Shown: positions 1 to 64,000 of the stretch, one piece after another | Layout: each line of letters begins with the position of its first letter | Numbering within the stretch: the first letter of the stretch is position 1 | Source: a virus | DNA: 64,000 bases | Virus record (IMG/VR): IMGVR_UViG_3300017917_003016 | Span: 62,001-126,000 of that record | Reading direction: 5' to 3' (one strand) | Notes under the pieces: model-generated | Told to the model about the DNA's origin: nothing | Databases searched by the model: none | Seen by the model: only the letters and a program-made list of their open reading frames with translations | Made by a program: the position numbers and the translations under genes

Positions 1-25
1 TTCAAAAAAATTAAACAAGATTTGG

Positions 26-54
26 TTGACAGGCTTACCAAAATATCATATAAT
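26..54 (+). promoter_or_regulatory. sigma70 promoter (early)
   Basis: Perfect TTGACA (26-31) and TATAAT (49-54) with a 17-nt spacer. The predicted start near 61 leaves a leader of about 28 nt with an AGGAG (76-80) before the ATG at 89. Recognition by unmodified host RNA polymerase is inferred from the consensus match. Confidence 0.9.
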
Positions 55-88
55 AGCATCATAACGTAACAACACAGGAGCAGCACAA

Positions 89-490
89 ATGGCCAAGATC
101 TACACCTTCGACGAGAACATTGTTAGCGATCTGTACAAGGATGCCTATGGTCACCGCCCGGGCCAATCGTTCTGGGAAATGTGGAAGACTGTCACCGACC
201 GTGACCGCCAAGAAATTTGGGACAACCTGCTTGAGGCTCTGGACCGTGCCGTTGAGCAAGAACGTGCTGCCCGGACTCGTGCCGAGCATGACTTCCAGTT
301 CACTATTGCTAGCCTGATGCATGCAGGTGCCAAGGACTTTGAAATGGCCGTTCGTTGGCTACATGACGCAAACGACACCCAAGGTGACGATGAGTACCTG
401 GAGTACAAGTTGGGAATTGGCTACGGCTATATCCGCGAGGCTCGTGAGTCCATGCAGGTTGCCAATGAACTGCTGGCACAAACCGCATAA
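89..490 (+). CDS. Hypothetical early protein, 133 aa
   Basis: I do not recognise this family. The product is helical and charged, without a signal peptide or membrane segment; residues 45-70 are rich in Glu, Arg and Ala and could form a coiled coil. The ATG at 89 follows AGGAG by 8 nt. It is the first gene behind a perfect sigma70 promoter and is followed at once by a second such promoter. Codons end in G or C far more often (CTG, GCC, AAG) than in genes downstream, which suggests strong early expression. Function unknown. Confidence 0.85.
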   Translation: MAKIYTFDENIVSDLYKDAYGHRPGQSFWEMWKTVTDRDRQEIWDNLLEALDRAVEQERAARTRAEHDFQFTIASLMHAGAKDFEMAVRWLHDANDTQGDDEYLEYKLGIGYGYIREARESMQVANELLAQTA

Positions 491-494
491 GTGG

Positions 495-523
495 TTGACA
501 ACTAGATCCAAAGATCATATAAT
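495..523 (+). promoter_or_regulatory. sigma70 promoter (early)
   Basis: Perfect TTGACA (495-500) and TATAAT (518-523), 17-nt spacer. The -10 context (GATCATATAAT) resembles that of the promoter at 26-54 (TATCATATAAT), so both probably belong to one regulatory class. Confidence 0.9.
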
Positions 524-570
524 ACTGAAACTGTAGTACAAAACACAATAACTTTTCAGGAGCATAGACA

Positions 571-1398
571 ATGAAGACTACCACTCGTACTCGCGTTCGT
601 ATTGCCAAGGCCCCGGTCAAGACTGAAGCCCAGCGCATGCAGGAGATTGCTGAACGTTTTGAAATCCTGGATGAAATGGCCAAGGCCACTACCAACGGTG
701 ATATCCGTGCTATGATTGTTTCGGGCCCTCCGGGTGTGGGCAAGAGTTTTGGCATCGAGCGTGTTATTGACAAGGCTGTGTTGTTTGACCAAGTGGCCGG
801 CAAGCGTCTGCGCTGCGAAGTGGTCAAGGGTGCTGCCAGTGCCATTGGCCTGTATACCACTCTGTACAAGTACAGTGATCCTAACTGTGTTGTGGTGTTC
901 GATGACTGTGATAGCATCCTGTTGGACGATGTCTGTCTTAACCTGCTTAAGGGTGCACTGGACTCGGGCAAGAAGCGCCGCATTTCGTGGCTCAGCGACA
1001 GCAACATTCTGCGCCGCGAAGGTGTGCCTAATCAGTTCGACTTCAAGGGTGCTGTGATCTTTATCACCAACCTTAAGTTTGATGACATGAAGAGCAAGAA
1101 GTTGGCTGACCACCTTGAGGCTCTGCAAAGCCGTTGCCACTACATTGACCTGGCTCTGGACACTACTGAAGACAAGATTCTGCGTATCAAGCAGATTGCT
1201 GCTACTGGTGAACTGTTCCAAGATTATGAGTTTGATCAGTGCGTTCAGGACGAAATCATCGAGTTTATGACTACTAACAGCAGTCATCTTCGTGAAATCA
1301 GTCTGCGTATGGCCATCAAGATTGCTGACCTGCGCAAGAGTTTCCCTGTCAAGTGGCAGGCCCTGGCTCGTACTACCTGTATGAAGGCCGCGGCGTAA
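571..1398 (+). CDS. AAA+ family ATPase, 275 aa
   Basis: A single AAA+ ATP-binding domain. The Walker A motif GPPGVGKS is at residues 52-59, a Walker B-like strand (VVVFDD) at 107-112 and a sensor-1-like Thr-Asn at 166-167. The N terminus is basic, and the C-terminal region looks like the small helical lid. The ATG follows AGGAG at 559-563. Proteins of this type remodel other proteins or DNA using ATP; the substrate cannot be read from the sequence. It has its own consensus promoter and a strong terminator at 1494, so it is probably an independent early transcript. Codon use is G/C-ending like the gene before it. Confidence 0.9.
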   Translation: MKTTTRTRVRIAKAPVKTEAQRMQEIAERFEILDEMAKATTNGDIRAMIVSGPPGVGKSFGIERVIDKAVLFDQVAGKRLRCEVVKGAASAIGLYTTLYKYSDPNCVVVFDDCDSILLDDVCLNLLKGALDSGKKRRISWLSDSNILRREGVPNQFDFKGAVIFITNLKFDDMKSKKLADHLEALQSRCHYIDLALDTTEDKILRIKQIAATGELFQDYEFDQCVQDEIIEFMTTNSSHLREISLRMAIKIADLRKSFPVKWQALARTTCMKAAA

Positions 1399-1493
1399 TC
1401 AATTTTGTCTGAGGTAATAACTCCACGTGATAACTATTTTTTGCAGTACCTCGGCGCACTTTTTATTGTCTAGCTCCTAGTGCATCGAGTTTT

Positions 1494-1522
1494 AAGCCCA
1501 GAGTTTTCTCTGGGCTTTTTTT
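1494..1522 (+). terminator. Intrinsic terminator
   Basis: Ten-bp stem AAGCCCAGAG / CTCTGGGCTT with a TTTT loop and a following T run. It closes the early ATPase unit. The 95 nt between the stop at 1398 and this stem hold no gene; a GAGGTA / TACCTC pair (1411-1416 with 1447-1452) could fold as a 3' leader hairpin. Confidence 0.9.
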
Positions 1523-1532
1523 ACCTTAACAG

Positions 1533-1561
1533 TTGCATTTGTTTTCAACAAACTATATACT
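1533..1561 (+). promoter_or_regulatory. sigma70-like promoter, leaderless layout
   Basis: TTGCAT (1533-1538), 17-nt spacer, TATACT (1556-1561). The -35 is weak, the -10 strong. Only six bases separate the -10 from the ATG at 1568, so transcription should begin at or next to the start codon. Confidence 0.6.
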
Positions 1562-1567
1562 AATAAG

Positions 1568-2707
1568 ATGACCAAATATTCATATGTTGAAGACTATCTA
1601 GAACTCCTAGCAGGCTACGAACCTAACAACCTGCTCAATCAGTTTACGTATTCTTTGCCAGGTAAGATAGTTAAACTGGCCCGTTATGACATCAGTGTGG
1701 TAGAAAACATGGCCAACAACACCATATGGGGTACTGCACTAACTGATCGTCAGGCGGAATTGGCAGTCAAGTTGATTTTGAAATATCGCAGACAATTTGC
1801 TGCCAAAGGTATAGATGTTAGTCCGGTTGAAACACCCACCTTTCGAATCCCAATTAGAAAAATTGATCGAACAAAGAGCATCATACTTGATCAAGATCTC
1901 GTAAAAATTAGATTTCCCTATGATCAAAAGTATATCGATGCCATGCAAAATTTGCAGAAGCAAAACAAAGGGCTAGTGACCTTTGATAGACACTCTAAGA
2001 CATGGCAGTCCAGAATAACCGAATATACTATTAACTATCTTGTGGCCTGGGGCGAGGCCAATGACTTTGCAATCTGCGACGGTGTTAGGTCACTGATGAA
2101 TATAATTGATGCCTGTGGACAAACTTCCTACGAAATAAAATTAGTCACTACAGACCAAGGTTTTGCCATTACCAATGCAGCCAAATCTTTAGTTGACTAC
2201 GTCGACAATCACATCGGTGGATTTGCACACGACAACGTGATAAAACTAGTTGATCATGCGGGGCTCTTGGGTTACACCGTAGACGACAGTATACTCGCGC
2301 AAGTGCCCGGCTTTCTGACTCAGATTGGCCCAAACCACTCAACACACCTATCGCCCACTAGCGAGAATTTTGAAAGAATTTTAGACTATGCCAAACTTAC
2401 CAATAGGTATCCTATTTGCATTTATGAACCGGGTGCTATCGGAGTTAACAGCACCATAGATCTAAGTCAATTTAGCGAACAAGACATTCTTCGTTTTGAC
2501 CACAACGGTAAAACTAAGACTAGAAATTACAACCTTAGTGACGTTAAAATTGTACATGCAAAAAAGATTCCATCGCACTGGAACTTTTCAGTTCCCTTGC
2601 TAGTGACCACAGTAGAAATGATGTATGGTGGTCGTAGAGTTGACTGGACTCGCCGTGCTGAAAGAATAATTTATTTTACAAATGCAATGCTCAGGGACAC
2701 TGCCTAA
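1568..2707 (+). CDS. HARP-like protein, partner of UvsW, 379 aa
   Basis: No firm family assignment. Residues about 108-155 show a pattern FPYD..YI....LQ....G...FD..SK.W, then a Tyr-rich strand. This resembles the HARP domain found beside SNF2-type annealing helicases such as SMARCAL1. The stop overlaps the start of the UvsW-like helicase by one base (TAATG), so the two are translationally coupled. A role as the DNA-structure-recognition partner of that helicase is inference. The start follows the -10 box by six bases with no ribosome binding site, which suggests a leaderless message. Confidence 0.85.
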   Translation: MTKYSYVEDYLELLAGYEPNNLLNQFTYSLPGKIVKLARYDISVVENMANNTIWGTALTDRQAELAVKLILKYRRQFAAKGIDVSPVETPTFRIPIRKIDRTKSIILDQDLVKIRFPYDQKYIDAMQNLQKQNKGLVTFDRHSKTWQSRITEYTINYLVAWGEANDFAICDGVRSLMNIIDACGQTSYEIKLVTTDQGFAITNAAKSLVDYVDNHIGGFAHDNVIKLVDHAGLLGYTVDDSILAQVPGFLTQIGPNHSTHLSPTSENFERILDYAKLTNRYPICIYEPGAIGVNSTIDLSQFSEQDILRFDHNGKTKTRNYNLSDVKIVHAKKIPSHWNFSVPLLVTTVEMMYGGRRVDWTRRAERIIYFTNAMLRDTA

Positions 2708-4164
2708 TGGCCACAGCAAGACTGATAATCAAAGACGAAGTTAATGTAAAGATCGAAGGCCTAGATCTAACCGAACGCAAGGAACTCAGCAACAAATTCA
2801 AGTATGAAATCCCCGGTGCTCGTTATTTGCCTGCAGTGCGTCTGGGACGATGGGATGGAAAGGTAGCATTTTTTCAACTGGGCGGCAGCACGTACATTAA
2901 TCTTTTACCAGAAATCATACCTTATCTAGAATCACGTGGTTATGACATAGACGTAGAAGATCTAAGAAATTATCAAACACAGTTTGCATTCAAAGAAATC
3001 AAGGAAACAAGTTATGAGAACACCACGTGGCCTGAGAAACATCCCATGGCTGGTCAGCCTATTAGGTTGCGAGATTATCAAGTTGAGATTATCAATCGTT
3101 TCTTAGAAAACCCGCAGTGCCTGCAAGAGGTAGCCACTGGTGCAGGCAAGACTTTGATCACTGCGGCTCTGAGTCACAGTTGCGAGCCACACGGTCGCAC
3201 TATTGTAATTGTGCCCAATAAGAGCCTGGTCACCCAGACCGAAGTAGACTATCGTAATCTAGGCCTGGACGTTGGTGTGTACTTTGGTGATCGTAAAGAG
3301 TATGACCACACGCACACTATCTGCACATGGCAAAGCCTTAATATCTTACTCAAAGGCTCACGCAGTCATGAAGTAGACATCACTATACAGGAGTTTATAC
3401 AAGACGTAGTCTGCGTTATAGTAGATGAAGTGCACATGGCCAAAGCAGATGCACTAAAGACCTTGTTAACAGGTGTAATGAGCCATATACCCATACGGTG
3501 GGGTCTTACTGGAACCATACCTAAAGAAAACTACGAACAGGTCAGCCTGTTGTGTTCACTAGGTCCAGTGGTTGGTAAACTCAGCGCCAGCGAACTTCAG
3601 GAGCAAGGGGTTTTGGCCAGTTGCCATGTAAATATACTACAGTTGGCAGACTTTGTAGAGTACAAGGATTATCAAAGCGAACTTCGCTATCTGTTGGAAA
3701 CAGAAGGCCGCCTAGACTATATCGCTCAATTGGTTGAGAACATAAGATCTACAGGAAATACTCTGTTGTTGGTGGATCGTATTGCACCAGGCAAGGCTTT
3801 GGTAGAAAGGATACGCGATGCGGTATTTGTTTCGGGCGGCACAAAAGCGGATGACAGAAAAGACCACTATGACGATGTGGCAACCAGTGACGACAAAGTT
3901 ATTGTTGCTACCTATGGTGTTGCTGCTGTGGGCATTAATATTCCCCGTATTTTTAATCTTGTTTTGGTTGAGCCTGGTAAGAGTTTTGTTCGCGTCATCC
4001 AATCAATTGGGCGTGGTATTCGCAAGGCGGAAGACAAAGACTTTGTTCAAATCTGGGACGTAACCAGTACCTGTAAGTTTGCCAAACGGCATCTAACCAA
4101 ACGCAAGCAATTTTATAAGGATGCCAACTATCCTTTCGCTGTTGAAAAAGTTGACTGGCAATAG
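2707..4164 (+). CDS. uvsW: UvsW-like superfamily 2 DNA helicase, 485 aa
   Basis: SF2 helicase of the T4 UvsW type, which branch-migrates recombination intermediates and unwinds R-loops to shut off origin-dependent replication. The N-terminal accessory domain (1-110) includes the GRWDG signature near 47-51. Motif I ATGAGKT is at 143-149, motif II DEVH at 240-243, motif III-like LTGT at 267-270, and motif VI QSIGRGIRK in the C-terminal RecA fold. Length matches the family (T4 UvsW about 500 aa). It is coupled to the HARP-like gene upstream, an arrangement that supports joint work on forks or branched DNA. Confidence 0.93.
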   Translation: MATARLIIKDEVNVKIEGLDLTERKELSNKFKYEIPGARYLPAVRLGRWDGKVAFFQLGGSTYINLLPEIIPYLESRGYDIDVEDLRNYQTQFAFKEIKETSYENTTWPEKHPMAGQPIRLRDYQVEIINRFLENPQCLQEVATGAGKTLITAALSHSCEPHGRTIVIVPNKSLVTQTEVDYRNLGLDVGVYFGDRKEYDHTHTICTWQSLNILLKGSRSHEVDITIQEFIQDVVCVIVDEVHMAKADALKTLLTGVMSHIPIRWGLTGTIPKENYEQVSLLCSLGPVVGKLSASELQEQGVLASCHVNILQLADFVEYKDYQSELRYLLETEGRLDYIAQLVENIRSTGNTLLLVDRIAPGKALVERIRDAVFVSGGTKADDRKDHYDDVATSDDKVIVATYGVAAVGINIPRIFNLVLVEPGKSFVRVIQSIGRGIRKAEDKDFVQIWDVTSTCKFAKRHLTKRKQFYKDANYPFAVEKVDWQ

Positions 4165-4175
4165 GAAAGATTTTA

Positions 4176-4778
4176 GTGGGCAAAACATATCAACAGACTG
4201 AATATTATCTATCCAACGATGATGGTATATTTTTAGAGATTGGTTCAACAAGAGAAGAAAACTCGTCAGAGTATTTTGCTAAAGTAGCAAAAAAACACAA
4301 TTCTAAATTTATTTCTGTAGACATTGATGCTGATTGTTCTAATAGATTTACTAGTGATATTGACGTAGAATTCTATTCAATGAGCGGATCTGAATTTGCA
4401 GAAAAAATACTCCCAACGTTGGGAGTCAAAGTCAAATGTTTGTATTTAGACAATATGGATTGGATTTGGACTCCGTTGAATCTTCCCTTGTGGATGCAAG
4501 AGCAGATAGATTGGTATAGACAAAATTTTAATATAAAGTTAACTAATTTATCTAGCCAGGCTGAACATTTAAAACAAATGATATTCATATTGCCGCATAT
4601 GGCTGAAAAAAGTGTTATAGTGTGTGATGATACTTATAAGATTCCTGAACAAACATATACTGGTAAGTGTGGAGCAGTAATTCCATTGTTGATAGATCAT
4701 GGTTATCAAATAGTCTACGAGGATGAATATCAGGCAGGACTTATTCTTAGAAATTTTAAAGTTGACAATAACGAATGA
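4176..4778 (+). CDS. SAM-dependent methyltransferase-like protein, 200 aa
   Basis: Rossmann-type methyltransferase-like fold. FLEIGS at residues 19-24 resembles the glycine-containing SAM loop. ISVDID around 46-51 ends in the acidic residue that normally holds the SAM ribose, and IVCDDTYK around 148-155 sits where motif IV is expected. GTG start at 4176. Composition is much more AT-rich than the upstream helicase, suggesting separate acquisition. The substrate is unknown; it looks more like small-molecule or sugar methyltransferases (Methyltransf_24 type) than a DNA methylase, since no DPPY/NPPY motif is seen. Confidence 0.7.
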   Translation: MGKTYQQTEYYLSNDDGIFLEIGSTREENSSEYFAKVAKKHNSKFISVDIDADCSNRFTSDIDVEFYSMSGSEFAEKILPTLGVKVKCLYLDNMDWIWTPLNLPLWMQEQIDWYRQNFNIKLTNLSSQAEHLKQMIFILPHMAEKSVIVCDDTYKIPEQTYTGKCGAVIPLLIDHGYQIVYEDEYQAGLILRNFKVDNNE

Positions 4779-4892
4779 TCAATTGACCTTTTTAATTACC
4801 TAAACGCAAGGCATGCTAAAAAGAAGTCAACCATTCATGCTCTGTATACAAATACTGATGCAATATCATATAAATTACGTAGGAAATAATTA

Positions 4893-5393
4893 ATGTACAT
4901 ACTAACACTAGAAAATCGCGCATATGAAATGAATGAAATCCCAGACGAAGTTGAAGATCTTCGTTTTGCTATCTTAGACAATTCAGATCCTAAGAATCCA
5001 GACTATTTTTTTATTCCTCTGATATTTTTAGAAAGTTTTAATAGTCCGGCACTGGTCTTGAGCATAGGAGGCAACATAGTCAAAATGCCTGTAGACTGGC
5101 AGGTTCTAATTGGTGAACCTGAGTTTGGTGACTTAGAAGTAGTACCATTGACCAGCATCAATGATCGCGGGTTTTCAGCATTTACCTTTAACCCTTTAGA
5201 GAGTTTTAAGCCAGAGTTTCATCCAGTGGAAATTGTAGACATCTATCAAGATGTTAAATGGTATTTTCCTAAACTTAAACCTGGTCAGATGCTGGCAGTG
5301 CCTATTGCAGACGGGGACCAACCACTGTGTGCTTACTTTGTCAAAGACATAAGTAGACAAAGTGAAATCGTTGACTATGGGAAGATATGGTGA
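4893..5393 (+). CDS. Conserved-type phage protein of unknown function, 166 aa
   Basis: Not recognised with certainty. A mixed alpha/beta soluble protein with many acidic and aromatic residues, no signal or membrane segment. It starts after a 114-nt gap containing an AT-rich ATCATATAAAT element (4866-4875) like the early -10 boxes, and AGGAA sits upstream of the ATG. The stop overlaps the next start (TGATG), so it heads a tight run of small genes leading into replication genes. Confidence 0.85.
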   Translation: MYILTLENRAYEMNEIPDEVEDLRFAILDNSDPKNPDYFFIPLIFLESFNSPALVLSIGGNIVKMPVDWQVLIGEPEFGDLEVVPLTSINDRGFSAFTFNPLESFKPEFHPVEIVDIYQDVKWYFPKLKPGQMLAVPIADGDQPLCAYFVKDISRQSEIVDYGKIW

Positions 5394-5557
5394 TGACAGA
5401 TAATGAATGGTTGGCTAAGGTAAGAGTGGCCTATGCAGAGTACAGCAGGCAATATCCCAGTGCAGCCCCAGATGCAGAAATGTTTGTGCGTTGGCTGCAC
5501 CAACAGTATGGTATAATCTACAAGGAACGAGAACACAGTGGGCAGATTCAAACCTAA
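5393..5557 (+). CDS. Small protein, 54 aa
   Basis: An ATG overlapping the previous stop (TGATG) opens a 54-codon frame ending in TAA at 5555-5557. The product begins MTDNEWLAKVRVAYAEY and is helical and amphipathic. The next gene starts inside its last 20 bases. Support comes from the coupled start and the lack of any other frame filling this gap; function unknown. Confidence 0.65.
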   Translation: MTDNEWLAKVRVAYAEYSRQYPSAAPDAEMFVRWLHQQYGIIYKEREHSGQIQT

Positions 5558-5777
5558 TACCGTCTACATTTACGAACGTGTGGAAGATGTAATCTATGCT
5601 AGAGAACAGGGATCGGACGTCAGTACAAGGTTTCCAATTGGCAGAGACTTTGATGCCAATGTAAATATATCATTACGTGACTGGTATGACGTCTTGGACA
5701 AATCCAACACCAATACTACTTTACAAGACGCAGTTGCTAAATGTATAATGATATATAGATTATCCAAGGAAGAATAA
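5538..5777 (+). CDS. Small hypothetical protein, 79 aa
   Basis: GTG start at 5538 preceded by a purine-rich AAGGAACGAG, which acts as a plausible ribosome binding site inside the previous gene. Soluble, acidic, with a Tyr-rich N terminus. The stop (TAATG) overlaps the next start. No family recognised. Confidence 0.75.
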   Translation: MGRFKPNTVYIYERVEDVIYAREQGSDVSTRFPIGRDFDANVNISLRDWYDVLDKSNTNTTLQDAVAKCIMIYRLSKEE

Positions 5778-6007
5778 TGTTTAATCCTGCACAGTTTAAA
5801 CAAAAGAAAAAGCGCAAGGTCAATCCAGATATACCTCGTCCTAATCTGTTTAGTCACGAGAAAAAACTCAAAGACCAAACAGCAGCCATGGATCGACTGC
5901 TGCAGTTGGTAGACAGTCAGCAAAGTGAGATACGAGACCTTAAAAGAAAGTATGACAACATGCAGCAGAGCATAGATCAAATTCTCAGTCTGTTGAGGCG
6001 TAGATGA
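5777..6007 (+). CDS. Small basic coiled-coil protein, 76 aa
   Basis: The N-terminal half is strongly basic (KQKKKRKV near residues 8-15) and proline-containing. Residues 30-75 are a heptad-patterned coiled coil ending in RRR. This looks like a nucleic-acid-binding oligomer or a scaffold-type adaptor. It overlaps both neighbours by a few bases and lies immediately before the clamp-loader-like gene. No named family recognised. Confidence 0.75.
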   Translation: MFNPAQFKQKKKRKVNPDIPRPNLFSHEKKLKDQTAAMDRLLQLVDSQQSEIRDLKRKYDNMQQSIDQILSLLRRR

Positions 6008-6471
6008 GCAACACCGATCCGCTTTACATTGGCAATGAAATGGCCGCCTACGATCGCAAGGATCGAGGCTACTATGATAAGTTTTCAGATGAGCAACGCA
6101 AGAAGTTTTCAACTTATCTGATGCTGCGCTATGGCGCCAGCGTCAATGGGTCTGCAGACCTGCAGGCCTACTACCTAATGGCCGCCAATGAGCGAGTAAA
6201 CAAGTATTTCTTTGATCTTAACAAACATCCTAAGTTACAATGGTTGTGCTGCACTACAGTGAGCCCAGGAATGGGCAAACAATACCACTATTGGCAAGGC
6301 AGCAAAAAGAGTGAAACTGATAACAAGGCAATTAAATTTTTGAGTCAGGTATTTCCTCAACTCAAAGACGATGAAATTAAATTACTAGCGGAAATCAATG
6401 ATCGACGAGATCTTACAGACCTGGCAAGAAGGCTCGGCTGGGATGACAAGCGCATCAAATCTGAGTTATAA
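6004..6471 (+). CDS. 62: Clamp-loader small subunit, gp62-like, 155 aa
   Basis: Matches T4 gp62 in its recognisable parts. A YYLMAANERVNKY segment (about 56-68) corresponds to the YLMAA region of gp62. A C-terminal pattern of a leucine-rich helix, then LKDDEIKLL, then DLTDLARRLGW mirrors the gp62 tail that ends in a leucine-rich helix and Trp. gp62 pairs with the gp44 ATPase to load the sliding clamp; gp44 and gp45 are not in this window. It is shorter than T4 gp62 (187 aa). The assignment rests on pattern and context, so moderate confidence. Confidence 0.6.
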   Translation: MSNTDPLYIGNEMAAYDRKDRGYYDKFSDEQRKKFSTYLMLRYGASVNGSADLQAYYLMAANERVNKYFFDLNKHPKLQWLCCTTVSPGMGKQYHYWQGSKKSETDNKAIKFLSQVFPQLKDDEIKLLAEINDRRDLTDLARRLGWDDKRIKSEL

Positions 6472-7141
6472 ATGCCGTTACTGCGGTAAAGAATTTCGCA
6501 AGGAATCAACACTTGCGGCGCATCTTTGCGAAAACAAGCGGCGGTGGCAGCAGGAAAAGGAAGTGGGCGTGCAGTTTGGTCTGCAGGCCTATCTACGTTT
6601 CTATGAAATGACACAGGGTTCAGCCAAGACCAAATCATATGCAGATTTTGTAGAAAGTCCCTACTACGCAGCCTTTGTGAAATTTGGTCGCCATATGGTT
6701 GCCATACGTGCGGTCAATCCTCGCATGTTTATCGACTGGGTAATTAACGAGAATAAGAAACTTGATCACTGGACGCACGAAAAGGTCTATACAGAATATC
6801 TACATCGCTATCTAAAAAAAGAAGCAGTACAGGATGCACTTGAACGTGCGCTAATAACCATGCAGGAGTATACAGATGAAGGAACAGGTATTGCAAGTTT
6901 TAAGGACTATTTTAGATTTGGTAACACTAATCGCGTGTGTTACCATATTGCTAACGGTAGAATTAGTCCTTGGGTTGTTTTCAATTGTGCGTCGGGGGTG
7001 GAATTTCTTGAAAGTCTCAATGATGAACAAGTTACGATTATTCTACCGTGGATAGATCCTGACTATTGGCAGCAAAAGTTTAGAGACTATGTGGCTGACA
7101 CAGAGTGGGTCAAGATGGTGTTAGGGGAAGCAGGACTATGA
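6443..7141 (+). CDS. C2H2 zinc-finger protein, 232 aa
   Basis: Near the N terminus is a C2H2-type finger: CRYCGKEF, then STLAAHLCENK, giving Cys-x2-Cys with His and Cys (or a distal residue) as the remaining ligands. The remaining 190 residues are helical with many aromatic residues and no recognised fold. The ATG at 6443 is preferred because the alternative upstream ATG (6398) would overlap the gp62-like gene by 74 bases. The end overlaps the next gene as ATGA. Binding to nucleic acid or to a replication protein is inferred from the finger and the neighbours. Confidence 0.8.
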   Translation: MTSASNLSYKCRYCGKEFRKESTLAAHLCENKRRWQQEKEVGVQFGLQAYLRFYEMTQGSAKTKSYADFVESPYYAAFVKFGRHMVAIRAVNPRMFIDWVINENKKLDHWTHEKVYTEYLHRYLKKEAVQDALERALITMQEYTDEGTGIASFKDYFRFGNTNRVCYHIANGRISPWVVFNCASGVEFLESLNDEQVTIILPWIDPDYWQQKFRDYVADTEWVKMVLGEAGL

Positions 7142-7728
7142 AATTTTCTTCAGACATTGACATTGACTTTGCTGACAGAGATCAAGTATTGTCTCTGTTG
7201 GATGTAATCCCTGCAGGCATCATCCGCGATGAACAGTTGACTCGCCACAACACTGGTGTCTATGCCACAGACATACCGCAGGATCCATTTACGGGCACTG
7301 CTGCTTTGGATTATCGTGTGGCTGAACAAAGAGGATATGTCAAATTAGATTTTCTCAATGTGCATGTCTATCGACAGGTACGCGATGAGCAGCATTTAAT
7401 TGAACTCATGCGAGAACCTGATTGGACTAAGTTATATGATCCTGCAGTATGTCAGCAGTTGATTCACATCAACGGGCACTATGATACTCTGCTGAAAATG
7501 CCTGAGCCAGTGGATAGTATTCCTCGCTTGGCTATGTTTTTGGCTGTGATACGCCCTGCTAAACGTCATCTAATAGGTCGCACTTGGCGTGAAGTTGCTG
7601 ACTCCATATGGGATCGACCCGCTGATGACAGTTACTATTTTAAAAAATCACACTCGGTGAGTTATGCACAACTGGTAGTGGTGCACCTTAACTTACTTTG
7701 CGAACAAGAGTTATTGAACGGCGCTTAG
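7138..7728 (+). CDS. Miniature DNA polymerase III alpha (DnaE)-like protein, 196 aa
   Basis: A C-family polymerase palm reduced to under 200 residues. SDIDIDFADRDQVL at 5-18 matches the DnaE PDxDxDF...RDQVI motif with its two catalytic aspartates. RHNTGVY near 36-42 matches the DnaE H..GV strand. YVKLDFL at 68-73 matches VKFDFLGL with the third catalytic Asp (Asp71 here). VIRPA at 137-141 and KKSHSVSYAQ at 169-178 match RPGP and F-KSHAxxYA. The PHP, finger extension, beta-binding and OB parts are missing. Start chosen at 7138 for the ATGA overlap. Whether it polymerises DNA is unknown. Confidence 0.8.
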   Translation: MKFSSDIDIDFADRDQVLSLLDVIPAGIIRDEQLTRHNTGVYATDIPQDPFTGTAALDYRVAEQRGYVKLDFLNVHVYRQVRDEQHLIELMREPDWTKLYDPAVCQQLIHINGHYDTLLKMPEPVDSIPRLAMFLAVIRPAKRHLIGRTWREVADSIWDRPADDSYYFKKSHSVSYAQLVVVHLNLLCEQELLNGA

Positions 7729-8062
7729 ACCGTTTGCTGGCAATTTCTTTGAGACTCACATAAGGTCCGTGGTGTATGGCCACATCCTTGCTGTTGAATG
7801 TCTTAAGACACACTCTAAACTCAATCCAATCCTGCTTTAAAAACACATTGATAGGCACTAGCCTATTGCTTTCCCACCACCATTGATCGGCTAATTCTAG
7901 ATATTTGGTCTTTTGATCCATGGTCCTCAGAGCAGCATAATCATAGATTGTGGTTATCAGTTCGTCTGAGTTTTGAATAATGCCTATGTAGTCGTTACCG
8001 CCGTAGGTAATGTAACTGATAAAAGGGTATTCATTAAGCAAACGCCTGATATGGTCTTCCAT
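7688..8062 (-). CDS. Hypothetical protein, 124 aa (minus strand)
   Basis: Lone minus-strand gene. Its 3' end overlaps the DnaE-like gene by 41 bases. The ATG at 8062 is chosen; a TTG at 8095 would extend it by 11 residues (DPNRSIYRNP...) but would run through the late promoter for the plus-strand gene. The protein is alpha/beta with a Trp cluster (QWWWESNR) and a basic tail (SKRSKRRS). No family recognised. In-frame length and a protein-like composition support it as real. Confidence 0.7.
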   Translation of the reverse strand: MEDHIRRLLNEYPFISYITYGGNDYIGIIQNSDELITTIYDYAALRTMDQKTKYLELADQWWWESNRLVPINVFLKQDWIEFRVCLKTFNSKDVAIHHGPYVSLKEIASKRSKRRSITLVRKVS

Positions 8063-8070
8063 AGGATTTC

Positions 8071-8078
8071 GATAAATA
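8071..8078 (+). promoter_or_regulatory. T4-type late promoter octamer
   Basis: GATAAATA, one base off the T4 late consensus TATAAATA, 22 nt before the first structural gene of the fibre module. A gp55-like sigma factor is implied but is not in this window. Confidence 0.6.
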
Positions 8079-8100
8079 CTTCTATTAGGATCCAACTAAA

Positions 8101-8601
8101 TTGACTACAGTAATTACAAGTTATTTATATGATCAAGTGATCAATGTACAACTATTAGACCAGGACCCTACTGTCACCACAAGGTATAGAACCGTGTACA
8201 ACAGACCTATCATAATTTATCAGGGCATAGACAATCCACTAAAAATTGTCATCAAAAATCAAGATCAAAAACCAGTAAATTTATATGGTTATGATGTACA
8301 ACTGGACATACAGGATCCCGTGATTCAAAACGCAGTGGTCAGCATTTCCTGTGACTGGGCTAATGCCAATGTAGGCATAGCCACTGTGACCATAGACAAA
8401 AATACAGTCAATGCACTTGATCAACGTATCTACAAGGCCACACTCAAAAGAATTGAACTCGTAACCAACCAAGAACGTCCCTTGTTTATGGATGACAACT
8501 TTACCGTACAGTTAGATCTAGATGTACAACCGGGATGGTACGAAAGCGCAGCACAAACGCCGCTGCCAGACTTTATCATTGACGGCGGAGAAATACAATA
8601 A
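8101..8601 (+). CDS. Probable virion/fibre-base protein, 166 aa
   Basis: TTG start (TTGACTACA). The protein is beta-rich, with a stretch IDNPLKIVIKNQDQKPVNL (about 47-65) typical of Ig-like phage baseplate or receptor-binding upper domains (BppU type). The stop codon overlaps the ATG of the 1629-aa fibre (TAATG), so the two are co-translated, and a structural adaptor role at the fibre base is inferred. The late promoter at 8071 fits virion-protein timing. Confidence 0.7.
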   Translation: MTTVITSYLYDQVINVQLLDQDPTVTTRYRTVYNRPIIIYQGIDNPLKIVIKNQDQKPVNLYGYDVQLDIQDPVIQNAVVSISCDWANANVGIATVTIDKNTVNALDQRIYKATLKRIELVTNQERPLFMDDNFTVQLDLDVQPGWYESAAQTPLPDFIIDGGEIQ

Positions 8602-11600
8602 TGACCGACCAAATCAGACAATTTATACTCAAGCGCGGCAACACTGCTGTTAGCCAAAACTACACAGGACCCATAGGTGAAATAACTTATGATACTGATC
8701 TCAAGACAGTGCGTGTACACGATGGGGTCACACCTGGTGGTAATATTATTGTTGGTGGTAATGTATTTTCGGTCCTGAGTTCAGAAATCTATGTCATACA
8801 ATCTAATGTAGCCAACCTACAGGCCAATGTTTCAGCACTGCAGGGCAATGCTGCGAATCAACAGACTGAGATCAATAATTTGTTTGCCAATGCTCTAGCA
8901 CAGCAGACTCAGATCAATACTTTGATCGACAACACTAATTTTGGTAATTTGTCGATCAACGATCAGACTATCTCTGGATTGATTTCAGACCGAGACATCA
9001 CACTAGCACCCACAGGCAATGCTTTGGTTACGGTGCCTGGTTTAAAAATCCCAGTGGGATCAGTGATTCAAGGTGTCAGTAATATTGTAGCAGTGATTAC
9101 TAACCTGACCTTAGACAGTGTAGTAGACACTTCAACAGGGCCCGGCGACAATCTCAACATAGGTGACTATGGATTGACTAATGGTATACCGCACCCATGG
9201 ACTGTGTATAAATTTACCACTACACCTAGTCCTATACTGCAGGTCAACGATGTGATCACAGGTGCAGGCATCCCCTTTAACAGCAACGTACAGTTTGTGG
9301 GTTCGGGTCTTTACAGTCAAGACGTCATAGTCAACACCAGTATCTATGGTAATGTATATCCCCCCAACGGTACCACAGTGTTTACCACACGTGCTGTGGT
9401 CAATGCTGGACTGGCCATTACCACACAGGCCAACACTGATATTACTCTTAATCCCGGTGTCAGTGGTAACATTGTACCAGCATCAAGTCTGATCCCCTTG
9501 GTACACAACGTCTATAACCTAGGCACTCCTACCAAACGCTTTAAAGAACTATGGTTGGGCGCAGGTACTATCTATGTGCTCGATGAAACTCTGGGCATTG
9601 ACTTGTCAATTGGCGCACGTGATGGTAACCTATACGTGGGCGGTGCAGCCGGGCTGACTGTGGGCAAGTTTACTCTAACAGGCAACACCATCGCACTAGA
9701 GAATCCCACAGAAGATTTCAGAATTGGTACAAATCTAGCCACTGGTAATTTGATCATCAATCGACCAGTAGTCATTAACAATCCTCTTTATCCCAGTTTT
9801 GAGTATCCAGCATTTTCAGTTGATCGCAACGGTCTGGTTGAAATTAATCCTCCAGGTAACTGGGATATCACTCGTGCAGCACTGAATATTGTTGGTACAT
9901 CAAGTGGTAATCAACTACCGCGTAATTTTGGCAACACCATGTTGAATATAGTTGGACAAGACAATAGTCCAACTCGTATATCTGCTGATGCACATGGCGT
10001 TACTGGAAGTCAAAATGCCTATGTGTCCATAGCAGCACGTGCTACTCGCGGCACTGTAGATGCACCATCACAGACCTTGGCCGGTGATACCATGCTGCGT
10101 TTGACCAATCAAGGTTGGACCTCCGGTGGAGCATTTGCATCCAGTATACTGCGTTTGAATTTTGAAGCCGCTGAAAACTTTACTCCGGTGGCCACTGGTA
10201 CACGCATGACTGTGCAGACCACCCCTGTGGGCAGCAATGTCATACAAACCACAGCCACGTTCTACTCTAACGGTCTACACCTATTTGGTAACACTGTAAC
10301 CACTGCTTACTATTTTGCTGATGGGTCGGCACAGTATACCGCAGCCAATATCCTAGCAATTAATGCTAGTGTCGCTGCAGTAAATGCCAATGTTGTACTA
10401 GCCAACACTACTATGAAGTCATATGTAGATGGGCAGATTCTGGCTGCTAACGCTGGAGTAACAGCAGCCAATCTAGCCATGAAAGGCTATGTAGATGGCA
10501 CTGCAGTGACTACCATTAATGGTGGCACCGGCATCGGTGTTAGTCGTGTTAACGGCACAGTGACTGTGAATGCCACAGGTGTTGCTAACGTGTTTGGCAC
10601 TGCCAATCAGGTCATTGTCACAGATGCTGGCAGTAAGAATCTAACTCTGAGTCTGCCACAGAGCATTGCTACTAATTCAAGTCCAACGTTTAGTAACCTA
10701 ACAGTGACTAACCTAACAGTCACAGGCAACTTGGCCTACACACAAACAGGTACGCTCACTGGCAAGAACATTTATCTTGCCAACAACTCAACCAACAGTA
10801 GCCAAATTGACGGCGGTGGTTTCTATCTGGGCAATATACAACAGGCCTACTATAGAAGTTTCTTGTACAACCTAAACAGCAATGCATGGGATACCAATGG
10901 CGCTGGGCTGATCACACAGAATTTAATAGCCACGGATGCAAACTTTAATGGAAACGTTTTTTCCAATGGTTCAGCACATTTCGGTGCGCTAGCGATGACC
11001 ATTAATTTCCCAAATGCTGCTATTCAAGTTGATGAAAATCTCAACAGTTATGCACAGGTAGTAACAATGAACCACAACAATGGTTCAGATGCCAGCACAG
11101 ACTACGTAGCAGTTAACGACATTGGAAATGATAGCAGTAACTATATTGACATGGGTATCAACTCAAGTACCTACACCGGCGCTGCATTAGGTTGGACTGT
11201 GTCAGGACCCAATGCTGGTTACTTGGTTGTCTATGGTAATGCACAGTTACCTCCAAACGGCAACTTGACCTTGGGCACCGCCACACCCAGCACACACATT
11301 GACTTCCATACCAGCGGCACCACTGCTGCCAACATACGTCTAACAATCAACGACAATGGATTGGTCATACCTGGTAACGTCAATGTCACAGGTAATATCC
11401 TGGCTAACAATGCTACAGTTAACAATCTTACAGTAACTACCCTTACAGCCACCACAGTCACCGGTAATATCAACTATGCTAACATCTACAACGCTCCTGT
11501 AAATCTAAGTCAGTTTAACAATGACACTAGTTTTGCCAACACTACCTATGTTACCAACAGCGTTAACACAGCCAATCTTGCGCTAAAAGGCTATGTAGAT

Positions 11601-13490
11601 CTGGCCAATACCATACAAAGCAATCAGATCAATACTCTGACTGCCAATGCGGCTACACAAAGCGATTTAATTATTGCAACTAATGCTAACATAACTCAGG
11701 CCAACCTAGGCATGCGAGGCTACGTTGATCAAGGCAATCTAGGCATGATAGGTTTTGTCAACGCTACCACAGTGTTTGCCAACGTTGGCATGCGGGGCTA
11801 CGTAGATCAACAGATTTTGATTACCACACAGACTGCAGCCAATGCCAACGTGGCCATGCGCGGTTATGTAGATTTTGCCAACACCATACAGGCCAATGCC
11901 ATTGCTGCTGCTAACATAGGCATGCAGGGATATGTTGATTTTGCCAACACTGTACAGGCCAATGCCATTGCTGCTGCTAACATAGGCATGCAGGGATATG
12001 TTGACTTTGCTAATTCTATACAGGCTGGTAGTATATCGGCCGGCAATGTGGGCATGCGAGGCTATGTAGATCAGCAGATTTTGATTACTACACAAACTGC
12101 AGCCAACGCTAACGTAGCAATGAAGGGCTACGTTGACAATGCTGTGACCACAGCCAACGTTGGTATGGTTGGATTCGTCCAAGCGTCAGTGTTTAATGCC
12201 AATGCTGGTGTCATCGGTTATGTAAATCTCAGCAACAGTTCAATGAAGAGTTATGTGGATCTCAGTAACTCTAGCATGAAGAGCTATGTTGATTTCACAG
12301 TTAATAACATAGCACAATACAGCAACGTACAGGTAGCCACATATCTACCAACTTATAATGGCACTATTGGCAGTCTAACCACTGCCAATACTAACATGAA
12401 AAACTATGTTGATGGGCAGATCACTGCGGCCAATGCAGGCGTAACTGCGGCCAACGTTGGTATGGTTGGCTATGTTCAATATACTGTGACACAGGCTAAT
12501 CTGGGTCTAAAGGGCTATATTGATCTGGCCAATACCATACAAAGTAATCAGATCAACACGTTGACGTCAAACGCCGCTACACAAAGCGATTTGATTATCG
12601 CAATCAATGCTAATGTGACCCAGGCCAATTTGGGTATGAAAGGCTACGTTGACAGCCAGGTAACAGCGGCTAACGTGGCTTGGGCTGCTAATGCATCGGC
12701 CCAACAAACACTAATTTATGATTTGCAGTCTAGCAAGATTGGCAACGTGCTGGGCACAGCCAACGAAATCACAGCCACACCTAGCGGAACTAATGTAACC
12801 TTAAGCCTGCCAGGCAATGTAATAATGCCAGGCAAACTAACATTGGCTGCAGGCAATGCCACAGTTACTCCTTTGGTATTCCAATTGGGAACACTAAACA
12901 CTGCAGTATCTGGTAGTTGGGAGTATGACGGACGAGTGTTCTACGCAACACCACAGGATGCCGAAAGGGGTGTAGCGAAAACAGCACAGATGTACATGGC
13001 CAATCTTACACAGACCATGACCAGCACCACTAGCCCCCAACCGCTGTTCCCACAATTGACGCGTGGTGTTTCATTAAACTCGCAAACACGCTATGCTTAT
13101 CGTATCCTGGGTGAAATTGACACAGGTAGCCATATTAGCAGTACCACAGTTAGTTATGGGCTAGCACTCAGCGGTGGTGCAACCATAGCCAAACACTGTT
13201 GGGTAGCCAACCCATGTACCGGCAGCGGCCCACAGCCGGCCTATCAAGTGGCCTATCAAGTGTTTGGCAGTTACGGCGGCAACACCATGACGCCCAGCAT
13301 CAGTAACGGCGCTAAATTTACTTTTATCATAGATGGTATCATTGACATGATCACATCAGGCAATGTTAACCCGCAACTTACATTCAGTGTGTCACCAGGT
13401 AGTGCCACAGCACTACAACAGGGTACATTTATGGAAATTTGGCCTGTGGGTAATATTACTGGTAATGTAAACATCGGCAATTGGGCTTAG
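8601..13490 (+). CDS. Giant repeat-rich tail fibre protein, 1629 aa
   Basis: Long trimeric-fibre type protein. Residues 4-50 (QFILKRGNTA...GEITYDTDLKTVRVHDG) match the Major tropism determinant N-terminal-like domain that anchors fibres. Residues 60-115 contain NLQANVSALQGN-type coiled repeats. The middle is beta-rich with many Asn-Val-Thr-Gly repeats. Residues about 960-1370 hold more than 20 copies of a motif of the form AN.GM+GYVD. The C-terminal 200 residues are a non-repetitive tip candidate. Low charge and high Asn/Thr/Ala content fit a rigid extracellular shaft. Probably binds the host surface or supports the tip proteins encoded downstream. Confidence 0.88.
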   Translation: MTDQIRQFILKRGNTAVSQNYTGPIGEITYDTDLKTVRVHDGVTPGGNIIVGGNVFSVLSSEIYVIQSNVANLQANVSALQGNAANQQTEINNLFANALAQQTQINTLIDNTNFGNLSINDQTISGLISDRDITLAPTGNALVTVPGLKIPVGSVIQGVSNIVAVITNLTLDSVVDTSTGPGDNLNIGDYGLTNGIPHPWTVYKFTTTPSPILQVNDVITGAGIPFNSNVQFVGSGLYSQDVIVNTSIYGNVYPPNGTTVFTTRAVVNAGLAITTQANTDITLNPGVSGNIVPASSLIPLVHNVYNLGTPTKRFKELWLGAGTIYVLDETLGIDLSIGARDGNLYVGGAAGLTVGKFTLTGNTIALENPTEDFRIGTNLATGNLIINRPVVINNPLYPSFEYPAFSVDRNGLVEINPPGNWDITRAALNIVGTSSGNQLPRNFGNTMLNIVGQDNSPTRISADAHGVTGSQNAYVSIAARATRGTVDAPSQTLAGDTMLRLTNQGWTSGGAFASSILRLNFEAAENFTPVATGTRMTVQTTPVGSNVIQTTATFYSNGLHLFGNTVTTAYYFADGSAQYTAANILAINASVAAVNANVVLANTTMKSYVDGQILAANAGVTAANLAMKGYVDGTAVTTINGGTGIGVSRVNGTVTVNATGVANVFGTANQVIVTDAGSKNLTLSLPQSIATNSSPTFSNLTVTNLTVTGNLAYTQTGTLTGKNIYLANNSTNSSQIDGGGFYLGNIQQAYYRSFLYNLNSNAWDTNGAGLITQNLIATDANFNGNVFSNGSAHFGALAMTINFPNAAIQVDENLNSYAQVVTMNHNNGSDASTDYVAVNDIGNDSSNYIDMGINSSTYTGAALGWTVSGPNAGYLVVYGNAQLPPNGNLTLGTATPSTHIDFHTSGTTAANIRLTINDNGLVIPGNVNVTGNILANNATVNNLTVTTLTATTVTGNINYANIYNAPVNLSQFNNDTSFANTTYVTNSVNTANLALKGYVDLANTIQSNQINTLTANAATQSDLIIATNANITQANLGMRGYVDQGNLGMIGFVNATTVFANVGMRGYVDQQILITTQTAANANVAMRGYVDFANTIQANAIAAANIGMQGYVDFANTVQANAIAAANIGMQGYVDFANSIQAGSISAGNVGMRGYVDQQILITTQTAANANVAMKGYVDNAVTTANVGMVGFVQASVFNANAGVIGYVNLSNSSMKSYVDLSNSSMKSYVDFTVNNIAQYSNVQVATYLPTYNGTIGSLTTANTNMKNYVDGQITAANAGVTAANVGMVGYVQYTVTQANLGLKGYIDLANTIQSNQINTLTSNAATQSDLIIAINANVTQANLGMKGYVDSQVTAANVAWAANASAQQTLIYDLQSSKIGNVLGTANEITATPSGTNVTLSLPGNVIMPGKLTLAAGNATVTPLVFQLGTLNTAVSGSWEYDGRVFYATPQDAERGVAKTAQMYMANLTQTMTSTTSPQPLFPQLTRGVSLNSQTRYAYRILGEIDTGSHISSTTVSYGLALSGGATIAKHCWVANPCTGSGPQPAYQVAYQVFGSYGGNTMTPSISNGAKFTFIIDGIIDMITSGNVNPQLTFSVSPGSATALQQGTFMEIWPVGNITGNVNIGNWA
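11871..12068 (+). repeat. Three tandem 66-bp units within the fibre gene
   Basis: Units begin at 11871, 11937 and 12003 (GAT/GAC-TTTGC...), each coding 22 residues ending in GY.VD. The first two are nearly identical at DNA level. Longer flanking segments are also duplicated: about 80 bp at 11787 recurs near 12051, and about 120 bp at 11600 recurs near 12525. Recent in-frame duplication that changes shaft length is the simplest reading. Confidence 0.85.
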
Positions 13491-13511
13491 TATACCTAAT
13501 CTAACTAAAAC

Positions 13512-13536
13512 AAACCCGCCCAGGCGGGTTTTGTTT
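13512..13536 (+). terminator. Intrinsic terminator after the fibre gene
   Basis: AAACCCGC / GCGGGTTT stem with CCAG loop and a T-rich tail, just downstream of the fibre stop codon. Confidence 0.9.
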
Positions 13537-13547
13537 GACTAAAACCT

Positions 13548-13555
13548 GATAAATA
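13548..13555 (+). promoter_or_regulatory. T4-type late promoter octamer
   Basis: GATAAATA, directly after the terminator and 25 nt before the ATG of the 2609-aa fibre gene. Confidence 0.65.
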
Positions 13556-13580
13556 CTGAATATACAACAAGAGTGTTCCC

Positions 13581-16500
13581 ATGTCCGATCCAGTAAATTC
13601 AGTAGCAGGCAGAACAGGCAACGTAATCCTAACAGTTAACGACATAGTTGGATTTGACAATGCCAACTTTGCCAACACCGCTTATGTAGATCTACAGTTA
13701 AATGCCATTGTAGGCGGCGCACCGGGTGCGCTACAAACATTGGCCAATCTTGCCAATGCACTGAATGATGGCAGCAATATTGCCAGTGTAATTATCAATG
13801 ATATAACACTATTACAGGCCAATGATGCTGTACAGTCTGGTAATATTCGAACTCTACAGAACCAGGTCACTGCACTACAGTTGGGTAATGCTGCAGTTAC
13901 GGGTAGAGTAACTTCTCTAGAAACTGCCAACACTGTGCAGTATGCTGCAATTAGCAGTATTAGTACCACAATTACCAACATGCTCAACGGAACTGCACAG
14001 TTCCAAGATTTAGTAACTGTTGGTAACGGGATTTACAATCTGGGATCAGAAATTCATCAATGGAAGTATGGTTACTTCACTGACAAGATTTTCCTTGGTG
14101 GACATCAACTGACAGTTGACTATTATGGCAATCTGCGCATCGATGGACATTTAGTTGCTACGGGGAATGTAAATCTTGATTTATCAAACTACAGTGGTAA
14201 CATTGTTCCCAGCACCAATAGAAGATATACCATAGGCAACGTTAACTATCAATGGCATAGTTTGTTCGTTAGTAATACAGTTTACATAGGCGGTACATCC
14301 CTGACCATCTCCAATGGTAACCTATTGGTCAATGGCAATGTAATCACAGGCAGTGGCGGCACTGCTAATACAGGTAATATCGTATTCAATGGTACTTCTA
14401 TTGCTTTAGATGCAGGCAAAGTCGCAGCGGCTAGCACAGTATTAGAATTGAGCCCTAATGCAGAAGGCTGGGCATATTTACAACTACCTAATGACATTAG
14501 TGGTAACATATACAATACTCGCTTACACAATGATGCTGGTAATGTAGAAATTGGCACAGGCGATTCCAGTCATGGTGGTCCTGGATACACTTGGACATTT
14601 GGCAGAGATGGGCTTACACGATTCCCTAGCGGATTAAGATTCCCAGGACAATATTCTGATATTGTCACTGCCAACGTTGGTATTGATAATAAAGACATTG
14701 ATATCTATACTAACGAATGGATGGGCGGTGGTGTAGAAGTTTACCTAGAACACGACAGTCGTGTTTCTATACAGACTAACAACGGTGGTTATATTTGGGG
14801 ATTTGACAAGTACGGTAATCTAACCCTACCACATAACAGCAGAATAACAGAAGTGCCAAGCCCGGTGCCTGGAAATTATGCCCTATCTTTATCCGGCACA
14901 GGAGCAGTTAGTCCAGATCAACAGTTATTGATATATCCAACTAGTATCGATGCTAACCACTTGCACCTAACCACAGGTAATTTATACAACACCGAATTAT
15001 TCTTTGGTAATGATGATCTATTTGTTAAGTTGTCTAACATTGGTGATATAGTAGTCAACACCAACAATAACCAAGGTAATACTGCACAATGGACATTTGG
15101 TGCTGATGGCACATTAACAACTCCGGGCACAGTCAAAACCAACTTGATCAGTAGCAGAGCAGCCGGTCAACGAGTTACAATTGATCCAGACGGGACAAAT
15201 CTATCATACATTAGAGTTGACGGCTTTGATGATGGCGGCGAACGAATAGTTATTTCTAATCAATTTACTAATAGCCTGGGTATGTATTTCTATACAGAAA
15301 ATGGTACATTCAGAATGTATCAAAACATGCTTGGCTTCCCAGACAGTACTTGGCAAACTACAGCGTTCAGTAATGCTGCAATTGATACCTACTTAGTAGC
15401 AGAAACAGTCAAAAATATCCACGGTAACGTAACTATTTTTGGTAACTTATTTGTTAACGGTTCTACAACTACAATTAGCACTAATAATTATGTGATTAGT
15501 GACAATATTGTCAACTTTGCCAATGCTAACCCAGCAGACAGTTTAGATATTGGTTTTGTTGGGCATCGTACACCAAGCGGTCAACCTTTACAACACACTG
15601 GTTTGGTACGTGATGCCAGTGCCAACCAATGGAAATTGTTCAGTAACGTAACACAAAATCCAGGTGCCACTGTTGATTTCACTGATGCAGTCTACGATGA
15701 CCTGCAGGTTGGCAACATTACCAGTCCAACCATCACAGCGATTAACGCTAACATAGCGGCGGCCAACGCGGCTATTGCCTTTGCTAATACCATACAGTCA
15801 CAACAGATCGCTGCTGCCAACGTGGGCATGAAAGGCTATGTTGATAGTCAAACATTCTACAGTAACGCTCGGGTAGCAACTTATCTACAATATGGTAATA
15901 TCGCTAATATTTCAGCAGCGGGCAATGTCACAGCAACATATTTTATTGGTAACGGTGCGCTACTGACCGGTATTGCGGCTAGCAGTAGTTACAGTAACGT
16001 TCAAGTGGCCACATACTTGCCAACTTATTCAGGCAATCTATCAGCAGGTGGATATTTTGGCATGGCTGGCGCAGACGGAACTACGGTGGTAGATTTCCAA
16101 ACGGGTGCTGCAACCAATCAAATTATCACTCTAAGCAGCAACTACACATTCAGTATCAAAGCAGGTGCTGCAGCAAGCAATCGAGGATCTCTAGTACTAG
16201 AGTCTGGTCAAAACAGCCGCGTTAGAATCAATGGTAACGGTAGTAATGTTCTAATTACAGCAGGCAATGGCACACAATCTAGTACTTGGATATTTGCTAA
16301 TTCTGGTGTGTTGACATTCCCAGATGGCACTACACAAACCACAGCGGCTTCAGGTGGTGGAAGTAACTACAGCAACAGCAACGTGGCTAGTTATCTGGTG
16401 ACCTACACAGGCAATCTATCTGCAGGCAATGCTAACATTATCAGCAACCTAACTGTTGGTAGTTATCTAACAACATCAGGAACAGGCGGTAATATTTCAG

Positions 16501-19500
16501 GTGTAAACTACTACCTGGGTAATACCGCAATTATCACCAGTAACGTTTATGTATCATCGGGTAACGTAACAGCACAATACCTATTTGGTAATGGTAGCCA
16601 ACTGACAGGCATACCAAGTTCATATAGCAATGTTCAAGTGGCTACTTACCTAGCCACAGGATTATCTTCAAATATTGTTGTTGGCACAGGAGCATTTTTT
16701 GTAGGTAATGTGTCAGCAACCACTACCATGCAATACAGTAGTGGTCAAGGTGGCTTACTATTTACAAAACTTGTAGGCGGAACCGGCGCGGCAATCTATA
16801 GTCTAAATGTGACCCCAAGTGCACAAAACTATGCTTTGTCAACCAATGGAGCATCATTGAATTTAAATGCACCAACTGGTGGCGGCGTTTATACCAGCAT
16901 CAACAATACCTTAGTTACATCATTGACTGCTGGATACTTGAACGTAGCAGGCAATGTGTCAGCGGCAAACGTTTCAGCACAATATCTATTTGGTGACGGT
17001 AGCAATCTAACCAATATGTATAGCAACGTAAACGTTACCAATTACTTGCCGTCGCACACAGGCAACGTTGGTGTTAACTACTTGCTAGGTACGACACCAA
17101 ATGTAATATTAACAGCAGGCACATTCAACAGTACATTTGACACTCTGGGTAATGTGTCCATGCCCAATGTTTATGTTACTGGTAATGTCATTGCTGGATA
17201 TTTCATAGGCAATGGAAGTTTACTAACAGGATTGCCCAGCAGTTACAGCAACACCCAAACAGCCGCTTACCTGAATACCATGGGTTATAACCTGTATTCA
17301 AACGTAAACGTGGCCGCGTACATGCCCACATACTTGTCTAGTTACACAGGCAATATCACAGCACAGAACATTACCGTCAGCGGCAATATTAATCTAACTG
17401 GTAATATCCTGCAGATCAACAGCGCGGTATTCTATGGTAATGTTGGCACGGGCTTCTCGGCATTATACGCTGGTGCCCCTGGCTATACACAACTACCACA
17501 AGTAGTAGCGCAGTTTACAACCAACTATAATGGCTACGCACAACTTAACTCACAAAATTTAGGTGTTGGTAACCAAGCATCAACCGACTTTGTAGCCACT
17601 GCTAATAATGGTAATGACAGCGCATACTTCGTAGATTTGGGCATTGCAGGCAATGGATACGATCCTGCAGTGGGTGCTAATAACAACGCACTTGGTACAG
17701 TATTATCAGCCAACGATGCTTACTTGTACACCGCAGGTAATACCGCAGTTAATGTGGGTGGTAACTTGGTTATTGGTGTTCAAACACAGAATAAGAACAT
17801 TAAATTCTTTGCTGGCGGCGTTAATGCCAACAATGTGGTGTTGACCATAGCCAATACTGGTATCACTACAAGTAACGTCACAGCCGACTATTTGATTGCC
17901 AGTGGGCAGTTCTTAACATCATTACCGGGATATGCCTACAGCAATGTCAATGTCAAAGCCTATACTGAGTCTATGGGCTTCCAAAATTACGGTAATGTCA
18001 ACGTAGCAGCATTGATAACAACCAATGGACTTACCAACTACAGTAATGTTAACGTAGCAGCATATGCTCAAACTCAAGGTTATACTAACTATAGTAATGT
18101 TAATGCAGCAGCATTTACGTCGGGACTCACAAACTACAGTAACGTAAACACTGCAGCCTACTTAAACAGCCAAGGTTATAACCTATACAGCAATGTCAAC
18201 GTAATCGCTTATCTAGCAGGTAATATCACTGTGGGTAATGTCACTGCTACATATTTTACTGGTAACGGTGCATTCTTAACAGGGTTACCGGCGGGTTATA
18301 GTAATGTTCAGACTGCAGCATATTTAAACGCTACAGGTTACAACTTATATAGCAATGTCAACGTTGCGGCTTACCTAAGCACAGCAACTATTAATACCAC
18401 AGGTAATATCACGGCCGCTTACATCAGCGGTAATATTTCAGTAACTGGTAATGTAACAGGCACAAGTCCAAATGTAACGATACAAGCCGGCAGTTACTCG
18501 AGTGTATTTGATAATCAAGGTAATGTTACAGTTCCAAGATTATTTGCCAACGGTAATATTCAAAGCACAGGTTACGTATTTGGTAACGGCGCGTTCTTAA
18601 CTGGTGTAGTTACAGGTAGTAGTTACAGCAATGTCCAAGTGGCCACATACTTGCCAACTTACTCGGGCAATATTGCCAATGTCAGGCTTGGCGTAAGTGG
18701 TGTGTTAACATTCCCAGATGGCACAACACAAATCACAGCAGCCACAGGCGGCGGAAGTTCGTATAGCAATGTCAATGTAGCAGCCTATATATCAACCTAC
18801 ACAGGAAATTTATCAGCAGGTAATGCCAATATTATCAGCAATTTAACTGTTGGTAGTTACATATCAACATCGGGTACAGGCGGTAACATTTCAGGTGTTA
18901 ACTTCTACCTTGGTAACCTTGCTATCCTAACAGGCAATATCACAGCCAGTTCGTTCATCGGTAGCGGTATATACTTGTCAGCACTACCCGGATATGCTTA
19001 TAGCAATGTTAATGTTATTGCTTATCTAAATGCAACTGGCTACAACTTATACAGTAATGTAAACGTGGCCGCCTATCTAACAACCTACGGTGGTGCAATA
19101 CAGTCGAGTAACGTTCAAACAACCACAGCCAACATACAGGCACTCACAGCATCTACTAACAATGCCACTGGTGCACTGCGTGTCATGGGCGGTGCCGGCA
19201 TACGCGGTAACTTGAATGTAGGATCATTGGATATTCCAGGTGCTCTGCATACTATAGTGGGTAATGTTAGTGTTACTGGCGCTGGCACTGAATACTTTAA
19301 CATTGGTGGCAACGTCATGGCCATCCAAGGTTCGTTTGGTTCAATCAATGCCACTGGTGCAATCAATACCACAGGTAACGTTTTGGCTGCTAGCATTGTT
19401 GGTACATTAGCCACTGCTAGTCAGACAGGTATTACCGCAGTTGGTACATTGGCTACCTTAACTGTATCAGGTAATGCCACAGTTGGTAATTTAGTGGGTG

Positions 19501-21410
19501 TTGAGGCTAACACACGTATTATTGCTAACAATTATGTGTCAACGTTTGATATCTATGGAAATGTAACATTCCCTGGTAATGTTATTGCTACACGGTTTAT
19601 CGGTGACGGTAGTCTACTAACTGGTATCGCAGGCGGTGGAACTAACTATTCAAACGTAAACGTGGCTGCTTATTTAAATACACAAGGTTACAACTTATAC
19701 AGTAACGTAAACGTGGCTAGTTATCTAGGCACAGGTCAGATTACAGTTGCTAATCTAAAATTGGCACCAAGTGGCAATATCGTATTTGCTGATGGTACAA
19801 CACAGACCACAGCAGGTATTAATAATAATTATGGTAATGTAAACGTAGCAAGTTATCTGGGCGCAATGAACCCAGTTAAACTTGGGTCAGGTGCAGGTGC
19901 AACAAGCCAAGGTACAGATGCGGTGGCCATTGGCCGTGATGCCGGCAAACAACAGGGCACAGAAGCAGTGGCCATTGGTGTTATAGCAGGTCAGACCAAT
20001 CAAGGAAATTGGGGTGTAGCAATTGGCAGTAGTGCAGGTGCAAGTAATCAAGGCGCTCGTGCGGTGGCCATTGGTGTACAGGCTGCTGAAGTTACTCAAG
20101 GCGTGGGCGCAGTGGCCCTTGGTGCATATGCAGGTGACAACAATCAAGGACAATATGCCATTGCTGTTGGTTATCAAGCAGGTCCCCTTAATCAACCACA
20201 AAACAGTATTATATTAAACGCCAGCGGGTCAACATTAAATGTTTCTAATAGTGGTCTATATGTAAATCCAGTACGAAATGATTTGGCCAATGTTGCTAAT
20301 GTAATTTATTACAATGCAGCAACCAATGAACTAACCTATGCGCCAGCAAGCGCCATATATTCAAATGTACAGGTCGCTACATATCTGCCAACTTATAGTG
20401 GAAATATTTCTTCTGGTAATGTTACAACTATTGGTAATGTCACAGCCAGTTACTTGGTTGGTACACAAGTTGGTAATAGTGTTGGTACTACGGCAACCTA
20501 CACTGGTAACATATCGGCTGGTAATGTCTCAGTTACAGGCAACGTTACTGCCGGTTACTTAGTTGGCATTCATGTTGGTAACGCAGTTGGTACAACAGCC
20601 ACATATACCGGTAATGTTAATGCCGCATACTTCATCGGTAATATCGCTAGTAGCCCAAGTGGTAATCTAAACGTTGTTGGCAACTTGATATCTACAGGTT
20701 ATGGCTTCTTCCCAGGAGCATATAACGAAAGTGCTACAACATCTGGTGTGTTTATTGGTAACACTGGTAGTGGGACACCAACTCCACGTATTGGATTCTA
20801 CAATGGTAACGTTACACAGAACTGGCAGGTAGACAACTACTTTGGCCAATTCCGTTGGTTTACTCCTGGCATTACACAGATGACATTAGATCCTACTGGC
20901 AGTTTGTCAGTAACAAACGCTACGGTTACAACATTAACAGCAACCGGAAACGCAAACGTTGCTGGTACTGGTGGCATATCTATACCAAATCGACCAGCGT
21001 TCCGGGTAACTGGACAAGGTAGTTCACAGACTACAGGTGCTAACCTTACATCTAGCAACTGGACTGTTGATTATACCCAAGGAAACTCTGCGGCTTATCT
21101 AAACGGTACTAATGGTACATTTACAGCACCAGTGGCTGGCCTATACCAAACCAGCCTAACAGCCAGAACATCGACTAATACTAATGCTAGTATCATACAA
21201 GCAGTGATATATCAGATAAAAGGTGGAACTCAAACAGTGGCTCTGATGATTGAGTGGGGACCAAATACCTCATTTAATCACGCTAGTGGATCAACTACGG
21301 TTAAATTGGCTGCAGGCGACAAACTGTATGTAACCTGTACAGCCAATGGCGGCGGCTCAGGATTCAGTTTTGACGGTAATGATCATTGGGACGTAGTCTA
21401 TTTGGGATAA
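13581..21410 (+). CDS. Giant chimeric tail fibre/adhesin, 2609 aa
   Basis: The largest gene here. The N terminus (SVAGRTGNVILTVNDI) is of the kind found at the base of many phage fibres. The shaft contains dozens of YSNVNVAAYL-type units and recurrent GNG..LTGI and FPDGTTQTTA modules. Two copies of a segment of roughly 70 aa (around residues 910 and 1710) are nearly identical. Residues about 2097-2210 hold YadA/Hep_Hag-like head repeats (Q-G...AVAIG..AG, about six copies). The final 140 residues look like a C1q/TNF-like trimeric knob (PAFRVTG..., FTAPVAGLYQ). Bacterial-adhesin-like head plus C1q tip suggests host recognition. The repeats could cause assembly error, so exact length needs care. 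Confidence 0.88.
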   Translation: MSDPVNSVAGRTGNVILTVNDIVGFDNANFANTAYVDLQLNAIVGGAPGALQTLANLANALNDGSNIASVIINDITLLQANDAVQSGNIRTLQNQVTALQLGNAAVTGRVTSLETANTVQYAAISSISTTITNMLNGTAQFQDLVTVGNGIYNLGSEIHQWKYGYFTDKIFLGGHQLTVDYYGNLRIDGHLVATGNVNLDLSNYSGNIVPSTNRRYTIGNVNYQWHSLFVSNTVYIGGTSLTISNGNLLVNGNVITGSGGTANTGNIVFNGTSIALDAGKVAAASTVLELSPNAEGWAYLQLPNDISGNIYNTRLHNDAGNVEIGTGDSSHGGPGYTWTFGRDGLTRFPSGLRFPGQYSDIVTANVGIDNKDIDIYTNEWMGGGVEVYLEHDSRVSIQTNNGGYIWGFDKYGNLTLPHNSRITEVPSPVPGNYALSLSGTGAVSPDQQLLIYPTSIDANHLHLTTGNLYNTELFFGNDDLFVKLSNIGDIVVNTNNNQGNTAQWTFGADGTLTTPGTVKTNLISSRAAGQRVTIDPDGTNLSYIRVDGFDDGGERIVISNQFTNSLGMYFYTENGTFRMYQNMLGFPDSTWQTTAFSNAAIDTYLVAETVKNIHGNVTIFGNLFVNGSTTTISTNNYVISDNIVNFANANPADSLDIGFVGHRTPSGQPLQHTGLVRDASANQWKLFSNVTQNPGATVDFTDAVYDDLQVGNITSPTITAINANIAAANAAIAFANTIQSQQIAAANVGMKGYVDSQTFYSNARVATYLQYGNIANISAAGNVTATYFIGNGALLTGIAASSSYSNVQVATYLPTYSGNLSAGGYFGMAGADGTTVVDFQTGAATNQIITLSSNYTFSIKAGAAASNRGSLVLESGQNSRVRINGNGSNVLITAGNGTQSSTWIFANSGVLTFPDGTTQTTAASGGGSNYSNSNVASYLVTYTGNLSAGNANIISNLTVGSYLTTSGTGGNISGVNYYLGNTAIITSNVYVSSGNVTAQYLFGNGSQLTGIPSSYSNVQVATYLATGLSSNIVVGTGAFFVGNVSATTTMQYSSGQGGLLFTKLVGGTGAAIYSLNVTPSAQNYALSTNGASLNLNAPTGGGVYTSINNTLVTSLTAGYLNVAGNVSAANVSAQYLFGDGSNLTNMYSNVNVTNYLPSHTGNVGVNYLLGTTPNVILTAGTFNSTFDTLGNVSMPNVYVTGNVIAGYFIGNGSLLTGLPSSYSNTQTAAYLNTMGYNLYSNVNVAAYMPTYLSSYTGNITAQNITVSGNINLTGNILQINSAVFYGNVGTGFSALYAGAPGYTQLPQVVAQFTTNYNGYAQLNSQNLGVGNQASTDFVATANNGNDSAYFVDLGIAGNGYDPAVGANNNALGTVLSANDAYLYTAGNTAVNVGGNLVIGVQTQNKNIKFFAGGVNANNVVLTIANTGITTSNVTADYLIASGQFLTSLPGYAYSNVNVKAYTESMGFQNYGNVNVAALITTNGLTNYSNVNVAAYAQTQGYTNYSNVNAAAFTSGLTNYSNVNTAAYLNSQGYNLYSNVNVIAYLAGNITVGNVTATYFTGNGAFLTGLPAGYSNVQTAAYLNATGYNLYSNVNVAAYLSTATINTTGNITAAYISGNISVTGNVTGTSPNVTIQAGSYSSVFDNQGNVTVPRLFANGNIQSTGYVFGNGAFLTGVVTGSSYSNVQVATYLPTYSGNIANVRLGVSGVLTFPDGTTQITAATGGGSSYSNVNVAAYISTYTGNLSAGNANIISNLTVGSYISTSGTGGNISGVNFYLGNLAILTGNITASSFIGSGIYLSALPGYAYSNVNVIAYLNATGYNLYSNVNVAAYLTTYGGAIQSSNVQTTTANIQALTASTNNATGALRVMGGAGIRGNLNVGSLDIPGALHTIVGNVSVTGAGTEYFNIGGNVMAIQGSFGSINATGAINTTGNVLAASIVGTLATASQTGITAVGTLATLTVSGNATVGNLVGVEANTRIIANNYVSTFDIYGNVTFPGNVIATRFIGDGSLLTGIAGGGTNYSNVNVAAYLNTQGYNLYSNVNVASYLGTGQITVANLKLAPSGNIVFADGTTQTTAGINNNYGNVNVASYLGAMNPVKLGSGAGATSQGTDAVAIGRDAGKQQGTEAVAIGVIAGQTNQGNWGVAIGSSAGASNQGARAVAIGVQAAEVTQGVGAVALGAYAGDNNQGQYAIAVGYQAGPLNQPQNSIILNASGSTLNVSNSGLYVNPVRNDLANVANVIYYNAATNELTYAPASAIYSNVQVATYLPTYSGNISSGNVTTIGNVTASYLVGTQVGNSVGTTATYTGNISAGNVSVTGNVTAGYLVGIHVGNAVGTTATYTGNVNAAYFIGNIASSPSGNLNVVGNLISTGYGFFPGAYNESATTSGVFIGNTGSGTPTPRIGFYNGNVTQNWQVDNYFGQFRWFTPGITQMTLDPTGSLSVTNATVTTLTATGNANVAGTGGISIPNRPAFRVTGQGSSQTTGANLTSSNWTVDYTQGNSAAYLNGTNGTFTAPVAGLYQTSLTARTSTNTNASIIQAVIYQIKGGTQTVALMIEWGPNTSFNHASGSTTVKLAAGDKLYVTCTANGGGSGFSFDGNDHWDVVYLG

Positions 21411-21419
21411 GGATAATCA

Positions 21420-22166
21420 ATGGCAATAATAGGATCAGGAATAACAATAGGATCAGGCATAACATTTAGCCCGCCCTATTCCATCACTTCAGCACAACTG
21501 ATCTATGATTTAGATGCGGCTAACTTTGTTTCAACCCCAGTAACTGGCAATCTTGACGCCACTGGTACTTATTCACTGACAGTGACCAATGCAGGGAGTA
21601 TTAGTTGGAAAAGTGCCAACGGTGGCTACTTTGAAAAGAACAATGCCACAGGTACAGACCATATCACTGGTGGACCTAACTACGCTACCAGCCAAAGTTA
21701 TACAGTATTCCTAGCATATCAAGTTGACAGTAGAAGCGGTGGCAGACTATTAAACACATCTAGTGAAGCGGTCAGCGACTGGCTAGCAGGCAGTTATTTT
21801 ACTGGTAGTTATTACAAGAATGTATTCTTTCCGGCTACCACTGTTAACTTGAGTAGTGATGTTTACACTACCAATAGTGGTTGGAACTTCCTTTGGGCAC
21901 TGTACAACACCACCACAGGTTGGGGTAACTTGTATATCGCGTCCAGCACAGTCAACAATGTCACAGGCCCAAGTGCAGTATACAAATCAGTACTTGTTGG
22001 ATCAGGCAGTGGCCACGGATTTAATCAATTGAGAATGTTCAGTCGTGCAGCAGGCAGTGAAGTTCAAACAGGCAATATTGGTTTTGTCAAAGTATGGAAT
22101 GGTATACTGTCCACAGCAGACATACAATATCTGTGGGGACAATATCACACGAGATTTGGAATATAA
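21420..22166 (+). CDS. LamG-like lectin-fold virion protein, 248 aa
   Basis: After a short Gly-Ile-rich leader (SGITIGSGITF), the protein has a concanavalin/laminin-G-type pattern: LIYDLDAANF at the start, a central SYTVFLAYQ strand and the C-terminal IGFVKVWNGILSTADIQYLW signature. These domains bind sugars. It follows the giant fibre after 9 nt, with AAGGAT as ribosome binding site, and heads a run of candidate tip proteins that share the short N-terminal ISG/IIG leader. Probably a fibre-tip or accessory adhesin. Confidence 0.75.
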   Translation: MAIIGSGITIGSGITFSPPYSITSAQLIYDLDAANFVSTPVTGNLDATGTYSLTVTNAGSISWKSANGGYFEKNNATGTDHITGGPNYATSQSYTVFLAYQVDSRSGGRLLNTSSEAVSDWLAGSYFTGSYYKNVFFPATTVNLSSDVYTTNSGWNFLWALYNTTTGWGNLYIASSTVNNVTGPSAVYKSVLVGSGSGHGFNQLRMFSRAAGSEVQTGNIGFVKVWNGILSTADIQYLWGQYHTRFGI

Positions 22167-22168
22167 GC

Positions 22169-22864
22169 ATGCTGATCTCAGGTGTAACACTCACAGGCAC
22201 TTATATCACAGACGTTCCACCTATAGTTACCAGTGGATTAACTTTGAATATAGATGCAGGAAATTCTACTAGTTATCCAGGTAGTGGCACAACTTGGTTT
22301 GATCTTGCTGGCACCGCTGACAACATAACTTTAGTTGGCAGTCCTGCCTATACTGCAGGTACTCCTGCGTATTTTACATTCAATGGAGCAACTCAATACG
22401 GCACCGGCTCTGCGGCCAATTTGCTGGATACTACAGCATATACAAAATCTGTTTGGTTTCAGGCCAGCAGTTACGTCGACAATAATTTAGTCAGCAGCGA
22501 CACCGGTGGGCACTTTATGTACATGTCGGGCTCTAGCAAACTATACTGCGGCCATGCCAATTGGCCAGTGTACTCTGCCTATCCATCTACAGCAACAATT
22601 AATCTGAACACATGGTATAATGCTGCTTTGACATTTAGTACTACTAACGGTATGGTTCTGTACATCAATGGCAGTCAAGACAGCACCTACATAGCCAATA
22701 AAACTGCTCGCTCGGGTGACGGGTCAACAAACATTGCCTGCTTTGGTGCTGGCGGAAATTTATTAAATGGTCGCCTGTCACAGGTTCTGTTGTATAACAG
22801 AGAATTAACAGCCGCCGAAGTTCTGCAGAATTATCGTGCTCTAGCGTGGAGATACGGTCAATGA
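22169..22864 (+). CDS. LamG-like lectin-fold virion protein, 231 aa
   Basis: Second laminin-G/concanavalin-like protein. LNIDAGNSTSYPGSGTTWFDL near the N terminus and LSQVLLYNRELTAAEVLQNY near the C terminus are classic for this fold. The ATG at 22169 directly follows the previous stop; the longer frame upstream would overlap that gene. It begins MLISGVTLTG, like the other tip proteins. The stop overlaps the next ATG (ATGA). Likely glycan-binding, paralogous in fold to the gene before it. Confidence 0.78.
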   Translation: MLISGVTLTGTYITDVPPIVTSGLTLNIDAGNSTSYPGSGTTWFDLAGTADNITLVGSPAYTAGTPAYFTFNGATQYGTGSAANLLDTTAYTKSVWFQASSYVDNNLVSSDTGGHFMYMSGSSKLYCGHANWPVYSAYPSTATINLNTWYNAALTFSTTNGMVLYINGSQDSTYIANKTARSGDGSTNIACFGAGGNLLNGRLSQVLLYNRELTAAEVLQNYRALAWRYGQ

Positions 22865-23907
22865 TAATCCAAGGTGCGACCATCAGCGGTACTAGTATCT
22901 ATGATAAATCGACAGGTTTATATGGATTTACTAGTTTTACATTTACCAATGCCAATGCCGTAAATCGCACAGGGCCAACACTGCCGGGCCTGCTGGCCAG
23001 TTACGATACTGGTACTAACAGTTGGCTTAACAACACTAACTATTTTAATGTGACCACACAGGGTATTCAAACTTGGACGGTGCCTAGAACGGGCACATAC
23101 CAAATTGAAGTAGTGGGTGCTGCGGGCGGTGAACCATTTAGTACTAATGTCAACACTGGCTTTGGCGCCAAAATGGTCGGCAATGTATCATTAACACAAG
23201 GAGACAAAATCAATATCGTAGTTGGTCAACGAGGCTACCCAATGTCTCCAAACGTTGCCGCTGGCGCGTATAATGCAGGTGGGGGAGGTGGTAGTTTTGT
23301 ATTCCGCAACATAACCGACCTAGTACCATTAATGGCCGCAGGTGGAGGCGGTGGCGGAACTCTAAGCGCGGGTACAAATCCCCGTGCTAATGCGGCTGTT
23401 TTCGCCAATGGTATACCCGGAACAGGCTACTCAGATTCGGCTGCTGCCGCTTTTTCTGGACTGGTCACAGGTGCTAACATAGGTCAAGGTGGTATAAACA
23501 TATCAACAACAACATACAAAGTTGGAGCCGGGGGTGGTTGGACCACCAACGGTCAGGGAGGTCACGCATTGTGTACCTATCCAGTATCGGGAGGCAATGG
23601 CGGCTCCAATGCCAACCCATTCCTAGGTGGTTATGGTAATAACACACAATCTGGCTCATTGGTTAATAACCAAGGTGGGGGTTTTGGTGGTGGTGGCGGC
23701 GGCACAGGGCGTTGCGGACAAAGTGGATCGGGTGGTGGTGGTGGCTACACCGGCGGTAGCATGGGTACGGATACCAATACCACTCCAGCCACTCAGAGGG
23801 CGCAAGGCGGTGGTAGTTATATAGATACAGTGAATGTTACCACAGTCAGTACCAGCATCTATCCATTTTTAGCCAATGGCTATGTTACGGTTACTCTAAT
23901 ATCATGA
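22861..23907 (+). CDS. Glycine-rich tip adhesin, ALK/LTK glycine-rich-like, 348 aa
   Basis: Leader MIIQGATISGTS, then a beta domain with TQGIQTWTVPRTGTYQIEVVG and NVSLTQGDKINIVVGQRG. Long GGGGG-containing stretches follow (from about residue 140 on). This is the layout of the ALK/LTK glycine-rich domain, and glycine sandwiches also occur in T4-like gp38 adhesins. The start at 22861 is preferred to a GTG 15 bases earlier because of the ATGA overlap. A role as a receptor-binding tip is inferred from the family and neighbours. Confidence 0.78.
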   Translation: MIIQGATISGTSIYDKSTGLYGFTSFTFTNANAVNRTGPTLPGLLASYDTGTNSWLNNTNYFNVTTQGIQTWTVPRTGTYQIEVVGAAGGEPFSTNVNTGFGAKMVGNVSLTQGDKINIVVGQRGYPMSPNVAAGAYNAGGGGGSFVFRNITDLVPLMAAGGGGGGTLSAGTNPRANAAVFANGIPGTGYSDSAAAAFSGLVTGANIGQGGINISTTTYKVGAGGGWTTNGQGGHALCTYPVSGGNGGSNANPFLGGYGNNTQSGSLVNNQGGGFGGGGGGTGRCGQSGSGGGGGYTGGSMGTDTNTTPATQRAQGGGSYIDTVNVTTVSTSIYPFLANGYVTVTLIS

Positions 23908-24074
23908 TAATAGACGCTAAAGAACGATACAAAATTTGCCAAGAGTGCGAATATTTTGATAACACCACCAAAATATGCAAAGAATGCTGGTGTTTTATGC
24001 CTGCTAAAACCAAATTGCCTATGGCAACATGTCCCAAAGACAAATGGGAACCTGTTAATATTGTGAGATCATAA
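23904..24074 (+). CDS. Cys-rich zinc-ribbon miniprotein, 56 aa
   Basis: An ATG overlapping the previous stop (ATGA) opens a 56-codon frame whose TAA overlaps the next ATG (TAATG). Cysteines at 12, 15, 25, 28, 30 and 43 form CQEC, CKECWC and TC arrangements typical of a small zinc ribbon. Coupling at both ends makes it part of the adhesin cluster. It may be a folding or assembly factor; no function can be read directly. Confidence 0.8.
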   Translation: MIIDAKERYKICQECEYFDNTTKICKECWCFMPAKTKLPMATCPKDKWEPVNIVRS

Positions 24075-25087
24075 TGCAGATCATTGGCGGACGAATCAAC
24101 GGTGGTAGGATACAAGATCTCAGCGATCTATACGCATTCTCTACCTTCTTATTCACCAATGGTAATGCGCAAGGACGTACTGGTCCTACACTGGCGGGAT
24201 TACTAACTACCTATAGTAATGCAGGTAACTCTTGGATTACCAGCACTGCCTATCTAGATGTGCAAACACAAGGCATACAGCTATGGACAGTGCCACACAC
24301 TGGTACCTATCAAATCACTGCCGCTGGTGCTGGTGGTGGATATAATTTAAAACATAACCTCATGGGCGGTAACGGTGCTATCGTCACTAACCAAGTTAGC
24401 CTAAATCGTGGACAACAGTTGGCTATCGTAGTAGGACAGCGTGGCGGTAATTGTAATGTCGCTACTGCTTATTCAGGTGGTGCTGGTGGTGGTGGCTCGT
24501 TCGTCTATGACAATTCTACTATTACCTATTATACCGTAGCAGGTGGCGGTGGAGGCGCGGCATCAGCCACAGCGGCATTACTTACCACACAGGCCAATGC
24601 TCACGCTAACGCTTTTTCCGTCAACGGTGGAACTATCACTGGTTCTACTACATTCCGCGCCAATGGTGGTCAAGGTGGTCAAGGTGGTAACGTTGAGATG
24701 GCTACCAAATTGATCACAGGTGCTGCAGGTGCAGGTATACTAACCAGCGGGCAAGATGGACAAACCTATACTGGAACACAGCAATGGGGCGGAACCCGTG
24801 CTAATAATTGGGTAGGTGGTAATACCTATACGACTTTTGGTGCGCCTGGTGGCTTTGGCGGTGGTGGTGCCGCCTGTAACTCAGACAGCACTTATTATAA
24901 CAATTCTACTTATATTTGGCCAGGCGGTGGAGGTGGATATTCAGGTGGCGCCGCTGGATTCAACACTCGCGCAGGTGATGGTCAGTATGCAGGCGGCGGC
25001 GGCAGTTATACCACAGGCACTTTCATCAGTGGCGTCACTGGTGGCAATTTTGGCAATGGTTACGTGCAGATAACCAAGATAAACTAA
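24074..25087 (+). CDS. Second glycine-rich tip adhesin, 337 aa
   Basis: Paralogue of the 348-aa glycine-rich protein: IIGGRINGGRIQ leader, QTQGIQLWTVPHTGTYQITAAG, VSLNRGQQLAIVVGQRGG, then GGAGGGGSF and GGGGGYSGGAAG runs. The two share domain order but differ through most surface positions, as expected for diversified receptor-binding tips. Coupled by one base to the Cys-rich miniprotein. Confidence 0.78.
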   Translation: MQIIGGRINGGRIQDLSDLYAFSTFLFTNGNAQGRTGPTLAGLLTTYSNAGNSWITSTAYLDVQTQGIQLWTVPHTGTYQITAAGAGGGYNLKHNLMGGNGAIVTNQVSLNRGQQLAIVVGQRGGNCNVATAYSGGAGGGGSFVYDNSTITYYTVAGGGGGAASATAALLTTQANAHANAFSVNGGTITGSTTFRANGGQGGQGGNVEMATKLITGAAGAGILTSGQDGQTYTGTQQWGGTRANNWVGGNTYTTFGAPGGFGGGGAACNSDSTYYNNSTYIWPGGGGGYSGGAAGFNTRAGDGQYAGGGGSYTTGTFISGVTGGNFGNGYVQITKIN

Positions 25088-25088
25088 T

Positions 25089-25337
25089 ATGAGAGCAGAC
25101 ATTTTTCTAAATCCTAACCCAGGTGACACTTACGATTATGATGGCAGCACTTTTGTCTATGATGGTGAACATTGGGTAGATGATGCGGACGGTGATACAT
25201 TTTGGGTTAGCGAAGCTACTCCGCCGCCTTGCGACATAACTTGGTCAGCGGTGTATTATTGGTATAAACCCAGCGAAAACGCTATAACCAAATACAATCC
25301 TGAAACCAACATTTGGGATTTAGTCATAAACTATTGA
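25089..25337 (+). CDS. Small acidic aromatic protein, 82 aa
   Basis: Rich in Asp, Tyr and Trp (TYDYDGSTFVYDGEHWV..., ITWSAVYYWYKP). The repeated YDG/W pattern looks like a small carbohydrate-binding or fibre-associated fold. It follows the second glycine-rich adhesin after one base and ends the adhesion module. It could be a minor tip protein or an assembly chaperone; not recognised. Confidence 0.7.
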   Translation: MRADIFLNPNPGDTYDYDGSTFVYDGEHWVDDADGDTFWVSEATPPPCDITWSAVYYWYKPSENAITKYNPETNIWDLVINY

Positions 25338-25362
25338 TCTATCCAAAAAATCAGTGCATAAT
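25334..25362 (+). promoter_or_regulatory. sigma70-like promoter, leaderless layout
   Basis: TTGATC (25334-25339), 17-nt spacer, CATAAT (25357-25362), then seven bases to the primase ATG at 25370. Predicted start is at the start codon; no ribosome binding site is present. Confidence 0.6.
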
Positions 25363-25369
25363 GTAGTAT

Positions 25370-26395
25370 ATGCTGAATATCATAAGCGACTTCATACGAT
25401 CAATCTTACCAGTTAAGAAAAAGACTACTCCAAGCGGTTGGACTAGTTTCAACGCACCCTGCTGTGTACACAATGGTGAAACTGCTGATACACGTGGACG
25501 CGGCGGACTAACTGCTAACACAGACGGTAGCGTCAGTTATCACTGCTTTAACTGCGGCTTCAAAGCCAGTTATCAACCCGGGCGACACCTAACCTTTAAG
25601 TTCCGCAAACTTCTTCGTTGGTTGGGTGCCGATGACACAGACGTCAAACGCCTGGTAATTGAGGCCATCAGAATCAAAGATCTGGTAGCACCCGAAACAG
25701 TCAAGGGAGAAATTGATGAGCCTGTGGTCTTTACTGCCAAATCCCTGCCAACAGGTTCAGTTAGTTTTGGAGAAATACGAACATTTCTTTCCCTAGCAGG
25801 CGAAAAATATGATGCTGATCAAAATGTTTTAAACAAACTCAACTACGTTGCACGTAGGCTAATAGACACACAAAAGTATGAATTTTACATTACAGACGCA
25901 GTAGAACACAGTCTACATCAGCGGGTGATCATACCATTTACCTGGCAGAACAAAGTCATAGGGTGGACTGCACGTGCTGTCACAGACGGAGTTAAACCCA
26001 AATACTACACCGATTGCGATCCTGGATATGTGTTTAACATTGACAGACAAGCAGCAGATTGGAAGTTTGTTATAGTATGTGAAGGACCGTTTGATGCTAT
26101 GAGTATCGATGGTGTAGCAGTTTTGGGCAGCGAATGCTCAGAACAACAAGCAGAAATAATTGAAAGTCTTGGACGAGAAGTAATTGTAGTGCCTGATAAA
26201 GATCGTGCTGGAGGAAAACTCATTAAAAATGCTATTGACTATGGGTGGAGTGTGAGTTTTCCTGTTTGGCAAGAAATTTGTAAAGACATTAACGAAGCCG
26301 TGATTAGGTACGGTAAGTTATTTGTAATGAAAAGTATATTGTCTGCTAAAGAGTCTAATAAATTAAAAATAGAATTAATGAGAAAAAAACTATGA
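25370..26395 (+). CDS. 61: DNA primase, gp61-type, 341 aa
   Basis: Synthesises RNA primers with the gp41 helicase. The N-terminal zinc-binding domain has Cys31/Cys32, His34, Cys59 and Cys62 (CCVH...YHCFNC). The TOPRIM domain has FVIVCEGPFDAMSI with the metal-binding Glu, then VVPDKDRAG with the DxD-like acidic motif. Length equals T4 gp61 (342 aa). The helicase gene follows after one accessory gene. Expression is probably from the promoter that places the mRNA start at the ATG. Confidence 0.92.
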   Translation: MLNIISDFIRSILPVKKKTTPSGWTSFNAPCCVHNGETADTRGRGGLTANTDGSVSYHCFNCGFKASYQPGRHLTFKFRKLLRWLGADDTDVKRLVIEAIRIKDLVAPETVKGEIDEPVVFTAKSLPTGSVSFGEIRTFLSLAGEKYDADQNVLNKLNYVARRLIDTQKYEFYITDAVEHSLHQRVIIPFTWQNKVIGWTARAVTDGVKPKYYTDCDPGYVFNIDRQAADWKFVIVCEGPFDAMSIDGVAVLGSECSEQQAEIIESLGREVIVVPDKDRAGGKLIKNAIDYGWSVSFPVWQEICKDINEAVIRYGKLFVMKSILSAKESNKLKIELMRKKL

Positions 26396-27507
26396 AGTTA
26401 GACAAAATAGATATAGAAGATTTAATTACTGATCACAAAATTATTTCAAGGATAACAGTTGAAATATTGCAAATAATCAGTAACGCGCCTGCAGATGACA
26501 ATAAAGAAAAATACATACATAATTATTTAGATAAAACTATTTTTAAAAAAGATCTACTGGACAGTTTTCAAAGACCTGTGATTGTGATATACGATGAAGT
26601 CTTAACCGTTGAAATTCTATTGGCTATACATTTGTGGTTTATCAAACAATCTTGTAATATAGATAATATTTTTTTAGTAACTACGCACACGTTGGGTGCT
26701 AGCGAGTGGTATAAAAAATATCTAAATTTATTTGGTCTTAGAGGTTTTAGGTTAGTTGAAGCACCTTTAATGTCTCGTAGGTATGTCGATCGATTTATTG
26801 ACATTCCTAAAAAAGATATTTTTTCTAACAAAAAAATAAAACATTATTTTAGTTATTATGGAGGAAGTTATCCATCTCTAGAGAAAGACTTTTTAGTAAC
26901 AGTCATGTTACAATTACCCAACGGATGTGTAGAGTATATGTCAGGCTTCTCAAACGATGAAGAAAAACTAGATAATTATTTAGAAGAATTAACTGGATTT
27001 TGTGACAGAAAAACCGTTGACAATCTAATGAATATTAGGCGGTCGTTTGTCTTTACTAAAAACAAAACACAAACGTTAAATGAAACTTTTAATCTTTTAG
27101 GACATCAGTACCAAATTGATCAACAATGTGCCTTTCAAATTATAAGAGAAACCAATAATTCAACTCCGTTTTCCTGTATTACTGAAAAAACTCTCAGAAG
27201 TTTTATTCATGGGCAATTGCCTATTCCTTTGAGCGGTAAAAATTCAGTTAACAATATTAAAAAATTAGGATTCTTATTGGACAGTAATATTATTGACTAT
27301 AATTATCAATACTTAGATACTTTTTATGAAAGAATACAGGCAGTTGTTACTGAAGTTTGTAGAATACAAAAGAATTTTTCTCTTGAAGATTTGACCAACT
27401 ATATTAATGACAATCTAGATTTAATAGAGTATAATTATAAGTATGTTGCATCGGGTATGTTGTTTGACACTATCAAAACAAATTTTTTAAAACAAATTAA
27501 TGACTAA
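26392..27507 (+). CDS. AT-rich accessory protein, glycosyltransferase-like tail, 371 aa
   Basis: Lies between primase and helicase, overlapping both by four and eight bases, and is clearly more AT-rich than either. The C-terminal part has ITEKTLRSFIHGQLPIPLSG followed by LGFLLDSNIIDYNYQYL. This matches a motif seen again in the minus-strand gene at 35366-36388 (FSEKVF...YLGP...VGFKTFSHIIDESYD). That SEK...P...GF.TF...DESYD signature resembles the C-terminal part of some exostosin- or fucosyltransferase-like proteins from viruses. The enzyme class is a suggestion, not an assignment. Confidence 0.75.
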   Translation: MKLDKIDIEDLITDHKIISRITVEILQIISNAPADDNKEKYIHNYLDKTIFKKDLLDSFQRPVIVIYDEVLTVEILLAIHLWFIKQSCNIDNIFLVTTHTLGASEWYKKYLNLFGLRGFRLVEAPLMSRRYVDRFIDIPKKDIFSNKKIKHYFSYYGGSYPSLEKDFLVTVMLQLPNGCVEYMSGFSNDEEKLDNYLEELTGFCDRKTVDNLMNIRRSFVFTKNKTQTLNETFNLLGHQYQIDQQCAFQIIRETNNSTPFSCITEKTLRSFIHGQLPIPLSGKNSVNNIKKLGFLLDSNIIDYNYQYLDTFYERIQAVVTEVCRIQKNFSLEDLTNYINDNLDLIEYNYKYVASGMLFDTIKTNFLKQIND

Positions 27508-28897
27508 AGAATATTCTCTAGATTTGCAAAAACTGTTTTTGGAAATGATGCTGCAGGATGCGCAGAGTTATGTACGGGTGCAGAATATCTACAATCCAGA
27601 AAACTTTGAACGCAGTCTGCGCAGTGTGGCTAAATTCATAAGCGAGCACACAGATCGGCACAAAACTATGCCTACTCTAGAACAGGTCAAGGCAGTTACC
27701 AACGTTGACCTTCGGAAGGTGCCAGATCTTAATGAAGAACACTACAACTGGTTTTTGGGAGAGTTTGAAGGATTTACCAAACAAAAAGAACTTGAACGTG
27801 CAATTCTCAAAGCCGCAGACATGCTAGAAAAAGGCGAATACGACCCTGTAGAAAAACTCATCAAAGATGCTGTGCAAATCAGTTTGACCAAAGATCTAGG
27901 CACAGAATACTTTGAAGATCCTCGTACAAGATTGATGAAGATCAAATCAAATAACGGACAGGTCAGCACTGGGTGGCCTACACTAGACAAGCGACTGTTT
28001 GGTGGCATGAATCGTGGGGAACTCAACATTTTTGCAGGCGGTTCAGGCAGTGGCAAGAGTCTGTTCATGCAGAATATTTCAATCAATTGGGCTACACAGG
28101 GACTGAATGGAGTATATCTTAGTCTAGAACTGAGTGAGGAACTCTGCGCCATGCGTATGGATAGCATGGTGGCCAATGTCAGCACTAAAGAAGTATTTAG
28201 AGATCTTGACACAGTAGAAATGAAGGTCAAGATGACTGGGAAGAAGTCAGGTAGTTTGCGCATTAAGTATATGCCTGCACAGAGTAATGTTAATCAGATT
28301 CGTGCATATCTTAAAGAACTACAGATACAAACAGGTATCAAACTGGATTTTATCATGGTAGATTACTTAGATTTGGTAATGCCTGTGAGTGCCAAAGTGT
28401 CACCCAACGACCTGTTTGTCAAGGACAAGTATGTCAGTGAAGAACTGCGTAACCTAGCCAGAGAAACCAACATTCTAATGATCACTGCTAGTCAGTTGAA
28501 CAGATCTGCGGTAGAAGAAATTGAATTTGATCATAGTCACATTGCAGGCGGATTGAGTAAGATCAACACAGCAGATAATGTGTTTGGTATTTTCACAAGC
28601 CGTGCTATGCGTGAACGCGGTCGTTATCAAATACAACTTATGAAGACACGTTCAAGTTCGGGTGTAGGACAAAAGGTTGATCTTGAATATGACGTTGAAA
28701 CTCTGCGTATTACCGATCCAGGCGAAGAAGCACAAGAAAATGGATTCAAACAAGAGGGTGCTTCTAACATCTTAAATCAGATAAAAACAGGCAGTACCCT
28801 AAACAGAGAGCCGGGTCAAGACTCTCCTAAAATTAATGCAACAGTTGACAGCAGCAAACTTAAAAACATGCTAGCAGGTTTAAAAAGAGGCGAATAA
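27500..28897 (+). CDS. 41: Replicative DNA helicase, gp41/DnaB-type, 465 aa
   Basis: Hexameric 5'-3' helicase of the fork. The N-terminal helical domain (1-130) is followed by the RecA-like motor: Walker A GGSGSGKS at 180-187, the acidic LSLE at 207-210, Walker B IMVDYLDL near 287-294 and TASQLNRS around 326-333. Length is close to T4 gp41 (475 aa). The ATG overlaps the end of the AT-rich gene upstream, so primase, accessory gene and helicase form one operon. Confidence 0.95.
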   Translation: MTKEYSLDLQKLFLEMMLQDAQSYVRVQNIYNPENFERSLRSVAKFISEHTDRHKTMPTLEQVKAVTNVDLRKVPDLNEEHYNWFLGEFEGFTKQKELERAILKAADMLEKGEYDPVEKLIKDAVQISLTKDLGTEYFEDPRTRLMKIKSNNGQVSTGWPTLDKRLFGGMNRGELNIFAGGSGSGKSLFMQNISINWATQGLNGVYLSLELSEELCAMRMDSMVANVSTKEVFRDLDTVEMKVKMTGKKSGSLRIKYMPAQSNVNQIRAYLKELQIQTGIKLDFIMVDYLDLVMPVSAKVSPNDLFVKDKYVSEELRNLARETNILMITASQLNRSAVEEIEFDHSHIAGGLSKINTADNVFGIFTSRAMRERGRYQIQLMKTRSSSGVGQKVDLEYDVETLRITDPGEEAQENGFKQEGASNILNQIKTGSTLNREPGQDSPKINATVDSSKLKNMLAGLKRGE

Positions 28898-28911
28898 ACT
28901 TTTCAAACCAG

Positions 28912-28919
28912 CATAAATA
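28912..28919 (+). promoter_or_regulatory. T4-type late promoter octamer
   Basis: CATAAATA, 21 nt before the GTG at 28941; a second partial match (TATAAAT) lies at 28921. Confidence 0.55.
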
Positions 28920-28940
28920 GTATAAATTGGAGTTGTCACT

Positions 28941-29189
28941 GTGCAAAAACGCACTCGTAGCATTCTTTCTGAACTTGATGAATTGTTGTTGCATAAAGAC
29001 AAGGATAATCTCCTTGAAAGTCGTGCAAACAACATTATCAATGGCGCCATTAACCTCATTCGTTACATTCATGAAACATATGAGCCAGAGAAAGCCGGAG
29101 AACTAGAGCGCCGCCTGCTGAATGCAATCAAAGGACAAGATCCTGCAAAATTTGCTCGCGGTATCAGGAAAATCAAAGATGAAGATTAA
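28941..29189 (+). CDS. Small helical protein, 82 aa
   Basis: GTG start (GTGCAAAAACGC). All-helical, highly charged protein (ILSELDELLLHKDKDNLLESRAN...). It overlaps the next gene by 11 bases. The late promoter upstream and virion-type neighbours suggest a minor structural or head-assembly factor. No family recognised. Confidence 0.75.
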   Translation: MQKRTRSILSELDELLLHKDKDNLLESRANNIINGAINLIRYIHETYEPEKAGELERRLLNAIKGQDPAKFARGIRKIKDED

Positions 29190-29751
29190 AGAAATAACGG
29201 AAAGTCAATTGAACGAAGGTGTTTTAGACTTCATTGGCCGAGTTGGTGCTGGACTAAGAGGTAGTATTGCGGGAGCCCAAGCAGCCATGCCTACTACGCC
29301 TACAAATGCATTCAGAACAGTGGGAAACATCGGAGGTGGATTGATTAAGGGCGCACAAACGGGTTACCAAACCGCTGCTGCACAACAACTGGGAAAACAG
29401 CAACTTACCCAACAGGTACAAAATGTTTTTAAAAGTTGGAATACCTATTATGGTCAAACTAAAGACCCTAATATTTTAAATTGGGCAACAAGATTTTTTA
29501 AAAAATCAATAGGTCGTAACAGTGAACTAAAAAGAACTTTGCCCAACATTACAAATTCGTTAGCAGTAAAGAATTGGATTACTCAAGTACTTCAAAAATA
29601 TCAACAAGGTGTTTTAAAAGATTTATCACCAACAGCACCAACAGCACAACAAATAGCACAACCAACAGCAGGGTCAACAGCACGGCCAACAGTACGACAA
29701 AGAATGCAACAGCAACGTACTGCCACGCAACAAAGAAGGCAAAGAGAATAA
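29179..29751 (+). CDS. Putative virion or prohead protein, 190 aa
   Basis: ATG at 29179 gives the leader MKIKEITESQLNEG, a charged N-terminal tag often seen in assembly-core proteins of marine T4-like phages. A Gly/Ala-rich segment, amphipathic helices and a Gln/Thr/Arg-rich, proline-containing tail (TAPTAQQIAQPTAGS...) follow. The low-complexity basic tail could bind DNA. A frame opening further upstream would lie entirely in the previous gene and is rejected. Function inferred weakly from composition. Confidence 0.65.
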   Translation: MKIKEITESQLNEGVLDFIGRVGAGLRGSIAGAQAAMPTTPTNAFRTVGNIGGGLIKGAQTGYQTAAAQQLGKQQLTQQVQNVFKSWNTYYGQTKDPNILNWATRFFKKSIGRNSELKRTLPNITNSLAVKNWITQVLQKYQQGVLKDLSPTAPTAQQIAQPTAGSTARPTVRQRMQQQRTATQQRRQRE

Positions 29752-29755
29752 CAAT

Positions 29756-30997
29756 ATGAAACTGTTTGAAATTAAAGATCAAACTCCGCAATGGTTGCTG
29801 CTAGAATCTGCAGAAGGCAAAAACGTACATCTAGAACATCTCGAAGATGAAATTTTTAACAAGGGGTGGGCAGGAGCACAATCCGCTCTTAATTATCTTG
29901 ATAGCCTACGTAATATGTTGGCTGAAGGCACGGGCACCACTACAAAACTAACAGTGAAATGGGACGGTAGCCCTGCAATAATCTGCGGTATAGACCCCGA
30001 GGACAGCAAATTTTTTGTTGGAACTAAATCAGTTTTTGCTAAAACAGAACCTAAACTCTGCAAGTCTTCAAAAGATATTCAAGAATGGTACAGTGCAGAA
30101 AAGCCAGAGTTGGCCCAAAAATTAGAATTTGCCTTGAAGTATTTGTCTAAATTAGGTATAGGTAGAGTAATACAGGGAGACCTAATGTTTACTCCTGGAG
30201 ACCTTAACATAGTTGAGATCAATGGTGAAGATTGCTATGTCTTTACTCCAAATACCATAACCTATGCCGTTCCAGTTAACAGTGCACTAGGCAAAAGAAT
30301 ATCTCAGGCTAAAATTGGTATAATTTTTCACACAGGATATTCTGGAGACTCCATGTCGTCGATGACGGCGGAGTTTGGGGTAAATGTTGCAGGATTAAAT
30401 CAAATTAAAGATGTATGGTTTGATGATGCCACCTACAAAGATTACACAGGTATAGCCAGTCTAACCCCCAGCGAAAACGAAAAAATAAAAAAGGTATTGG
30501 CATCAGCGGCTGCAACCATGAACAAACTTGGCGAACAGAGATTTAACATAGTTCTTCAGGACAGAGAATTTGCTCGTGTTATTAAACCTTTTATCAACAA
30601 ACAGATCCGCAGCGGCGAACAGATTGGAGAACCCACAAGATTTCTTCAAGATTTTGTTAGACATTATGAACAAGAACAAATGAAAGATGTAGGAGACCCT
30701 ACATCACGCAAAGCACAGAACAGATTGGCTAAAATCAAAGAGCGTGAACAGTGGGTCGCTGATAATAGCAATAATCTACTGGGAGTTTTAGCAATATACA
30801 AACGTGTTGTTGAGTTAAAACTCATGCTTATTCGCAAACTGCAGCAGGTAGAAGGGATTGGGACATTCCAAAAAACTGAAGACGGCTATAAAGTAACTGC
30901 TCCTGAAGGTTTTGTGGCTATAGGTCACGATGGCGGCGCAGTTAAACTAGTGGACCGTTTGACATTCAGCAGGACGAATTTTCTCCGTCGAGCATAA
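29756..30997 (+). CDS. Ligase-like covalent nucleotidyltransferase candidate, 413 aa
   Basis: Shows motifs of the ATP-dependent DNA/RNA ligase superfamily. Motif I is VKWDGSPA with Lys68 as candidate adenylation residue (K-x-D-G), motif III-like IQGDLMF is at 139-145, motif IV-like EGFVAI at 384-389 and motif V-like AVKLVDR at 395-401. The spacing between III and IV is much longer than in compact RNA ligases, with a helical insertion. Similar large proteins in marine T4-like phages carry a DUF label (DUF6267, from memory). RNA or DNA repair is an inference; a non-catalytic relative is possible. Confidence 0.7.
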   Translation: MKLFEIKDQTPQWLLLESAEGKNVHLEHLEDEIFNKGWAGAQSALNYLDSLRNMLAEGTGTTTKLTVKWDGSPAIICGIDPEDSKFFVGTKSVFAKTEPKLCKSSKDIQEWYSAEKPELAQKLEFALKYLSKLGIGRVIQGDLMFTPGDLNIVEINGEDCYVFTPNTITYAVPVNSALGKRISQAKIGIIFHTGYSGDSMSSMTAEFGVNVAGLNQIKDVWFDDATYKDYTGIASLTPSENEKIKKVLASAAATMNKLGEQRFNIVLQDREFARVIKPFINKQIRSGEQIGEPTRFLQDFVRHYEQEQMKDVGDPTSRKAQNRLAKIKEREQWVADNSNNLLGVLAIYKRVVELKLMLIRKLQQVEGIGTFQKTEDGYKVTAPEGFVAIGHDGGAVKLVDRLTFSRTNFLRRA

Positions 30998-31000
30998 ATA
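30993..31000 (+). promoter_or_regulatory. T4-type late promoter octamer
   Basis: CATAAATA overlapping the previous stop codon; serves the gene at 31041, which also has a strong AGGAGAA binding site. Confidence 0.6.
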
Positions 31001-31040
31001 ATATTAAGCGCGAAAGCGTAAAAAATTTAGGAGAAATAAA

Positions 31041-31412
31041 ATGGCAACAATTTCACGTACAAACGGCGGCGCTCGCCCAGCAGACGGTTCAAGTTTTGGT
31101 AATGCACAGATTACCGGTCGTCAGTTAACACACTACACCATCACATCAGCAGGTCTGTTCTCGTATGGCAACGGTACAAACATGAACTACCTAGCCGCTG
31201 GTTCAGATTATGAAAAACTAGTTCTTGCTATTGAACAAGTTGGCTCAATCGAACTACTAGGTGCTCCTGTGTCAGGCAACACATTCCGCGTTGCTCTGTC
31301 AGGCGCTGCTCCCAGCCCATCAACCGGCGCAACAAGTCTGCAAGCATATTGCAACACCTATGTTAACGGTTCAGGCGTTTCAGGCGCAACTGTAGCAGCA
31401 TTCACATACTAA
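31041..31412 (+). CDS. Probable abundant small virion protein, 123 aa
   Basis: Strong ribosome binding site (AGGAGAA), own late promoter and own terminator mark a highly expressed single gene. The protein is Gly/Ser/Thr/Ala-rich and beta-like (SFGNAQITGRQLTHYTI...), low in charge, with no signal peptide. This fits a capsid decoration or tail-decorating protein. No named family recognised. Confidence 0.75.
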   Translation: MATISRTNGGARPADGSSFGNAQITGRQLTHYTITSAGLFSYGNGTNMNYLAAGSDYEKLVLAIEQVGSIELLGAPVSGNTFRVALSGAAPSPSTGATSLQAYCNTYVNGSGVSGATVAAFTY

Positions 31413-31434
31413 TTTGTAACAGATTGTTTGTGAC

Positions 31435-31462
31435 AAAAAGGCACTTTTTAAGTGCCTTTTTT
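31435..31462 (+). terminator. Intrinsic terminator
   Basis: AAAAAGGCACTT paired with AAGTGCCTTTTT across a TTT loop, with a T run. A long open frame passing through it from 31424 is therefore not translated at that point. Confidence 0.9.
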
Positions 31463-31468
31463 GTTGGT

Positions 31469-31476
31469 TATAAATA
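31469..31476 (+). promoter_or_regulatory. T4-type late promoter octamer, leaderless layout
   Basis: Exact TATAAATA, only four bases before the GTG at 31481, so the transcript should start at or beside the start codon. Confidence 0.75.
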
Positions 31477-31480
31477 TTCA

Positions 31481-31894
31481 GTGAGCAATCAATATCTATA
31501 TCAAGGTTTTACATTAATCGATATTACCCCCACTGGCATTACTGACACTAGTGATGAGTTTAGGCGTAACCAACAGCGCAACTGGGAAACCGTGCAGCAG
31601 ATTATCAGCCTAAGAACACAGCCTACTATTCTAAGTACCAGTAACGTGCTTGATGAAATAAACAAATATCATTTTGGCATCAACTATACAGGAAAACATA
31701 GAATTTGGACATTTAAATTTTCTGTAGAGTACGCCGACATCTATCAGGAAGGCCTAGACCGCTTTGGCCTTGTCAAATACGACTTTAAAATTACTCCAAT
31801 AATTTTGGGATTGAACGAAACGGCAAAACCAGAGCGTGCATTATTTTATCCCAAAGGCCCGTGGAATAACATATACTTTAAAACCCTGACCTAA
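31481..31894 (+). CDS. Hypothetical late protein, 137 aa
   Basis: GTG start at 31481, chosen because the terminator (31435-31462) and an exact late promoter (31469-31476) lie just upstream. Begins SNQYLYQGFTLIDITPTGITD. Beta-rich C-terminal half with aromatic residues (HRIWTFKFSVEYADIYQ). Context says virion or assembly protein; family not recognised. Confidence 0.78.
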   Translation: MSNQYLYQGFTLIDITPTGITDTSDEFRRNQQRNWETVQQIISLRTQPTILSTSNVLDEINKYHFGINYTGKHRIWTFKFSVEYADIYQEGLDRFGLVKYDFKITPIILGLNETAKPERALFYPKGPWNNIYFKTLT

Positions 31895-31896
31895 TA

Positions 31897-31904
31897 CATA
31901 AATA
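31897..31904 (+). promoter_or_regulatory. T4-type late promoter octamer
   Basis: CATAAATA directly after the stop of the previous gene, about 90 nt before the ATG at 31994; the leader between holds no gene. Confidence 0.5.
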
Positions 31905-31993
31905 TTAGTTGATGCTCAAAGCACATTATTAAGGCACAGATAGGCACGGGATCAAGGCACAGTAAACAGCATCGCTTGTAATATGGAGCGGTT

Positions 31994-32257
31994 ATGTCTA
32001 CACCTACGGACATCGAAAAGCAGAATTTGGAAGCCCACGTTGAAATCTGTGCTGTGAGGTACAGTAACTTGGAAACCAAACTGAATAATTTAGAACAGCG
32101 TATGGACAAGATGGAAGTTTATCTTGTGAATATCAAGGATAGTCTTGAGGGGCGTCTTGATGACCGCAGCAAGGCATCTATGCACTATGTCATTATGATT
32201 TTTGGTACCGTCCTAGCAGCACTACTAGGTTATATCGGACACGGTCTGTTCAAGTAA
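31994..32257 (+). CDS. Coiled-coil protein with C-terminal membrane segment, holin-accessory-like, 87 aa
   Basis: Residues 8-58 form a coiled coil (LEAHVEIC...LETKLNNLEQRMDKMEVYLVNIKDSLEGRL). They are followed by one transmembrane helix (VIMIFGTVLAALLGYIGHGLF). This is the architecture of XhlA-type holin-associated proteins. A part in host lysis is inferred from topology only; a membrane anchor for another virion factor is an alternative. Confidence 0.75.
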   Translation: MSTPTDIEKQNLEAHVEICAVRYSNLETKLNNLEQRMDKMEVYLVNIKDSLEGRLDDRSKASMHYVIMIFGTVLAALLGYIGHGLFK

Positions 32258-32263
32258 TAAATA
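32256..32263 (+). promoter_or_regulatory. T4-type late promoter octamer, leaderless layout
   Basis: AATAAATA overlapping the previous stop, five bases before the ATG at 32269. Confidence 0.55.
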
Positions 32264-32268
32264 CTTGT

Positions 32269-32478
32269 ATGAAGATTGTAGAACTAGTAAATAAAATTCA
32301 ACTGCCTATAACCAACGAAGAAAGTGATCTATTAGATCGATTTGTTGGTAATACCCCAGTACCTAAGAGTCATTTAACTGAGCGAGAGCAATTGCTGGCT
32401 AATCATCTAACTATCAAGGATGTACTGACACGTACTCAAAACGATGGTAAAATCTATTACTCAAAACGCATCAAATGA
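32269..32478 (+). CDS. Small hypothetical protein, 69 aa
   Basis: Begins MKIVELVNKIQLPITNEESDLLDRF, helical and charged, with a pattern (LTEREQLLANHLTIKDVLTR) that could form a small helix-turn-helix-like bundle. No ribosome binding site; the late promoter ends five bases before the ATG. Overlaps the next gene by 35 bases. Confidence 0.7.
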   Translation: MKIVELVNKIQLPITNEESDLLDRFVGNTPVPKSHLTEREQLLANHLTIKDVLTRTQNDGKIYYSKRIK

Positions 32479-32938
32479 ATCATTTGATATAGAAAAAATA
32501 CGTCGATTTACGCAGCAAGAATTAGAACGTTTAAACAAACTATCTAGAGAACTGCCAATTTGTTATCAAATTGGGCTGGATGTTCTTGTTGGTATCTATC
32601 GGGTACACAAAATAGATGACAGGCGCTGGCAGGTCTTTGAAAAAGAAACTCAACTTTTTGAATTTTTCAATAGAAAAGATGCTATTTTTTATTGTATTGC
32701 CCTGCATAAAAAACAATATCAATTGGCCAAAGACATTAAAAACTGCGATAGTCAATTGAGCAAACTTGAATTTGATGCTGCACTCTATAGAATACGTTAT
32801 AAGAAAGCACAACAAAAATCTGATGTCTGGGGCCAGGAATTTTACAGTACTCGATATAACGAAACTATGGAACGAATTGCCCGTACTAAGAAAGAAATAA
32901 AGAAAAACTTAGAATTGGCTAAATATATAAAACTGTAA
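32444..32938 (+). CDS. Helical coiled-coil late protein, 164 aa
   Basis: Long helices rich in Lys, Arg, Glu and Gln, with a coiled-coil C-terminal half (ERIARTKKEIKKNLELAKYIKL). A central beta hairpin contains DRRWQVFEKETQ. Sits in a run of assembly-type genes. No family recognised. Confidence 0.75.
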   Translation: MVKSITQNASNESFDIEKIRRFTQQELERLNKLSRELPICYQIGLDVLVGIYRVHKIDDRRWQVFEKETQLFEFFNRKDAIFYCIALHKKQYQLAKDIKNCDSQLSKLEFDAALYRIRYKKAQQKSDVWGQEFYSTRYNETMERIARTKKEIKKNLELAKYIKL

Positions 32939-32951
32939 CTAGGAACCAATC

Positions 32952-33629
32952 ATGAAACTAGCAGAAATGGCTCGTACATCGCCTAAAAAAATTAATAAAC
33001 TAATGGAGAGTCGCTTTGGCTTTTCTATAAACTTTGATAAACTCACTGTAGAAAAGGCTGAACAACTTAGCGAAACTATCGCTGCTAACTTAAATCGTAT
33101 TCGCCATTCAGTGGGCTTACACACTGCAGAACGCAATCCTCGATACATGGAACTACTAACTGTGCAAGAAGGGCTAAACGTCTGGTTAAACCAGAATCGC
33201 CAACAACTAACCGAAGGCGAAGTTGGTAATGCAGAAGTTCTGCTAGCAGCCAAAGATATGGTAGATTCAATTCAAGACGTTATTGAAAAAGTTGGTAAGA
33301 TGCAAAATGAACAACTGCCACAACTACTAGACAGTATTCGTGATCAAATTGGTTCAGAACAGGCCAACGGTTTTAAGAACGCAGTAGGTAGCACCTTAGA
33401 GACCTTGATGCAACAACTGCAGTCGGCACGAGAAGGTGTTGATCAAGGTGTTGGAATACTCACCGGCGAGCAGTCACAGCCTATGGATCTAGGTGGCGAT
33501 ATGGATATTGGCATGCCCGCAGACATGAGTGCACCTCCTAGCGACTTTGATCAAGACGAAAGTGACGGATTCGCTGCCACTGACGCAGCAGTTGGTGGTG
33601 TAGAAGAACTTGGCCGCGAACGTAGATAA
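32952..33629 (+). CDS. Putative prohead core/scaffold-type protein, 225 aa
   Basis: N-terminal MKLAEMARTSPKKINKLMESRFGFSI is followed by helical, Glu/Gln-rich coiled coils. The C-terminal tail is acidic and Gly/Asp/Met-rich (MDLGGDMDIGMPADMSAPPSDFD). Acidic, helical, low-complexity proteins of this size in T4-like head regions are often core or scaffold components. That role is inference. Clear ribosome binding site (AGGAACC) before the ATG. Confidence 0.65.
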   Translation: MKLAEMARTSPKKINKLMESRFGFSINFDKLTVEKAEQLSETIAANLNRIRHSVGLHTAERNPRYMELLTVQEGLNVWLNQNRQQLTEGEVGNAEVLLAAKDMVDSIQDVIEKVGKMQNEQLPQLLDSIRDQIGSEQANGFKNAVGSTLETLMQQLQSAREGVDQGVGILTGEQSQPMDLGGDMDIGMPADMSAPPSDFDQDESDGFAATDAAVGGVEELGRERR

Positions 33630-33631
33630 TT

Positions 33632-34012
33632 GTGAAAATTAATGAATTTATATCATCCCCGAGTAATCCAGAGTCTAACTTATTAACGGCTCTGCAACTC
33701 ATCCGGAACAGATATAAAGATCGTCAAACAATGCCTAGAATATCAACCAAGGCTTTGATAAATCTTGTTCTTAATACCGACAGAACATTTGATTATGATG
33801 CACTAGCATCAGCCGCTGAAAACAATCCCGCAGTAAAAAATCTTATTAAATCTTTTAACAAAGAATTTGTTAAACTTCGCCCAGCGGGCGAACTTGGCGC
33901 TGAAGAAGAAACTACAACTATCACACCCCAAGATGACGTCACTCAAGAACCAGTTGATACAGTCAGTGACATGGCTAAACGTGCTGCAAAAGAGCGCGGC
34001 GCCGCCGTTTAA
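33632..34012 (+). CDS. Hypothetical assembly-region protein, 126 aa
   Basis: GTG start two bases after the previous stop; begins MKINEFISSPSNPESNLL. Helical N-terminal two thirds, then an acidic Thr-rich linker (EEETTTITPQDDVTQEP) and a basic end. The MKINEF-type leader resembles that of the genes at 29179 and 29756. Function unknown. Confidence 0.75.
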   Translation: MKINEFISSPSNPESNLLTALQLIRNRYKDRQTMPRISTKALINLVLNTDRTFDYDALASAAENNPAVKNLIKSFNKEFVKLRPAGELGAEEETTTITPQDDVTQEPVDTVSDMAKRAAKERGAAV

Positions 34013-34039
34013 AAATACTTTTATTTCTACAAAAATTGA

Positions 34040-34047
34040 ATTAAATA
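34040..34047 (+). promoter_or_regulatory. T4-type late promoter octamer
   Basis: ATTAAATA, about 32 nt upstream of the small membrane protein gene at 34080. Confidence 0.45.
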
Positions 34048-34079
34048 CTAAGCAACGACTTTTATAAGGGGGTGCTATT

Positions 34080-34193
34080 ATGTTAGAAATGCTATTTTGG
34101 GTAGCAGTTGGTGCGGTTGTTGGTTGGCATGTTCCCCAACCTGCCTGGGCTAAGACTCTTCAAGATAAAGTTCTAAGTATTTTTGGAAAATAA
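34080..34193 (+). CDS. Small membrane protein, 37 aa
   Basis: The ATG at 34080 follows AAGGGGGTG. One transmembrane helix (MLFWVAVGAVVGWHV) is followed by PQPAWAK and an amphipathic tail. Similar tiny membrane proteins are common in marine T4-like phages. It could be holin-like, but size alone does not show it. Ends nine bases before iscU. Confidence 0.7.
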   Translation: MLEMLFWVAVGAVVGWHVPQPAWAKTLQDKVLSIFGK

Positions 34194-34202
34194 TCACTTA
34201 AC

Positions 34203-34586
34203 ATGGCTTACAGTGACAAAGTAATTGAACATTATGAAAACCCACGCAATGTGGGAAGTTTTGACAAAGATGAGCAGGGAGTGGGCACCGGTATGGTTGG
34301 TGCTCCTGCCTGCGGCGATGTGATGAAACTACAAATTAAAGTTGAAAATGACATCATTACAGATGCTAGATTTAAAACATACGGGTGTGGGTCGGCTATT
34401 GCTAGTTCGTCTTTGGTTACCGAATGGGTTAAAGGCCGTACACTTGATCAGGCCCGGGCAATTAAGAATACAGAAATCGCAGAAGAACTTGCGCTTCCAC
34501 CTGTCAAGATTCATTGCTCGATACTTGCAGAAGATGCAATACGTGCAGCCATAGACGACTACAGAAAGAAAAATCAAAATGATTGA
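34203..34586 (+). CDS. iscU: Fe-S cluster scaffold IscU, 127 aa
   Basis: Full-length IscU/NifU-N scaffold. Cluster ligands Cys37 (GAPACGD), Cys62 (YGCGSA) and Cys105 (KIHCS) are present, with Asp39 and His104. LPPVK at 98-102, the sequence recognised by the HscA chaperone in bacterial IscU, is kept, so it could use host HscA/HscB and IscS. Followed in overlap by a DUF1289 gene and iscA, so this is a compact phage Fe-S operon. It may supply host or phage Fe-S enzymes such as the two radical SAM proteins in this window. Confidence 0.95.
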   Translation: MAYSDKVIEHYENPRNVGSFDKDEQGVGTGMVGAPACGDVMKLQIKVENDIITDARFKTYGCGSAIASSSLVTEWVKGRTLDQARAIKNTEIAEELALPPVKIHCSILAEDAIRAAIDDYRKKNQND

Positions 34587-34761
34587 TAGTCCCTGTATTG
34601 GTGTTTGTCGGTTAGAAAACGAAAAATGTGTGGGCTGTGGTCGCACCAAATCTGAAATTGCCGATTGGTGGGACATGACTGATAATCAAAAACAACAAAT
34701 TTTAGATAGACTATTAGATGATTACCTTAACGAAAGCAGCCGCAACGGCTATTGGTCATAG
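34579..34761 (+). CDS. DUF1289-type Cys motif protein, 60 aa
   Basis: CIGVC at 6-10 and CVGC at 17-20 give the four-cysteine pattern of DUF1289 proteins (PCIGVC...C.GCGRT..EI..W). Overlaps iscU by eight bases and iscA by 44. It probably binds a metal or Fe-S cluster. Placed inside the isc unit, it may act in cluster transfer, which is inference. Confidence 0.85.
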   Translation: MIDSPCIGVCRLENEKCVGCGRTKSEIADWWDMTDNQKQQILDRLLDDYLNESSRNGYWS

Positions 34762-35038
34762 CATAGACAAAAGAGGTCAAGGTCTAGGAATTCGTGTTGG
34801 TGTTAAAACCACTGGTTGTAGCGGTATGAGTTACGTCTTAGAATATGTAGATGTTCAAAATGCTGATGATCAAATATTTGAATCTTATGGTGTAAAAATA
34901 TTTGTAGATAGAAAAAATCTAATCTATGTTGATGGTTTGGTAATGGACTGGCAGCGACAGGGCCTTAATGAAGGATTTGAATTTTCCAACCCTAACGAAA
35001 AAGGACGTTGCGGTTGCGGGGAGAGTTTTACAGTATGA
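34718..35038 (+). CDS. iscA: A-type Fe-S carrier IscA, 106 aa
   Basis: HesB/IscA family. Conserved cysteines at Cys34 (GCSGM), Cys98 and Cys100 (GRCGCGESF). Length and motif spacing match bacterial IscA (107 aa). It accepts clusters from IscU and passes them to client proteins. The ATG lies within the DUF1289 frame, and the stop overlaps the next ATG, so iscU, the DUF1289 gene, iscA and the next gene are translated as a block. Confidence 0.95.
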   Translation: MITLTKAAATAIGHSIDKRGQGLGIRVGVKTTGCSGMSYVLEYVDVQNADDQIFESYGVKIFVDRKNLIYVDGLVMDWQRQGLNEGFEFSNPNEKGRCGCGESFTV

Positions 35039-35385
35039 AGTTCCCCGTCGTTGAAATAGTTGATCGATATGCTATTGCTGTAGTCAAATTTGAAATGACT
35101 GCCGGTGAAAACAAACAAGAATTAGATTTTTACACAGCACAAATAAATGAAGCAGGAATAGATGTTAATCACACGTTGTTACAAGAATTGATCGAGCACC
35201 ACAAATATGTTTGGTCGCTTGAAGATGACATAAAAAAAGGCAGAGCCGATGCTTTGCCTTTAGAAGAAATCGGAAGACGGGCACTACATGTACGGGATGT
35301 CATGAGTCAGCGTACAGAATTAAAAAATGCACTTGCAGAAGTATACAACGATCCAATACGAGAAATCAAACGTTATCCCGTTTAG
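35035..35385 (+). CDS. Hypothetical protein downstream of iscA, 116 aa
   Basis: The ATG at 35035 overlaps the iscA stop (ATGA). Helical after a short strand (VVEIVDRYAIAVVKFEMT), charged, no cysteines, so not itself an Fe-S carrier. Its 3' end overlaps the convergent minus-strand gene by 20 bases. No family recognised with confidence. Confidence 0.78.
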   Translation: MKFPVVEIVDRYAIAVVKFEMTAGENKQELDFYTAQINEAGIDVNHTLLQELIEHHKYVWSLEDDIKKGRADALPLEEIGRRALHVRDVMSQRTELKNALAEVYNDPIREIKRYPV

Positions 35386-36388
35386 CCTTTATGGCCTTTT
35401 GAAATCCTTCATTAACCAATGCATTGAGATCTAGTGAATTAACTAGATTCTGATTATGTTCTAGTAATTCCAAATTTTCAAAGTAAATTTTATGGATTTC
35501 CTCAATTGGTTTTGATAAAAAATCGATCATTGATTTAGCCAATGCAACAACACGCCGGCTGTCATTTTCGATAGTGTCATAACTCTCATCGATAATGTGA
35601 GAAAAAGTTTTAAATCCAACAGATCTTAAATACTTCAAACTATGTGCTGGGCCAAGATAAAAAATAATATGTTTAAATAACATACTACAAAAGACCTTTT
35701 CGCTGAAAAATAAATGTTTCCCAGTGAAAAAGGTATCGGTTACTATTGATGTATAACACTCTCTACCAATTGACGGTGGTATCATTAATACCTCAGGTGA
35801 ATCATCAAACCCCGGTAACGGTAATAAACTATCGATAATTGAACAATCATCGATGAATTTATTTTGCACATCGTGTTGGAAACGTTCCATAGTATAATTT
35901 TTCACGTGGCACTTATATGAAACGTGTCCCTGCGCCAGAAGATTGTTTTTGTACAATTCACATAACAGATATTTTCTAGAAAGATAGTCTTTGGTACTGG
36001 CAAAAAGAAATTTTTTGGGTTTGGGCCATAAAGATAAATTTTCTGTTTCGTAATATGTTTTCACATAAAATTGAAAAAGCGGCCACTCGGCATAGGGAAA
36101 TCTAATAAGTTTATCAGGTTGTTGACAAATTTGACCGTTAACAAGAATCATAGGATTTGAAATTGATTCATAAAATTCATTTAATACTTCTATTTCCTGA
36201 TGATATATATCGATTCTGTGACCGATTCCCCATAATACAATCAGACTCTGATTGTTATGGATTTTAAGATTCTTAATAAATTCTGGATAGTTGTAACAGT
36301 CGTCACATCTTATATAATTCCAAGAAAAATTAAATTCGTCCGGAAAATTAAATGTTATATGGTAATTCTTTTCAACAAAAGACTGCAT
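35366..36388 (-). CDS. AT-rich accessory protein, glycosyltransferase-like, 340 aa
   Basis: Minus-strand AT-rich gene. C-terminal FSEKVFCSMLFKHIIFYLGP, then LKYLRSVGFKTFSHIIDESYD, form a signature shared with the gene at 26392-27507. It resembles the conserved end of exostosin/fucosyltransferase-like enzymes of viruses. The N-terminal half has Rossmann-like strands (SLIVLWGIGHRI, MILVNG). A TAAATA late-type box lies just upstream on the minus strand (36393-36400). Sugar transfer is a suggestion only. Orientation and base composition suggest independent insertion. Confidence 0.75.
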   Translation of the reverse strand: MQSFVEKNYHITFNFPDEFNFSWNYIRCDDCYNYPEFIKNLKIHNNQSLIVLWGIGHRIDIYHQEIEVLNEFYESISNPMILVNGQICQQPDKLIRFPYAEWPLFQFYVKTYYETENLSLWPKPKKFLFASTKDYLSRKYLLCELYKNNLLAQGHVSYKCHVKNYTMERFQHDVQNKFIDDCSIIDSLLPLPGFDDSPEVLMIPPSIGRECYTSIVTDTFFTGKHLFFSEKVFCSMLFKHIIFYLGPAHSLKYLRSVGFKTFSHIIDESYDTIENDSRRVVALAKSMIDFLSKPIEEIHKIYFENLELLEHNQNLVNSLDLNALVNEGFQKAIKAKRDNV

Positions 36389-36394
36389 TAGATA

Positions 36395-36423
36395 TTTACT
36401 TCCAAAAAAATAAACTATATACT
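36395..36423 (+). promoter_or_regulatory. sigma70-like promoter, leaderless layout
   Basis: TTTACT (36395-36400), 17-nt spacer, TATACT (36418-36423), seven bases before the ATG at 36431. The same CTATATACT core occurs at 1553-1561. Confidence 0.55.
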
Positions 36424-36430
36424 ATTTACA

Positions 36431-37129
36431 ATGTTAATCGATAAATTTAATTATACCCCCATCAATAGAGAAACCCTAGACGGTAAAAGGCACTACTGTT
36501 TACCTGATGGCAGTAAGGTCCCTAGCGTTACTACAATTTTAGATAAAACTAAACCTGAAGAAAAACGTCAGGCATTGGCTAACTGGAAAAAGCGTGTAGG
36601 TGAACAACAAGCACAACAGATCACCACAGAAGCCGCTGGCCGTGGTACTCGCATGCATAAGTATCTTGAGGACTATGTTAGAAACAATCGAGTGTTAACT
36701 GATCCAGGATCAAATCCTTTCAGCCAACAAGCACATCAAATGGCCAAAGAAATTATCAATAACGGGCTTGTGCACGTGGATGAAATGTGGGGAATAGAAG
36801 TTCCATTATATGTAAGTGGATTGTATGCAGGGACTACTGATGCTTGCGGTGTACACCAAGGTGCCCCTGCCATACTTGATTATAAACAAACTAACAAGCC
36901 CAAAAAAACCGAGTGGATTGAAGACTACTTCTTGCAGTTAGTAGCCTATGGTTTGGCACACAACGAAACATATGGGACAAATATACGCAAGGGTGTAATT
37001 CTAATGGCAGTAGCACCAAAGCCCAACGAATCAGCAGAATTTCAAACATGGACCATAGAAAATTCTGAATGGGAGCATTGGACTGAGAAATGGCTGTCCA
37101 GAGTTGAGCAGTATTACAAACTAGGATAA
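36431..37129 (+). CDS. RecB-like PD-(D/E)XK exonuclease, 232 aa
   Basis: Cas4/RecB-type nuclease core: G-x3-H helix (GRGTRMH, His76), Asp137 in AGTTDACG, Asp150 and Lys152 in ILDYKQT, and the downstream QLVAYG helix with Gln169. Proteins of this type process DNA ends in recombination. No Cys cluster for an Fe-S site is seen. The -10 box seven bases before the ATG indicates a leaderless early transcript like primase and the HARP-like gene. Confidence 0.88.
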   Translation: MLIDKFNYTPINRETLDGKRHYCLPDGSKVPSVTTILDKTKPEEKRQALANWKKRVGEQQAQQITTEAAGRGTRMHKYLEDYVRNNRVLTDPGSNPFSQQAHQMAKEIINNGLVHVDEMWGIEVPLYVSGLYAGTTDACGVHQGAPAILDYKQTNKPKKTEWIEDYFLQLVAYGLAHNETYGTNIRKGVILMAVAPKPNESAEFQTWTIENSEWEHWTEKWLSRVEQYYKLG

Positions 37130-37132
37130 ATA
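37125..37132 (+). promoter_or_regulatory. T4-type late promoter octamer
   Basis: GATAAATA at the end of the nuclease gene, 25 nt before the fibre-like gene at 37158. Confidence 0.6.
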
Positions 37133-37157
37133 CTAGACAATAACTCAAGGTAAAGCC

Positions 37158-37760
37158 ATGGCAGTCATAACCGTTAGTAAAATACAAGTTCGTAGTGGAT
37201 TCCAGGAAGACCTTCCTTCTCTAGATACAGGTGAATTTGGCTGGTGTGTAGACACTCAACGTCTTTTTATAGGCAAGGGAACACTAGCAGAAGGTGCACC
37301 GACTGTGGGTGTCACTGAAATACTAACTGAATACTCTTCAGGGTTGATAAATATCAGCATTACTGCATTAGAAGCCAACGTTGCTAATCTACAGTCAAAT
37401 GTAGCATTTATATCTTCAATAGTTGGTAATTTAATACCAGTTACAACTCAGTTACTGGATAATCAATCTAGTATTGTTAATATATCAGGTGTGAGCATAG
37501 ATTCTCTTTCTTCTCGGGTTATTAATTATAACATTACTAGAAGTACAGCAATGCGCATTGGAACTATCAAAGTTTCAAACTACGCTGGCAATGCCATAAC
37601 ATTTTCAGATGATTATACCGAAACAGCCAGCACCGGCGTGACTTTGTATTTTACTGGCAATCTTAATTTTGGCAATGCCGTGTTGGGATATACCACAACC
37701 AACACAGGTATTAACGGAAATATTACCTACAACTATCAAGACTTAAGAACAATCACCTAG
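37158..37760 (+). CDS. Short fibre-type protein, 200 aa
   Basis: N-terminal ITVSKIQVRSGFQEDLPSLDTGEFGWCVDTQRLFIGKG is a fibre-anchor domain of the Mtd-N type, like that of the 1629-aa fibre. Then come an ITALEANVANLQSNV coiled coil and a beta-rich tip. Late promoter upstream. A short tail or baseplate fibre is likely. Confidence 0.78.
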   Translation: MAVITVSKIQVRSGFQEDLPSLDTGEFGWCVDTQRLFIGKGTLAEGAPTVGVTEILTEYSSGLINISITALEANVANLQSNVAFISSIVGNLIPVTTQLLDNQSSIVNISGVSIDSLSSRVINYNITRSTAMRIGTIKVSNYAGNAITFSDDYTETASTGVTLYFTGNLNFGNAVLGYTTTNTGINGNITYNYQDLRTIT

Positions 37761-37761
37761 T

Positions 37762-38223
37762 ATGTGGACAAACTTTTGGAACCTGCGGGTCAATGATAGA
37801 CTAGCGCAGTGGAAAGATATTCGTCACCGGCTTAGTGATTTGCCTATTGATCAGGCTGTTAAAGAATTAAACGACATTTGGAGTTCTGCACCTTTTGTCA
37901 ATTATTATCTTGATCCCAGTAATCCAAGATCATGGCCAGATCCCTGGACTTTATTAGCCGAAAACTACTGGTGTGATGTTGCTAAAGCATTGGGTATCGT
38001 TTATACTTTATACTTCACACGGCATCGTCCGGTGCCAATGGAGATAAGAATTTACTATGATTACCAAGACAAGAGCAGATATAATTTATCTTGGATTGAT
38101 AATGGGAAATATATTCTTAATTGCTATCCCTATGAGATAGTAAATACAGAATCAGTTAAAGATAACAAATTACAATTATTATATCAATATTCAAGCATGG
38201 ACCTGGCACTAGACAAGTACTAA
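37762..38223 (+). CDS. Hypothetical protein, 153 aa
   Basis: Follows the short fibre after one base. Trp/Tyr-rich (MWTNFWNLRVNDRLAQW, WPDPWTLLAENYWCDVAKALG), alpha/beta, soluble. No family recognised. It could act with the fibre or belong to the nrd unit that starts 13 bases later. Confidence 0.72.
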   Translation: MWTNFWNLRVNDRLAQWKDIRHRLSDLPIDQAVKELNDIWSSAPFVNYYLDPSNPRSWPDPWTLLAENYWCDVAKALGIVYTLYFTRHRPVPMEIRIYYDYQDKSRYNLSWIDNGKYILNCYPYEIVNTESVKDNKLQLLYQYSSMDLALDKY

Positions 38224-38236
38224 TAGAGGTAATCAA

Positions 38237-40561
38237 GTGAGTGATATTCAAGTTAAAAAACGTAGCGGAGCATTAGTTCCATTAGATCTAACCAAGTGGC
38301 AGAATCAGATCGCAAAGGTCTGTCAGAGAATCGCTGACGTTAGTCAAAGTATGATTGAAATCAAAGCGCAGCCGCATTTTTACGATGGGATTAGTACTCG
38401 AGAAATTGACGAAATTACTCTACGTGCTATAGTTGATCTTATTGATGTAGAACAGAATCCCAATGTTGGTCATACAAATTATCAATATGTAGCAGGTAAA
38501 CAGCGCCTTAGTATGCTACGTAAAGATGTATATGGCGACTACCAAGTTCCCCATCTCTATGAGATTGTTAAAAAAAATATAGCAACTGGCCTCTACACAC
38601 CAGAATTACTTGAATGGTATTCGGAAGAAGAGTGGGATCGTATGAATGATATTATTGACCACGACAAAGACGAAGAATATTCCTATGCTGCTATCGAGCA
38701 ACTAATTGAAAAATATTTGGTTCGCAATCGTAGTACCAAACAAATATATGAAACTCCACAGATAAGATATATCGTTGCTGCTGCTACGGTATTTCATGCT
38801 GAACCGCAAAAAGAAAGACTAAAATACGTTAAAGAATACTATAATGCCTCTAGTGATGGCCTATTTACTTTGGCCACCCCTGTGCTTGCTGGACTTGGCA
38901 CACCTACCAAACAGTTTAGTAGTTGTGTGCTCATCCGTAGTGATGATGATCTCGATAGTATTTTTGCCAGCGGTGAGATGATGGCCAAGTATGCCAGCAA
39001 ACGTGCTGGCATTGGTCTAGAAGTTGGCAGACTCAGACCCTTGGGTAGCCCTATTCGCGGCGGTGAAATCATGCATACTGGTATGATTCCATTTCTTAAA
39101 AAGTGGTTTGGTGATCTGCGTAGTTGCAGCCAGGGAGGCATACGCAACGCCAGTGCCACAGTGTTCTATCCCATATGGCATCATCAGTTTGATGATCTTA
39201 TTGTCCTTAAGAACAATCAGGGTACAGAAGAAACACGTGTACGGCACATGGACTATGGTGTTGTACTCAACGCCATGTTCTGGCGTCGTTTTAAAAATAA
39301 AGAAAATATCACATTCTTTGATCCTAATGAAGTCCCTGATCTATACGAAGCCTTTTATAGAGACACAAAACTATTTGAAGAACTCTACGAGAAGTATGAA
39401 GCCAAACGGGGACTACGCAAGAAGGTACTCAGCGCCGAGGAAGTATTCAAGAGTGGCATACTCAAAGAACGCACAGACACTGGACGCATCTATCTTGTGT
39501 TTATTGACAACGTAATGGATCAAGGACCATTTGACCCAGAATATCACACTATCTATCAAAGTAACTTGTGTTGCGAAATTTTACTGCCCACCAAACCTTT
39601 CAAACGTTTGGATGATACCAATGGAAGAATCGCTCTTTGTACGTTAGGCAGTATAAATTGGGGAGCGTTCCGTAATCCTGAAGATATGCGTAGAGCATGC
39701 CGTATCCTCCAACGCAGTTTGTGTAATATTTTAGACTACCAGGATTTCCTAAGTGTGCAAAGTCGACTCAGCAATGATGAGATTCAACCTTTGGGTATTG
39801 GTGTGACTAACTTGGCCTATTGGCACGCCAAACGCGGATTAAGATACGGCGAAAAAGATGCTCTACAAGAGGTCAAGTCTTGGATGGAGCATCAGGCTTT
39901 TTATCTAACCGAAGCCACGGTAGAATTGGCCAAAGAACGAGGTCCGTGTAAGCACAGCGAATTAACTCGCTATGGGAAAGGGCACTTTCCCTGGGAACGT
40001 CGAGCCTATGCCGTCAATGAACTAGCAGATTTCACCCCCACTAGAGAACTTGACTGGGAGCAATTAAGGTCAGAGATGAGACAATGGGGAGTTCGCAATG
40101 CCACACTTATGGCCATTGCTCCGGTTGAATCCAGTAGTGTGGTGATTAATTCGACCAATGGTATTGAAATGCCCATGAGTCTGATCAGTGTAAAAGAAAG
40201 TAAAGCAGGTTCATTTATACAGGTTGTACCGGAGTACAATAAACTAAAGAATCGTTACCAAATGATGTGGGAACAAACTGACTGCCAAGGTTATCTAAAA
40301 ACTGCTGCGGTGTTGGCTGCTTACGTTGATCAAAGTATAAGTACAAATACGTTTTATAATCCAGCGCACTTCCCAGACCGTAAGGTACCAACCACACTAA
40401 TTGCTAGGAATTTGATGCAGGCACATCGGTGGGGAATAAAGACTTTCTATTATAGTTTGATAAACAAACAGGGTTCCAAGGCACAAGAAGAAACTATTGC
40501 GGATAAATTGTCACTTTCAGAAGAATTACCAGAAGAGGATTGCGAAAGTTGTAAATTATGA
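38237..40561 (+). CDS. nrdA: Ribonucleotide reductase class Ia, alpha subunit NrdA, 774 aa
   Basis: Makes deoxyribonucleotides. GTG start with GAGGTAATCA upstream. An N-terminal ATP-cone-like region (VKKRSGALVPLDLTKWQNQI...) is followed by the ten-stranded barrel, with active-site SSCVLI near 225, NLCCEILLPT near 436, the IALCTLGSINWG strand, and the C-terminal redox pair CESC two residues from the end. Length fits the family (T4 NrdA about 754). Overlaps the superoxide dismutase gene by four bases. Confidence 0.96.
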   Translation: MSDIQVKKRSGALVPLDLTKWQNQIAKVCQRIADVSQSMIEIKAQPHFYDGISTREIDEITLRAIVDLIDVEQNPNVGHTNYQYVAGKQRLSMLRKDVYGDYQVPHLYEIVKKNIATGLYTPELLEWYSEEEWDRMNDIIDHDKDEEYSYAAIEQLIEKYLVRNRSTKQIYETPQIRYIVAAATVFHAEPQKERLKYVKEYYNASSDGLFTLATPVLAGLGTPTKQFSSCVLIRSDDDLDSIFASGEMMAKYASKRAGIGLEVGRLRPLGSPIRGGEIMHTGMIPFLKKWFGDLRSCSQGGIRNASATVFYPIWHHQFDDLIVLKNNQGTEETRVRHMDYGVVLNAMFWRRFKNKENITFFDPNEVPDLYEAFYRDTKLFEELYEKYEAKRGLRKKVLSAEEVFKSGILKERTDTGRIYLVFIDNVMDQGPFDPEYHTIYQSNLCCEILLPTKPFKRLDDTNGRIALCTLGSINWGAFRNPEDMRRACRILQRSLCNILDYQDFLSVQSRLSNDEIQPLGIGVTNLAYWHAKRGLRYGEKDALQEVKSWMEHQAFYLTEATVELAKERGPCKHSELTRYGKGHFPWERRAYAVNELADFTPTRELDWEQLRSEMRQWGVRNATLMAIAPVESSSVVINSTNGIEMPMSLISVKESKAGSFIQVVPEYNKLKNRYQMMWEQTDCQGYLKTAAVLAAYVDQSISTNTFYNPAHFPDRKVPTTLIARNLMQAHRWGIKTFYYSLINKQGSKAQEETIADKLSLSEELPEEDCESCKL

Positions 40562-41106
40562 CCTACGGATTTATTAAAAATGTTATCCTTCGTGAAGGCA
40601 AGGAAAAACTAGTCATTGAAGAATTGCCATACGGTAAGCGTGATCTCGCGCCCAGCATTTCCAAAGATACCATAGACTATCATTATGAGAACCTAGCCAA
40701 GACCTATGCCAAAAGATATAATGCAGGAGAAGGGGACCCTGACTTCAATGAAGCAGGCGTATTTCTACACAATACACTTTTTCCACAGTATAAAAAATAC
40801 GACAAAGATAATGCACCTGCGGGACAGATAGAAGAATTTATAAATAAACATTTTACCAGTTTTGCCAAGTTCAAAGAAGAATTTCAAAAAGTTGCTATGA
40901 CCATACAGGGCAGCGGTTGGGTTTATCTAAGTCAAAGCGGTAAAATTAAAACTATAAAGAATCATGAAATCAAAAGCGATATAGTATTATTGATAGATTG
41001 GTGGGAACATGCCTGGGCATTAGACTATCAGGCCGATAAAAAAGATTATTTAGAAAATCAGTGGTATATAATTAACTGGACAAAAATTGAGGAGCGACTA
41101 CGATGA
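40558..41106 (+). CDS. sodB: Fe/Mn superoxide dismutase, compact, 182 aa
   Basis: SodB/SodA family. All four metal ligands are present: His42 (DYHYEN), His71 (VFLHNT), Asp147 and His151 (LLIDWWEHAW). GSGWVYL and the C-terminal YLENQWYIINW are also typical. The loop between helices 1 and 2 is short. The second-sphere gateway His of the usual HYGKHH motif is replaced (Leu46), while the Tyr partner (Tyr50) is kept. His136 may occupy the water-coordinating position. It sits in overlap between nrdA and nrdB, which suggests protection of the NrdB radical cofactor; that is inference. Confidence 0.92.
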   Translation: MTYGFIKNVILREGKEKLVIEELPYGKRDLAPSISKDTIDYHYENLAKTYAKRYNAGEGDPDFNEAGVFLHNTLFPQYKKYDKDNAPAGQIEEFINKHFTSFAKFKEEFQKVAMTIQGSGWVYLSQSGKIKTIKNHEIKSDIVLLIDWWEHAWALDYQADKKDYLENQWYIINWTKIEERLR

Positions 41107-42203
41107 GCCGAGCACAATACGACCTAAAACACGACACAGACTATCTTAACCGCAAGATGTTTTTAGATCCTGCAGGGCCTGTGACTATTCAACGTTTTGA
41201 AGAAGTCAAATATAATAAACTAGCAAAGTTTGAGCAGACTGCTCGCGGATTCTTTTGGGTTCCAGAAGAAATTAGTCTAACCAAAGATGCTAACGATTTT
41301 AAGGATGCCAGTAGCACAGTCAAACATATTTTTACCAGCAATCTGCTAAGACAAACTGCACTTGACAGCCTACAAGGCCGTGGCCCAGCACAGGTGTTTA
41401 CTCCTGTGGTAAGCATTCCTGAACTTGAAGCGTTGATGTACAACTGGAGTTTCTTTGAGACTAACATACATTCACGCTCATACAGCCACATTATTCGTAA
41501 CATCTACAATGTGCCTAAGGATGTGTTCAATACCATTCACGAAACTAAAGAAATTGTTGACATGGCATCTACTATTGGTCGCTATTATGATGCACTACAT
41601 GACGTCAACTGCCGTGTAGAAATGGGACAAAAAGTCACCGAAAAAGAACATATTAAGGCTATATGGCTGGCACTTAATGCCAGTTATGGCCTAGAAGCGT
41701 TCCGCTTTATGGTATCATTTGCTACTAGCCTTGCTATGGTGGAAAATAAGATCTTCATCGGCAATGGCAACATTATCAGTCTAATCCTGCAAGATGAAGT
41801 ACTGCACAAAGACTGGACCGCATGGTTAATCAATCAAGTGGTCAAGGAAGACCCTCGCTTTGCTGAAGTTAAACGTGAATGCGAGGGAGAAGTATATGCC
41901 ATGTACATGGATGTGATTCGTGAAGAAAAGGCATGGGCTGATTATCTATTCAAAATGGGTCCAGTTATTGGACTAAACGCCAATATTCTTAAGGATTTTG
42001 TTGACTATACTGCACTGAACGCGCTCAAAGAAATCGGCATTAAGTATCTTGAACCTGCCCCAAGAAACACACCTATTCCGTGGTTTAACAAGCACTCAGA
42101 CACTAGCAAGAAGCAGACTGCACTACAAGAAAATGAATCAACTAACTACGTCATAGGCGTTATGAGTGATGCTATCGACTATGATCTATTGCCAGAATTA
42201 TAA
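41103..42203 (+). CDS. nrdB: Ribonucleotide reductase class Ia, beta subunit NrdB, 366 aa
   Basis: Di-iron/tyrosyl-radical subunit. The radical Tyr is predicted at 127 (HSRSYSHI). Iron-ligand regions include LDSLQGRGP (Asp88), FFET..H (Glu119, His123), the YGLEAFRF helix and DEVLHKDW. Length is typical. The ATG overlaps the superoxide dismutase stop (ATGAG context), and glutaredoxin follows after 11 bases with GAGGAA, so the four genes form one reductase operon. Confidence 0.95.
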   Translation: MSRAQYDLKHDTDYLNRKMFLDPAGPVTIQRFEEVKYNKLAKFEQTARGFFWVPEEISLTKDANDFKDASSTVKHIFTSNLLRQTALDSLQGRGPAQVFTPVVSIPELEALMYNWSFFETNIHSRSYSHIIRNIYNVPKDVFNTIHETKEIVDMASTIGRYYDALHDVNCRVEMGQKVTEKEHIKAIWLALNASYGLEAFRFMVSFATSLAMVENKIFIGNGNIISLILQDEVLHKDWTAWLINQVVKEDPRFAEVKRECEGEVYAMYMDVIREEKAWADYLFKMGPVIGLNANILKDFVDYTALNALKEIGIKYLEPAPRNTPIPWFNKHSDTSKKQTALQENESTNYVIGVMSDAIDYDLLPEL

Positions 42204-42214
42204 GAGGAAAAATT

Positions 42215-42478
42215 ATGTTAACTGTATATTCTAAATTAAACTGCCAATTTTGTGACCAGGCTAAACATCTACTCAAAAGCAAAGACATTGCTTTTGAAGA
42301 AGTAAGAGTTGATCAGGATTCGACTGCTCGTCAATTTTTAATGGAACAGGGTCATCGTTCAGTGCCGCAAATTTATCTAGGTAAAGAACTTTTTGTAGAA
42401 AACGGTTATCAAGGGCTGACCAAATTGTCAGACGATGAGTTACGTACAAAGTTAGGAGATTCAATTGTTAGCAACTAA
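42215..42478 (+). CDS. nrdC: Glutaredoxin, 87 aa
   Basis: Thioredoxin fold with redox motif CQFC at 10-13, cis-Pro region RSVPQIYLG and a C-terminal GG/GYQGL-type glutathione site. Supplies electrons to NrdA, as NrdC does in T4, and sits directly behind nrdB. The symbol is used by functional analogy. Confidence 0.9.
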   Translation: MLTVYSKLNCQFCDQAKHLLKSKDIAFEEVRVDQDSTARQFLMEQGHRSVPQIYLGKELFVENGYQGLTKLSDDELRTKLGDSIVSN

Positions 42479-42776
42479 GCCTTATGAAAAAGACACTATT
42501 GTTAGTTTAAAACTGGTTAACGGCGATGAAGTTGTGGCCAAAATTATTGAAGAGACTGCTACAAGTTATGTAGTTAGTAAACCTTGCACAGTTGTACCCA
42601 GTGCCAAGGGTTTGGGGCTTATACAGAGCCTCTTTACCAGCGACTTAAATAAGAGTATAACTCTAGACAAGAGCCATGTAATGCTGCATAGTATTACTAT
42701 CAAAGATGTTGAAAATTATTACATACAAACCACCACAGGAATAACTCCAGCGGGCAGCGGGGGTATTATAACCTAA
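42465..42776 (+). CDS. Small beta-barrel (Sm-like?) protein, 103 aa
   Basis: TTG start with AGGAG (42454-42458) six bases upstream, inside the glutaredoxin gene. DTIVSLKLVNGDEVVAKIIEE at 9-29 is the pattern of an Sm/LSm-type strand set, followed by a loop (GLGLIQSLF) and more strands. RNA or protein binding is possible. Ends one base before the next ATG. Function not established. Confidence 0.7.
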   Translation: MLATKPYEKDTIVSLKLVNGDEVVAKIIEETATSYVVSKPCTVVPSAKGLGLIQSLFTSDLNKSITLDKSHVMLHSITIKDVENYYIQTTTGITPAGSGGIIT

Positions 42777-42777
42777 A

Positions 42778-44304
42778 ATGTCTGAACACGACATAAATCT
42801 TGTAACTGCTAAAGCCGGATCTGTTGTAGCGGAGGGTCTCAAACTCAGCCTTGCTACCCCGGGTAGTAGCAGCCTTACTCCCAGTACCGTTACTGCTATG
42901 GTAGGTATTTCCAAAGGTGAGGCACTTGATCTAGCACCTGAAGTTAAAACGGTCATGTCAAAACTATCTGACTGTGCAGCCAACGTTGGCGGAATATATA
43001 CTCCGGCGCAGAGTGCAAATGCAGCAGCAGCACTATCGGACCTACAATCTCTTCAAAGTGATCTTGGTGTTACAGGCAATCCCAGTACTAACAAACTTGG
43101 TGTTTTTGGTGCCTTTATGGCTCAAGCACAGAGTCATATAAATGATTCCATTGAGTTGAAAAATGCCACAAGTTTTATGAGTAATGCCAGTTATTCTGGT
43201 CTTGGTTCTGGAATTACCAGTATGAGTTCAATGGTAGATCAGGGATTAACTGCAAAATTAGGAAATTTAACCGGCGCAGCAAATGTCATGGGCTCATTGG
43301 GTAAGATGTTTAATCTTAGAGACATGACTAATTTTGGCTCCGGTGCGGGATTAGTTAACCAACTTAATGCTAACAAGATTGGGAACCTCAGTGGAGTTAA
43401 CAAAGCACTGGTTGAAGCCGGAGTTGATACCAATGATTTAAGCAATCCAGTATATAAAGATTCTATTACAAAAGTTTTAGAAAATATCAAAGATCCTGTG
43501 GTCATAGGCCAAATCAAAGATCAATTGGAAATCTCTCCAGCAGGTCCAATTGGAAATCTCAATGATCTATTGGATGTAAAAAAATTCATGCCTCCAGGTT
43601 CAATTGTAGGATTGTCTGGTGGATTTGGTGATATAGGGCAAAAATTCAATGATCTGGGAGCAAAATTTACAGGACCCAATGCAGCAAAAAATATGTTGCA
43701 AAATATTTCAGTGCCCAACATTCCAAAATTAAACTCTGCGGCACCTAACCTTTCGTCTTTGATGACTGGTCAACAGGCTGAAATTAACAGCATGATAGGT
43801 TCAAATTTAACTTCGAGTCCGACTGGTATTCCTAATATGACCGACTTTATGGGAGTAGTTGGCGGCGGCGGCGTGATGAAGCAACTGAGCCAAAGTTCTA
43901 ATATAGATTCGATTATTGGCGGAGTTAAATCACAGGTAACTAACACACAGACACTGTTGTCTAAGGCTGGAATAGATACTGCTGCTCCCCCTCCATCGGG
44001 ACTTAGCACAGCAATGAATTTTGCTACAGGCCTACATAAATTTGGTGCAGATACCAGCGGCTCGGGAATTACTCAAATGCTTGGAAACATGGCTAACTCT
44101 TCTAGCCAGTATGGTGATGCCATACAGTCTAGTTTGGCCGAAGGAAAAAACAAAGCATTGATGCAGGCTTCGGGTATTAAGCCATTGGATTTCAGTGGTG
44201 TCCCAATTGGAGAAGGAATGAAAAATCTTCAAGAGGGAAAGTTTATACCAGGAACTGGACAAATGACTCCAGACCAGATCAATAAGATATTTGGCGGCGG
44301 ATAA
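42778..44304 (+). CDS. Large Gly/Ser/Asn-rich probable structural protein, 508 aa
   Basis: Low-charge protein rich in Gly, Ser, Asn, Met and Leu, with many short repeats (SGLGSGITSM, GNLTGAANVMGSLGKMF, PGSIVGLSGGFGDIG). No signal peptide, enzyme motif or clear domain. The composition fits a tail or baseplate component or an ejected internal protein. Followed after two bases by a metallopeptidase candidate. Confidence 0.7.
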   Translation: MSEHDINLVTAKAGSVVAEGLKLSLATPGSSSLTPSTVTAMVGISKGEALDLAPEVKTVMSKLSDCAANVGGIYTPAQSANAAAALSDLQSLQSDLGVTGNPSTNKLGVFGAFMAQAQSHINDSIELKNATSFMSNASYSGLGSGITSMSSMVDQGLTAKLGNLTGAANVMGSLGKMFNLRDMTNFGSGAGLVNQLNANKIGNLSGVNKALVEAGVDTNDLSNPVYKDSITKVLENIKDPVVIGQIKDQLEISPAGPIGNLNDLLDVKKFMPPGSIVGLSGGFGDIGQKFNDLGAKFTGPNAAKNMLQNISVPNIPKLNSAAPNLSSLMTGQQAEINSMIGSNLTSSPTGIPNMTDFMGVVGGGGVMKQLSQSSNIDSIIGGVKSQVTNTQTLLSKAGIDTAAPPPSGLSTAMNFATGLHKFGADTSGSGITQMLGNMANSSSQYGDAIQSSLAEGKNKALMQASGIKPLDFSGVPIGEGMKNLQEGKFIPGTGQMTPDQINKIFGGG

Positions 44305-44306
44305 CT

Positions 44307-45020
44307 GTGTTTGCACTAGATCCAATTGATGAATTTCAAAAAATACAAAATTGGACCAATAGACTCGAAAACCTCTCACTAACTCCCTTGCATTTTATTC
44401 AACGCCTGGGACAATTTTTAAATAAAAGTCATCCTATAACAGTGCAACTGCATGATGGGGATTTGTATGGTCTCAACCCTAGAGATTTTTGCATTTCGGC
44501 GGAGTATGATCCTCATGAAGATCAATTGGGACTAAAGTGTTTTAAATTTGATTTCATAATTAACCATCCTAAAAATCAAATTTATATTTGGGATCAGGAT
44601 AAGATCAATGATTTGAACTTGCAACTGTGCGAATCTTTGGTTCACGAATATCAACATCAAAAACAGTTTCAAAGTAGAAAATTTAAAACAAAGTCTTTTA
44701 GATACTCCACTGATTCAGTAGATCAATCTTTGATAAAGGAACAGCAACATTATGCTCACCCAGACGAATTAGAAGCCTATGCAACAAATATTGCAACTAG
44801 AATATTTTTACTTAGAAAAATATTAAATACATGTGTGGACGTTCAGGAAAGTCTAGACTATCAACATTATCTAACTTTGTTTGGTTCTAGACACCACGTG
44901 GTCTGTACTCTGTATAGCCAAATACAACAAAATCTAAAAAGCCTAGAGGAATTAGCAAATGGCAAAATCCCACAGCAAAGTAGAAGAAGTTCAAGTCGAA
45001 GCAGAAGATTACCTAAGTGA
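44307..45020 (+). CDS. HExxH zinc metallopeptidase candidate, 237 aa
   Basis: GTG start. LVHEYQHQKQF at 111-121 carries HEYQH (His113, Glu114, His117), the gluzincin-type zinc motif. HPDELEAYA at 151-158 supplies a candidate third ligand (Glu154 or Glu156) about 37 residues later. Basic Ser/Arg-rich C-terminal tail. It could process virion proteins or attack host material; no target is visible. Confidence 0.72.
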   Translation: MFALDPIDEFQKIQNWTNRLENLSLTPLHFIQRLGQFLNKSHPITVQLHDGDLYGLNPRDFCISAEYDPHEDQLGLKCFKFDFIINHPKNQIYIWDQDKINDLNLQLCESLVHEYQHQKQFQSRKFKTKSFRYSTDSVDQSLIKEQQHYAHPDELEAYATNIATRIFLLRKILNTCVDVQESLDYQHYLTLFGSRHHVVCTLYSQIQQNLKSLEELANGKIPQQSRRSSSRSRRLPK

Positions 45021-45198
45021 ATTAGATGATCTTGACGAAGACGATTATATTTTTGTAGTCAATTCTGAAGGAGAAATGAAAACTGTAATTTTTCCACCCT
45101 CAGATGGTTTTGAATACAGCAAAAAACTACTCAAACTTTTTAAACTTTTAGGATGTAATAATCCGGACATTCTACTGCAGCGGCCTACTATACACTAG
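44959..45198 (+). CDS. Small acidic protein, 79 aa
   Basis: Starts 62 bases before the end of the metallopeptidase, with AGAGGAATT as ribosome binding site. Very acidic N-terminal half (EDYLSELDDLDEDDYIF) and a helical C-terminal half. Ends convergently, overlapping the minus-strand gene by four bases. Function unknown. Confidence 0.72.
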   Translation: MAKSHSKVEEVQVEAEDYLSELDDLDEDDYIFVVNSEGEMKTVIFPPSDGFEYSKKLLKLFKLLGCNNPDILLQRPTIH

Positions 45199-45434
45199 GA
45201 CCACTGCAGCAAGAAGGCCATAACATCTTTGTGATTATCGAAAGATATCACGCAGCCATTTATCTCAACTGCGTTTGAGATATTTTTATAGACCCATGAT
45301 TCAATCTCATCGTAGTTTTCCAGCCAGAAACTAAGATCTGCTGCCACAACAAAATGAACATCTTCATCGTAACCGTGATCGTTGGGGCCGCTATAAACAA
45401 ACCTGCGGCCCTGTACACCTTCTAAGAGACTCAT
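45195..45434 (-). CDS. Hypothetical protein, 79 aa (minus strand)
   Basis: Last gene of the minus-strand operon that starts at 46751; its ATG directly abuts the stop of the phosphoesterase gene. Alpha/beta with acidic and aromatic residues (DHGYDEDVHFVVAADLSFWLENYDE). No family recognised. Confidence 0.75.
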   Translation of the reverse strand: MSLLEGVQGRRFVYSGPNDHGYDEDVHFVVAADLSFWLENYDEIESWVYKNISNAVEINGCVISFDNHKDVMAFLLQWS

Positions 45435-46253
45435 TTAGACCTCAAAGGTCACAGGCTCAAACTCCTGTGACCGCGGTTCATGCCCTGCATAACCTCGAGG
45501 ATTGCAAACAACTCTAGTGGTACCGATTGTATAATCAAACGGATCATGCATGTGTCCGTGACACCATAGACGAATCTGCGGATGGTCAAGGATCAACTCG
45601 CTCAAATCACTAGAGTAACCACCGTTCATTTCTCGGTCCTCTTTATACCAGTCGGCAATACTAAGATGACTAGGGGCATGATGTGTGACCACCACAACCT
45701 TACGGTCCTCAAGTTTTGCTAGTTCATCTCTAAGCCAATCTTTGGTCTGTTGGTGAATTTCACAGGTGTCTCTAGGATCCAACTTGCGATAAACACCGTG
45801 ATTGCAGTTTGTGATCACACGATAATCTGTCATCATGTTCTTGAGATACTGTATGGTCACAGGGTCCCCACGATTACAATCAGTCCACAAGGTAGCACCT
45901 AAAAAGGTTACATCATCTAAGTCAAACCTTTGCTGTTCTAGGAGTTCAACGTTGTCTGGCAAGTCTTGGTTAATTTCATTCCAAGTCTTCCACATCTTGC
46001 CGTGGTAATGTTCGTGGTTACCCATGACATAAATCACTCGGCTGTACTTAGCACATTCCTCCCAAAAGAAACGTGCCGCACGGTCCATGCGCCGGTTCCT
46101 TGAGTCTTTGACTAGAAGATTATAAGGGTCATACTTGTAATTGTTGAGTGTACGACTTTCGCAGGCATCACCTGCAATCACAAGAACTTCGCCACCGGGC
46201 AGGTCAAGGTCATCAAATTCAAGATGTAGATCGCTAACTAGTGTAATTTTCAT
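45435..46253 (-). CDS. Calcineurin-like metallophosphoesterase, 272 aa
   Basis: Complete phosphoesterase core: DLH at 8-10, IAGDA at 27-30, VMGNHEHYHG near 96-105, VVTHHAPSH in the middle, and WCHGHMHDP near the end. The bound metals are held by the Asp, Asn and His of these motifs. The substrate is uncertain; relatives act on nucleotides, RNA 2',3'-cyclic ends or diadenosine polyphosphates. It overlaps the upstream gene by four bases in a four-gene minus-strand unit. Confidence 0.92.
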   Translation of the reverse strand: MKITLVSDLHLEFDDLDLPGGEVLVIAGDACESRTLNNYKYDPYNLLVKDSRNRRMDRAARFFWEECAKYSRVIYVMGNHEHYHGKMWKTWNEINQDLPDNVELLEQQRFDLDDVTFLGATLWTDCNRGDPVTIQYLKNMMTDYRVITNCNHGVYRKLDPRDTCEIHQQTKDWLRDELAKLEDRKVVVVTHHAPSHLSIADWYKEDREMNGGYSSDLSELILDHPQIRLWCHGHMHDPFDYTIGTTRVVCNPRGYAGHEPRSQEFEPVTFEV

Positions 46254-46525
46254 AAGGTGTACTTTAAGTTGAATAATATAAATTTTTGTTCGTCGTATAC
46301 TCGATGTTCTGCAGTTAACATACCATCCATCATGACTACATCAAGTCCCCAGGTATCATGCATCCAACGACAGAACTCGCCGGTATTAAACATGCCCACA
46401 TCTAAGTTTTTAGACTCTTTAAGAAAATCTTCCTTGGCTCGACTGAGTTGTCCTAGATAGGTAATGTCGCCAAACAAGGTATCCCAACGCTGTTTTTGCG
46501 AACTGTATAGACTATTGTTGCCCAT
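46250..46525 (-). CDS. Hypothetical protein, 91 aa (minus strand)
   Basis: Second gene of the minus-strand operon; overlaps both neighbours. Helical with a Trp/Met-rich centre (FCRWMHDTWGLDVVMMDGMLT). Soluble. Not recognised. Confidence 0.75.
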   Translation of the reverse strand: MGNNSLYSSQKQRWDTLFGDITYLGQLSRAKEDFLKESKNLDVGMFNTGEFCRWMHDTWGLDVVMMDGMLTAEHRVYDEQKFILFNLKYTL

Positions 46526-46751
46526 ACTTAAGATACCAATAGGTCAAAAATCTTTCAAGGTCGTAATTTGATTTCCAATACCACATGTCATAACTCATGC
46601 GACGAACGCCGGGTCTATCTTTAAGATCCTCTACCAGGCGGTCAATCTCCGCTAATTCCCATTTGAACACTGGTCCATCGAATAAAGAAGGATTTATGTC
46701 TAGGTCTAATTGCATGACCCATGTATTGCGGCGTTGAAAGATTTTGAACAT
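46512..46751 (-). CDS. Hypothetical protein, 79 aa (minus strand)
   Basis: First gene of the minus-strand operon. The ATG at 46751 (MFKIFQRRNTW) is chosen over a TTG at 46787 because that TTG is part of the -35 hexamer. The ATG lies seven bases after the TAAAAT -10 box, so the message is predicted leaderless. Trp/Tyr-rich small protein, no family recognised. Confidence 0.75.
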   Translation of the reverse strand: MFKIFQRRNTWVMQLDLDINPSLFDGPVFKWELAEIDRLVEDLKDRPGVRRMSYDMWYWKSNYDLERFLTYWYLKYGQQ

Positions 46752-46758
46752 AGGAAGT

Positions 46759-46787
46759 ATTTTACACTCTACTGTAGAAAATGTCAA
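46759..46787 (-). promoter_or_regulatory. sigma70 promoter (minus strand), leaderless layout
   Basis: Read on the minus strand: TTGACA (46787-46782), 17-nt spacer, TAAAAT (46764-46759), ATG at 46751. Its -35 lies two bases from the -35 of the plus-strand promoter, forming a TGTCAA-GG-TTGACA inverted repeat. Confidence 0.85.
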
Positions 46788-46789
46788 GG

Positions 46790-46818
46790 TTGACAGGTGT
46801 CCTTTTTTGTAATATAAT
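46790..46818 (+). promoter_or_regulatory. sigma70 promoter (plus strand)
   Basis: TTGACA (46790-46795), 17-nt spacer, TATAAT (46813-46818): perfect consensus, driving the gene at 46864. Back-to-back with the minus-strand promoter. Confidence 0.9.
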
Positions 46819-46863
46819 CACAGTGTAGTAATTATTTAACTGACTCTTAACCAGTGAGGCAAT

Positions 46864-47088
46864 ATGACTGTTCTACTGCATGCTGATACTATCAAACCTT
46901 CTTTGACCAATACTCACAAAAGGGTATTTGATCCAAATAATCAAGAAGATCTTAAGATCTATAAAAAGTTTCTTGAAACAGGAAGTTGGAGTCAAAAGCC
47001 TTGTCCATTTTTTCTTGAGTGGCCGTGGTTGACTATCCCCCATATGATCAATCATAAGATTACAGAAAGTGTTCTAGAAAAGATTTAA
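46864..47088 (+). CDS. Small hypothetical early protein, 74 aa
   Basis: Own consensus promoter, GTGAGG upstream of the ATG, and a terminator just after the stop: a monocistronic early unit. The protein has a central KPCPFFLEWPWLTIPHM segment and charged flanks. Such isolated early genes often act on host machinery; here that is only inference. Confidence 0.82.
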   Translation: MTVLLHADTIKPSLTNTHKRVFDPNNQEDLKIYKKFLETGSWSQKPCPFFLEWPWLTIPHMINHKITESVLEKI

Positions 47089-47094
47089 AATACC

Positions 47095-47122
47095 AAAAGC
47101 CCAGAATTGTCTGGGCTTTTTT
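47095..47122 (+). terminator. Intrinsic terminator
   Basis: AAAAGCCCAGA / TCTGGGCTTTT eleven-bp stem with ATTG loop and T run. Very close in sequence to the terminator at 1494-1522. Confidence 0.92.
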
Positions 47123-47128
47123 ACGGCT

Positions 47129-47136
47129 ACTAAATA
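47129..47136 (+). promoter_or_regulatory. Weak late-type octamer, leaderless layout
   Basis: ACTAAATA, five bases before the ATG at 47142, two mismatches to TATAAATA. Confidence 0.35.
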
Positions 47137-47141
47137 TTTTT

Positions 47142-47420
47142 ATGGCCAGTTATAGTGTATACGCAAAATTAGACGAAAGCCAGACTAGTCCTATACTTGT
47201 TCGCGGTGAAATACGTATATCTGCAGACGTTACGGTCTACTATCGCATAGGCGAAAATCCTATAGCAGATTCCAGATGTGCAGTTATTAGAGCAGGGCAG
47301 AGTATAACCACTACACTACCTTCCTGTGGACTAAAAATTGCATTTTTAGCAACTAATAACTCAGGTCACGTCTCAATTGTACAGGTTAACAAAACCAAGG
47401 CCAGTTGTTCTGCTCGGTAG
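47142..47420 (+). CDS. Small beta-rich late protein, 92 aa
   Basis: Begins MASYSVYAKLDESQTSP; beta strands separated by short turns (GEIRISADVTVYYRIGENP). It shares layout and a VYY.(I/V)G.(N/G)P motif with the 110-aa gene that follows, so the two are paralogues. Composition and late-type control suggest small virion proteins. Confidence 0.75.
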   Translation: MASYSVYAKLDESQTSPILVRGEIRISADVTVYYRIGENPIADSRCAVIRAGQSITTTLPSCGLKIAFLATNNSGHVSIVQVNKTKASCSAR

Positions 47421-47422
47421 TT

Positions 47423-47430
47423 GATAAATA
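47423..47430 (+). promoter_or_regulatory. T4-type late promoter octamer
   Basis: GATAAATA after the stop at 47420, 24 nt before the ATG at 47455, with CGAGGAATT as binding site. Confidence 0.6.
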
Positions 47431-47454
47431 ACTAAAAGTTCCGAGGAATTAACA

Positions 47455-47787
47455 ATGGCAACATTTAATATCATAGCACAGCCCAACGCTAGTAACGTCA
47501 GTGTAGCACTTAACAGCACCAAAGTTAAGGTTGTTAGCAATGTGGCTGTTTATTACGCTGTGGGAAATGGTACCCCAGTAGCATATACCACAGGTAACTG
47601 TGCACTTCTTCCCGCTAATACCATACGCGATATCAATTGTGGCCCAGGGGTACTAACCATTGATGCTAACCTAGCGGTCACCGTAACAGGAACCGGACCA
47701 AGGGTTGCATTTATCAGTGCTGGCGGAACTGCGTTAGTCAGCGTCACTGAAATTGGTTATGTAGATTTTACAAAAGTATCAAATTAA
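47455..47787 (+). CDS. Small beta-rich late protein, paralogue, 110 aa
   Basis: Begins MATFNIIAQPNASNVSV; NVAVYYAVGNGTPVAYTTGNC parallels VTVYYRIGENPIADSRC in the preceding gene. Low charge, beta-rich, no signal peptide. Own late promoter and good ribosome binding site. A small decoration or tail protein is likely but unproven. Confidence 0.78.
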   Translation: MATFNIIAQPNASNVSVALNSTKVKVVSNVAVYYAVGNGTPVAYTTGNCALLPANTIRDINCGPGVLTIDANLAVTVTGTGPRVAFISAGGTALVSVTEIGYVDFTKVSN

Positions 47788-47867
47788 ATTCTACAATAGA
47801 AGAGTCTCAATAATTCAAAAAGGTTGCGCTCTAGCATTATCTTTTGCTAGAATAACTAGCGTAATCC

Positions 47868-47875
47868 TATAAATA
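47868..47875 (+). promoter_or_regulatory. T4-type late promoter octamer, leaderless layout
   Basis: Exact TATAAATA, seven bases before the ATG at 47883. The 95-nt gap before the gene also holds a CTAGCA / TGCTAG hairpin (about 47831-47850). Confidence 0.75.
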
Positions 47876-47882
47876 CCTGACT

Positions 47883-49364
47883 ATGATATTTGGACTATTT
47901 GTATTAGCAGTTGCACTTGTTATCAGCGCAGTAGCCGCGTACTACAGTATTGCAGGTCTTACGGCTATATTCGCTGCGGCTGTTATACCTATCATTATAA
48001 TGGGTGCTGCTCTCGAAGCAGGTAAGATCACTGCCACAGTGTGGCTACACAAATATTGGCATCGAGCACCTATACAATTCAAACTCTATCTAGTTCCGGC
48101 TATTGTAATTTTAATGTTAATTACTAGCATGGGTATCTTTGGATACCTATCAAAAGCACACATGGATCAAACGCTAGTAGTAGGTGATAGTTCTAGCAAG
48201 GTATCTATCCTAGACGAAAAAATTGCCACAGAAAAGTCTAACATAGACAGTGCTCGTAAAGCCCTGCAGCAGATGGATGCACAGGTTGACCAACTCTTGG
48301 GTCGCACCACAGATGACCGAGGCGCTAACCGTGCAGTGCAGGTTCGTAAGCAACAGGCTAAAGAACGCAAGGCTTTACAGGATGAAATAAGCCAAGCACA
48401 GAAAAATATTGCGGCATTACAAAATGAACGTGCGCCTTTGGCAGCAGAAACTCGCAAGATAGAAGCAGAAGTTGGTCCTATCAAGTATATCGCAGCCCTG
48501 ATCTACGGCGACAATCCTGATGCTAATCTGCTAGAACGTGCGGTTCGTTGGGTTATTATTTTATTGGTGTTTGTATTTGATCCTCTTGCTCTTGTGCTAA
48601 TTCTTGCAGCAGAGCAAACTATCGAGTGGTCTAGAGAAGATAAGAAAAAGCAACCTGATCTGGGACTAAACATTCCTTTGCCTGAGGACGATGCTGCAGT
48701 GACAGATTTTTTTCGTCAGGGCAAGGAATTAGCAGAACGTATAGACCAGGGCGGCGGAACACTTACAGATGACGACCTTGCAGCCATGAATATTCGTCCG
48801 CCTAAAGACGAAGAAATCAGACCATTTATTGAAGAAGAAGTAGAGGCCCTGAACAGTTATGTTAGCAATATAACTGTTCAACTAGATTCAATCCCCAAAG
48901 TTGAAACTCCTACTGTAGAAGAAACACCTGTAGTAGATGAACTACCCCACGCTGATCCTCCCCCTATACGCGGGTTCCAACCACCAGCCATTGATGAGTC
49001 ACCGATAAACCCTCCGCCCAAATCAGTACAAATCGACGAAAATCAGGTGTTAATTCCTAACATGGCTTTAACCGCAGATGAAAATCCTGCTAGTGCTGGT
49101 TTTGGTACAGAGTTTCCGCAAAATCCCCAACGTGGTGATATGTTCCTCCGCGTAGACTATTTGCCTAGTAGACTTTACAAGTGGAATGACCGTAAGTGGA
49201 TAGAGGTCAGTAAGGAAAACTCAGATACACTGGCCTACGATGAACATTATATCAAACATCTAATAGAACGTATTGACCAAGGGGAGTATGATGTAGAACT
49301 ACTTTCTGATGTTGAACGTGAGCAAATTCAAAGGTACTTAAATGAAAAATCAAACACCCAGTAG
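47883..49364 (+). CDS. Multi-pass membrane protein with central coiled coil, 493 aa
   Basis: Transmembrane helices at about 1-22, 25-45, 66-88 and 218-243. A long coiled coil at about 105-200 (VSILDEKIATEKSNIDSARKALQQ...) lies between the third and fourth. The C-terminal half is hydrophilic and Pro/Glu-rich. It probably sits in the host inner membrane, or is packaged and inserted during infection. No enzyme motif. The exact late octamer upstream supports late expression. Confidence 0.82.
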   Translation: MIFGLFVLAVALVISAVAAYYSIAGLTAIFAAAVIPIIIMGAALEAGKITATVWLHKYWHRAPIQFKLYLVPAIVILMLITSMGIFGYLSKAHMDQTLVVGDSSSKVSILDEKIATEKSNIDSARKALQQMDAQVDQLLGRTTDDRGANRAVQVRKQQAKERKALQDEISQAQKNIAALQNERAPLAAETRKIEAEVGPIKYIAALIYGDNPDANLLERAVRWVIILLVFVFDPLALVLILAAEQTIEWSREDKKKQPDLGLNIPLPEDDAAVTDFFRQGKELAERIDQGGGTLTDDDLAAMNIRPPKDEEIRPFIEEEVEALNSYVSNITVQLDSIPKVETPTVEETPVVDELPHADPPPIRGFQPPAIDESPINPPPKSVQIDENQVLIPNMALTADENPASAGFGTEFPQNPQRGDMFLRVDYLPSRLYKWNDRKWIEVSKENSDTLAYDEHYIKHLIERIDQGEYDVELLSDVEREQIQRYLNEKSNTQ

Positions 49365-49665
49365 ATTTATAACCTATCCAGACGTAGTCAACTCAACAGG
49401 AAACCATACAGTTTTGTTGGTTGATGCAGACCTTGATGATGTTGCTAATCTAGCCACTTTCTGTAGTTTGAGCCGGAGAGACTATGACATTTATTTGTAC
49501 AAGGGATCGCAGGATGATCTACAATGGTTATCCTACGTAAACAATCTTTCTAGTAAGACCTTTATAAGAGAACCTAGCGAAGTTACCATAACCGGCGTAG
49601 AACGATATTCATCGATTGATAGACTCAAAGACTATTTTACTAATATTGATAAGTCTCCCCAGTAA
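49342..49665 (+). CDS. Hypothetical protein, 107 aa
   Basis: Starts 23 bases before the end of the membrane-protein gene. Alpha/beta pattern HTVLLVDADLDDVANLATFC, then YDIYLYKGSQDD, like a small Rossmann or PIN/NYN-type fold with conserved-looking acidic residues. Not recognised with confidence. Confidence 0.75.
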   Translation: MKNQTPSRFITYPDVVNSTGNHTVLLVDADLDDVANLATFCSLSRRDYDIYLYKGSQDDLQWLSYVNNLSSKTFIREPSEVTITGVERYSSIDRLKDYFTNIDKSPQ

Positions 49666-49698
49666 TCAAAATTAATTTTTTTGATAAAAATTTAGCAT

Positions 49699-49706
49699 GA
49701 TAAATA
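49699..49706 (+). promoter_or_regulatory. T4-type late promoter octamer
   Basis: GATAAATA about 30 nt before the bS21 gene. Confidence 0.55.
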
Positions 49707-49736
49707 ATATACTCATATATTGGGGAATACATTTTT

Positions 49737-49970
49737 ATGGGGTATGACAAAATAATCAAAGGCAACACTGTCTACGTTAAAAACGACAATGTAGATCAGG
49801 CTCTGCGCAAGTTTAAAAAACGTGTACAAGACAGTGGTTTACTGCAAGAACTTCGCGACCGCGAGTTTTATGAAAAGCCAACTAGCGTAAGAAAACGCAA
49901 GGTTGGTGCAGCCAAACAGCGTTGGCGCAAGCGTGTAGAGAGCGAGAAACTACCAAAGAAAATGTTCTAA
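49737..49970 (+). CDS. rpsU: Ribosomal protein bS21, 77 aa
   Basis: Small basic protein matching bS21: VYVKNDNVDQALRKFKKRV, then GLLQELRDREFYEKPTSVRKRKVGAAKQRWRKR. bS21 sits on the 30S subunit by the anti-Shine-Dalgarno region and helps initiation. Phage copies are known in marine phages and could replace the host protein. The gene itself has no canonical binding site; only a distant TTGGGGAA lies about 16 bases upstream. The stop overlaps the convergent radical SAM gene by four bases. Confidence 0.93.
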   Translation: MGYDKIIKGNTVYVKNDNVDQALRKFKKRVQDSGLLQELRDREFYEKPTSVRKRKVGAAKQRWRKRVESEKLPKKMF

Positions 49971-51517
49971 GCAAGTATTTTTTTCATCCGATCGGTGATT
50001 AAATTATCTATAGGATAATTGCTGTTAAGAATATTTTTAATAATTACGTTATTTTGATTTTTATCTGCAAGCATGCTGTGATCGTAACCGATAGTCCTTA
50101 GTTCAGGATATTCAATTAGGTCCGCTGGGTAAAAATTATCGAAGTATTCTCGATCATCTTTTTCAACTAATTTGGCTACCTGTTTAAAACTTACCCCTAC
50201 ATTATTGACCCAACCGTCCTCTCCCCAAGTAAGTTGATATTTTTCATAGTCGTTACTCATTGAATTTGTTTTTATAACAATGTGTTTATGTTCGGGAGGG
50301 GTTACCCAAAGTGCACTATATTTGTAACTGTCAACCAATGGTGTAGTTTTTAACCAAGCCATTGTTTCTAAAATACTGTCGTACGGTTCCCATGGTAATC
50401 CGGCTATCATGAGAGCATTAATTAAAACATCCTGTTTCCATACAGATCTTAAGTGTTCAAGTGTTTCTATAATTCTAGATCGCCCAAGCCCTTTTCCAAC
50501 AAATTTGCCTGCTTTGTCATGCAAGGTTTCAATACCAAAACAACCTAATTTACAACCTGATTCCATCAACCATTGTGCACTTTCTGGATTTGACCAGATA
50601 AGGTCTAATCTCAAATAACTAACCCATTCTGGAGTAAAAGGCAATTTACTCCAAACTTCGTCGTAAAGCGTTTTAATCTTATGATCACTATCATTATACA
50701 AGTCGTCTAATAGATGATATTTGGTAACACCAAACAATTCATAATTTCGAATTAGTTCATCTAATAGCGTTTTGGTGTATTTTGTAGTATCAGATTTTCC
50801 TTTATGATCGTAGGTGCAATAAGCACATTTAAACGCACATCCTCGACTTACTTCTAAAGTTAGCCACTCATCTGGAAGGATATGATCGTTGGGAGTATAA
50901 ATTATACTACTCGATTTAAATTCTTTTTCTCCTTCGTATGACTGTGGAACTGTTGTTTTGTTTGATAAGGCGTTGGTAAAATCAACTATAAAATCTTCAG
51001 TATAACCTACTGAAAAGTGTATGAATGGGCTAGACAAATTTAACGCACCTTTTTTAATATGACTTACCCAGGTACCACCTATCATTAAATGAGCATTTGA
51101 TTTTTTAAAAGCATAATCCGCTAAGGCTGTTAATTCGTCTGTGCCCCAAGCCAGTTGCGTAACGGCGGTAGTTATATAGGTTAAGTTAGTTAATACATTA
51201 AGATTTAAAAAATCTTCAGAACTTTCTCGCCAAAGGGTTCGATATTCGTCAATATTATTAGATTTAATAGTTAAAAAGGTAGTGCTAACGCCTATCCACA
51301 ACAGTGTTGAGGCGTGTTGGTCAATGAGATTTTTAATTGCTCTTAACGTCAGACGCAGGCAATTTGGAACAACTAAAACTTCATACCCTTTAGAACGTAA
51401 CACGCTGGCTACTTTATAGGCTCCAGCGGCTCTAGAGTATCTTTCTAATTGTATACTTGTTCCTTGAAGTTCCCTTGTTAGCGGACTTCTGTCTGTAAAA
51501 AGAATTACTTGAGCCAT
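49967..51517 (-). CDS. B12-binding-type radical SAM protein, 516 aa
   Basis: N-terminal region 1-190 looks like a cobalamin-binding Rossmann domain (YKVASVLRSKGYEVLVVP, WIGVS, HLMIGGTWVS). The radical SAM barrel follows, with CAFKCAYCTYD (Cys-x3-Cys-x2-Cys) near 233-243. LGCFGIETLHDKAGKFVGKG is typical of this class. Substrates of relatives include sugars, lipids and peptides. It is expressed from its own minus-strand late octamer (51538-51545). AT-rich and adjacent to an oxygenase-like gene on the other strand, it looks like an accessory module. Confidence 0.88.
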   Translation of the reverse strand: MAQVILFTDRSPLTRELQGTSIQLERYSRAAGAYKVASVLRSKGYEVLVVPNCLRLTLRAIKNLIDQHASTLLWIGVSTTFLTIKSNNIDEYRTLWRESSEDFLNLNVLTNLTYITTAVTQLAWGTDELTALADYAFKKSNAHLMIGGTWVSHIKKGALNLSSPFIHFSVGYTEDFIVDFTNALSNKTTVPQSYEGEKEFKSSSIIYTPNDHILPDEWLTLEVSRGCAFKCAYCTYDHKGKSDTTKYTKTLLDELIRNYELFGVTKYHLLDDLYNDSDHKIKTLYDEVWSKLPFTPEWVSYLRLDLIWSNPESAQWLMESGCKLGCFGIETLHDKAGKFVGKGLGRSRIIETLEHLRSVWKQDVLINALMIAGLPWEPYDSILETMAWLKTTPLVDSYKYSALWVTPPEHKHIVIKTNSMSNDYEKYQLTWGEDGWVNNVGVSFKQVAKLVEKDDREYFDNFYPADLIEYPELRTIGYDHSMLADKNQNNVIIKNILNSNYPIDNLITDRMKKILA

Positions 51518-51537
51518 TTTAAATTTTTATCTACAAC

Positions 51538-51545
51538 TATTTATA
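51538..51545 (-). promoter_or_regulatory. T4-type late promoter octamer (minus strand)
   Basis: Exact TATAAATA on the minus strand, 20 bases upstream of the radical SAM start at 51517. Confidence 0.65.
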
Positions 51546-51550
51546 AGTAC

Positions 51551-51964
51551 ATGTATTACAGTCAAACTAAAGTGTCTAATATTGTTATAATTCTTGTTAG
51601 TGATTCCCCACCAAACCTATTCATTGAGTTGAACGGGCAATATGTGGAGAATAAAATATTGTGTGACGATAATCAGAAGGACACATGGAAGTTGTTATTT
51701 TCTGCAGATTTGAAATCAAAAAATGAAATTTGTGTTCATTGCGCTAATGTTAACAACTATATTAAAGTTGAAGAAGTAATAGTTGATGGGATTAATTTTG
51801 GTCTAGTAACATTCTTGTGTACCAACGTTGAAAATAAACAAGGCACACAGTTAAACAAAAGTGGAACAATAAAAATTGAATTAGAATTTCCAATTTGGAA
51901 ATTTTGGTGTGAAAAAATGAATGATTTTAACTACGAAAGGTATCCGCTTGGATCAACTGACTAA
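51551..51964 (+). CDS. Beta-rich carbohydrate-binding-like protein, 137 aa
   Basis: The ATG at 51551 (MYYSQTKVSNIVIIL) is chosen; an upstream TTG would run back across the minus-strand promoter. Strands alternate with charged loops, including NLFIELNGQYVENK, KSKNEICVHCANV and a Trp-rich end (FPIWKFWCEKM). The pattern recalls small CBM-like jellyroll proteins, but the assignment is weak. Overlaps the next gene by 44 bases. Confidence 0.65.
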   Translation: MYYSQTKVSNIVIILVSDSPPNLFIELNGQYVENKILCDDNQKDTWKLLFSADLKSKNEICVHCANVNNYIKVEEVIVDGINFGLVTFLCTNVENKQGTQLNKSGTIKIELEFPIWKFWCEKMNDFNYERYPLGSTD

Positions 51965-52646
51965 AGATTTTTTTTCTAACGATTTTCCAAAATTTAATAA
52001 ATCAGTCACAATGAGTGATGATGTGTTGGAAACAGATATTCCTGTATTAGAACTTCCTCTGAGATTAAATGTAACTTACCTGTTGGAACTACTTAAAGAT
52101 CAAACAACTGAAATTCATGTTAGGCCAAAGTATCCGTATGAGACAGAACCAAGAATAGCCAATTGGAATATACAACCTCTTTGGAGCGATGGCACAATAA
52201 TAACAAACTACAGTGATTTTTATTATAAAAAATGTCAACCCCCCTGCGAAAAAGTTGAGCCAACTCCAACCAGCGCAATAATTAAAAATTATTTAGAACA
52301 ATTTGGTTTTACTTTGGGACTATGTTTTTATTCAGTTTTTGATGCTGGTGGTTACGTTAGACCTCACAGGGACATCAGACCTTCCCAAAAATCACTTGAT
52401 TATATATGGATTCCTTTGAATAATCCCAACGGTAGTGAATTAAAAGTCTATCCATACGGAACAGTTAAAATAAATTTAGGTAGTGCTTATTTGCTGAATC
52501 AAAGTAATTATGTACATGCAGTAAAAAATCAATCTAATGAGCAAAGAAAAGTATTGCTAGGATACATAAGAAAAACCAACAAAAATTTTTTAAATCTAGT
52601 AGAATCTTGTATTAGAGAAAAATATAGGTTGACTGATGAAAATTAG
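51921..52646 (+). CDS. 2OG/Fe(II) oxygenase-like (Asp/Asn hydroxylase-type), 241 aa
   Basis: Double-stranded beta-helix signature: GGYVRPHRDIR gives His149 and Asp151, YVHAVKN gives His199, and Arg209 follows in NEQRKVLLGYI as the 2-oxoglutarate contact. This HxD...H...R order matches aspartyl/asparaginyl beta-hydroxylase-like enzymes. The substrate is unknown. Together with the preceding gene and the divergent radical SAM gene it forms an AT-rich accessory island. Confidence 0.75.
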   Translation: MILTTKGIRLDQLTKDFFSNDFPKFNKSVTMSDDVLETDIPVLELPLRLNVTYLLELLKDQTTEIHVRPKYPYETEPRIANWNIQPLWSDGTIITNYSDFYYKKCQPPCEKVEPTPTSAIIKNYLEQFGFTLGLCFYSVFDAGGYVRPHRDIRPSQKSLDYIWIPLNNPNGSELKVYPYGTVKINLGSAYLLNQSNYVHAVKNQSNEQRKVLLGYIRKTNKNFLNLVESCIREKYRLTDEN

Positions 52647-52661
52647 TCATTTAAAATAAAG

Positions 52662-52669
52662 TATAAATA
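52662..52669 (+). promoter_or_regulatory. T4-type late promoter octamer for dnaK
   Basis: Exact TATAAATA. Predicted start near 52675 gives a leader of about 57 nt containing a TATAAG/CTTATA hairpin (52674-52700) and then the thermometer hairpin. Confidence 0.75.
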
Positions 52670-52705
52670 ATGTTATAAGTTGCTCAGGTGAGGGCTTATA
52701 TTTAG

Positions 52706-52726
52706 ATCTTGCTTAACTAAGGAGAT
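52706..52726 (+). promoter_or_regulatory. ROSE-like RNA thermometer hairpin upstream of dnaK
   Basis: ATCTTGCTT (52706-52714), loop AACT, AAGGAGAT (52719-52726). The TTGCT box pairs with the ribosome binding site AAGGAG with a bulged G (52711) and a U-G pair, which is the diagnostic ROSE architecture. The ATG lies seven bases after the AGGAG. Heat would open the stem and allow translation. Confidence 0.75.
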
Positions 52727-52731
52727 ATGAT

Positions 52732-54648
52732 ATGTCAAAGATCATTGGTATTGACCTTGGCACCACAAATAGTTGTGTGGCCGTTCTTGAAAACAACAAA
52801 CCCCGCGTAATTGAAAATTCAGAAGGTGCTCGTACTACACCTAGTATCGTTGCCTACGGCGACGAAATCATCGTAGGTGCTAGCGCCAAACGACAAGCAG
52901 TGACCAATCCTAAGAAGACTATCTACGCTGCCAAACGTCTAATTGGTCGTAAGTTTGACGAAAAGGAAGTGCAAAAGGACATTGACCTTATGCCTTACAA
53001 GATTGTCAAGAATGACAACGGCGATGCATGGGTAGAAATTGATGACAAAAAACTAGCACCTCCGCAAATTTCAGCAGAAGTTTTGCGCAAAATGAAGAAG
53101 ACTGCCGAAGACTATCTGGGTCATGAAGTTACACAGGCTGTGATTACTGTGCCAGCCTACTTCAACGATGCACAACGCCAGGCCACTAAAGACGCTGGCA
53201 AGATTGCTGGTCTAGAAGTTTTGCGTATTATCAACGAGCCTACTGCTGCTGCACTGGCCTATGGCTGTGACAAGACCTCTAAGAAGGACCAGCGGGTTGC
53301 AGTATATGACCTAGGTGGTGGTACTTTTGATATTAGTATCATTGAAATTTCTGAAGTAGACGGCGAAAAGCAATTTGAAGTTCTTGCTACCAACGGTGAT
53401 ACATTCTTAGGCGGTGAAGACTTTGACCAACGTCTTATGGACTATCTCATTGACGAATTTAAGAAGGATTCAGGTATCGATCTTGGTAAGGATCCAATTG
53501 CCCTGCAACGTGTCAAATCTGCGGCTGAAAAGGCTAAGATCGAACTATCGGGTCAACAACAGACGGAAGTCAATGAACCCTACATTGCTATGGACTCTAC
53601 AGGGCCCAAGCATCTTAACGTTAAGATTACCCGTGCCAAATTTGAAAGTTTGGTTGCAGATCTTATCAAGCGTTCGATTGAACCCTGTAAAGCAGCCATC
53701 AAGGACAGTGGCGTAAATATCGCAGACATCGACGAAGTCATCCTCGTAGGCGGACAAACTCGCATGCCCAAAGTTCAAGAAGCAGTTAAGGAACTGTTTG
53801 GCAAGGAACCTCGCAAGGATGTCAACCCAGATGAAGCAGTTGCCGCCGGTGCTGCAATCCAAGGTGCTGTGTTGGGAGGAGATAAAACAGACGTACTGTT
53901 GCTGGACGTTACTCCTCTTTCTCTAGGAATTGAGACCATCGGTGGAGTGTTTACTAAATTAATTAGAAAGAATACAACTATTCCTACCAAGGCTACCCAA
54001 GTGTTCAGCACCGCAGACGACAATCAACCTGCAGTTACAGTCTGTATTGCACAGGGCGAACGTGAATTTATCAAAGATAACAAGATTCTTGGCCAGTTCA
54101 ACCTTGAGGGTATTGAACCTGCTCCACGTGGAATTCCTCAAATTGAAATTACTCTAGACATTGATGCCAATGGTATTCTTAAGGTATCGGCCAAAGACAA
54201 GAAGACCGGCAAAGAAAACAAGATTACCATCAAGGCCAACAGCGGTCTGAGTGAGGAAGAAATTGAACGCATGGTTAAGGATGCTGAAGCCAATGCTGAA
54301 GCAGATAAAAAAGCACGTGCACTAGTGGACACTAAAAACAATGCTGAACAGCAGATCTATAGTGTTAAGAAGACATTAGACGAACTTGGCGACAAGATTA
54401 CGTCTGATGAAAAGACCGCTATTGAAACTGCTATCAAAGCCGTTGAAGAAGCAATTAACGGCGATGATATTTCTGGTATTACTGACAAGGTGGAGGAACT
54501 TACCAAAGTTTCTGGTCCGCTATTTGCTGCATACCAGGCTGATGCTGCTGCCAAACAAGCAGAAGTGCAGCCCGGTGAGCCACAAAATTCAGAGAAGGCA
54601 GCGGATGTAGTTGATGCTGAATTCACTGAAGTAAAGAAAGATGCCTAA
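52732..54648 (+). CDS. dnaK: Chaperone DnaK (Hsp70), 638 aa
   Basis: Full-length Hsp70, the same length as E. coli DnaK. N-terminal [13 protein letters not shown], then [24 protein letters not shown] and the linker [19 protein letters not shown]. The substrate-binding domain and lid follow, ending VVDAEFTEV. Folds proteins in an ATP cycle with DnaJ and GrpE, neither of which is in this window, so host partners are implied. Preceded by an exact late octamer and a ROSE-like hairpin, followed by hsp20 with the same hairpin. Confidence 0.97.
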
Positions 54649-54665
54649 TGGGTCTTTCATGTTAA

Positions 54666-54684
54666 TCTTGCTTAATTAAGGAGA
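54666..54684 (+). promoter_or_regulatory. ROSE-like RNA thermometer hairpin upstream of hsp20
   Basis: TCTTGCTT, loop AATT, AAGGAGA. Same TTGCT anti-Shine-Dalgarno box, bulged G (54670), U-G pair and seven-base spacing to the ATG at 54691 as the dnaK hairpin; only the loop and flanks differ. Confidence 0.78.
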
Positions 54685-54690
54685 CTAAAA

Positions 54691-55134
54691 ATGAAGCAAC
54701 ACTATGTTACAACTTTTGATATTCCAACAATCAGTCGTTTTGCTGTGGGTTTTGACCGTATGTTTGATGAACTTCAGCGCACCGCTACTACCCTTAATGG
54801 TACCAACTATCCTCCCTACAACATCGTTAGGGTCGATGAAACTCAATATGACATCGAGTTGGCCGTAGCAGGTTTTGAAGAAGATGAATTGGATGTTGAA
54901 GTACAAAATGGTGAACTCAGCATTCGCGGTGAAAGCAAGAGCGAGTCTGCTCGACTGGGAAATTATATCCATCAGGGTATTGCTAGTCGTAATTTTGTAC
55001 GTACATTTGCTCTGGCAGATAATGTAGAAGTCAGGACCGCCACTGTTAAGAATGGAATCCTTACAGTGAAGTTAGAAGTAATTGTGCCTGAGCACGAAAA
55101 GCCAAAAAAGATTGCTATTACTTTTCAAAAGTGA
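54691..55134 (+). CDS. ibpA: Small heat shock protein Hsp20/IbpA-type, 147 aa
   Basis: Alpha-crystallin domain at about 40-140: PPYNIVRVDETQYDIELAVAGF near the start, GELSIRGE in the middle, and ASRNFVRTFALADNVEVRTATVKNGILTVKLE with the conserved (A)x(L)xNGxL motif. N-terminal FDRMFDEL matches IbpA-type starts. Holds unfolded proteins for DnaK. Encoded 42 bases after dnaK, with the shared ROSE-like leader. Confidence 0.95.
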   Translation: MKQHYVTTFDIPTISRFAVGFDRMFDELQRTATTLNGTNYPPYNIVRVDETQYDIELAVAGFEEDELDVEVQNGELSIRGESKSESARLGNYIHQGIASRNFVRTFALADNVEVRTATVKNGILTVKLEVIVPEHEKPKKIAITFQK

Positions 55135-55139
55135 TATAA

Positions 55140-55167
55140 TATAAATACTGGGGGAGGAAACTCCCCC
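55140..55167 (+). promoter_or_regulatory. Late promoter and GAAA-capped GC hairpin before clpS
   Basis: Exact TATAAATA (55140-55147) is followed at once by GGGGGAG-GAAA-CTCCCCC (55150-55167). No T run follows, so it is not a standard terminator. The stem could stabilise the 5' end of the clpS message or close the hsp20 message. Confidence 0.6.
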
Positions 55168-55188
55168 AACTAATATAATAAGGACGCT

Positions 55189-55497
55189 ATGAGCACAAAA
55201 GTTGTTACCAAAACCAAAGTCTCGCCAAATCTTAATCTACAAGAGCCTCCTCAGTACAAGGTTATATATATCAATGATGATGTTACTACCATGGAGTTTG
55301 TAATTGAATCTTTGATTTCAGTTTTTGATTACACTCTCGATGATGCGGTATTTTTAACTAAGAAAATTCATGATGAAGGTACTGGAGTCGCTGCAATTCT
55401 TCCCTATGAAATGGCCGAACAGAAGGGAGTTGAAGTCACACAACTGGCGCGCAATAATGGATTTCCTTTAAATATTAAGTTGGAGCCGCAGGGATGA
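55189..55497 (+). CDS. clpS: ClpS protease adaptor, 102 aa
   Basis: ClpS core: YKVIYINDDVTTMEFVIESL with the Asn-Asp-Asp binding site at 29-31, then KKIHDEGTGVAAI with His61, then EVTQLARNNGFPL. ClpS hands N-degron proteins to ClpAP. A phage copy could redirect host proteolysis. Preceded by AAGGAC and a late octamer. The stop overlaps the next ATG (GGATGATT). Confidence 0.95.
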   Translation: MSTKVVTKTKVSPNLNLQEPPQYKVIYINDDVTTMEFVIESLISVFDYTLDDAVFLTKKIHDEGTGVAAILPYEMAEQKGVEVTQLARNNGFPLNIKLEPQG

Positions 55498-55973
55498 TTT
55501 TCAATCACATTAAAGAACTTAAATCAGCCGGTAAGAAAATAGGTATCACCTTCAGTACATTTGACATGCTGCATGCCGGACATGTGGCCATGCTTAGTGA
55601 AGCAAAAAATCATTGCGATTATTTGATCGTTGGTCTACAGACAGATCCAACTATTGACAGGCCTATGGAAAAGAACAAACCAGTTCAAAGCATAGTTGAA
55701 AGACAGATTCAACTGTCAGCCTGCAGATACGTAGATGAAATCGTAGTATACGAAACTGAAAGAGATCTAGTAGACATCCTGTTGACTCTGCCCATTGACG
55801 TGCGTATTCTTGGTGTAGAATACGAGGACAAGGATTTCACTGGCCGCGAAGAATGTATGATGAGAGGTATCGAACTAGTGTTTAACAGTCGAGATCACAG
55901 TTTCTCAAGTTCAAGTCTACGCAAACGTGTAGCACACGCCGAAACTCACAAAATACTCAAAGCAGACCTCTAA
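55494..55973 (+). CDS. Cytidylyltransferase-like nucleotidyltransferase, 159 aa
   Basis: HxGH-type nucleotidyl transferase: TFSTFDMLHAGH with His27 and His30, and FSSSSLRKR near the end as the ISSTxxR-type motif. RPMEKNKPVQSIVERQ lies in the middle. Related to TagD/RfaE-type enzymes that activate glycerol-3-phosphate or sugar phosphates, or NMN adenylyltransferase relatives. Substrate unknown; coupled to clpS and to the exonuclease that follows. Confidence 0.88.
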   Translation: MIFNHIKELKSAGKKIGITFSTFDMLHAGHVAMLSEAKNHCDYLIVGLQTDPTIDRPMEKNKPVQSIVERQIQLSACRYVDEIVVYETERDLVDILLTLPIDVRILGVEYEDKDFTGREECMMRGIELVFNSRDHSFSSSSLRKRVAHAETHKILKADL

Positions 55974-56509
55974 TGCATGTAATGCTGGATCTTGAGACTC
56001 TGAGCACTCGCCCAGATGCTACGATTCTTACCTTTGGTGCGTGTAAGTTTGATCCCTATCGTTTTCATGAAATTGATCAAGGGATATATTTTCGTATCGA
56101 CGTAGATGAACAAATTGGTCTAGGTCGTCATGTAGATGATAACACCATTGCTTGGTGGTCACAGCAGGCCCAAGATGTTCGTGAAGAGGCTCTAGGGGAT
56201 AGTAATCGTATTTCTTTAGAGCAATTTACGCAAGAATTAAATAGATTTATTGTTGGAGCCAAATGCATTTGGGCACAGGGTCCGGTTTTTGATATTGTTA
56301 TTTTAGAAAATCTCTATAGACAATTAGGCAAGCCTGCACCATGGCAGTATTGGCAAATTAGAGATAGTCGCACATTGTTAAGTACCCTAGGGGACCCTAG
56401 AGACAAAAACAAAGCAGGTCTGCACAATGCTCTAGAAGATTGCGTGAGCCAGGCTCAGGCAGTGCAGAAAATGTTTGGTCTATATAGTATTATTGACAAG
56501 GACAGATGA
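55973..56509 (+). CDS. dexA: DEDDh 3'-5' exonuclease, DexA-like, 178 aa
   Basis: DnaQ-fold exonuclease: HVMLDLETLSTRPDA with Asp6 and Glu8, WAQGPVFDIVIL with the second Asp, and LHNALEDCVSQAQ with the His and last Asp. The same sub-family contains Rv2179c-type enzymes and T4 DexA, which degrade DNA or RNA from 3' ends. Shorter than T4 DexA (227 aa). The symbol is by likely orthology. Overlaps the previous stop by one base and the next start by four. Confidence 0.8.
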   Translation: MHVMLDLETLSTRPDATILTFGACKFDPYRFHEIDQGIYFRIDVDEQIGLGRHVDDNTIAWWSQQAQDVREEALGDSNRISLEQFTQELNRFIVGAKCIWAQGPVFDIVILENLYRQLGKPAPWQYWQIRDSRTLLSTLGDPRDKNKAGLHNALEDCVSQAQAVQKMFGLYSIIDKDR

Positions 56510-56826
56510 TGGATATAATTTTTGGTAGAGAAAACGCAGAAAGACTCCGTGAAAAATACACCGTGCTGGATCTTGAAACAGTCACTAAAGATGGAGTAAG
56601 TCTGGAAGTTTTTTGTCTTATACCTGCAGATAAAATTAGTATAATGGATCTTCCACAACTAGACAATTGGGTTAAATTGCATAACGATTTCCTGCATGGT
56701 TATCATTCTAAGCAATATAATTTCTGTCGACAGTGCATAGAGCATCTCAGAGGTAAATTCAGCGGAGAGTTAGATAGTTTCTACGATGAAATTCTAAAAC
56801 GCATTGACCAAGAAGAAAAAGTTTAA
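56506..56826 (+). CDS. Hypothetical protein, 106 aa
   Basis: The ATG overlaps the exonuclease stop (GATGATGG). Begins with helices, then YTVLDLETVTKDG, which echoes an exonuclease first strand but lacks the other catalytic motifs; then a helical end with HLRGKFSGELDSFYDEIL. Seen from context as part of the exonuclease unit. Function unknown. Confidence 0.78.
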   Translation: MMDIIFGRENAERLREKYTVLDLETVTKDGVSLEVFCLIPADKISIMDLPQLDNWVKLHNDFLHGYHSKQYNFCRQCIEHLRGKFSGELDSFYDEILKRIDQEEKV

Positions 56827-56864
56827 TATAGATTAAACCACTATATTATCTAGTCTAGATTCCT

Positions 56865-56872
56865 TGTAAATA
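56865..56872 (+). promoter_or_regulatory. Late-type octamer before the curli operon
   Basis: TGTAAATA, two mismatches to the consensus, 22 bases before csgF; CAAGGAGC provides a strong ribosome binding site. Confidence 0.45.
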
Positions 56873-56894
56873 CTTTTGAGCAAGGAGCTAGACA

Positions 56895-57377
56895 ATGAAA
56901 AAAACAATAACCTACCTCGCTCTACTCGCCTCTGCACAGGTTGCTCAGGCGGCAGAGTTGGTACATCAATTTAACAGCCCGGCATTCAGTGGAGCCGGCT
57001 ACAGTGCTCACGTACTTACCGTTAAACAATTAGAAGATCAAGCCAAAGAAAAAAATCACGCTGCAGCCGAAGCCATAAAAGCAAAAGCAGAACAGGAAGC
57101 AGCCAATACTCCCCAGGCACGTTTTATTGCTAATCTAGAATCACGTATCTATAGTCAATTGGCTAAACAATTGACCGATACTATGTTTGGTGAAGGCGCG
57201 ACCTGTACAACCACTGGGGTTATTTGTGGTACTATTGACAACTTAGGTGGCAATAGTATTAGTTGGATGTTGGGTGCCGGCAGCGATGCAGGAAATATAA
57301 TTATAACAATTAGAGACCTTAATAATACTAGTAATATTACAACAATGAAGGTCCCTGCCGGTACGTTTTACTTTTAA
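56895..57377 (+). CDS. csgF: Curli assembly factor CsgF, 160 aa
   Basis: Sec signal peptide (MKKTITYLALLASAQVAQA), then AELVHQFNSPAFSGAGYSA, matching the conserved mature N terminus of CsgF (F-Q/F-NPxFGG) that plugs into the CsgG pore. C-terminal DNLGGNSISWMLGAG and TMKVPAGTF also fit. CsgF sits on the cell surface and couples secretion to fibre nucleation. First gene of a five-gene cluster; csgG starts nine bases later. Confidence 0.93.
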   Translation: MKKTITYLALLASAQVAQAAELVHQFNSPAFSGAGYSAHVLTVKQLEDQAKEKNHAAAEAIKAKAEQEAANTPQARFIANLESRIYSQLAKQLTDTMFGEGATCTTTGVICGTIDNLGGNSISWMLGAGSDAGNIIITIRDLNNTSNITTMKVPAGTFYF

Positions 57378-57386
57378 GGATGCTAG

Positions 57387-58265
57387 ATGAAAAGATCAAT
57401 ACTTGCGATTGCAGTTCTGACTGCACTAACAGGGTGTGCTAGTTCTAGCGCACTTCGAGAAAAGGCCTTTGGTGAACAGTTTGACCCTCCTACTGTAGAG
57501 CGAGAAACATTTTTTACCAAAGCAGAAAATCAATTAGCGCCGCCGGCTAGTGGACCAATCCCTGTAGCAGTCTATAGTTTTACTGACCGCACTGGACAAC
57601 GTAAAAACATTCCTAACATTGCTAGTTTTTCAACAGCAGTGACACAAGGTGGAGAAGCCTATCTTATCAAGGCTCTTCAGGATGTTGGCAACGGTCGTTG
57701 GTTTACTGTATTAGAACGTGTGGGACTGGACAACCTCATTAAAGAACGTCAGATGATACGCCAAATGCGTGAGCAATATCAGGGACGCGATGCTAAACCA
57801 TTACCGCCAATGGTGTTTGCTGGCATGATTGTAGAAGGAGCAATCACAGGATACGACAGTAATAGTTTAACAGGCGGTAGCGGAGCAAGAATTTTAGGTA
57901 TTGGCGCACAGACACAGTACCAAAGCGATACTGTTACAGTTACCCTTAGAACTATCAGTGTTAATACAGGAGAAGTTTTAACCACTGTTACTGTTACAAA
58001 AACTGTGCTGAGTTATATGGACAAGTTTGGTGTACTTAAATTTGTCAGCGCAGGCGAGCGTGCTATAGAAGCAGAGGCCGGCATGAGCATAAACGAAAGC
58101 ATTAACAAGGCCACTAGTCTAGCGGTCAAAGCAGCAGTAGTAGAAACTATTCGAGAAGGTGTCCGTAAAGGATATTGGGCACACAAGGCAGACAATCAAG
58201 AATCTGCTGTCAAGGTCGTACCTTTGCCTGCAGAACCCGCAGTGCAAAGTGAACAATTAAATTAA
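57387..58265 (+). CDS. csgG: Curli secretion pore lipoprotein CsgG, 292 aa
   Basis: Lipoprotein signal ending LTGC with acylated Cys17. The CsgG core contains PIPVAVYSFTDRTGQRK, GRWFTVLERVGLDNLIKERQMIR, MIVEGAITGYDSN, the beta-barrel hairpins around TQYQSDTVTVTLRTISVNTGEV and VTVTKTVLSYM, and the GEAYLIKAL helix. It forms a nonameric outer-membrane channel. Length matches bacterial CsgG (277 aa) plus a short tail. CsgE is not encoded here. Confidence 0.95.
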   Translation: MKRSILAIAVLTALTGCASSSALREKAFGEQFDPPTVERETFFTKAENQLAPPASGPIPVAVYSFTDRTGQRKNIPNIASFSTAVTQGGEAYLIKALQDVGNGRWFTVLERVGLDNLIKERQMIRQMREQYQGRDAKPLPPMVFAGMIVEGAITGYDSNSLTGGSGARILGIGAQTQYQSDTVTVTLRTISVNTGEVLTTVTVTKTVLSYMDKFGVLKFVSAGERAIEAEAGMSINESINKATSLAVKAAVVETIREGVRKGYWAHKADNQESAVKVVPLPAEPAVQSEQLN

Positions 58266-58277
58266 AGGAGCAAGGCA

Positions 58278-59057
58278 ATGAAACTAAAAACTTTAGTTAG
58301 TTTAGTCGCCCTAGTAGTAGCAGGATCGGCATATGCTGCCGGCGAAACCGGTCCAAACCGCGTGTATATTGAACAAATTGGTAACACTAACCTTATAACC
58401 ATTCAGCAGGTTGGTGGCACCAACGACGTTGGCGGTGTTGCAGGCAGTGCTAGTGTTGATGTAACAGGCGTAACAACCTTGACAGTTACAGCACCTAGTA
58501 CCAGTAACTACGCTACTATTAACGGCAGTAGTAACACAGTAACACTGACACAAACTGGTAGCAATAACCAAGCACAGTACAATATCAAAGGTGGTAACAA
58601 TACCTATACCAGCACAATGACTGGTAATAATAATCAAACCAAACTAACTGTGGGTTCTACCAATACCAACGGTTCACAAAATTCAATAACTGAAACTGCA
58701 ACCGGTAGCAGTAATATGTTTATCACTGATGTTGTAGGCAGTAGCAATACTTTGGCAACTACAGTAACTGGTAGTTCAAACCAAATTACTCAGAGTGTTT
58801 TAACTAGCAATGCTGACATTACTAATACTGTTAGTGGTAGCAACAATATTTTTAATATTCAACAACGTGATGCTGCAGGCAGTGCTGGACACAGTCTGAC
58901 CATGGCAACCACAGGTGACTACAATAGCATTACCACTCAGCAGCAAGGTACTAATGACACCACTGTTAATATTTCTACTCAAGGTGATCACAATACCATC
59001 ACAGTTCGTACTAGCAGCACTAGTATATTAAACTCAGCCACAGCCATAGCGAGGTAA
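58278..59057 (+). CDS. Secreted curlin-repeat protein, 259 aa
   Basis: AAAGGAGCAAGGC before the ATG is a strong binding site. Signal peptide MKLKTLVSLVALVVAGSAYA, then NRVYIEQIGNTNLITIQQVG. At least eight Asn/Gln/Thr/Ser-rich repeats of the form N.(V/I).(L/I)TQ.G..N follow, the amyloid curlin pattern (Q-x-G-x-x-N). Longer than CsgA (151 aa) and without a clear N22 CsgG-targeting segment. Likely a substrate of the adjacent CsgG/CsgF pair. Confidence 0.85.
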   Translation: MKLKTLVSLVALVVAGSAYAAGETGPNRVYIEQIGNTNLITIQQVGGTNDVGGVAGSASVDVTGVTTLTVTAPSTSNYATINGSSNTVTLTQTGSNNQAQYNIKGGNNTYTSTMTGNNNQTKLTVGSTNTNGSQNSITETATGSSNMFITDVVGSSNTLATTVTGSSNQITQSVLTSNADITNTVSGSNNIFNIQQRDAAGSAGHSLTMATTGDYNSITTQQQGTNDTTVNISTQGDHNTITVRTSSTSILNSATAIAR

Positions 59058-59060
59058 GCC

Positions 59061-60146
59061 GTGAGGGCTTATCTTGCTGCGGCATTGCTGTTAGCCAGCG
59101 TTGGGGCATGGGCAGGCATAGGTGTAGTCAGTGACACCAAGGGATCTGCCTGTGCAATCGAACGTGCTAAAAAATCATTACCTGGAGACAAAGGTGCAGC
59201 CGTTGAATCAATGGACACCTATGTTACCGGTGGGTGTGTGAGTAACATAACCTTTAATGACGACACTCGGGTTAAAATAACAGAAAACAGTAGACTGCTA
59301 ATCGATGATTTTGTGTTTGATCCCAAAAAGAGCGATGCAGGCAAGTTGGCCTTAAAAGTTTCCATGGGCACGGTTCGGTATGCCAGCGGGCAAATAGCCA
59401 AGAACAATCCACAGCGAGTTGATATTAAAACACCCAGTGCTACTATTGCAGTGCGCGGTACTGATTTTAACATGACTGTTGATGAAACCGGTCAGAGTCT
59501 TGTGATTCTTGTACCTAGTTGTAGAGACAAAGACAAGGTCAAAGAGTATGAATTAGAGGAAAATACCTGTAAAGTAGGAAAGATTGAGGTGACCACCCTG
59601 GCGGGAACTGTGAGTCTGGACAAGGCGTTTGAAGCAACATATGTGGTCAATGCCACAGTACCGCCCACACCTCCGGTAGTGCTAAACACAGTAGAAGGTA
59701 AGATTAGTAATCTACTGATTATTTCTGGGCCGCCTGAAATTCAGCGAATGATGAAGGACAACAGTAAGGCCCGCAAAGAGCAAGAAGATTGGGAAGCCGA
59801 ACAGGCCAGACAGATAGCACAACGTATAAAAGAAGGTCAGCACGAAGAGACTCCTAAAGTAGTTTCCTACACATTTGACAATGGAAAAACCGGATGTAAC
59901 CCTTCTACTAGTATTTGTGTGCGTTGGGAAAAACCCGACGGAGAAACCATACAGGATCGAGGCAAGGGTACTGCCTTTCGCTCAAATGCAGATCACTATG
60001 CAGAAGTCAAAACTCTAGGCTATGACAGCAACACTTCTCTAACCATTACTCACGATGACAGTGTAGCCACAGCACAGATTGGCAGCGGTGATTTTGGAGG
60101 CAACGTAGTTAACATCAAACAAACTACCGGAGTTCTAAGAAAATGA
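59061..60146 (+). CDS. Secreted FecR-domain protein, 361 aa
   Basis: GTG start three bases after the curlin gene. Signal peptide MRAYLAAALLLASVGAWA. FecR-type beta domain at about 50-200: VSNITFNDDTRVKITENSRLLIDDF, KVSMGTVRYASGQI, and PSATIAVRGTDFNM. This arrangement is found in exported proteins rather than in the sigma-regulator FecR with its membrane helix. C-terminal half charged, then beta-rich. It may cap, anchor or chaperone the amyloid; inference from position. Overlaps the next gene by four bases. Confidence 0.85.
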   Translation: MRAYLAAALLLASVGAWAGIGVVSDTKGSACAIERAKKSLPGDKGAAVESMDTYVTGGCVSNITFNDDTRVKITENSRLLIDDFVFDPKKSDAGKLALKVSMGTVRYASGQIAKNNPQRVDIKTPSATIAVRGTDFNMTVDETGQSLVILVPSCRDKDKVKEYELEENTCKVGKIEVTTLAGTVSLDKAFEATYVVNATVPPTPPVVLNTVEGKISNLLIISGPPEIQRMMKDNSKARKEQEDWEAEQARQIAQRIKEGQHEETPKVVSYTFDNGKTGCNPSTSICVRWEKPDGETIQDRGKGTAFRSNADHYAEVKTLGYDSNTSLTITHDDSVATAQIGSGDFGGNVVNIKQTTGVLRK

Positions 60147-61558
60147 AGTTCGTTATCGGTCTGATATTTTTGTTACTGTCTTCACTAGCACAGGCTCAAG
60201 ACCTCAGTTGGGAATCGGGTACACTCAATGGTTGGACTGTGGGTGGCGGTAGTTCAAGTTCTGTTAAATCATCAGGTTGGAGTTCAAACGGCATAGGTGC
60301 AGCAGTCAGTGGCGGTCTTACTAACTATTCTCCAGGCGGCGGCAAAACCTGGACTATTGCTCCCTATGGTACTTACATGGGTAGCCTGCAGCCAGGCAAC
60401 GGTTCGGTAACATTCGATACTGCTGTGTCAAATCTTGGATTAAGCAGCACAGAAAACACTGCAATAAAAAGTTATCTAAGTTATCAGGCCAGCAACGGCG
60501 GCGGTGGGAACCCTACACCAACTAACGCTACATGGATCAAACAAACTGTGGCACTCACAGCAGGGCAGACCTATACCATTGCATGGAACTATCTATCAAC
60601 AGATTACACTCCTTGGAACGACGGTTCTATGATAACGCTGACTCATACTACCAATGCCAATATCACTCCAACCCTAAATAACAAACAGCAAAGATATGGA
60701 CTATTGGGATTTACCAATCCGGGAACTGGTGAATATGCCACAGGTTCATACGGTAGTACCGGCTGGCAAGTGGCCGTGTTTACAGTGCCAGAAACAGGCA
60801 ACTATGTCTTAGGTTTTGCATCATTTAATCTAGGCGACACTGCACTAAGTCCTATTTTGTTTGTTGATCAATTGCAGGGTGTTACTACACTAAATGGTCA
60901 AAGTTTTGGTCCTGTTGCACCTAATCCTGGCAGCACAGCACCAACTGCACCTTCCGGTGGTGGCAGTTCTTTGTGCTGTGGCGGAAGTTCAGCAAGTTTT
61001 ACCATGGATGCAGACAAAGCAGCCAGTGTCAACGCATTTAAAAATCGTACCACAGCAGACAGTAAGGTCTACGTAGATCAAATTGGCAATGGCAATACTA
61101 TCACTGTTCAGCAAACGGGCACTAAAAATAACTATGCAGAATACAACGGCAATGGTAGTTCTAATACGGTAAACATAACTCAAAGCGGAACTGCAGCCAC
61201 AGAAGCCAACTATACAAGACTAGATATTATTGGCAACAGCAACACTGTCAATCTAACACAGACCAGCACTGGTGGGACTAAAAGTGTATTTGCCAGTATA
61301 AACAATAACAATAATTCAGTAACCATATTACAAAAAGACGCCGGCAGTCATCACCTAGATCTTACCTTAAGCGGTGGTGGCAAAACTGTAGACATCACAC
61401 AACAAGGATCTGCAGCACACATGGCAGACATTACCCTCACAGGCGCAGGTTCACGCAGCCTTACCTTGACTCAGCAGGGCAGTACTCAGCAATTCTACAG
61501 TATTAACAGCAGTTGTGCTTCAAGTTGTCAGGCCATAACCGTCACACAAGGACAATAA
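60143..61558 (+). CDS. Secreted jellyroll plus curlin-repeat protein, 471 aa
   Basis: Signal peptide MKFVIGLIFLLLSSLAQA. Residues 20-255 form a beta-sandwich-like domain (LSWESGTLNGWTVGGG, then VFTVPETGNYVLGFASFNLGD) resembling carbohydrate-binding modules. A Cys pair (SLCCGG) and linker follow. Residues 300-471 carry curlin repeats (SKVYVDQIGNGNTITVQQTG, then SNTVNITQSG, SNTVNLTQTS, KTVDITQQG). The opening repeat is nearly the same as in the 259-aa curlin, so both may nucleate on one another. A candidate surface-binding curli minor subunit. Confidence 0.85.
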   Translation: MKFVIGLIFLLLSSLAQAQDLSWESGTLNGWTVGGGSSSSVKSSGWSSNGIGAAVSGGLTNYSPGGGKTWTIAPYGTYMGSLQPGNGSVTFDTAVSNLGLSSTENTAIKSYLSYQASNGGGGNPTPTNATWIKQTVALTAGQTYTIAWNYLSTDYTPWNDGSMITLTHTTNANITPTLNNKQQRYGLLGFTNPGTGEYATGSYGSTGWQVAVFTVPETGNYVLGFASFNLGDTALSPILFVDQLQGVTTLNGQSFGPVAPNPGSTAPTAPSGGGSSLCCGGSSASFTMDADKAASVNAFKNRTTADSKVYVDQIGNGNTITVQQTGTKNNYAEYNGNGSSNTVNITQSGTAATEANYTRLDIIGNSNTVNLTQTSTGGTKSVFASINNNNNSVTILQKDAGSHHLDLTLSGGGKTVDITQQGSAAHMADITLTGAGSRSLTLTQQGSTQQFYSINSSCASSCQAITVTQGQ

Positions 61559-61561
61559 ATA
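61554..61561 (+). promoter_or_regulatory. T4-type late promoter octamer
   Basis: AATAAATA over the stop of the last curli-cluster gene, 19 bases before a 26-codon frame. Confidence 0.45.
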
Positions 61562-61580
61562 TCTAGTGGAGGACCACAAA

Positions 61581-61661
61581 ATGAGTTGGACTAATCACAA
61601 AACGCCCACACCAAAAGTACCACCAAGCCAATCAAAACCACCGCACCAGCCTAATCGTTGA
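61581..61661 (+). CDS. Proline-rich peptide, 26 aa
   Basis: GTGGAGGACC lies upstream of the ATG. The peptide begins MSWTNHKTPTPKVPP and is rich in Pro, Lys, His and Gln. Its stop codon lies inside the loop of the terminator hairpin that follows. The strong ribosome binding site and late octamer support translation; no family known. Confidence 0.5.
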   Translation: MSWTNHKTPTPKVPPSQSKPPHQPNR

Positions 61662-61673
61662 TTAGGCTTTTTT
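61649..61673 (+). terminator. Intrinsic terminator
   Basis: GCCTAAT / ATTAGGC stem with CGTTG loop and six T's. It ends the curli-side transcript and isolates the PqqA-like gene. Confidence 0.88.
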
Positions 61674-61796
61674 AATGGTTTTACGCATGGTTTTTAGGGG
61701 TTTTAGGCCATATACTGTGTATAAGTAATTGTGTAACAGTATTCATTGTTATACGGTTACGAGACAACTTTAGTTTTTTATAAAGGAGAAATAAAC

Positions 61797-61868
61797 ATGT
61801 GGACCAAACCCGCTGCTCAAGACAAGCGTTTCGGTTTTGAAGTAACCATGTATATTGCTGCTCGCTAA
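61797..61868 (+). CDS. pqqA: PqqA-like PQQ precursor peptide, 23 aa
   Basis: The 23-residue product has the family pattern at every key point: MWTKP at 1-5, Asp9, Arg11, GFEVTMY at 13-19 with Glu15 and Tyr19 (the two residues fused by PqqE to make PQQ), and a final Arg23. Bacterial PqqA peptides are 23-24 aa with the same EVTxY core. AAAGGAGAA lies seven bases before the ATG, and strong terminators flank the gene on both sides, so it is a separate transcript. A candidate promoter is the TATACT at 61711-61716. No pqqB-E genes are seen here, so host enzymes would be needed. Confidence 0.85.
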   Translation: MWTKPAAQDKRFGFEVTMYIAAR

Positions 61869-61885
61869 TCGAGTAACAAGTACTG

Positions 61886-61912
61886 AAAAGCCCGCCTAGT
61901 GCGGGCTTTTTT
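61886..61912 (+). terminator. Intrinsic terminator after the PqqA-like gene
   Basis: AAAAGCCCGC / GCGGGCTTTT ten-bp stem with CTAGT loop and T run. Confidence 0.92.
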
Positions 61913-61927
61913 ATTGATATTTTATCA

Positions 61928-61935
61928 AATAAATA
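61928..61935 (+). promoter_or_regulatory. T4-type late promoter octamer
   Basis: AATAAATA, 20 bases before the radical SAM ATG at 61956; no ribosome binding site in between. Confidence 0.5.
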
Positions 61936-61955
61936 TTATTGAATTTCAATAACAC

Positions 61956-62852
61956 ATGACTCGATATTCTTCCTATCATGAATTTGATCAAGATACAAAA
62001 AACTTACCAAGAATAAGTTATCTTGAGACCATGCTGACCTATGCTTGCACACTGAGTTGTCGCAGTTGTACAAACTACAGCGACTACGGTATGAAAGGTG
62101 GGCATGTCAAATGGTCTACAGCGAAACCGTGGTTAGATGCATGGTTTGATCGTATACGAGTGGACTGCTTTGGTTTTATTGGTGGCGAACCTCTAATGAA
62201 TCCAGAATTAGAAACATGGATTAGAGAATTTCGTAAAAACTATCCATTTACTACAATTATGATTGTAACCAATGCTCAACTGTTTACAAAAAATCTTTGG
62301 ATACTAGATGTTATGGAAGAACTAGGTATGATTTACCTTAAGTTCACTAATCACATTCCCAAAGCCAAATATTTTACCAAAGCGGTGGATACAGTATTAT
62401 CTAGATTTCCGTGGGAATATAAACCCGAGTGGGAAAGGTATTTTTATCAAGAAAAAATTCTAGACTTTCTTGTTAGTGAATCACCAACTTTTATGAAAAC
62501 CTATCGGGGTGAGTATGGTTCAATGAAACCCTACAACAACGATCCACAACAGGCATTTAAGATTTGTAATCAACAAATTTGTCCTCTTCTTTATAACGGT
62601 CGCCTCTACAAGTGTAGCAGCCTAGGTATGCTATCGAGAGTTTTACAAGACCACGGCCAAGTTGACGATCCTGACTGGCAACCGTTTGTGCAAAATCAAG
62701 GATTGGATTTAAGTTGTTCTGATGAAGAATTGCGAGCATGGGCTGATAATTTTGGTAAGCCTATTAAAGAATGTAGGATGTGCCCAACAGAGAAAGATAA
62801 ACCTTTTCATTCTCACTATGACACAGTTGTTAATAGAATTAACATTTTTTAA
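61956..62852 (+). CDS. Radical SAM protein with SPASM/twitch-like Cys tail, 298 aa
   Basis: LTYACTLSCRSCTNYSDYG carries Cys-x3-Cys-x2-Cys for the [4Fe-4S] SAM cluster. FGFIGGEPLMNPEL holds the GGEP motif. C-terminal CNQQICPLLYNGRLYKCSS and CRMCP supply four or five cysteines for an auxiliary cluster, as in peptide- or sugar-modifying radical SAM enzymes. It lies 87 bases after the PqqA-like gene. It is not close enough in pattern to call PqqE, but peptide modification is a reasonable guess. Confidence 0.88.
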   Translation: MTRYSSYHEFDQDTKNLPRISYLETMLTYACTLSCRSCTNYSDYGMKGGHVKWSTAKPWLDAWFDRIRVDCFGFIGGEPLMNPELETWIREFRKNYPFTTIMIVTNAQLFTKNLWILDVMEELGMIYLKFTNHIPKAKYFTKAVDTVLSRFPWEYKPEWERYFYQEKILDFLVSESPTFMKTYRGEYGSMKPYNNDPQQAFKICNQQICPLLYNGRLYKCSSLGMLSRVLQDHGQVDDPDWQPFVQNQGLDLSCSDEELRAWADNFGKPIKECRMCPTEKDKPFHSHYDTVVNRINIF

Positions 62853-62881
62853 TAGAAATCACATGTGATTTTTTGGACAAG

Positions 62882-62889
62882 TATAAATA
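62882..62889 (+). promoter_or_regulatory. T4-type late promoter octamer, leaderless layout
   Basis: Exact TATAAATA, six bases before an ATG at 62896. Confidence 0.7.
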
Positions 62890-62895
62890 AAATGT

Positions 62896-63069
62896 ATGGT
62901 TGATACAAGTCAACGTAAGTATTACAATAGGCGTTATACAAAGATGAACACAAATCTTAACCTAAGACCAACACAGCCCAAAACACTAACCAGTGTTGTA
63001 GCATCCTATTGGTCACAGTTTGAGAGTCTAAATTGCGATCGCAGCATTGGCGGGGGGGTTCTAGGTTAA
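62896..63069 (+). CDS. Small protein, 57 aa
   Basis: ATG at 62896, TAA at 63067-63069. Begins MVDTSQRKYYNRRYTK, basic, and ends CDRSIGGGVLG; a single Cys, Trp38-Tyr39 reversed as YW, and a run of seven G's in the gene near the end. The exact late octamer six bases upstream supports it as a leaderless gene. Placed right behind the radical SAM gene it could be a substrate, but nothing in the sequence proves that. Confidence 0.5.
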   Translation: MVDTSQRKYYNRRYTKMNTNLNLRPTQPKTLTSVVASYWSQFESLNCDRSIGGGVLG

Positions 63070-63100
63070 CGGTATAGCAGCACATGCACACTAACTTAGG

Positions 63101-63128
63101 ACCCTGGACAGAAAATCCAGGGTTTTTT
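63101..63128 (+). terminator. Intrinsic terminator
   Basis: ACCCTGGA / TCCAGGGT stem with CAGAAAA loop and six T's, separating the preceding unit from the giant RNA promoter. Confidence 0.9.
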
Positions 63129-63151
63129 GTTTTGTGCAGTAGAAAAAGAGG

Positions 63152-63180
63152 TTGACACTGGCGCAGATTAGTACTATACT
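63152..63180 (+). promoter_or_regulatory. sigma70 promoter of the giant RNA
   Basis: TTGACA (63152-63157), 17-nt spacer, TATACT (63175-63180). Predicted start about 63187. No open reading frame of note follows on the plus strand; the product is RNA. Confidence 0.9.
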
Positions 63181-63186
63181 GTGCAA

Positions 63187-63957
63187 CATGTTAACTAAAC
63201 ATGCGGTTGTAAGGTGTGGTGGGTAACGAGGACCCAGACAGCACTCTAAACATTGTCAAACGGGCGGAGGCTGGGAGTCACAACAAACAGTCAGGGTACA
63301 GACGGTGTACCCACTATACATAAGCACACTGAAGGGCATTACCGCGTGTCTAACACTGCCCGATGAGTTAGACCAGTGTGCTTATGTATAGTGAAATCAG
63401 TTTTGGGGAGGGCACCTCCGTGACGGGAGGTTTTGATCGCCAGTGCAGTTGGGTCCCGGGTTAGTGGACAGAAAGACTGCCCTGCGTCACCAGAGTGCAC
63501 ATCAAGCGCCTCTCCAACCCTTTTATGAGGCTGCAGCCTCATATACGGAAGATGAGTAAACTCGAGTAAAACTCATCAAGGCACAAACAGCGGAGGCGTA
63601 TCGTCCCTCCCATGCTGAACCTGACAGCCTGGAAAGACAGGCACTATAGATAAGTGCTGTCAAGGGTATCGTTACGGGACGCCGTAACTATGCGGGCCTA
63701 ACTGGCGTGGAACAGGTCCTGATATAACCGCTATACGCTGTGGGATGGAAGCACCAGACCCCTAAATTGGCAAGACAGCACTTTTCTATAGTTTTCAAAA
63801 ACTATAAATCTGCACGGTAGCGAAAGGAGTCTAGTCAACTCGCCCACCTGCAAGGGTAGTACATATGCCATCCCTGGCCCTGCTGACCCAGGATAACCCA
63901 GGTGACACCAGAGCCGCTTACATGAGGCTCACGCAGGGTGCAGATCTATAGTTTTTT
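63187..63957 (+). ncRNA. Giant structured RNA, GOLLD-like candidate, about 770 nt
   Basis: No credible gene lies in this stretch, yet it is full of long perfect stems. They include a hairpin 63294-63312, a 19-20 bp stem 63312-63331/63374-63393 capped by an interleaved pseudoknot, and a two-hairpin domain closed by CGCCTC/GAGGCG (63507-63512/63593-63598). A three-way junction lies at 63623-63661 and GTTACGG hairpins at 63671-63688. Long-range helices run 63644-63661/63774-63791 and 63798-63815/63938-63955, each with one mismatch. Size, phage setting, own promoter and direct adjacency to a tRNA match GOLLD; ROOL is the main alternative. Boundaries are approximate. Confidence 0.8.
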
Positions 63958-64000
63958 GGAAGTGCGGCTCAGATGGCGGATGGGCACCGGACTGTAAATT
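63958..64000 (+). tRNA. tRNA-Tyr (GTA), truncated by window end
   Basis: Acceptor 5' strand GGAAGTG (63958-63964), D stem GCTC/GGGC with a GG-containing loop, and anticodon stem CCGGA followed by loop CTGTAAA (anticodon GTA at 63994-63996). The rest lies beyond the window. It begins two bases or fewer after the last helix of the giant RNA and its T run, so processing of a joint transcript is likely. Confidence 0.82.

Follow-up and report, generated by a model that had tools for sequence, protein, structure and literature searches.

What use does a phage make of a curli secretion system that comes with its own candidate substrates? The question is raised by five genes in the DNA analysed here (the window, a stretch of 64,000 nucleotides corresponding to positions 62001-126000 of a 201,732-base viral contig). 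Between 56895 and 61558 of the window, csgF, csgG, a curlin-repeat gene (Cur1), a FecR-domain gene and a second curlin-repeat gene (Cur2) follow one another on the + strand, separated by intergenic gaps of 9, 12, 3 and -4 nt. This tight order, csgF-csgG-curlin-FecR-curlin, was first read from the letters alone (hereafter the original prediction) and was borne out by the ORFs and by profile searches for all five families. The features are listed below in window coordinates.

56865..56873, + strand: late-promoter-like element TGTAAATAC, a T4-type motif upstream of csgF and the single one within the operon
56895..57377, + strand: csgF, predicted secreted CsgG-plugging chaperone (Pfam CsgF, 43.4 bits against a cut-off of 25.8; phrog_35372)
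57387..58265, + strand: csgG, predicted outer-membrane lipoprotein export pore (Pfam CsgG, 170.7 bits against a cut-off of 20.8)
58278..59057, + strand: Cur1, curlin-repeat family, with a signal peptide, headless
59061..60146, + strand: FecR-domain protein, predicted exported, GTG start (Pfam FecR, 45.2 bits against a cut-off of 24)
60143..61558, + strand: Cur2, with a signal peptide, beta-sandwich head, LCCGGS motif and curlin tail (Pfam Curlin_rpt, 26.0 bits against a cut-off of 20.7)
60197..60970, + strand: Cur2 head, residues 19-276, class D3, an exchangeable module (head classes and swaps; weak fold matches)
61058..61549, + strand: Cur2 curlin tail, residues 306-469 (predicted structure; PDB 8C50, E 1.2e-10)
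61648..61674, + strand: predicted intrinsic terminator hairpin with T-run, operon end (RNA fold)

RNA folding of the terminator region (61630-61680) gave -15.2 kcal/mol (z -4.2). Scanning the window for Rfam families and for tRNAs returned no matches. A signal peptide was read by eye on all five proteins; A-x-A endings are visible, and so is a lipobox, LTGC, in the csgG product.

Comparison with known curli systems

The original prediction gave csgG and csgF as reported alone in some marine T4-like methylophages and took the substrates to be the new element of this locus. Neither point survived comparison. Pelagibacter phage HTVC008M (KC465899) and Methylophilales phage Melnitz (MZ577097) carry the complete set of five, arranged as here, and the idea of substrate novelty is wrong because Wittmers et al. 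2022 (PMC9599517) had already described the phage type VIII secretion (curli) module with both curlins, FecR and a cyclase, reporting the curlin substrates and FecR from pelagi-podo- and myophages. Zaragoza-Solas et al. 2020 had identified CsgF and CsgG with their operon partners unnamed, and only these two proteins are discussed in the Melnitz paper (PMC9004378). The five-gene layout is already known in marine phages. What appears to be new here is the exchange of the Cur2 head and the conserved late-type motif before csgF; no report of either was found in the open-access literature searched. The function of phage curli operons has been debated since 2020, and an import pore, a lysis pinholin, a superinfection shield and sibling capture have all been proposed.

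The module of Wittmers et al., from HTVC023P-type podophages and pelagimyophages, resembles the present operon in its order (csgF, csgG, a CsgA/B-like curlin, FecR, a second curlin), in the presence of a cyclase and in the absence of CsgE. Unlike that module, the window operon belongs to another lineage, on a contig of 201 kb. The cyclase adjoins the module frequently, though not universally, in the phages of Wittmers et al., and directly follows Cur2 in HTVC008M and Melnitz, whereas the CHASE2-cyclase of the window phage (contig 134833-136851) is not adjacent, lying 11.3 kb downstream of Cur2. A histidine kinase upstream has been reported for podophages; no HATPase_c match was found in our contig, with all 14 controls matching. 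The window CsgG is 44% identical to that of HTVC008M and 42% to that of Melnitz (38% and 45%, respectively, for FecR), and the Cur2 N-termini of both phages differ from the window head.

Bacterial curli systems (E. coli csgBAC-csgDEFG; CsgG structures 3X2R/4UV2; the Pontibacter R15.5 fibre 8C50) share CsgG, CsgF and the curlin repeats with the phage operon, which differs from them in having a FecR protein and a curlin fused to a head. The periplasmic gate CsgE, found in E. coli and not in all curli systems, was absent from the contig (PF10627; the E. coli control matched). In the constriction loop of CsgG, KPYPASNF of E. coli aligns with KNIPNIASF of the window protein. The Tyr and Asn of this loop, which we take to be constriction residues, are not kept in the window CsgG, and the Phe is kept.

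Relatives and host

A CsgG scan of IMG/VR recovered 71 loci with 64-81% identity. The original prediction had proposed a survey of gene order in related phages; here the order of the five genes was constant, all five being present in 54 out of 54 untruncated relatives, and curli genes were missing only at contig ends. A pore without substrates was rejected, since both curlins were found in every untruncated relative. The CHASE2-cyclase was downstream of Cur2 in 39 of the 51 relatives with room for it.

TerL, sheath, RecA and cyclase of the window phage have about 29-39% identity to those of Melnitz, and it is therefore a distant relative of Melnitz that belongs to a different phage group. Just 3′ of the operon a PqqA peptide is encoded. 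From this peptide, and from the fact that Melnitz infects a methylotroph, the host of this phage is likely to be methylotrophic.

Identification of the gene products

CsgF had no match among solved chains at E 0.1. Its N-terminal segment, F-x-S-P-x-F-x-G, is nevertheless conserved, with F26, P29, F31 and G33 invariant in 24 phages. The CsgG family profile matched solved CsgG with an E-value of 2.3e-67, and the lipobox Cys17 is invariant among the aligned relatives. Some relatives have a bacterial SH3 domain at the C-terminal end of CsgG, which is absent from the window protein.

Structures matching the predicted model of the FecR-domain protein include the FecR domains in PupR and in BDI_1681. 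Two other readings of this protein were rejected. Its C-terminal 'GGNVVNIKQ' was considered as an extra curlin repeat, and in the listed family matches of 35 members (E <= 1) Curlin_rpt did not occur. A CsgE-like plug was also considered, on a fold match of 62 residues to a cell-surface anchoring domain (5IX9, E 0.047), which is too weak. No FecR-family relatives were detected at E 1e-6 in four CsgG-bearing bacterial genomes or MAGs, a search made without a positive control.

The original prediction depended on the presence of curlin repeats, and profile searches found them in both Cur2 and the Cur1 family. Cur2 passed the Curlin_rpt cut-off as a single sequence. Its tail was modelled as 14 short strands in about 7 strand-turn-strand repeats, with pLDDT of 80-95 over most of the block and lower values at its ends. 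As a single sequence Cur1 scored 15.2 bits, under the same cut-off; however, 26 of its 28 homologues matched Curlin_rpt at E <= 0.05, and the family profile found the curli fibre structure 8C50 (E 1.6e-7). By these profiles Cur1 is a curlin, at the family level only. Chance resemblance to curlin repeats is ruled out by the profile E-values. As originally predicted, the sequence thus supports a phage-borne export route of the curli type, with two curlin-repeat proteins that bear signal peptides as its dedicated substrates.

Promoter motif and timing of expression

A NATAAATA motif is spread throughout the phage, occurring in 39 gene upstreams, compared with 6 for shuffled sequence and 2 for the antisense control, and its copies in the contig are biased in strand (51 + and 9 -). 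The copy before csgF, TGTAAATAC at 56865, is a variant in which the second base departs from NATAAATA. Enriched phage-wide and kept before csgF, there in variant form, the motif fits a TATAAATA-type T4 late promoter. Among the relatives the distinct csgF upstreams number 40, and its TAAATA core was found in 33 of them (2.6 in shuffles). Because TAAATA is conserved before csgF and was not found upstream of csgG, Cur1, FecR or Cur2 in the relatives, we read the operon as driven as a whole by one late promoter.

TAAATA was present upstream of 5 of 8 structural and lysis genes and of 0 of 9 replication and chaperonin genes (Fisher p 0.009), in a small sample that was picked by hand after the motif list had been seen. 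Neither phrog_234 (the T4 late sigma, gp55) nor phrog_138 (gp23) was matched in the contig, which may be incomplete, and neither was matched in any control genome; the assignment as late consequently rests on the motif, which suggests that the operon is probably switched on late in infection.

Late-type expression would fit the timing of lysis, and the original prediction had listed outer-membrane permeabilisation for lysis among the possible roles. On the basis of AlphaFold models, the CsgG and CsgF of Melnitz have been proposed to form such a lysis-timing pore (PMC9004378), repurposed as an analogue of a pinholin or secretin, with the other genes as passengers. The phage examined here has a holin match (contig 196513-197076) and an endolysin match (49609-50187) of its own, and there is no evident reason why a pore should need secreted curlins whose heads can be exchanged. 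Lysis is therefore disfavoured, and we consider this role improbable.

The timing bears also on the uptake pore proposed for pelagimyophages (Zaragoza-Solas et al. 2020) and still considered by Wittmers et al. 2022 (PMC9599517), in which CsgG would supply the growing phage with large nutrients or cofactors from outside. Under a late-type promoter there would be little time to benefit from imported material, and CsgF, the two curlin substrates and the variable heads are left unexplained. We give this explanation hardly any weight.

Exchange of the Cur2 head

In Cur2 the curlin tail is constant, and the N-terminal head in front of it is exchangeable. The window head is beta-rich and was predicted, with moderate model confidence, to be a beta-sandwich; the linker around the LCCGGS motif was modelled with low confidence. 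The head had no match in Pfam. Foldseek returned CBM35, CBM4, CBM6 and gingipain cleaved-adhesin domains, all of one kind and none passing E 1e-3. Among the relatives, F5/8 type C domains were found in 10 of 30 heads and PA14 domains in 6 of 30. Both of these domains are frequently used in carbohydrate binding.

The first domains of the heads fell into four multi-member classes and one singleton under strict linkage, and looser clustering merged 50 of the 51 heads. Exchange was seen among the 71 IMG/VR relatives fetched. In one pair of relatives (L037 and L022) CsgG is 94%, FecR 90% and the Cur2 tail 84% identical, whereas the heads share only 13% identity. The window's own clade of seven rows (support 100) includes three head classes. 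On a tree of 38 phages built from CsgF+CsgG+FecR we counted 13 changes of head class; as the tree was made quickly and recombination occurs among phage genes, this number serves only as a guide. No homologues of the Cur2 head were found elsewhere in this phage, for instance in tail fibres. The exchangeable heads favour an adhesive role for a putative Cur2 fibre. The two other roles listed in the original prediction, a coat that blocks superinfection and cell aggregation that helps the phage to spread, may both apply.

Head exchange would also be expected if the head bound the changing surface of the phage's own host, as in the superinfection exclusion proposed by Wittmers et al. 2022. A curlin coat would then mask the receptors of the infected cell from competing phages, and heads would vary as they anchor to the variable surface glycans of the host. 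The same anatomy would serve this purpose. However, the late-type promoter points to late expression, and exclusion would be most useful early. We regard superinfection exclusion as unlikely, if a better candidate than either the lysis pore or the uptake pore.

Proposed function of the operon

We suggest, with some confidence, that the infected cell, at a late stage, secretes a curli-like fibre with adhesive properties. The operon, carrying its own substrates, would be transcribed late from one promoter. CsgG and CsgF would form an outer-membrane pore and its plug, through which Cur1 and Cur2 would cross and then polymerise outside the cell by means of their curlin repeats. The resulting fibre would display the N-terminal beta-sandwich head of Cur2 and cover the infected cell with a sticky coat or net. 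What the fibre adheres to, probably glycans carried by nearby cells or particles, would depend on the head; like receptor-binding modules, heads would be swapped between phages. Export is probably regulated or gated by the FecR protein and the CHASE2-cyclase. The analysis itself shows the genes with their families and order, the conservation of a late-type motif and the exchange of heads; that products are secreted, form fibres, bind glycans and benefit the phage is what we infer.

The adhesive late fibre is favoured because a bare pore leaves two kept curlins, present in every untruncated relative, and exchanged Cur2 heads unexplained, and because separate holin and endolysin matches are present in the contig. 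Against it, Melnitz, with an identical set of five genes, was without clumping in cytograms or TEM (PMC9004378). The lack of a CsgE match in the contig, the weak fold matches of the window head and the variant form of the motif before csgF also weigh against it.

More tentatively, the secreted curli amyloid could be a modular display scaffold. Its constant tail would polymerise while recombination swapped glycan-binding heads, much like the tips of tail fibres, and the infected cell would late in infection be glued to whatever brings progeny to new hosts. The swappable head and the single late-type promoter can both be read from sequence and allow the alternatives to be tested, and they favour an adhesive fibre rather than a bare pore. 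Should this be confirmed, it would mean that viruses build an extracellular amyloid glue with interchangeable specificities.

CsgG diversity and record provenance

A C-terminal bacterial SH3 domain was found on the CsgG of some relatives (L055:8001-9233, L015:8001-9212 and L041:4351-5550) and is absent from the window CsgG. CsgG-positive contigs were also found in GTDB MAGs of Pelagibacter, Flavobacteriaceae, Rhodobacteraceae and others (loci L083-L090, L092 and L096). These contigs share the layout of the phage operons, csgF-csgG-curlin, mostly with FecR, and are probably phage contigs that were misbinned. A further match, OR851715.1, is an unannotated record of 1,499 bases in the phage collection, named Salmonella phage S.Kent 1-2-1. 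It matches CsgG at 42.7% identity, with 76% of the query covered, and may be bacterial DNA or a mislabelled fragment.

Genes outside the curli operon

Features outside the curli operon in the window and in the Methylophilales phage Melnitz (locus L102)
13581-21410, + strand: 2609-residue protein, C1q-like domain at its C-terminal end (23.5 bits, slightly below the 23.7 cut-off)
52732-55497, + strand: DnaK, Hsp20 and ClpS, shortly upstream of the curli operon
61797-61868, + strand: pqqA, PQQ precursor peptide of 23 residues (Pfam PqqA, 33.2 bits)
61956-62852, + strand: radical SAM protein, immediately 3′ of pqqA
L102:26134-26208 (MZ577097 76134-76208), + strand: pqqA of Melnitz

The 2609-residue protein is possibly a tail fibre, and the late-promoter-like GATAAATAC motif lies 31 nt 5′ of its gene. 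DnaK, Hsp20 and ClpS were all three found upstream of the operon in 42 of the 58 relatives with room for them, and GroEL is also encoded on the same contig as the window.

The window pqqA has a terminator of its own. The adjacent radical SAM protein matches only general radical SAM profiles, which do not identify it as PqqE; no homologue was found in the examined stretches of relatives. PqqA-like peptides are also present in loci L013, L014 and L072. The deposited Melnitz annotation lacks pqqA, and a hypothetical gene is annotated across the site on the opposite strand. PqqA had been reported earlier from methylotroph phages, in Lake Baikal VP_266 (PMC7678222).

Follow-up and report, generated by a model that had tools for sequence, protein, structure and literature searches.

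The feature described here is a 23-codon reading frame at positions 61797-61868 (plus strand) of the window, i.e., of the 64,000-nucleotide stretch that was analysed, which covers positions 62,001 to 126,000 of the viral record IMGVR_UViG_3300017917_003016. Its 23-aa product, MWTKPAAQDKRFGFEVTMYIAAR, contains in translation every element that the initial annotation had pointed out, that is, the MWTKP start, the GFEVTMY core, Glu15 and Tyr19, with the Glu and Tyr spaced four residues apart like the pair joined by PqqE. The peptide scored above the cut-off of both curated PqqA models over their full length (Pfam PF08042, 35.4 bits vs. a cut-off of 21.1, model positions 1-19 of 19; NCBIfam TIGR02107, 34.1 bits vs. 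a cut-off of 20, model positions 1-21 of 21), and therefore what had been proposed as a PqqA-like peptide is confirmed, at the level of family models, as a true PqqA. In the search of the whole 201,732-base record the match reached an E-value of 2.1e-8 and was the sole PqqA found, vs. zero of 14 control genomes matching. Position 10 is Lys in this peptide, where Met, Leu, Ile, Val and, rarely, Asn were seen in the sampled relatives; a PDB sequence search with the peptide gave zero matches.

A strong ribosome-binding site, AAAGGAG, is located at 61782-61788 (plus strand), 8 nt 5' of the pqqA ATG, and a hairpin scan placed the gene between two terminator-like hairpins with T runs on the same strand, one of nine pairs upstream (61648-61668) and one of 11 pairs downstream (61885-61911), in agreement with the arrangement noted at first reading. 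The number of terminator-like sites in the pqqA region is not above chance (two observed vs. 1.6 +/- 1.4 in shuffles), and the two calls therefore rest on position and quality. The upstream hairpin would halt read-through out of the curli-like genes described below, and the downstream one appears to set pqqA apart from the radical SAM gene that follows. At 61720-61727 (plus strand), 77 nt 5' of the ATG, TATAAGTA represents a candidate, unproven T4-type late promoter, based on what we take to be a likeness to the late promoters of T4; the motif was not significantly enriched in the window (14 occurrences vs. 8.6 +/- 3.2 in shuffles, with 7 of 100 shuffles reaching 14). An Rfam search of the window gave zero matches. 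Separately, a 26-aa proline-rich frame, MSWTNHKTPTPKVPPSQSKPPHQPNR, is found at 61581-61661 (plus strand), with GGAGG before its start and its end inside the upstream terminator; no family matched it in profile searches.

Judging by its genes, the record is plainly that of a contractile-tailed phage, encoding a terminase large subunit (54% identity to PA5oct-type jumbo Pseudomonas phages), a tail sheath, UvsX, a single-strand binding protein, a DnaB-type helicase and a ribonucleotide reductase. A dense tRNA array that covers most amino acids starts at record position 125,958, where the window is about to end, with a tmRNA farther along; these RNA genes were located from about 125,958 and at about 152,844-153,399 of the record (the latter on locus L008). 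The phage also carries a chaperone set composed of DnaK (638 aa, HSP70 855 bits), HSP20, a ClpS adaptor and a full GroEL, at window positions 52732-55494 (plus strand) and at L008:9417-11036 (the locus just named). Upstream of pqqA, at 56895-61558 (plus strand), there is a curli-like set with CsgF (PF10614, 43.4 bits, cut-off 25.8), CsgG (170.7 bits; 42% identity to Melnitz and 44% to HTVC008M), a FecR-domain protein and two curlin-repeat proteins with apparent signal peptides, the product of 60143-61555 scoring above the Curlin_rpt cut-off and that of 58278-59054 below it. The available text of PMC9004378 describes Melnitz as having csgF and csgG without csgA and csgB, and the window phage may carry the amyloid subunits that are missing there.

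Beyond the second terminator, 88 bases past the pqqA stop and on the same strand, a gene at 61956-62852, which the initial annotation had passed over, encodes a 298-aa radical SAM enzyme with a CxxxCxxC motif and further conserved cysteines. This proximity, together with the cysteines, could suggest that PqqA and the enzyme form a small phage pathway to a different modified peptide. However, a terminator-like hairpin stands between the two genes, and the enzyme is not PqqE; it has the radical SAM class and the CxxxCxxC motif in common with PqqE but differs from it in its 298-aa length and its TIGR02109 score (17.2 bits vs. a cut-off of 381), and its candidacy as a phage PqqE was rejected. Nor did the two genes occur together elsewhere: 391 of 599 candidate viral stretches were confirmed as holding relatives of the enzyme, and PqqA was present in the fetched flanks, many of which end with the contig, of none of the 83 examined (the best 80 of the 391 plus three more loci), while a motif scan of 120 viral pqqA loci revealed no convincing radical SAM gene next to pqqA among the matches listed. 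In Synechococcus phage S-SCSM2R, a relative of the enzyme lies amid glycosyltransferase/sugar and aminocyclitol-type genes; a PDB sequence search with the enzyme itself gave a single weak match, 7wzv. We judge that the enzyme probably stands outside the PqqA function and does not travel with pqqA, that the adjacency is most simply a matter of chance, and that a two-gene pathway is highly improbable.

Genes that could go with PqqA were searched for, with models for PqqD, methanol dehydrogenase and radical SAM, over 51 records with a phage pqqA (the window's record, 44 IMG/VR records of at least about 15 kb, with shorter contigs excluded and the record of locus L098 omitted, and six phage genomes). 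PqqD was found in none of the 51 records, nor in the window's own 201,732-base record at E-values up to 1; one record (that of locus L056) has a methanol dehydrogenase, and four have radical SAM genes. When ten radical SAM proteins taken from these records were scanned, none scored as PqqE at E-values up to 1e-10. The window's record has three radical SAM genes, of which two were scanned with NCBIfam models, neither passing PqqE, and the third (window 49967-51517) was scanned with PHROGs only. That is, the PqqD search and the NCBIfam PqqE scan of two of the three radical SAM proteins revealed no partner in the same genome that would make the gene part of a PqqABCDE operon; likewise, TIGR03075, the one model tried for a PQQ-dependent alcohol dehydrogenase, found none in this record. 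Since PqqD is found in 0 of 51 records and methanol dehydrogenase in one of 51, the phage most likely brings just the consumable precursor and would supply it, alone, to the PqqBCDE of its host. As an observation apart, the jumbo viral record IMGVR_UViG_3300023174_000036 (L264, 356,312 bases) combines pqqA with ten radical SAM matches, some of them to a twitch-domain family.

Relatives of the gene were collected from IMG/VR in two scans, each returning a sample of at least 120 stretches. The first, with the pattern GFEVTMY, found a PqqA-like reading frame in all 120 stretches among the matches listed; because this pattern presupposes the core, the second scan fixed residues 1-12 in outline and left residues 13-23 free. 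All 119 complete peptides of the free-residue scan (among the matches listed) are 23 aa long and retain Glu15 and Tyr19, the 120th peptide being cut off at its contig's end, and the conservation of the two reacting residues in related phages, on which the initial annotation had staked its reading, was therefore observed without these residues having been preset in the search. The Tyr19 codon is TAT in 60 and TAC in 59 of these peptides, i.e., synonymous change is free, and pN/pS was 0.024 for codons 13-19 vs. 0.21 for codons 20-23, computed on the 106 distinct DNA sequences among the 119 (counting distinct DNAs was the sole handling of contig redundancy). Viral pqqA is thus maintained, with its reacting residues under strong purifying selection. 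Of 120 related viral pqqA genes, 114 have a Shine-Dalgarno-like sequence ahead of the start, vs. 38 of 595 random ATGs, and a complete PqqA is encoded on 151 of the 152 IMG/VR contigs that were fetched (67 distinct peptides, among the matches listed).

These data also bear on whether the gene could be a functionless passenger, that is, recent host DNA or bacterial contamination. As might be expected for a passenger, 52 of the 152 viral contigs encode a peptide identical letter for letter to a bacterial PqqA (compared with a host sample of 118 loci), and a bacterial pqqA can stand by itself (locus L198). The low pN/pS and the frequent ribosome-binding sites are, however, at odds with a lack of function, the genes beside viral pqqA match phage families in nine of ten records tested (including terminase, capsid and DNA polymerase), and the window's record is itself a phage by its genes, all of which renders a passenger extremely improbable. 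A different alternative is that phage PqqA acts as a decoy that occupies the host PqqD and PqqE and stops PQQ synthesis. Flooding PqqD with peptide is conceivable in principle, but the reacting Glu and Tyr, which are invariant in the sample described above, would be dispensable in a decoy, and the hosts themselves multiply their pqqA copies; accordingly, we regard a decoy as very unlikely. We favor instead, as likely, a genuine phage-borne pqqA that acts as a precursor-only metabolic gene, and its presence and selection in genuine phages are as expected of an auxiliary metabolic gene of methylotroph phages.

The genuine phages in question include cultured ones. Among 50,697 annotated phage records, 12 matched PqqA and 10 were judged genuine, namely Melnitz (four records), Venkman, P19250A, MEP301, MEP401, MEP402 and one environmental genome (Manatee Spring). 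The two 'Acinetobacter phage MD-2021a' records were dropped from the count; the one contig read of the two (CAKLQF020000010.1, L259) looks like bacterial chromosome, since polyphosphate kinase lies there beside pqqB, pqqC, PqqD and a radical SAM gene. The PqqA of each isolate is 23-24 aa long, and a ribosome-binding site precedes the gene in those inspected (Melnitz-1, P19250A, Venkman, MEP301 and MEP402). None of the 10 genuine records has PqqA annotated, because gene callers skip 23-codon genes, and the annotations of Melnitz-1 and of the Manatee Spring genome show an antisense hypothetical gene across pqqA; the earlier remark that the gene is too short for standard gene calling and easily missed thus proved apt. 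In P19250A (KX815270.1, L254), for instance, the translated sequence reveals an unannotated PqqA at 28085-28153 (minus strand). The isolates differ in genome (T4-like Melnitz; P19250A and Venkman; MEP301; MEP401/402), and the nine with recorded hosts infect Methylophilales/Methylophilaceae. Other named Methylophilales phages in the taxonomy were not among the 12 matches, and the collection may not hold their sequences.

The host of the window phage itself was approached through its chaperones and its PqqA. Both GroEL and DnaK share about 70-75% identity with betaproteobacteria vs. mostly 65-70% with most sampled gammaproteobacteria, which hints at a betaproteobacterial host. The best GroEL identities are scattered over the whole betaproteobacterial order with no clear family, the DnaK signal is alike, and in a GroEL tree the phage sits on a long branch and is not placed. 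Bacterial PqqA peptides were obtained by a scan for RFGFEVTMY (at least 118 stretches, most of them, among the matches listed, from genera with methylotrophic names), and the closest of the 118 loci compared, at 21 of 23 residues, belongs to a betaproteobacterial MAG of unproven methylotrophy. Given chaperones that show no clear family, a tree that does not place the phage and this PqqA match, it is by analogy with the other PqqA phages that a methylotroph host is likely. The earlier suggestion of a host with pqq genes, such as a methylotroph, hence stands for the group, given that nine of the ten PqqA phage records come from Methylophilales/Methylophilaceae, which have pqqBCDE and several pqqA copies, whereas for the window phage it is narrowed to a betaproteobacterial signal.

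It is possible, though we consider it doubtful, that the phage PqqA feeds PQQ synthesis in a non-methylotrophic betaproteobacterium, with the PQQ destined for another alcohol or sugar dehydrogenase. The unassigned MAG carrying the nearest PqqA among the 118 loci and chaperones that do not favor Methylophilaceae are compatible with such a host, as are the PqqA genes of Paraburkholderia, Caballeronia and Burkholderia, which are plasmid-borne too. However, each of the nine PqqA isolates whose host is on record infects a methylotroph, no further genuine host-recorded phage with PqqA was found among the 50,697 records, and both 'Acinetobacter phage' matches resemble bacterial chromosome, based on the one contig read.

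PqqA and PQQ stand in a 1:1 ratio, with the peptide being consumed and the enzymes of the pathway being re-usable. The peptide is therefore the sole part needed in quantity, and a phage would need to carry just the 72-base gene. Under the precursor-only reading, the phage would make extra PqqA peptide off its own short transcript during infection, host PqqD and PqqE would bind the peptide and link Glu15 with Tyr19, and PQQ would then be completed by a protease, PqqB and PqqC of the host, following the known pathway, in which PqqE cross-links the side chains of Glu and Tyr while PqqD holds the peptide and a protease, PqqB and PqqC finish the cofactor (accessible portion of PMC10906245). In this way, the gene would keep PQQ-dependent dehydrogenases charged as host expression falls; in a methylotroph, the dehydrogenase kept charged would be methanol dehydrogenase. 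Consistent with what is expected if peptide dosage matters, Methylophilaceae genomes are described, in the part of PMC4109929 available, as having 3-12 pqqA copies with typically a single set of the other pqq genes, pqqBCDE included, and most methylotroph genomes counted here have two to seven copies (maximum seven). The phage pqqA would then represent one more precursor dose during infection, and phages of methylotrophs probably use it to sustain the energy supply of the host through infection. One further proposition, which we see as evenly balanced, is that phages of methylotrophs as a rule carry pqqA alone, several unrelated lineages having acquired it separately because PQQ supply limits infection; what feeds infection would then be a consumable cofactor precursor and not an enzyme, and a gene for an RFGFEVTMY peptide in a phage genome could serve to mark a methylotroph host.

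In lakes and coastal seas, methanol is turned over by methylotrophs, and PQQ is the cofactor that methanol dehydrogenase needs. A precursor-only phage gene would be a clean, testable case of a virus easing a single bottleneck in metabolism for very little genome space, and with 23-codon genes being skipped by gene callers, pqqA is undercounted when the effect of viruses on methanol oxidation is surveyed. Cultured pairs, i.e., Melnitz and Venkman on H5P1, and MEP301 and MEP401/402 on OM43 strains, make phage pqqA directly testable. Phage PqqA is already published: the available text of PMC7678222 (Coutinho et al. 2020) reports PqqA in the T4-like Lake Baikal virus population VP_266, regards it as an auxiliary metabolic gene that increases both PQQ and methanol oxidation, and says that P19250A carries none of the metabolic genes reported there, a statement that the P19250A sequence contradicts; pqqA is also named among viral genes in the portion of PMC13188868 available. 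In the papers checked, we found no account of how widely it occurs or of its being carried by cultured methylophages. 'pqq' is absent from the main texts of PMC8024684, PMC8163748 and PMC10580990 (cultured methylophage papers) and appears once, for the growth medium, in that of PMC9004378, and no survey of PqqA across phages was found in a literature search whose reach excluded preprints and most subscription papers.

In comparison with known systems, the window phage shares with VP_266 a PqqA gene in a phage, but VP_266 and VP_139 carry methanol dehydrogenase (according to the available text of PMC7678222), whereas TIGR03075 identified none in the window's record. The chromosomal pqqA of methylotrophs encodes a peptide with the same length, MW-x-x-P leader, G-F-E-V-T-M-Y core and Glu/Tyr pair four residues apart; the phage differs in having its pqqA without a PqqD partner and a Lys at position 10. 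Finally, the methylophage isolates have genomes different from that of the window phage, yet share PqqA with it and, in the case of Melnitz, CsgF and CsgG as well.

Follow-up and report, generated by a model that had tools for sequence, protein, structure and literature searches.

A recurrent 21-nt hairpin, with UGAC, one nucleotide, a five-base-pair stem and a GAAAGA loop, suggests an uncatalogued signal for phage RNA handling. Its stem covaries strongly and tolerates G-U pairs, and the copy followed here lies within a large structured phage RNA adjoining tRNAs that is probably present at 63187-63957. Our preferred reading, to which we give a probability of roughly 0.4, is that the hairpin serves as punctuation in phage polycistronic transcripts, with structured RNAs being recognised or processed at their 5' edge.

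A gene-free interval leads the tRNA region

The window, a stretch of 64,000 nt, spans 62001-126000 of a virus contig of 201,732 bp, and positions below refer to the window unless stated otherwise. Genes for DnaK, GroEL, a ribonucleotide reductase and a permuted tmRNA are present on the contig, as in large phages; the T4-like lytic phage proposed by the first-pass annotation was not established. The DnaK-like gene lies at 52732-54648, GroEL at L006 5417-7039, and the circularly permuted tmRNA at L006 2844-3399 (contig about 152.8-153.4 kb; RF04321, 119 bits). Separately, the interval 57387-61558 holds a curli-like set in a phage, consisting of a CsgG homologue (PF03783, E 3e-50), a FecR-domain protein and a curlin-repeat protein.

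The upstream neighbour of the RNA locus is a radical SAM gene ending at 62852, which is followed by a terminator-like hairpin and a promoter (Table 1). The first-pass annotation had described about 770 nt without a gene after a consensus sigma70 promoter, ending at a tRNA-Tyr, and this was confirmed, since no ORF longer than 67 aa overlaps 63187-63957, the promoter matches 11 of 12 consensus positions, and the RNA stops one base short of tRNA-Tyr. The promoter alone weighs little, because 1.6 promoter-like sites are expected per shuffled region. ARAGORN run on the window alone misses tRNA-Tyr, because the window end cuts it; in the whole contig it is the first of 27 tRNAs within the next 9 kb, a region that the 770-nt RNA leads. 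The ~150 nt between tRNA-Tyr and tRNA-Glu (L004 1249-1400; contig 126048-126199) is also gene-free and possibly structured.

Table 1. Features at the RNA locus, in window coordinates
Feature	Position	Strand	Basis
Intrinsic-terminator-like hairpin, closing the upstream transcription unit	63098..63126	+	Sequence scan
Sigma70-type promoter, TTGACA-17-TATACT	63152..63180	+	11/12 matches, consensus only
Predicted structured non-coding RNA, ~770 nt	63187..63957	+	No convincing gene; fold excess over shuffles
Long hairpin, perfect 20-bp stem CACTATACATAAGCACACTG/CAGTGTGCTTATGTATAGTG, strands 63312-63331/63374-63393	63312..63393	+	Helix list; z -6.8 (63298-63400)
Recurrent conserved hairpin, UGAC-A-GCCUG-GAAAGA-CAGGC, 21 nt	63622..63642	+	blastn, pattern and covariance searches
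Predicted domain directly after the conserved hairpin, closed by ACTATAGA/TCTATAGT plus AAGTGCTGTC/GACAGCACTT	63643..63792	+	Helix list; z -4.4 (63620-63800)
Predicted subdomain on the 3' side, closed by ATCTGCAC/GTGCAGAT and reaching almost to the tRNA	63808..63945	+	Helix list; z -3.8 (63796-63957)
tRNA-Tyr (GUA), opening the tRNA region	63958..64000, cut by window end (contig 125958-126045)	+	tRNA search of contig (L004 1159-1246)

The 770-nt RNA is predicted to fold strongly

The minimum free energy of 63187-63957 was -295.5 kcal/mol, against -252.0 +/- 9.6 for 20 shuffles (z -4.54). The excess came from the 20-bp hairpin and the 3' half: besides the values in Table 1, z was -2.7 for 63400-63620 and -4.8 for 63643-63957, and the first ~120 nt (63181-63310) showed no excess (z -0.2). 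The first-pass annotation had listed at least ten strong helices, many of them long-range. Long-range helices are indeed predicted, for example 63652-63661/63774-63783, but because many of the listed helices are mutually exclusive, the list is a fold prediction and not one proven structure. An apparent internal repeat, CACTATA(C/G)ATAAG at 63312 and 63642, was too insignificant for use.

We searched for full-length homologues of the 770-nt RNA by several routes. When 50,697 phage records were searched by blastn, the sole match was the hairpin, as 27 identical bases within 63619-63648 that occur in a crAss-like phage and a Pseudanabaena phage, and an extended pattern search gave no full-length homologue. 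The search via the radical SAM neighbour yielded one contig, which ends just past that gene, and a DNA search of 20 records, mostly DnaB relatives, returned hairpin matches alone, in two large phages that had been selected by the hairpin. Since no full-length homologue was found by these searches, the covariation that had been anticipated across the helices is limited to the 21-nt hairpin, in which it is strong.

The hairpin is widespread and probably pairs as RNA

At least 119 viral contigs contain the exact core 20-mer and at least 120 contain a version with another stem; both counts are lower bounds that include related phages. A version otherwise identical, whose 3' strand is unable to form the stem, matched no viral contig. 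Bacterial and archaeal genomes from many phyla, 257 Gb in all, contain only 19 exact matches to the 21-mer, in hosts ranging from Bacteroidota to Cyanobacteria, Planctomycetes and Gammaproteobacteria. Further, non-identical copies near the anchor copies consist of UGAC, one base, a stem of 4-6 bp and GAAAGA, and often number several per locus. The consensus reads UGAC-R-NNNN-GGAAAGAC-NNNN-A, and the general form UGAC-R-(5 bp)-GAA(N)AGA-(5 bp)-A. The window copy fits this plan of UGAC, one nucleotide, a covarying 5-bp stem and a GAA(N)AGA loop, although its covariance-model score arises by construction, because this copy is included in the model. No Rfam family matches the UGAC-GAAAGA hairpin, and we found no published description of it in the open-access literature.

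Among 25 copies with different stems, which were picked partly for pairing, four of the five pairs change on both sides, and the double-changed cells number 43, against 11.6 +/- 2.8 in shuffles (0/500). Further pattern matches, taken without selection and no more than 3 kb from an anchor copy, form four or five of the five pairs in 28 of 37 cases; of 16 distant pattern matches, 12 form at most two pairs and the other four are fully paired. In copies with a single departure from Watson-Crick pairing among the four variable pairs, that pair is G-U more often than a mismatch (8 copies versus 3), which points to a hairpin that acts as RNA rather than DNA. The same count argues against a DNA-level element, namely a recombination or homing site that would fold as single-stranded DNA and mark the borders of tRNA cassettes, as does the strict location on the tRNA strand. 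Such a site would fit the finding of the same upstream sequence with differing downstream genes across contigs, and some copies do lie close to homing endonuclease genes, but on balance we regard it as very improbable indeed.

Copies border tRNAs, tmRNA pieces and mRNAs

After removal of near-duplicates, 179 contexts remained, 98 of the first version and 81 of the second. Within 1 kb, a tRNA on the hairpin strand is present in 28 and 33 of these, respectively (61/179), and one on the opposite strand in none, so that a recognisable tRNA is nearby in only about one third of the contexts. Among contexts with a downstream tRNA, the tRNA start lies 3-8 nt past the hairpin in 9 of 17 for the first version and 21 of 23 for the second (30/40). 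In the window, tRNA-Tyr is 315 nt away, not 3-8, and a predicted stem starts directly 3' of the hairpin. A closed RNA domain with stems of at least 9 bp follows the hairpin in 63 of the 179 contexts, a weak excess over the 48 of 179 in shuffles.

Arrays hold several copies, ahead of tRNAs, pseudo-tRNAs and a hammerhead-like motif, and some precede tRNA-like folds that lack a normal anticodon arm. At locus L325, a copy sits inside a permuted tmRNA, just 5' of the tmRNA 5' piece. Other copies sit before the starts of unrelated ORFs; since the hairpin also precedes mRNAs, it is not tRNA-specific. Counting its overlaps with ORFs gave no information, as its sequence contains few stop codons. Judged from these sequence contexts, the hairpin looks like punctuation, because its flank and loop are fixed and its stem is free, and because it is repeated per transcript, is always in the sense orientation and borders tRNAs, tmRNA pieces, ribozyme-like motifs and mRNAs on their 5' side.

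Two other elements were observed at these loci. A hammerhead-like ribozyme with all core bases lies directly 3' of a UGAC hairpin at L022 499-546, with a sub-threshold Rfam score (21.8 bits, E 0.019). A leucine-type pseudo-tRNA (AGTCAGGTGGCGGAATTGGTAGACGC ... GGTTCGAATCCTGTCCTGACT), whose anticodon arm is replaced, recurs in unrelated phage contigs at many loci, for example L265, L280, L301, L309 and L316.

The contexts also bear on an antitermination or pausing element, in which the hairpin would modify RNA polymerase and thereby spare long untranslated tRNA/ncRNA operons from Rho. Lambda boxB and HK022 put RNA are RNA elements that modify RNA polymerase, and a small hairpin with a 5-bp stem in the nascent phage RNA of long untranslated units would suit this role, as would the back-to-back hairpins in some loci (L002, L063 and L065) and the position of the lambdoid related RNA modules in the late leader, between Q and holin. 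However, there are many copies per operon, each bordering an RNA gene, when one or two by the promoter would do, and the 15.7 kb of the put phage HK022 that we scanned contained no hairpin with intact UGAC and loop. HK022 gave one loose hairpin match, near its right end and not near pL or pR, and identity with HK022 put was rejected, the hairpin being absent from the put region. We consider antitermination unlikely; processing is favoured over it by the large number of copies that an array holds and by the copy lying inside a permuted tmRNA, an RNA from which an intervening segment is removed.

The 770-nt RNA shows no match to GOLLD, ROOL or Y RNA models

The first-pass annotation had read the region as a GOLLD-class RNA or a relative, to be checked with the GOLLD and ROOL covariance models around 63150-64000. 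This reading was not borne out. The window matched no Rfam family at the gathering threshold, and a permissive search of 62800-64000 gave chance matches around the terminator only, with neither GOLLD nor ROOL matching at E<=10. When the entire contig of 201,732 bp was searched, RF02032 (GOLLD) gave no match at E<=10, the positive controls for this model being weak matches in control genomes below the cut-off. RF03087 (ROOL) likewise gave none at E<=10; this negative is the weaker one, because no control genome gave a match either. On these searches both identities were rejected for the 770-nt RNA, and neither model matched at E<=0.001 in 50 records with the hairpin or related modules. In Staphylococcus phage K, the lncRNAs that the literature likens to GOLLD/ROOL gave only tRNA Rfam matches and no convincing hairpin, and were set aside.

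GOLLD and ROOL are self-assembling RNA particles, and the 770-nt RNA might be a new giant ornate RNA that works like them, as a device made of RNA alone or of RNA and protein, in which the hairpin would be a contact site. Its size, phage origin, tRNA neighbours and strong predicted fold are in line with this, as is a related hairpin in the ~800-nt RNA of phage ICP1. The hairpin is, however, present in many contexts without a giant RNA, for example directly 5' of ORFs or single tRNAs; moreover, neither a GOLLD/ROOL sequence or structure match nor the full-length homologue that would show conservation was found. A device of this type is decidedly unlikely in our estimate.

A Y RNA identity was also rejected, as only weak cross-matches resembling tRNA arms were obtained. 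YrlA gave no match over the cut-off in the 50 records, and 10 of 14 control genomes matched at the same threshold; the contig gave one YrlA match of 19.5 bits, below the cut-off, over the tRNA region. No Ro60 (TROVE) or DUF2828 partner gene was found in the contig, which may be incomplete. The relative G007, whose DnaB is 75% identical, has a weak YrlA match near a DUF2828 gene and also a hairpin copy. At L231 660-1770 of G007, tRNAs and about four AGGAU...UUCAGCAA...AUCCUGUU repeats lie upstream of this DUF2828/vWA (Ro60-like) gene, and the UGAC hairpin copy lies within this interval, near the tRNAs. The repeats are possibly phage Y RNAs; the G007 ncRNA has no sequence similarity to the 770-nt RNA.

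Related modules occur in model phages, and a divergent hairpin match in ICP1

Related modules were found in E. coli prophages, mEp390, ep3, Sasha, P1, HK629, CUS-3 and Klebsiella phage Magnus. Their plan, as read by eye and unscored, places a tRNA-like fold downstream of a long hairpin (ACAACAGGTAAGAGCATTG ... CAGTGCTCTTTCCGTTGT); one such fold is a pseudogenic tRNA-Gly in the NCBI annotation. In several model phages, the conserved hairpin or a loop variant lies 5' of the module. Tandem tRNA-like modules occur in P1, lambdoid phages, an E. coli prophage and Magnus (L131 1500-2200, L132 1990-2250, L133 1500-1790, L127 3880-4540 and L134 1490-2800), and the acceptor-like strand GUUGUGG has potential pairing partners on both sides, one upstream and one downstream, which might form a switch.

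These modules bring to mind a decoy, in which tRNA-like or structured arrays would absorb host RNases, such as anticodon nucleases or other defence enzymes, and the hairpin would mark the module borders. The degenerate tRNA-like folds after the hairpin in many loci, the tandem modules of enterobacterial phages including P1, and the fast sequence change all accord with it, but the 770-nt RNA has no recognisable tRNA-like fold, and we see the decoy as a slim prospect.

In Vibrio phage ICP1, the most abundant transcript is an ~800-nt RNA from a gene-free interval (PMC7567579). The hairpin covariance model gave one weak match in this ncRNA (11.2 bits, E 0.019 in 1.4 kb), to the near-variant UGAC-U-GCCGU-GAAUAGU-GCGGC-A, at about 80963-80992 on the minus strand of NC_015157. 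When loops of 6-8 nt were allowed, 4.9 Mb of sequence away from the anchors contained only three long-loop matches, in ICP1, an E. coli prophage and P1. The ICP1 match is suggestive and not independent, because the loop pattern was widened after the ICP1 candidate had been seen.

Discussion

According to the punctuation reading, long phage transcripts would carry tRNAs, tRNA-like folds, tmRNA and ribozyme-like pieces, punctuated by the hairpin. The hairpin would be read as RNA by a conserved factor of the host or the phage, in the simplest case an endonuclease or an RNA-binding protein, and the downstream RNA would then be released or protected with a defined 5' edge. The window RNA would be split in this way into an upstream part of ~430 nt and a part of ~310 nt abutting tRNA-Tyr; the latter opens with one strand of a predicted stem and extends as far as the tRNA. 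Counting against the punctuation reading are the copies ahead of mRNAs, the presence of a recognisable tRNA in no more than about one third of the contexts, the 315-nt distance to tRNA-Tyr in the window and the weak excess of closed domains. The variety of hosts would point to a core enzyme of bacteria, a phage protein of wide distribution or the RNA itself as the reader. A wider proposal is that the hairpin is an unrecognised, very widespread phage punctuation signal, with a reader that is either the RNA itself or a factor shared among bacterial phyla, and that it defines a large class of structured-RNA arrays including the 770-nt RNA and the top transcript of ICP1; we hold this to be doubtful, though worth serious consideration.

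We know of no function so far for the large tRNA-adjacent phage RNAs. The hairpin, being common to many such loci, to model phages (P1, E. coli prophages and mEp390) and to the ICP1 ncRNA, would offer an experimental handle on them, for deletion, compensatory mutation or use as a bait for the reader factor.

Among known systems, YrlA (RF02553) is a tRNA-mimicking RNA, to which the 770-nt RNA has no match. The boxB and put elements resemble the UGAC hairpin as short phage RNA hairpins with a conserved loop in nascent transcripts, but have another loop and no UGAC flank, and no N protein is known for the present phage. Like ROOL, the 770-nt RNA is phage-encoded, several hundred nucleotides long and close to tRNA islands, though it does not match RF03087. 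GOLLD is phage-encoded, about 800 nt long and close to tRNA clusters, with an elaborate predicted fold (PMC12286853); the 770-nt RNA shares the phage location, the nearby tRNAs and a similar length (~770 versus about 800 nt), whereas it lacks the universally conserved 3' region of GOLLD, as judged by the covariance-model negative. The ICP1 ncRNA differs in that ICP1 has no tRNAs, its hairpin loop is not the same and no other sequence similarity was noted, yet it resembles the 770-nt RNA in its similar length, its gene-free interval, the absence of a GOLLD/ROOL match and the same hairpin pattern.
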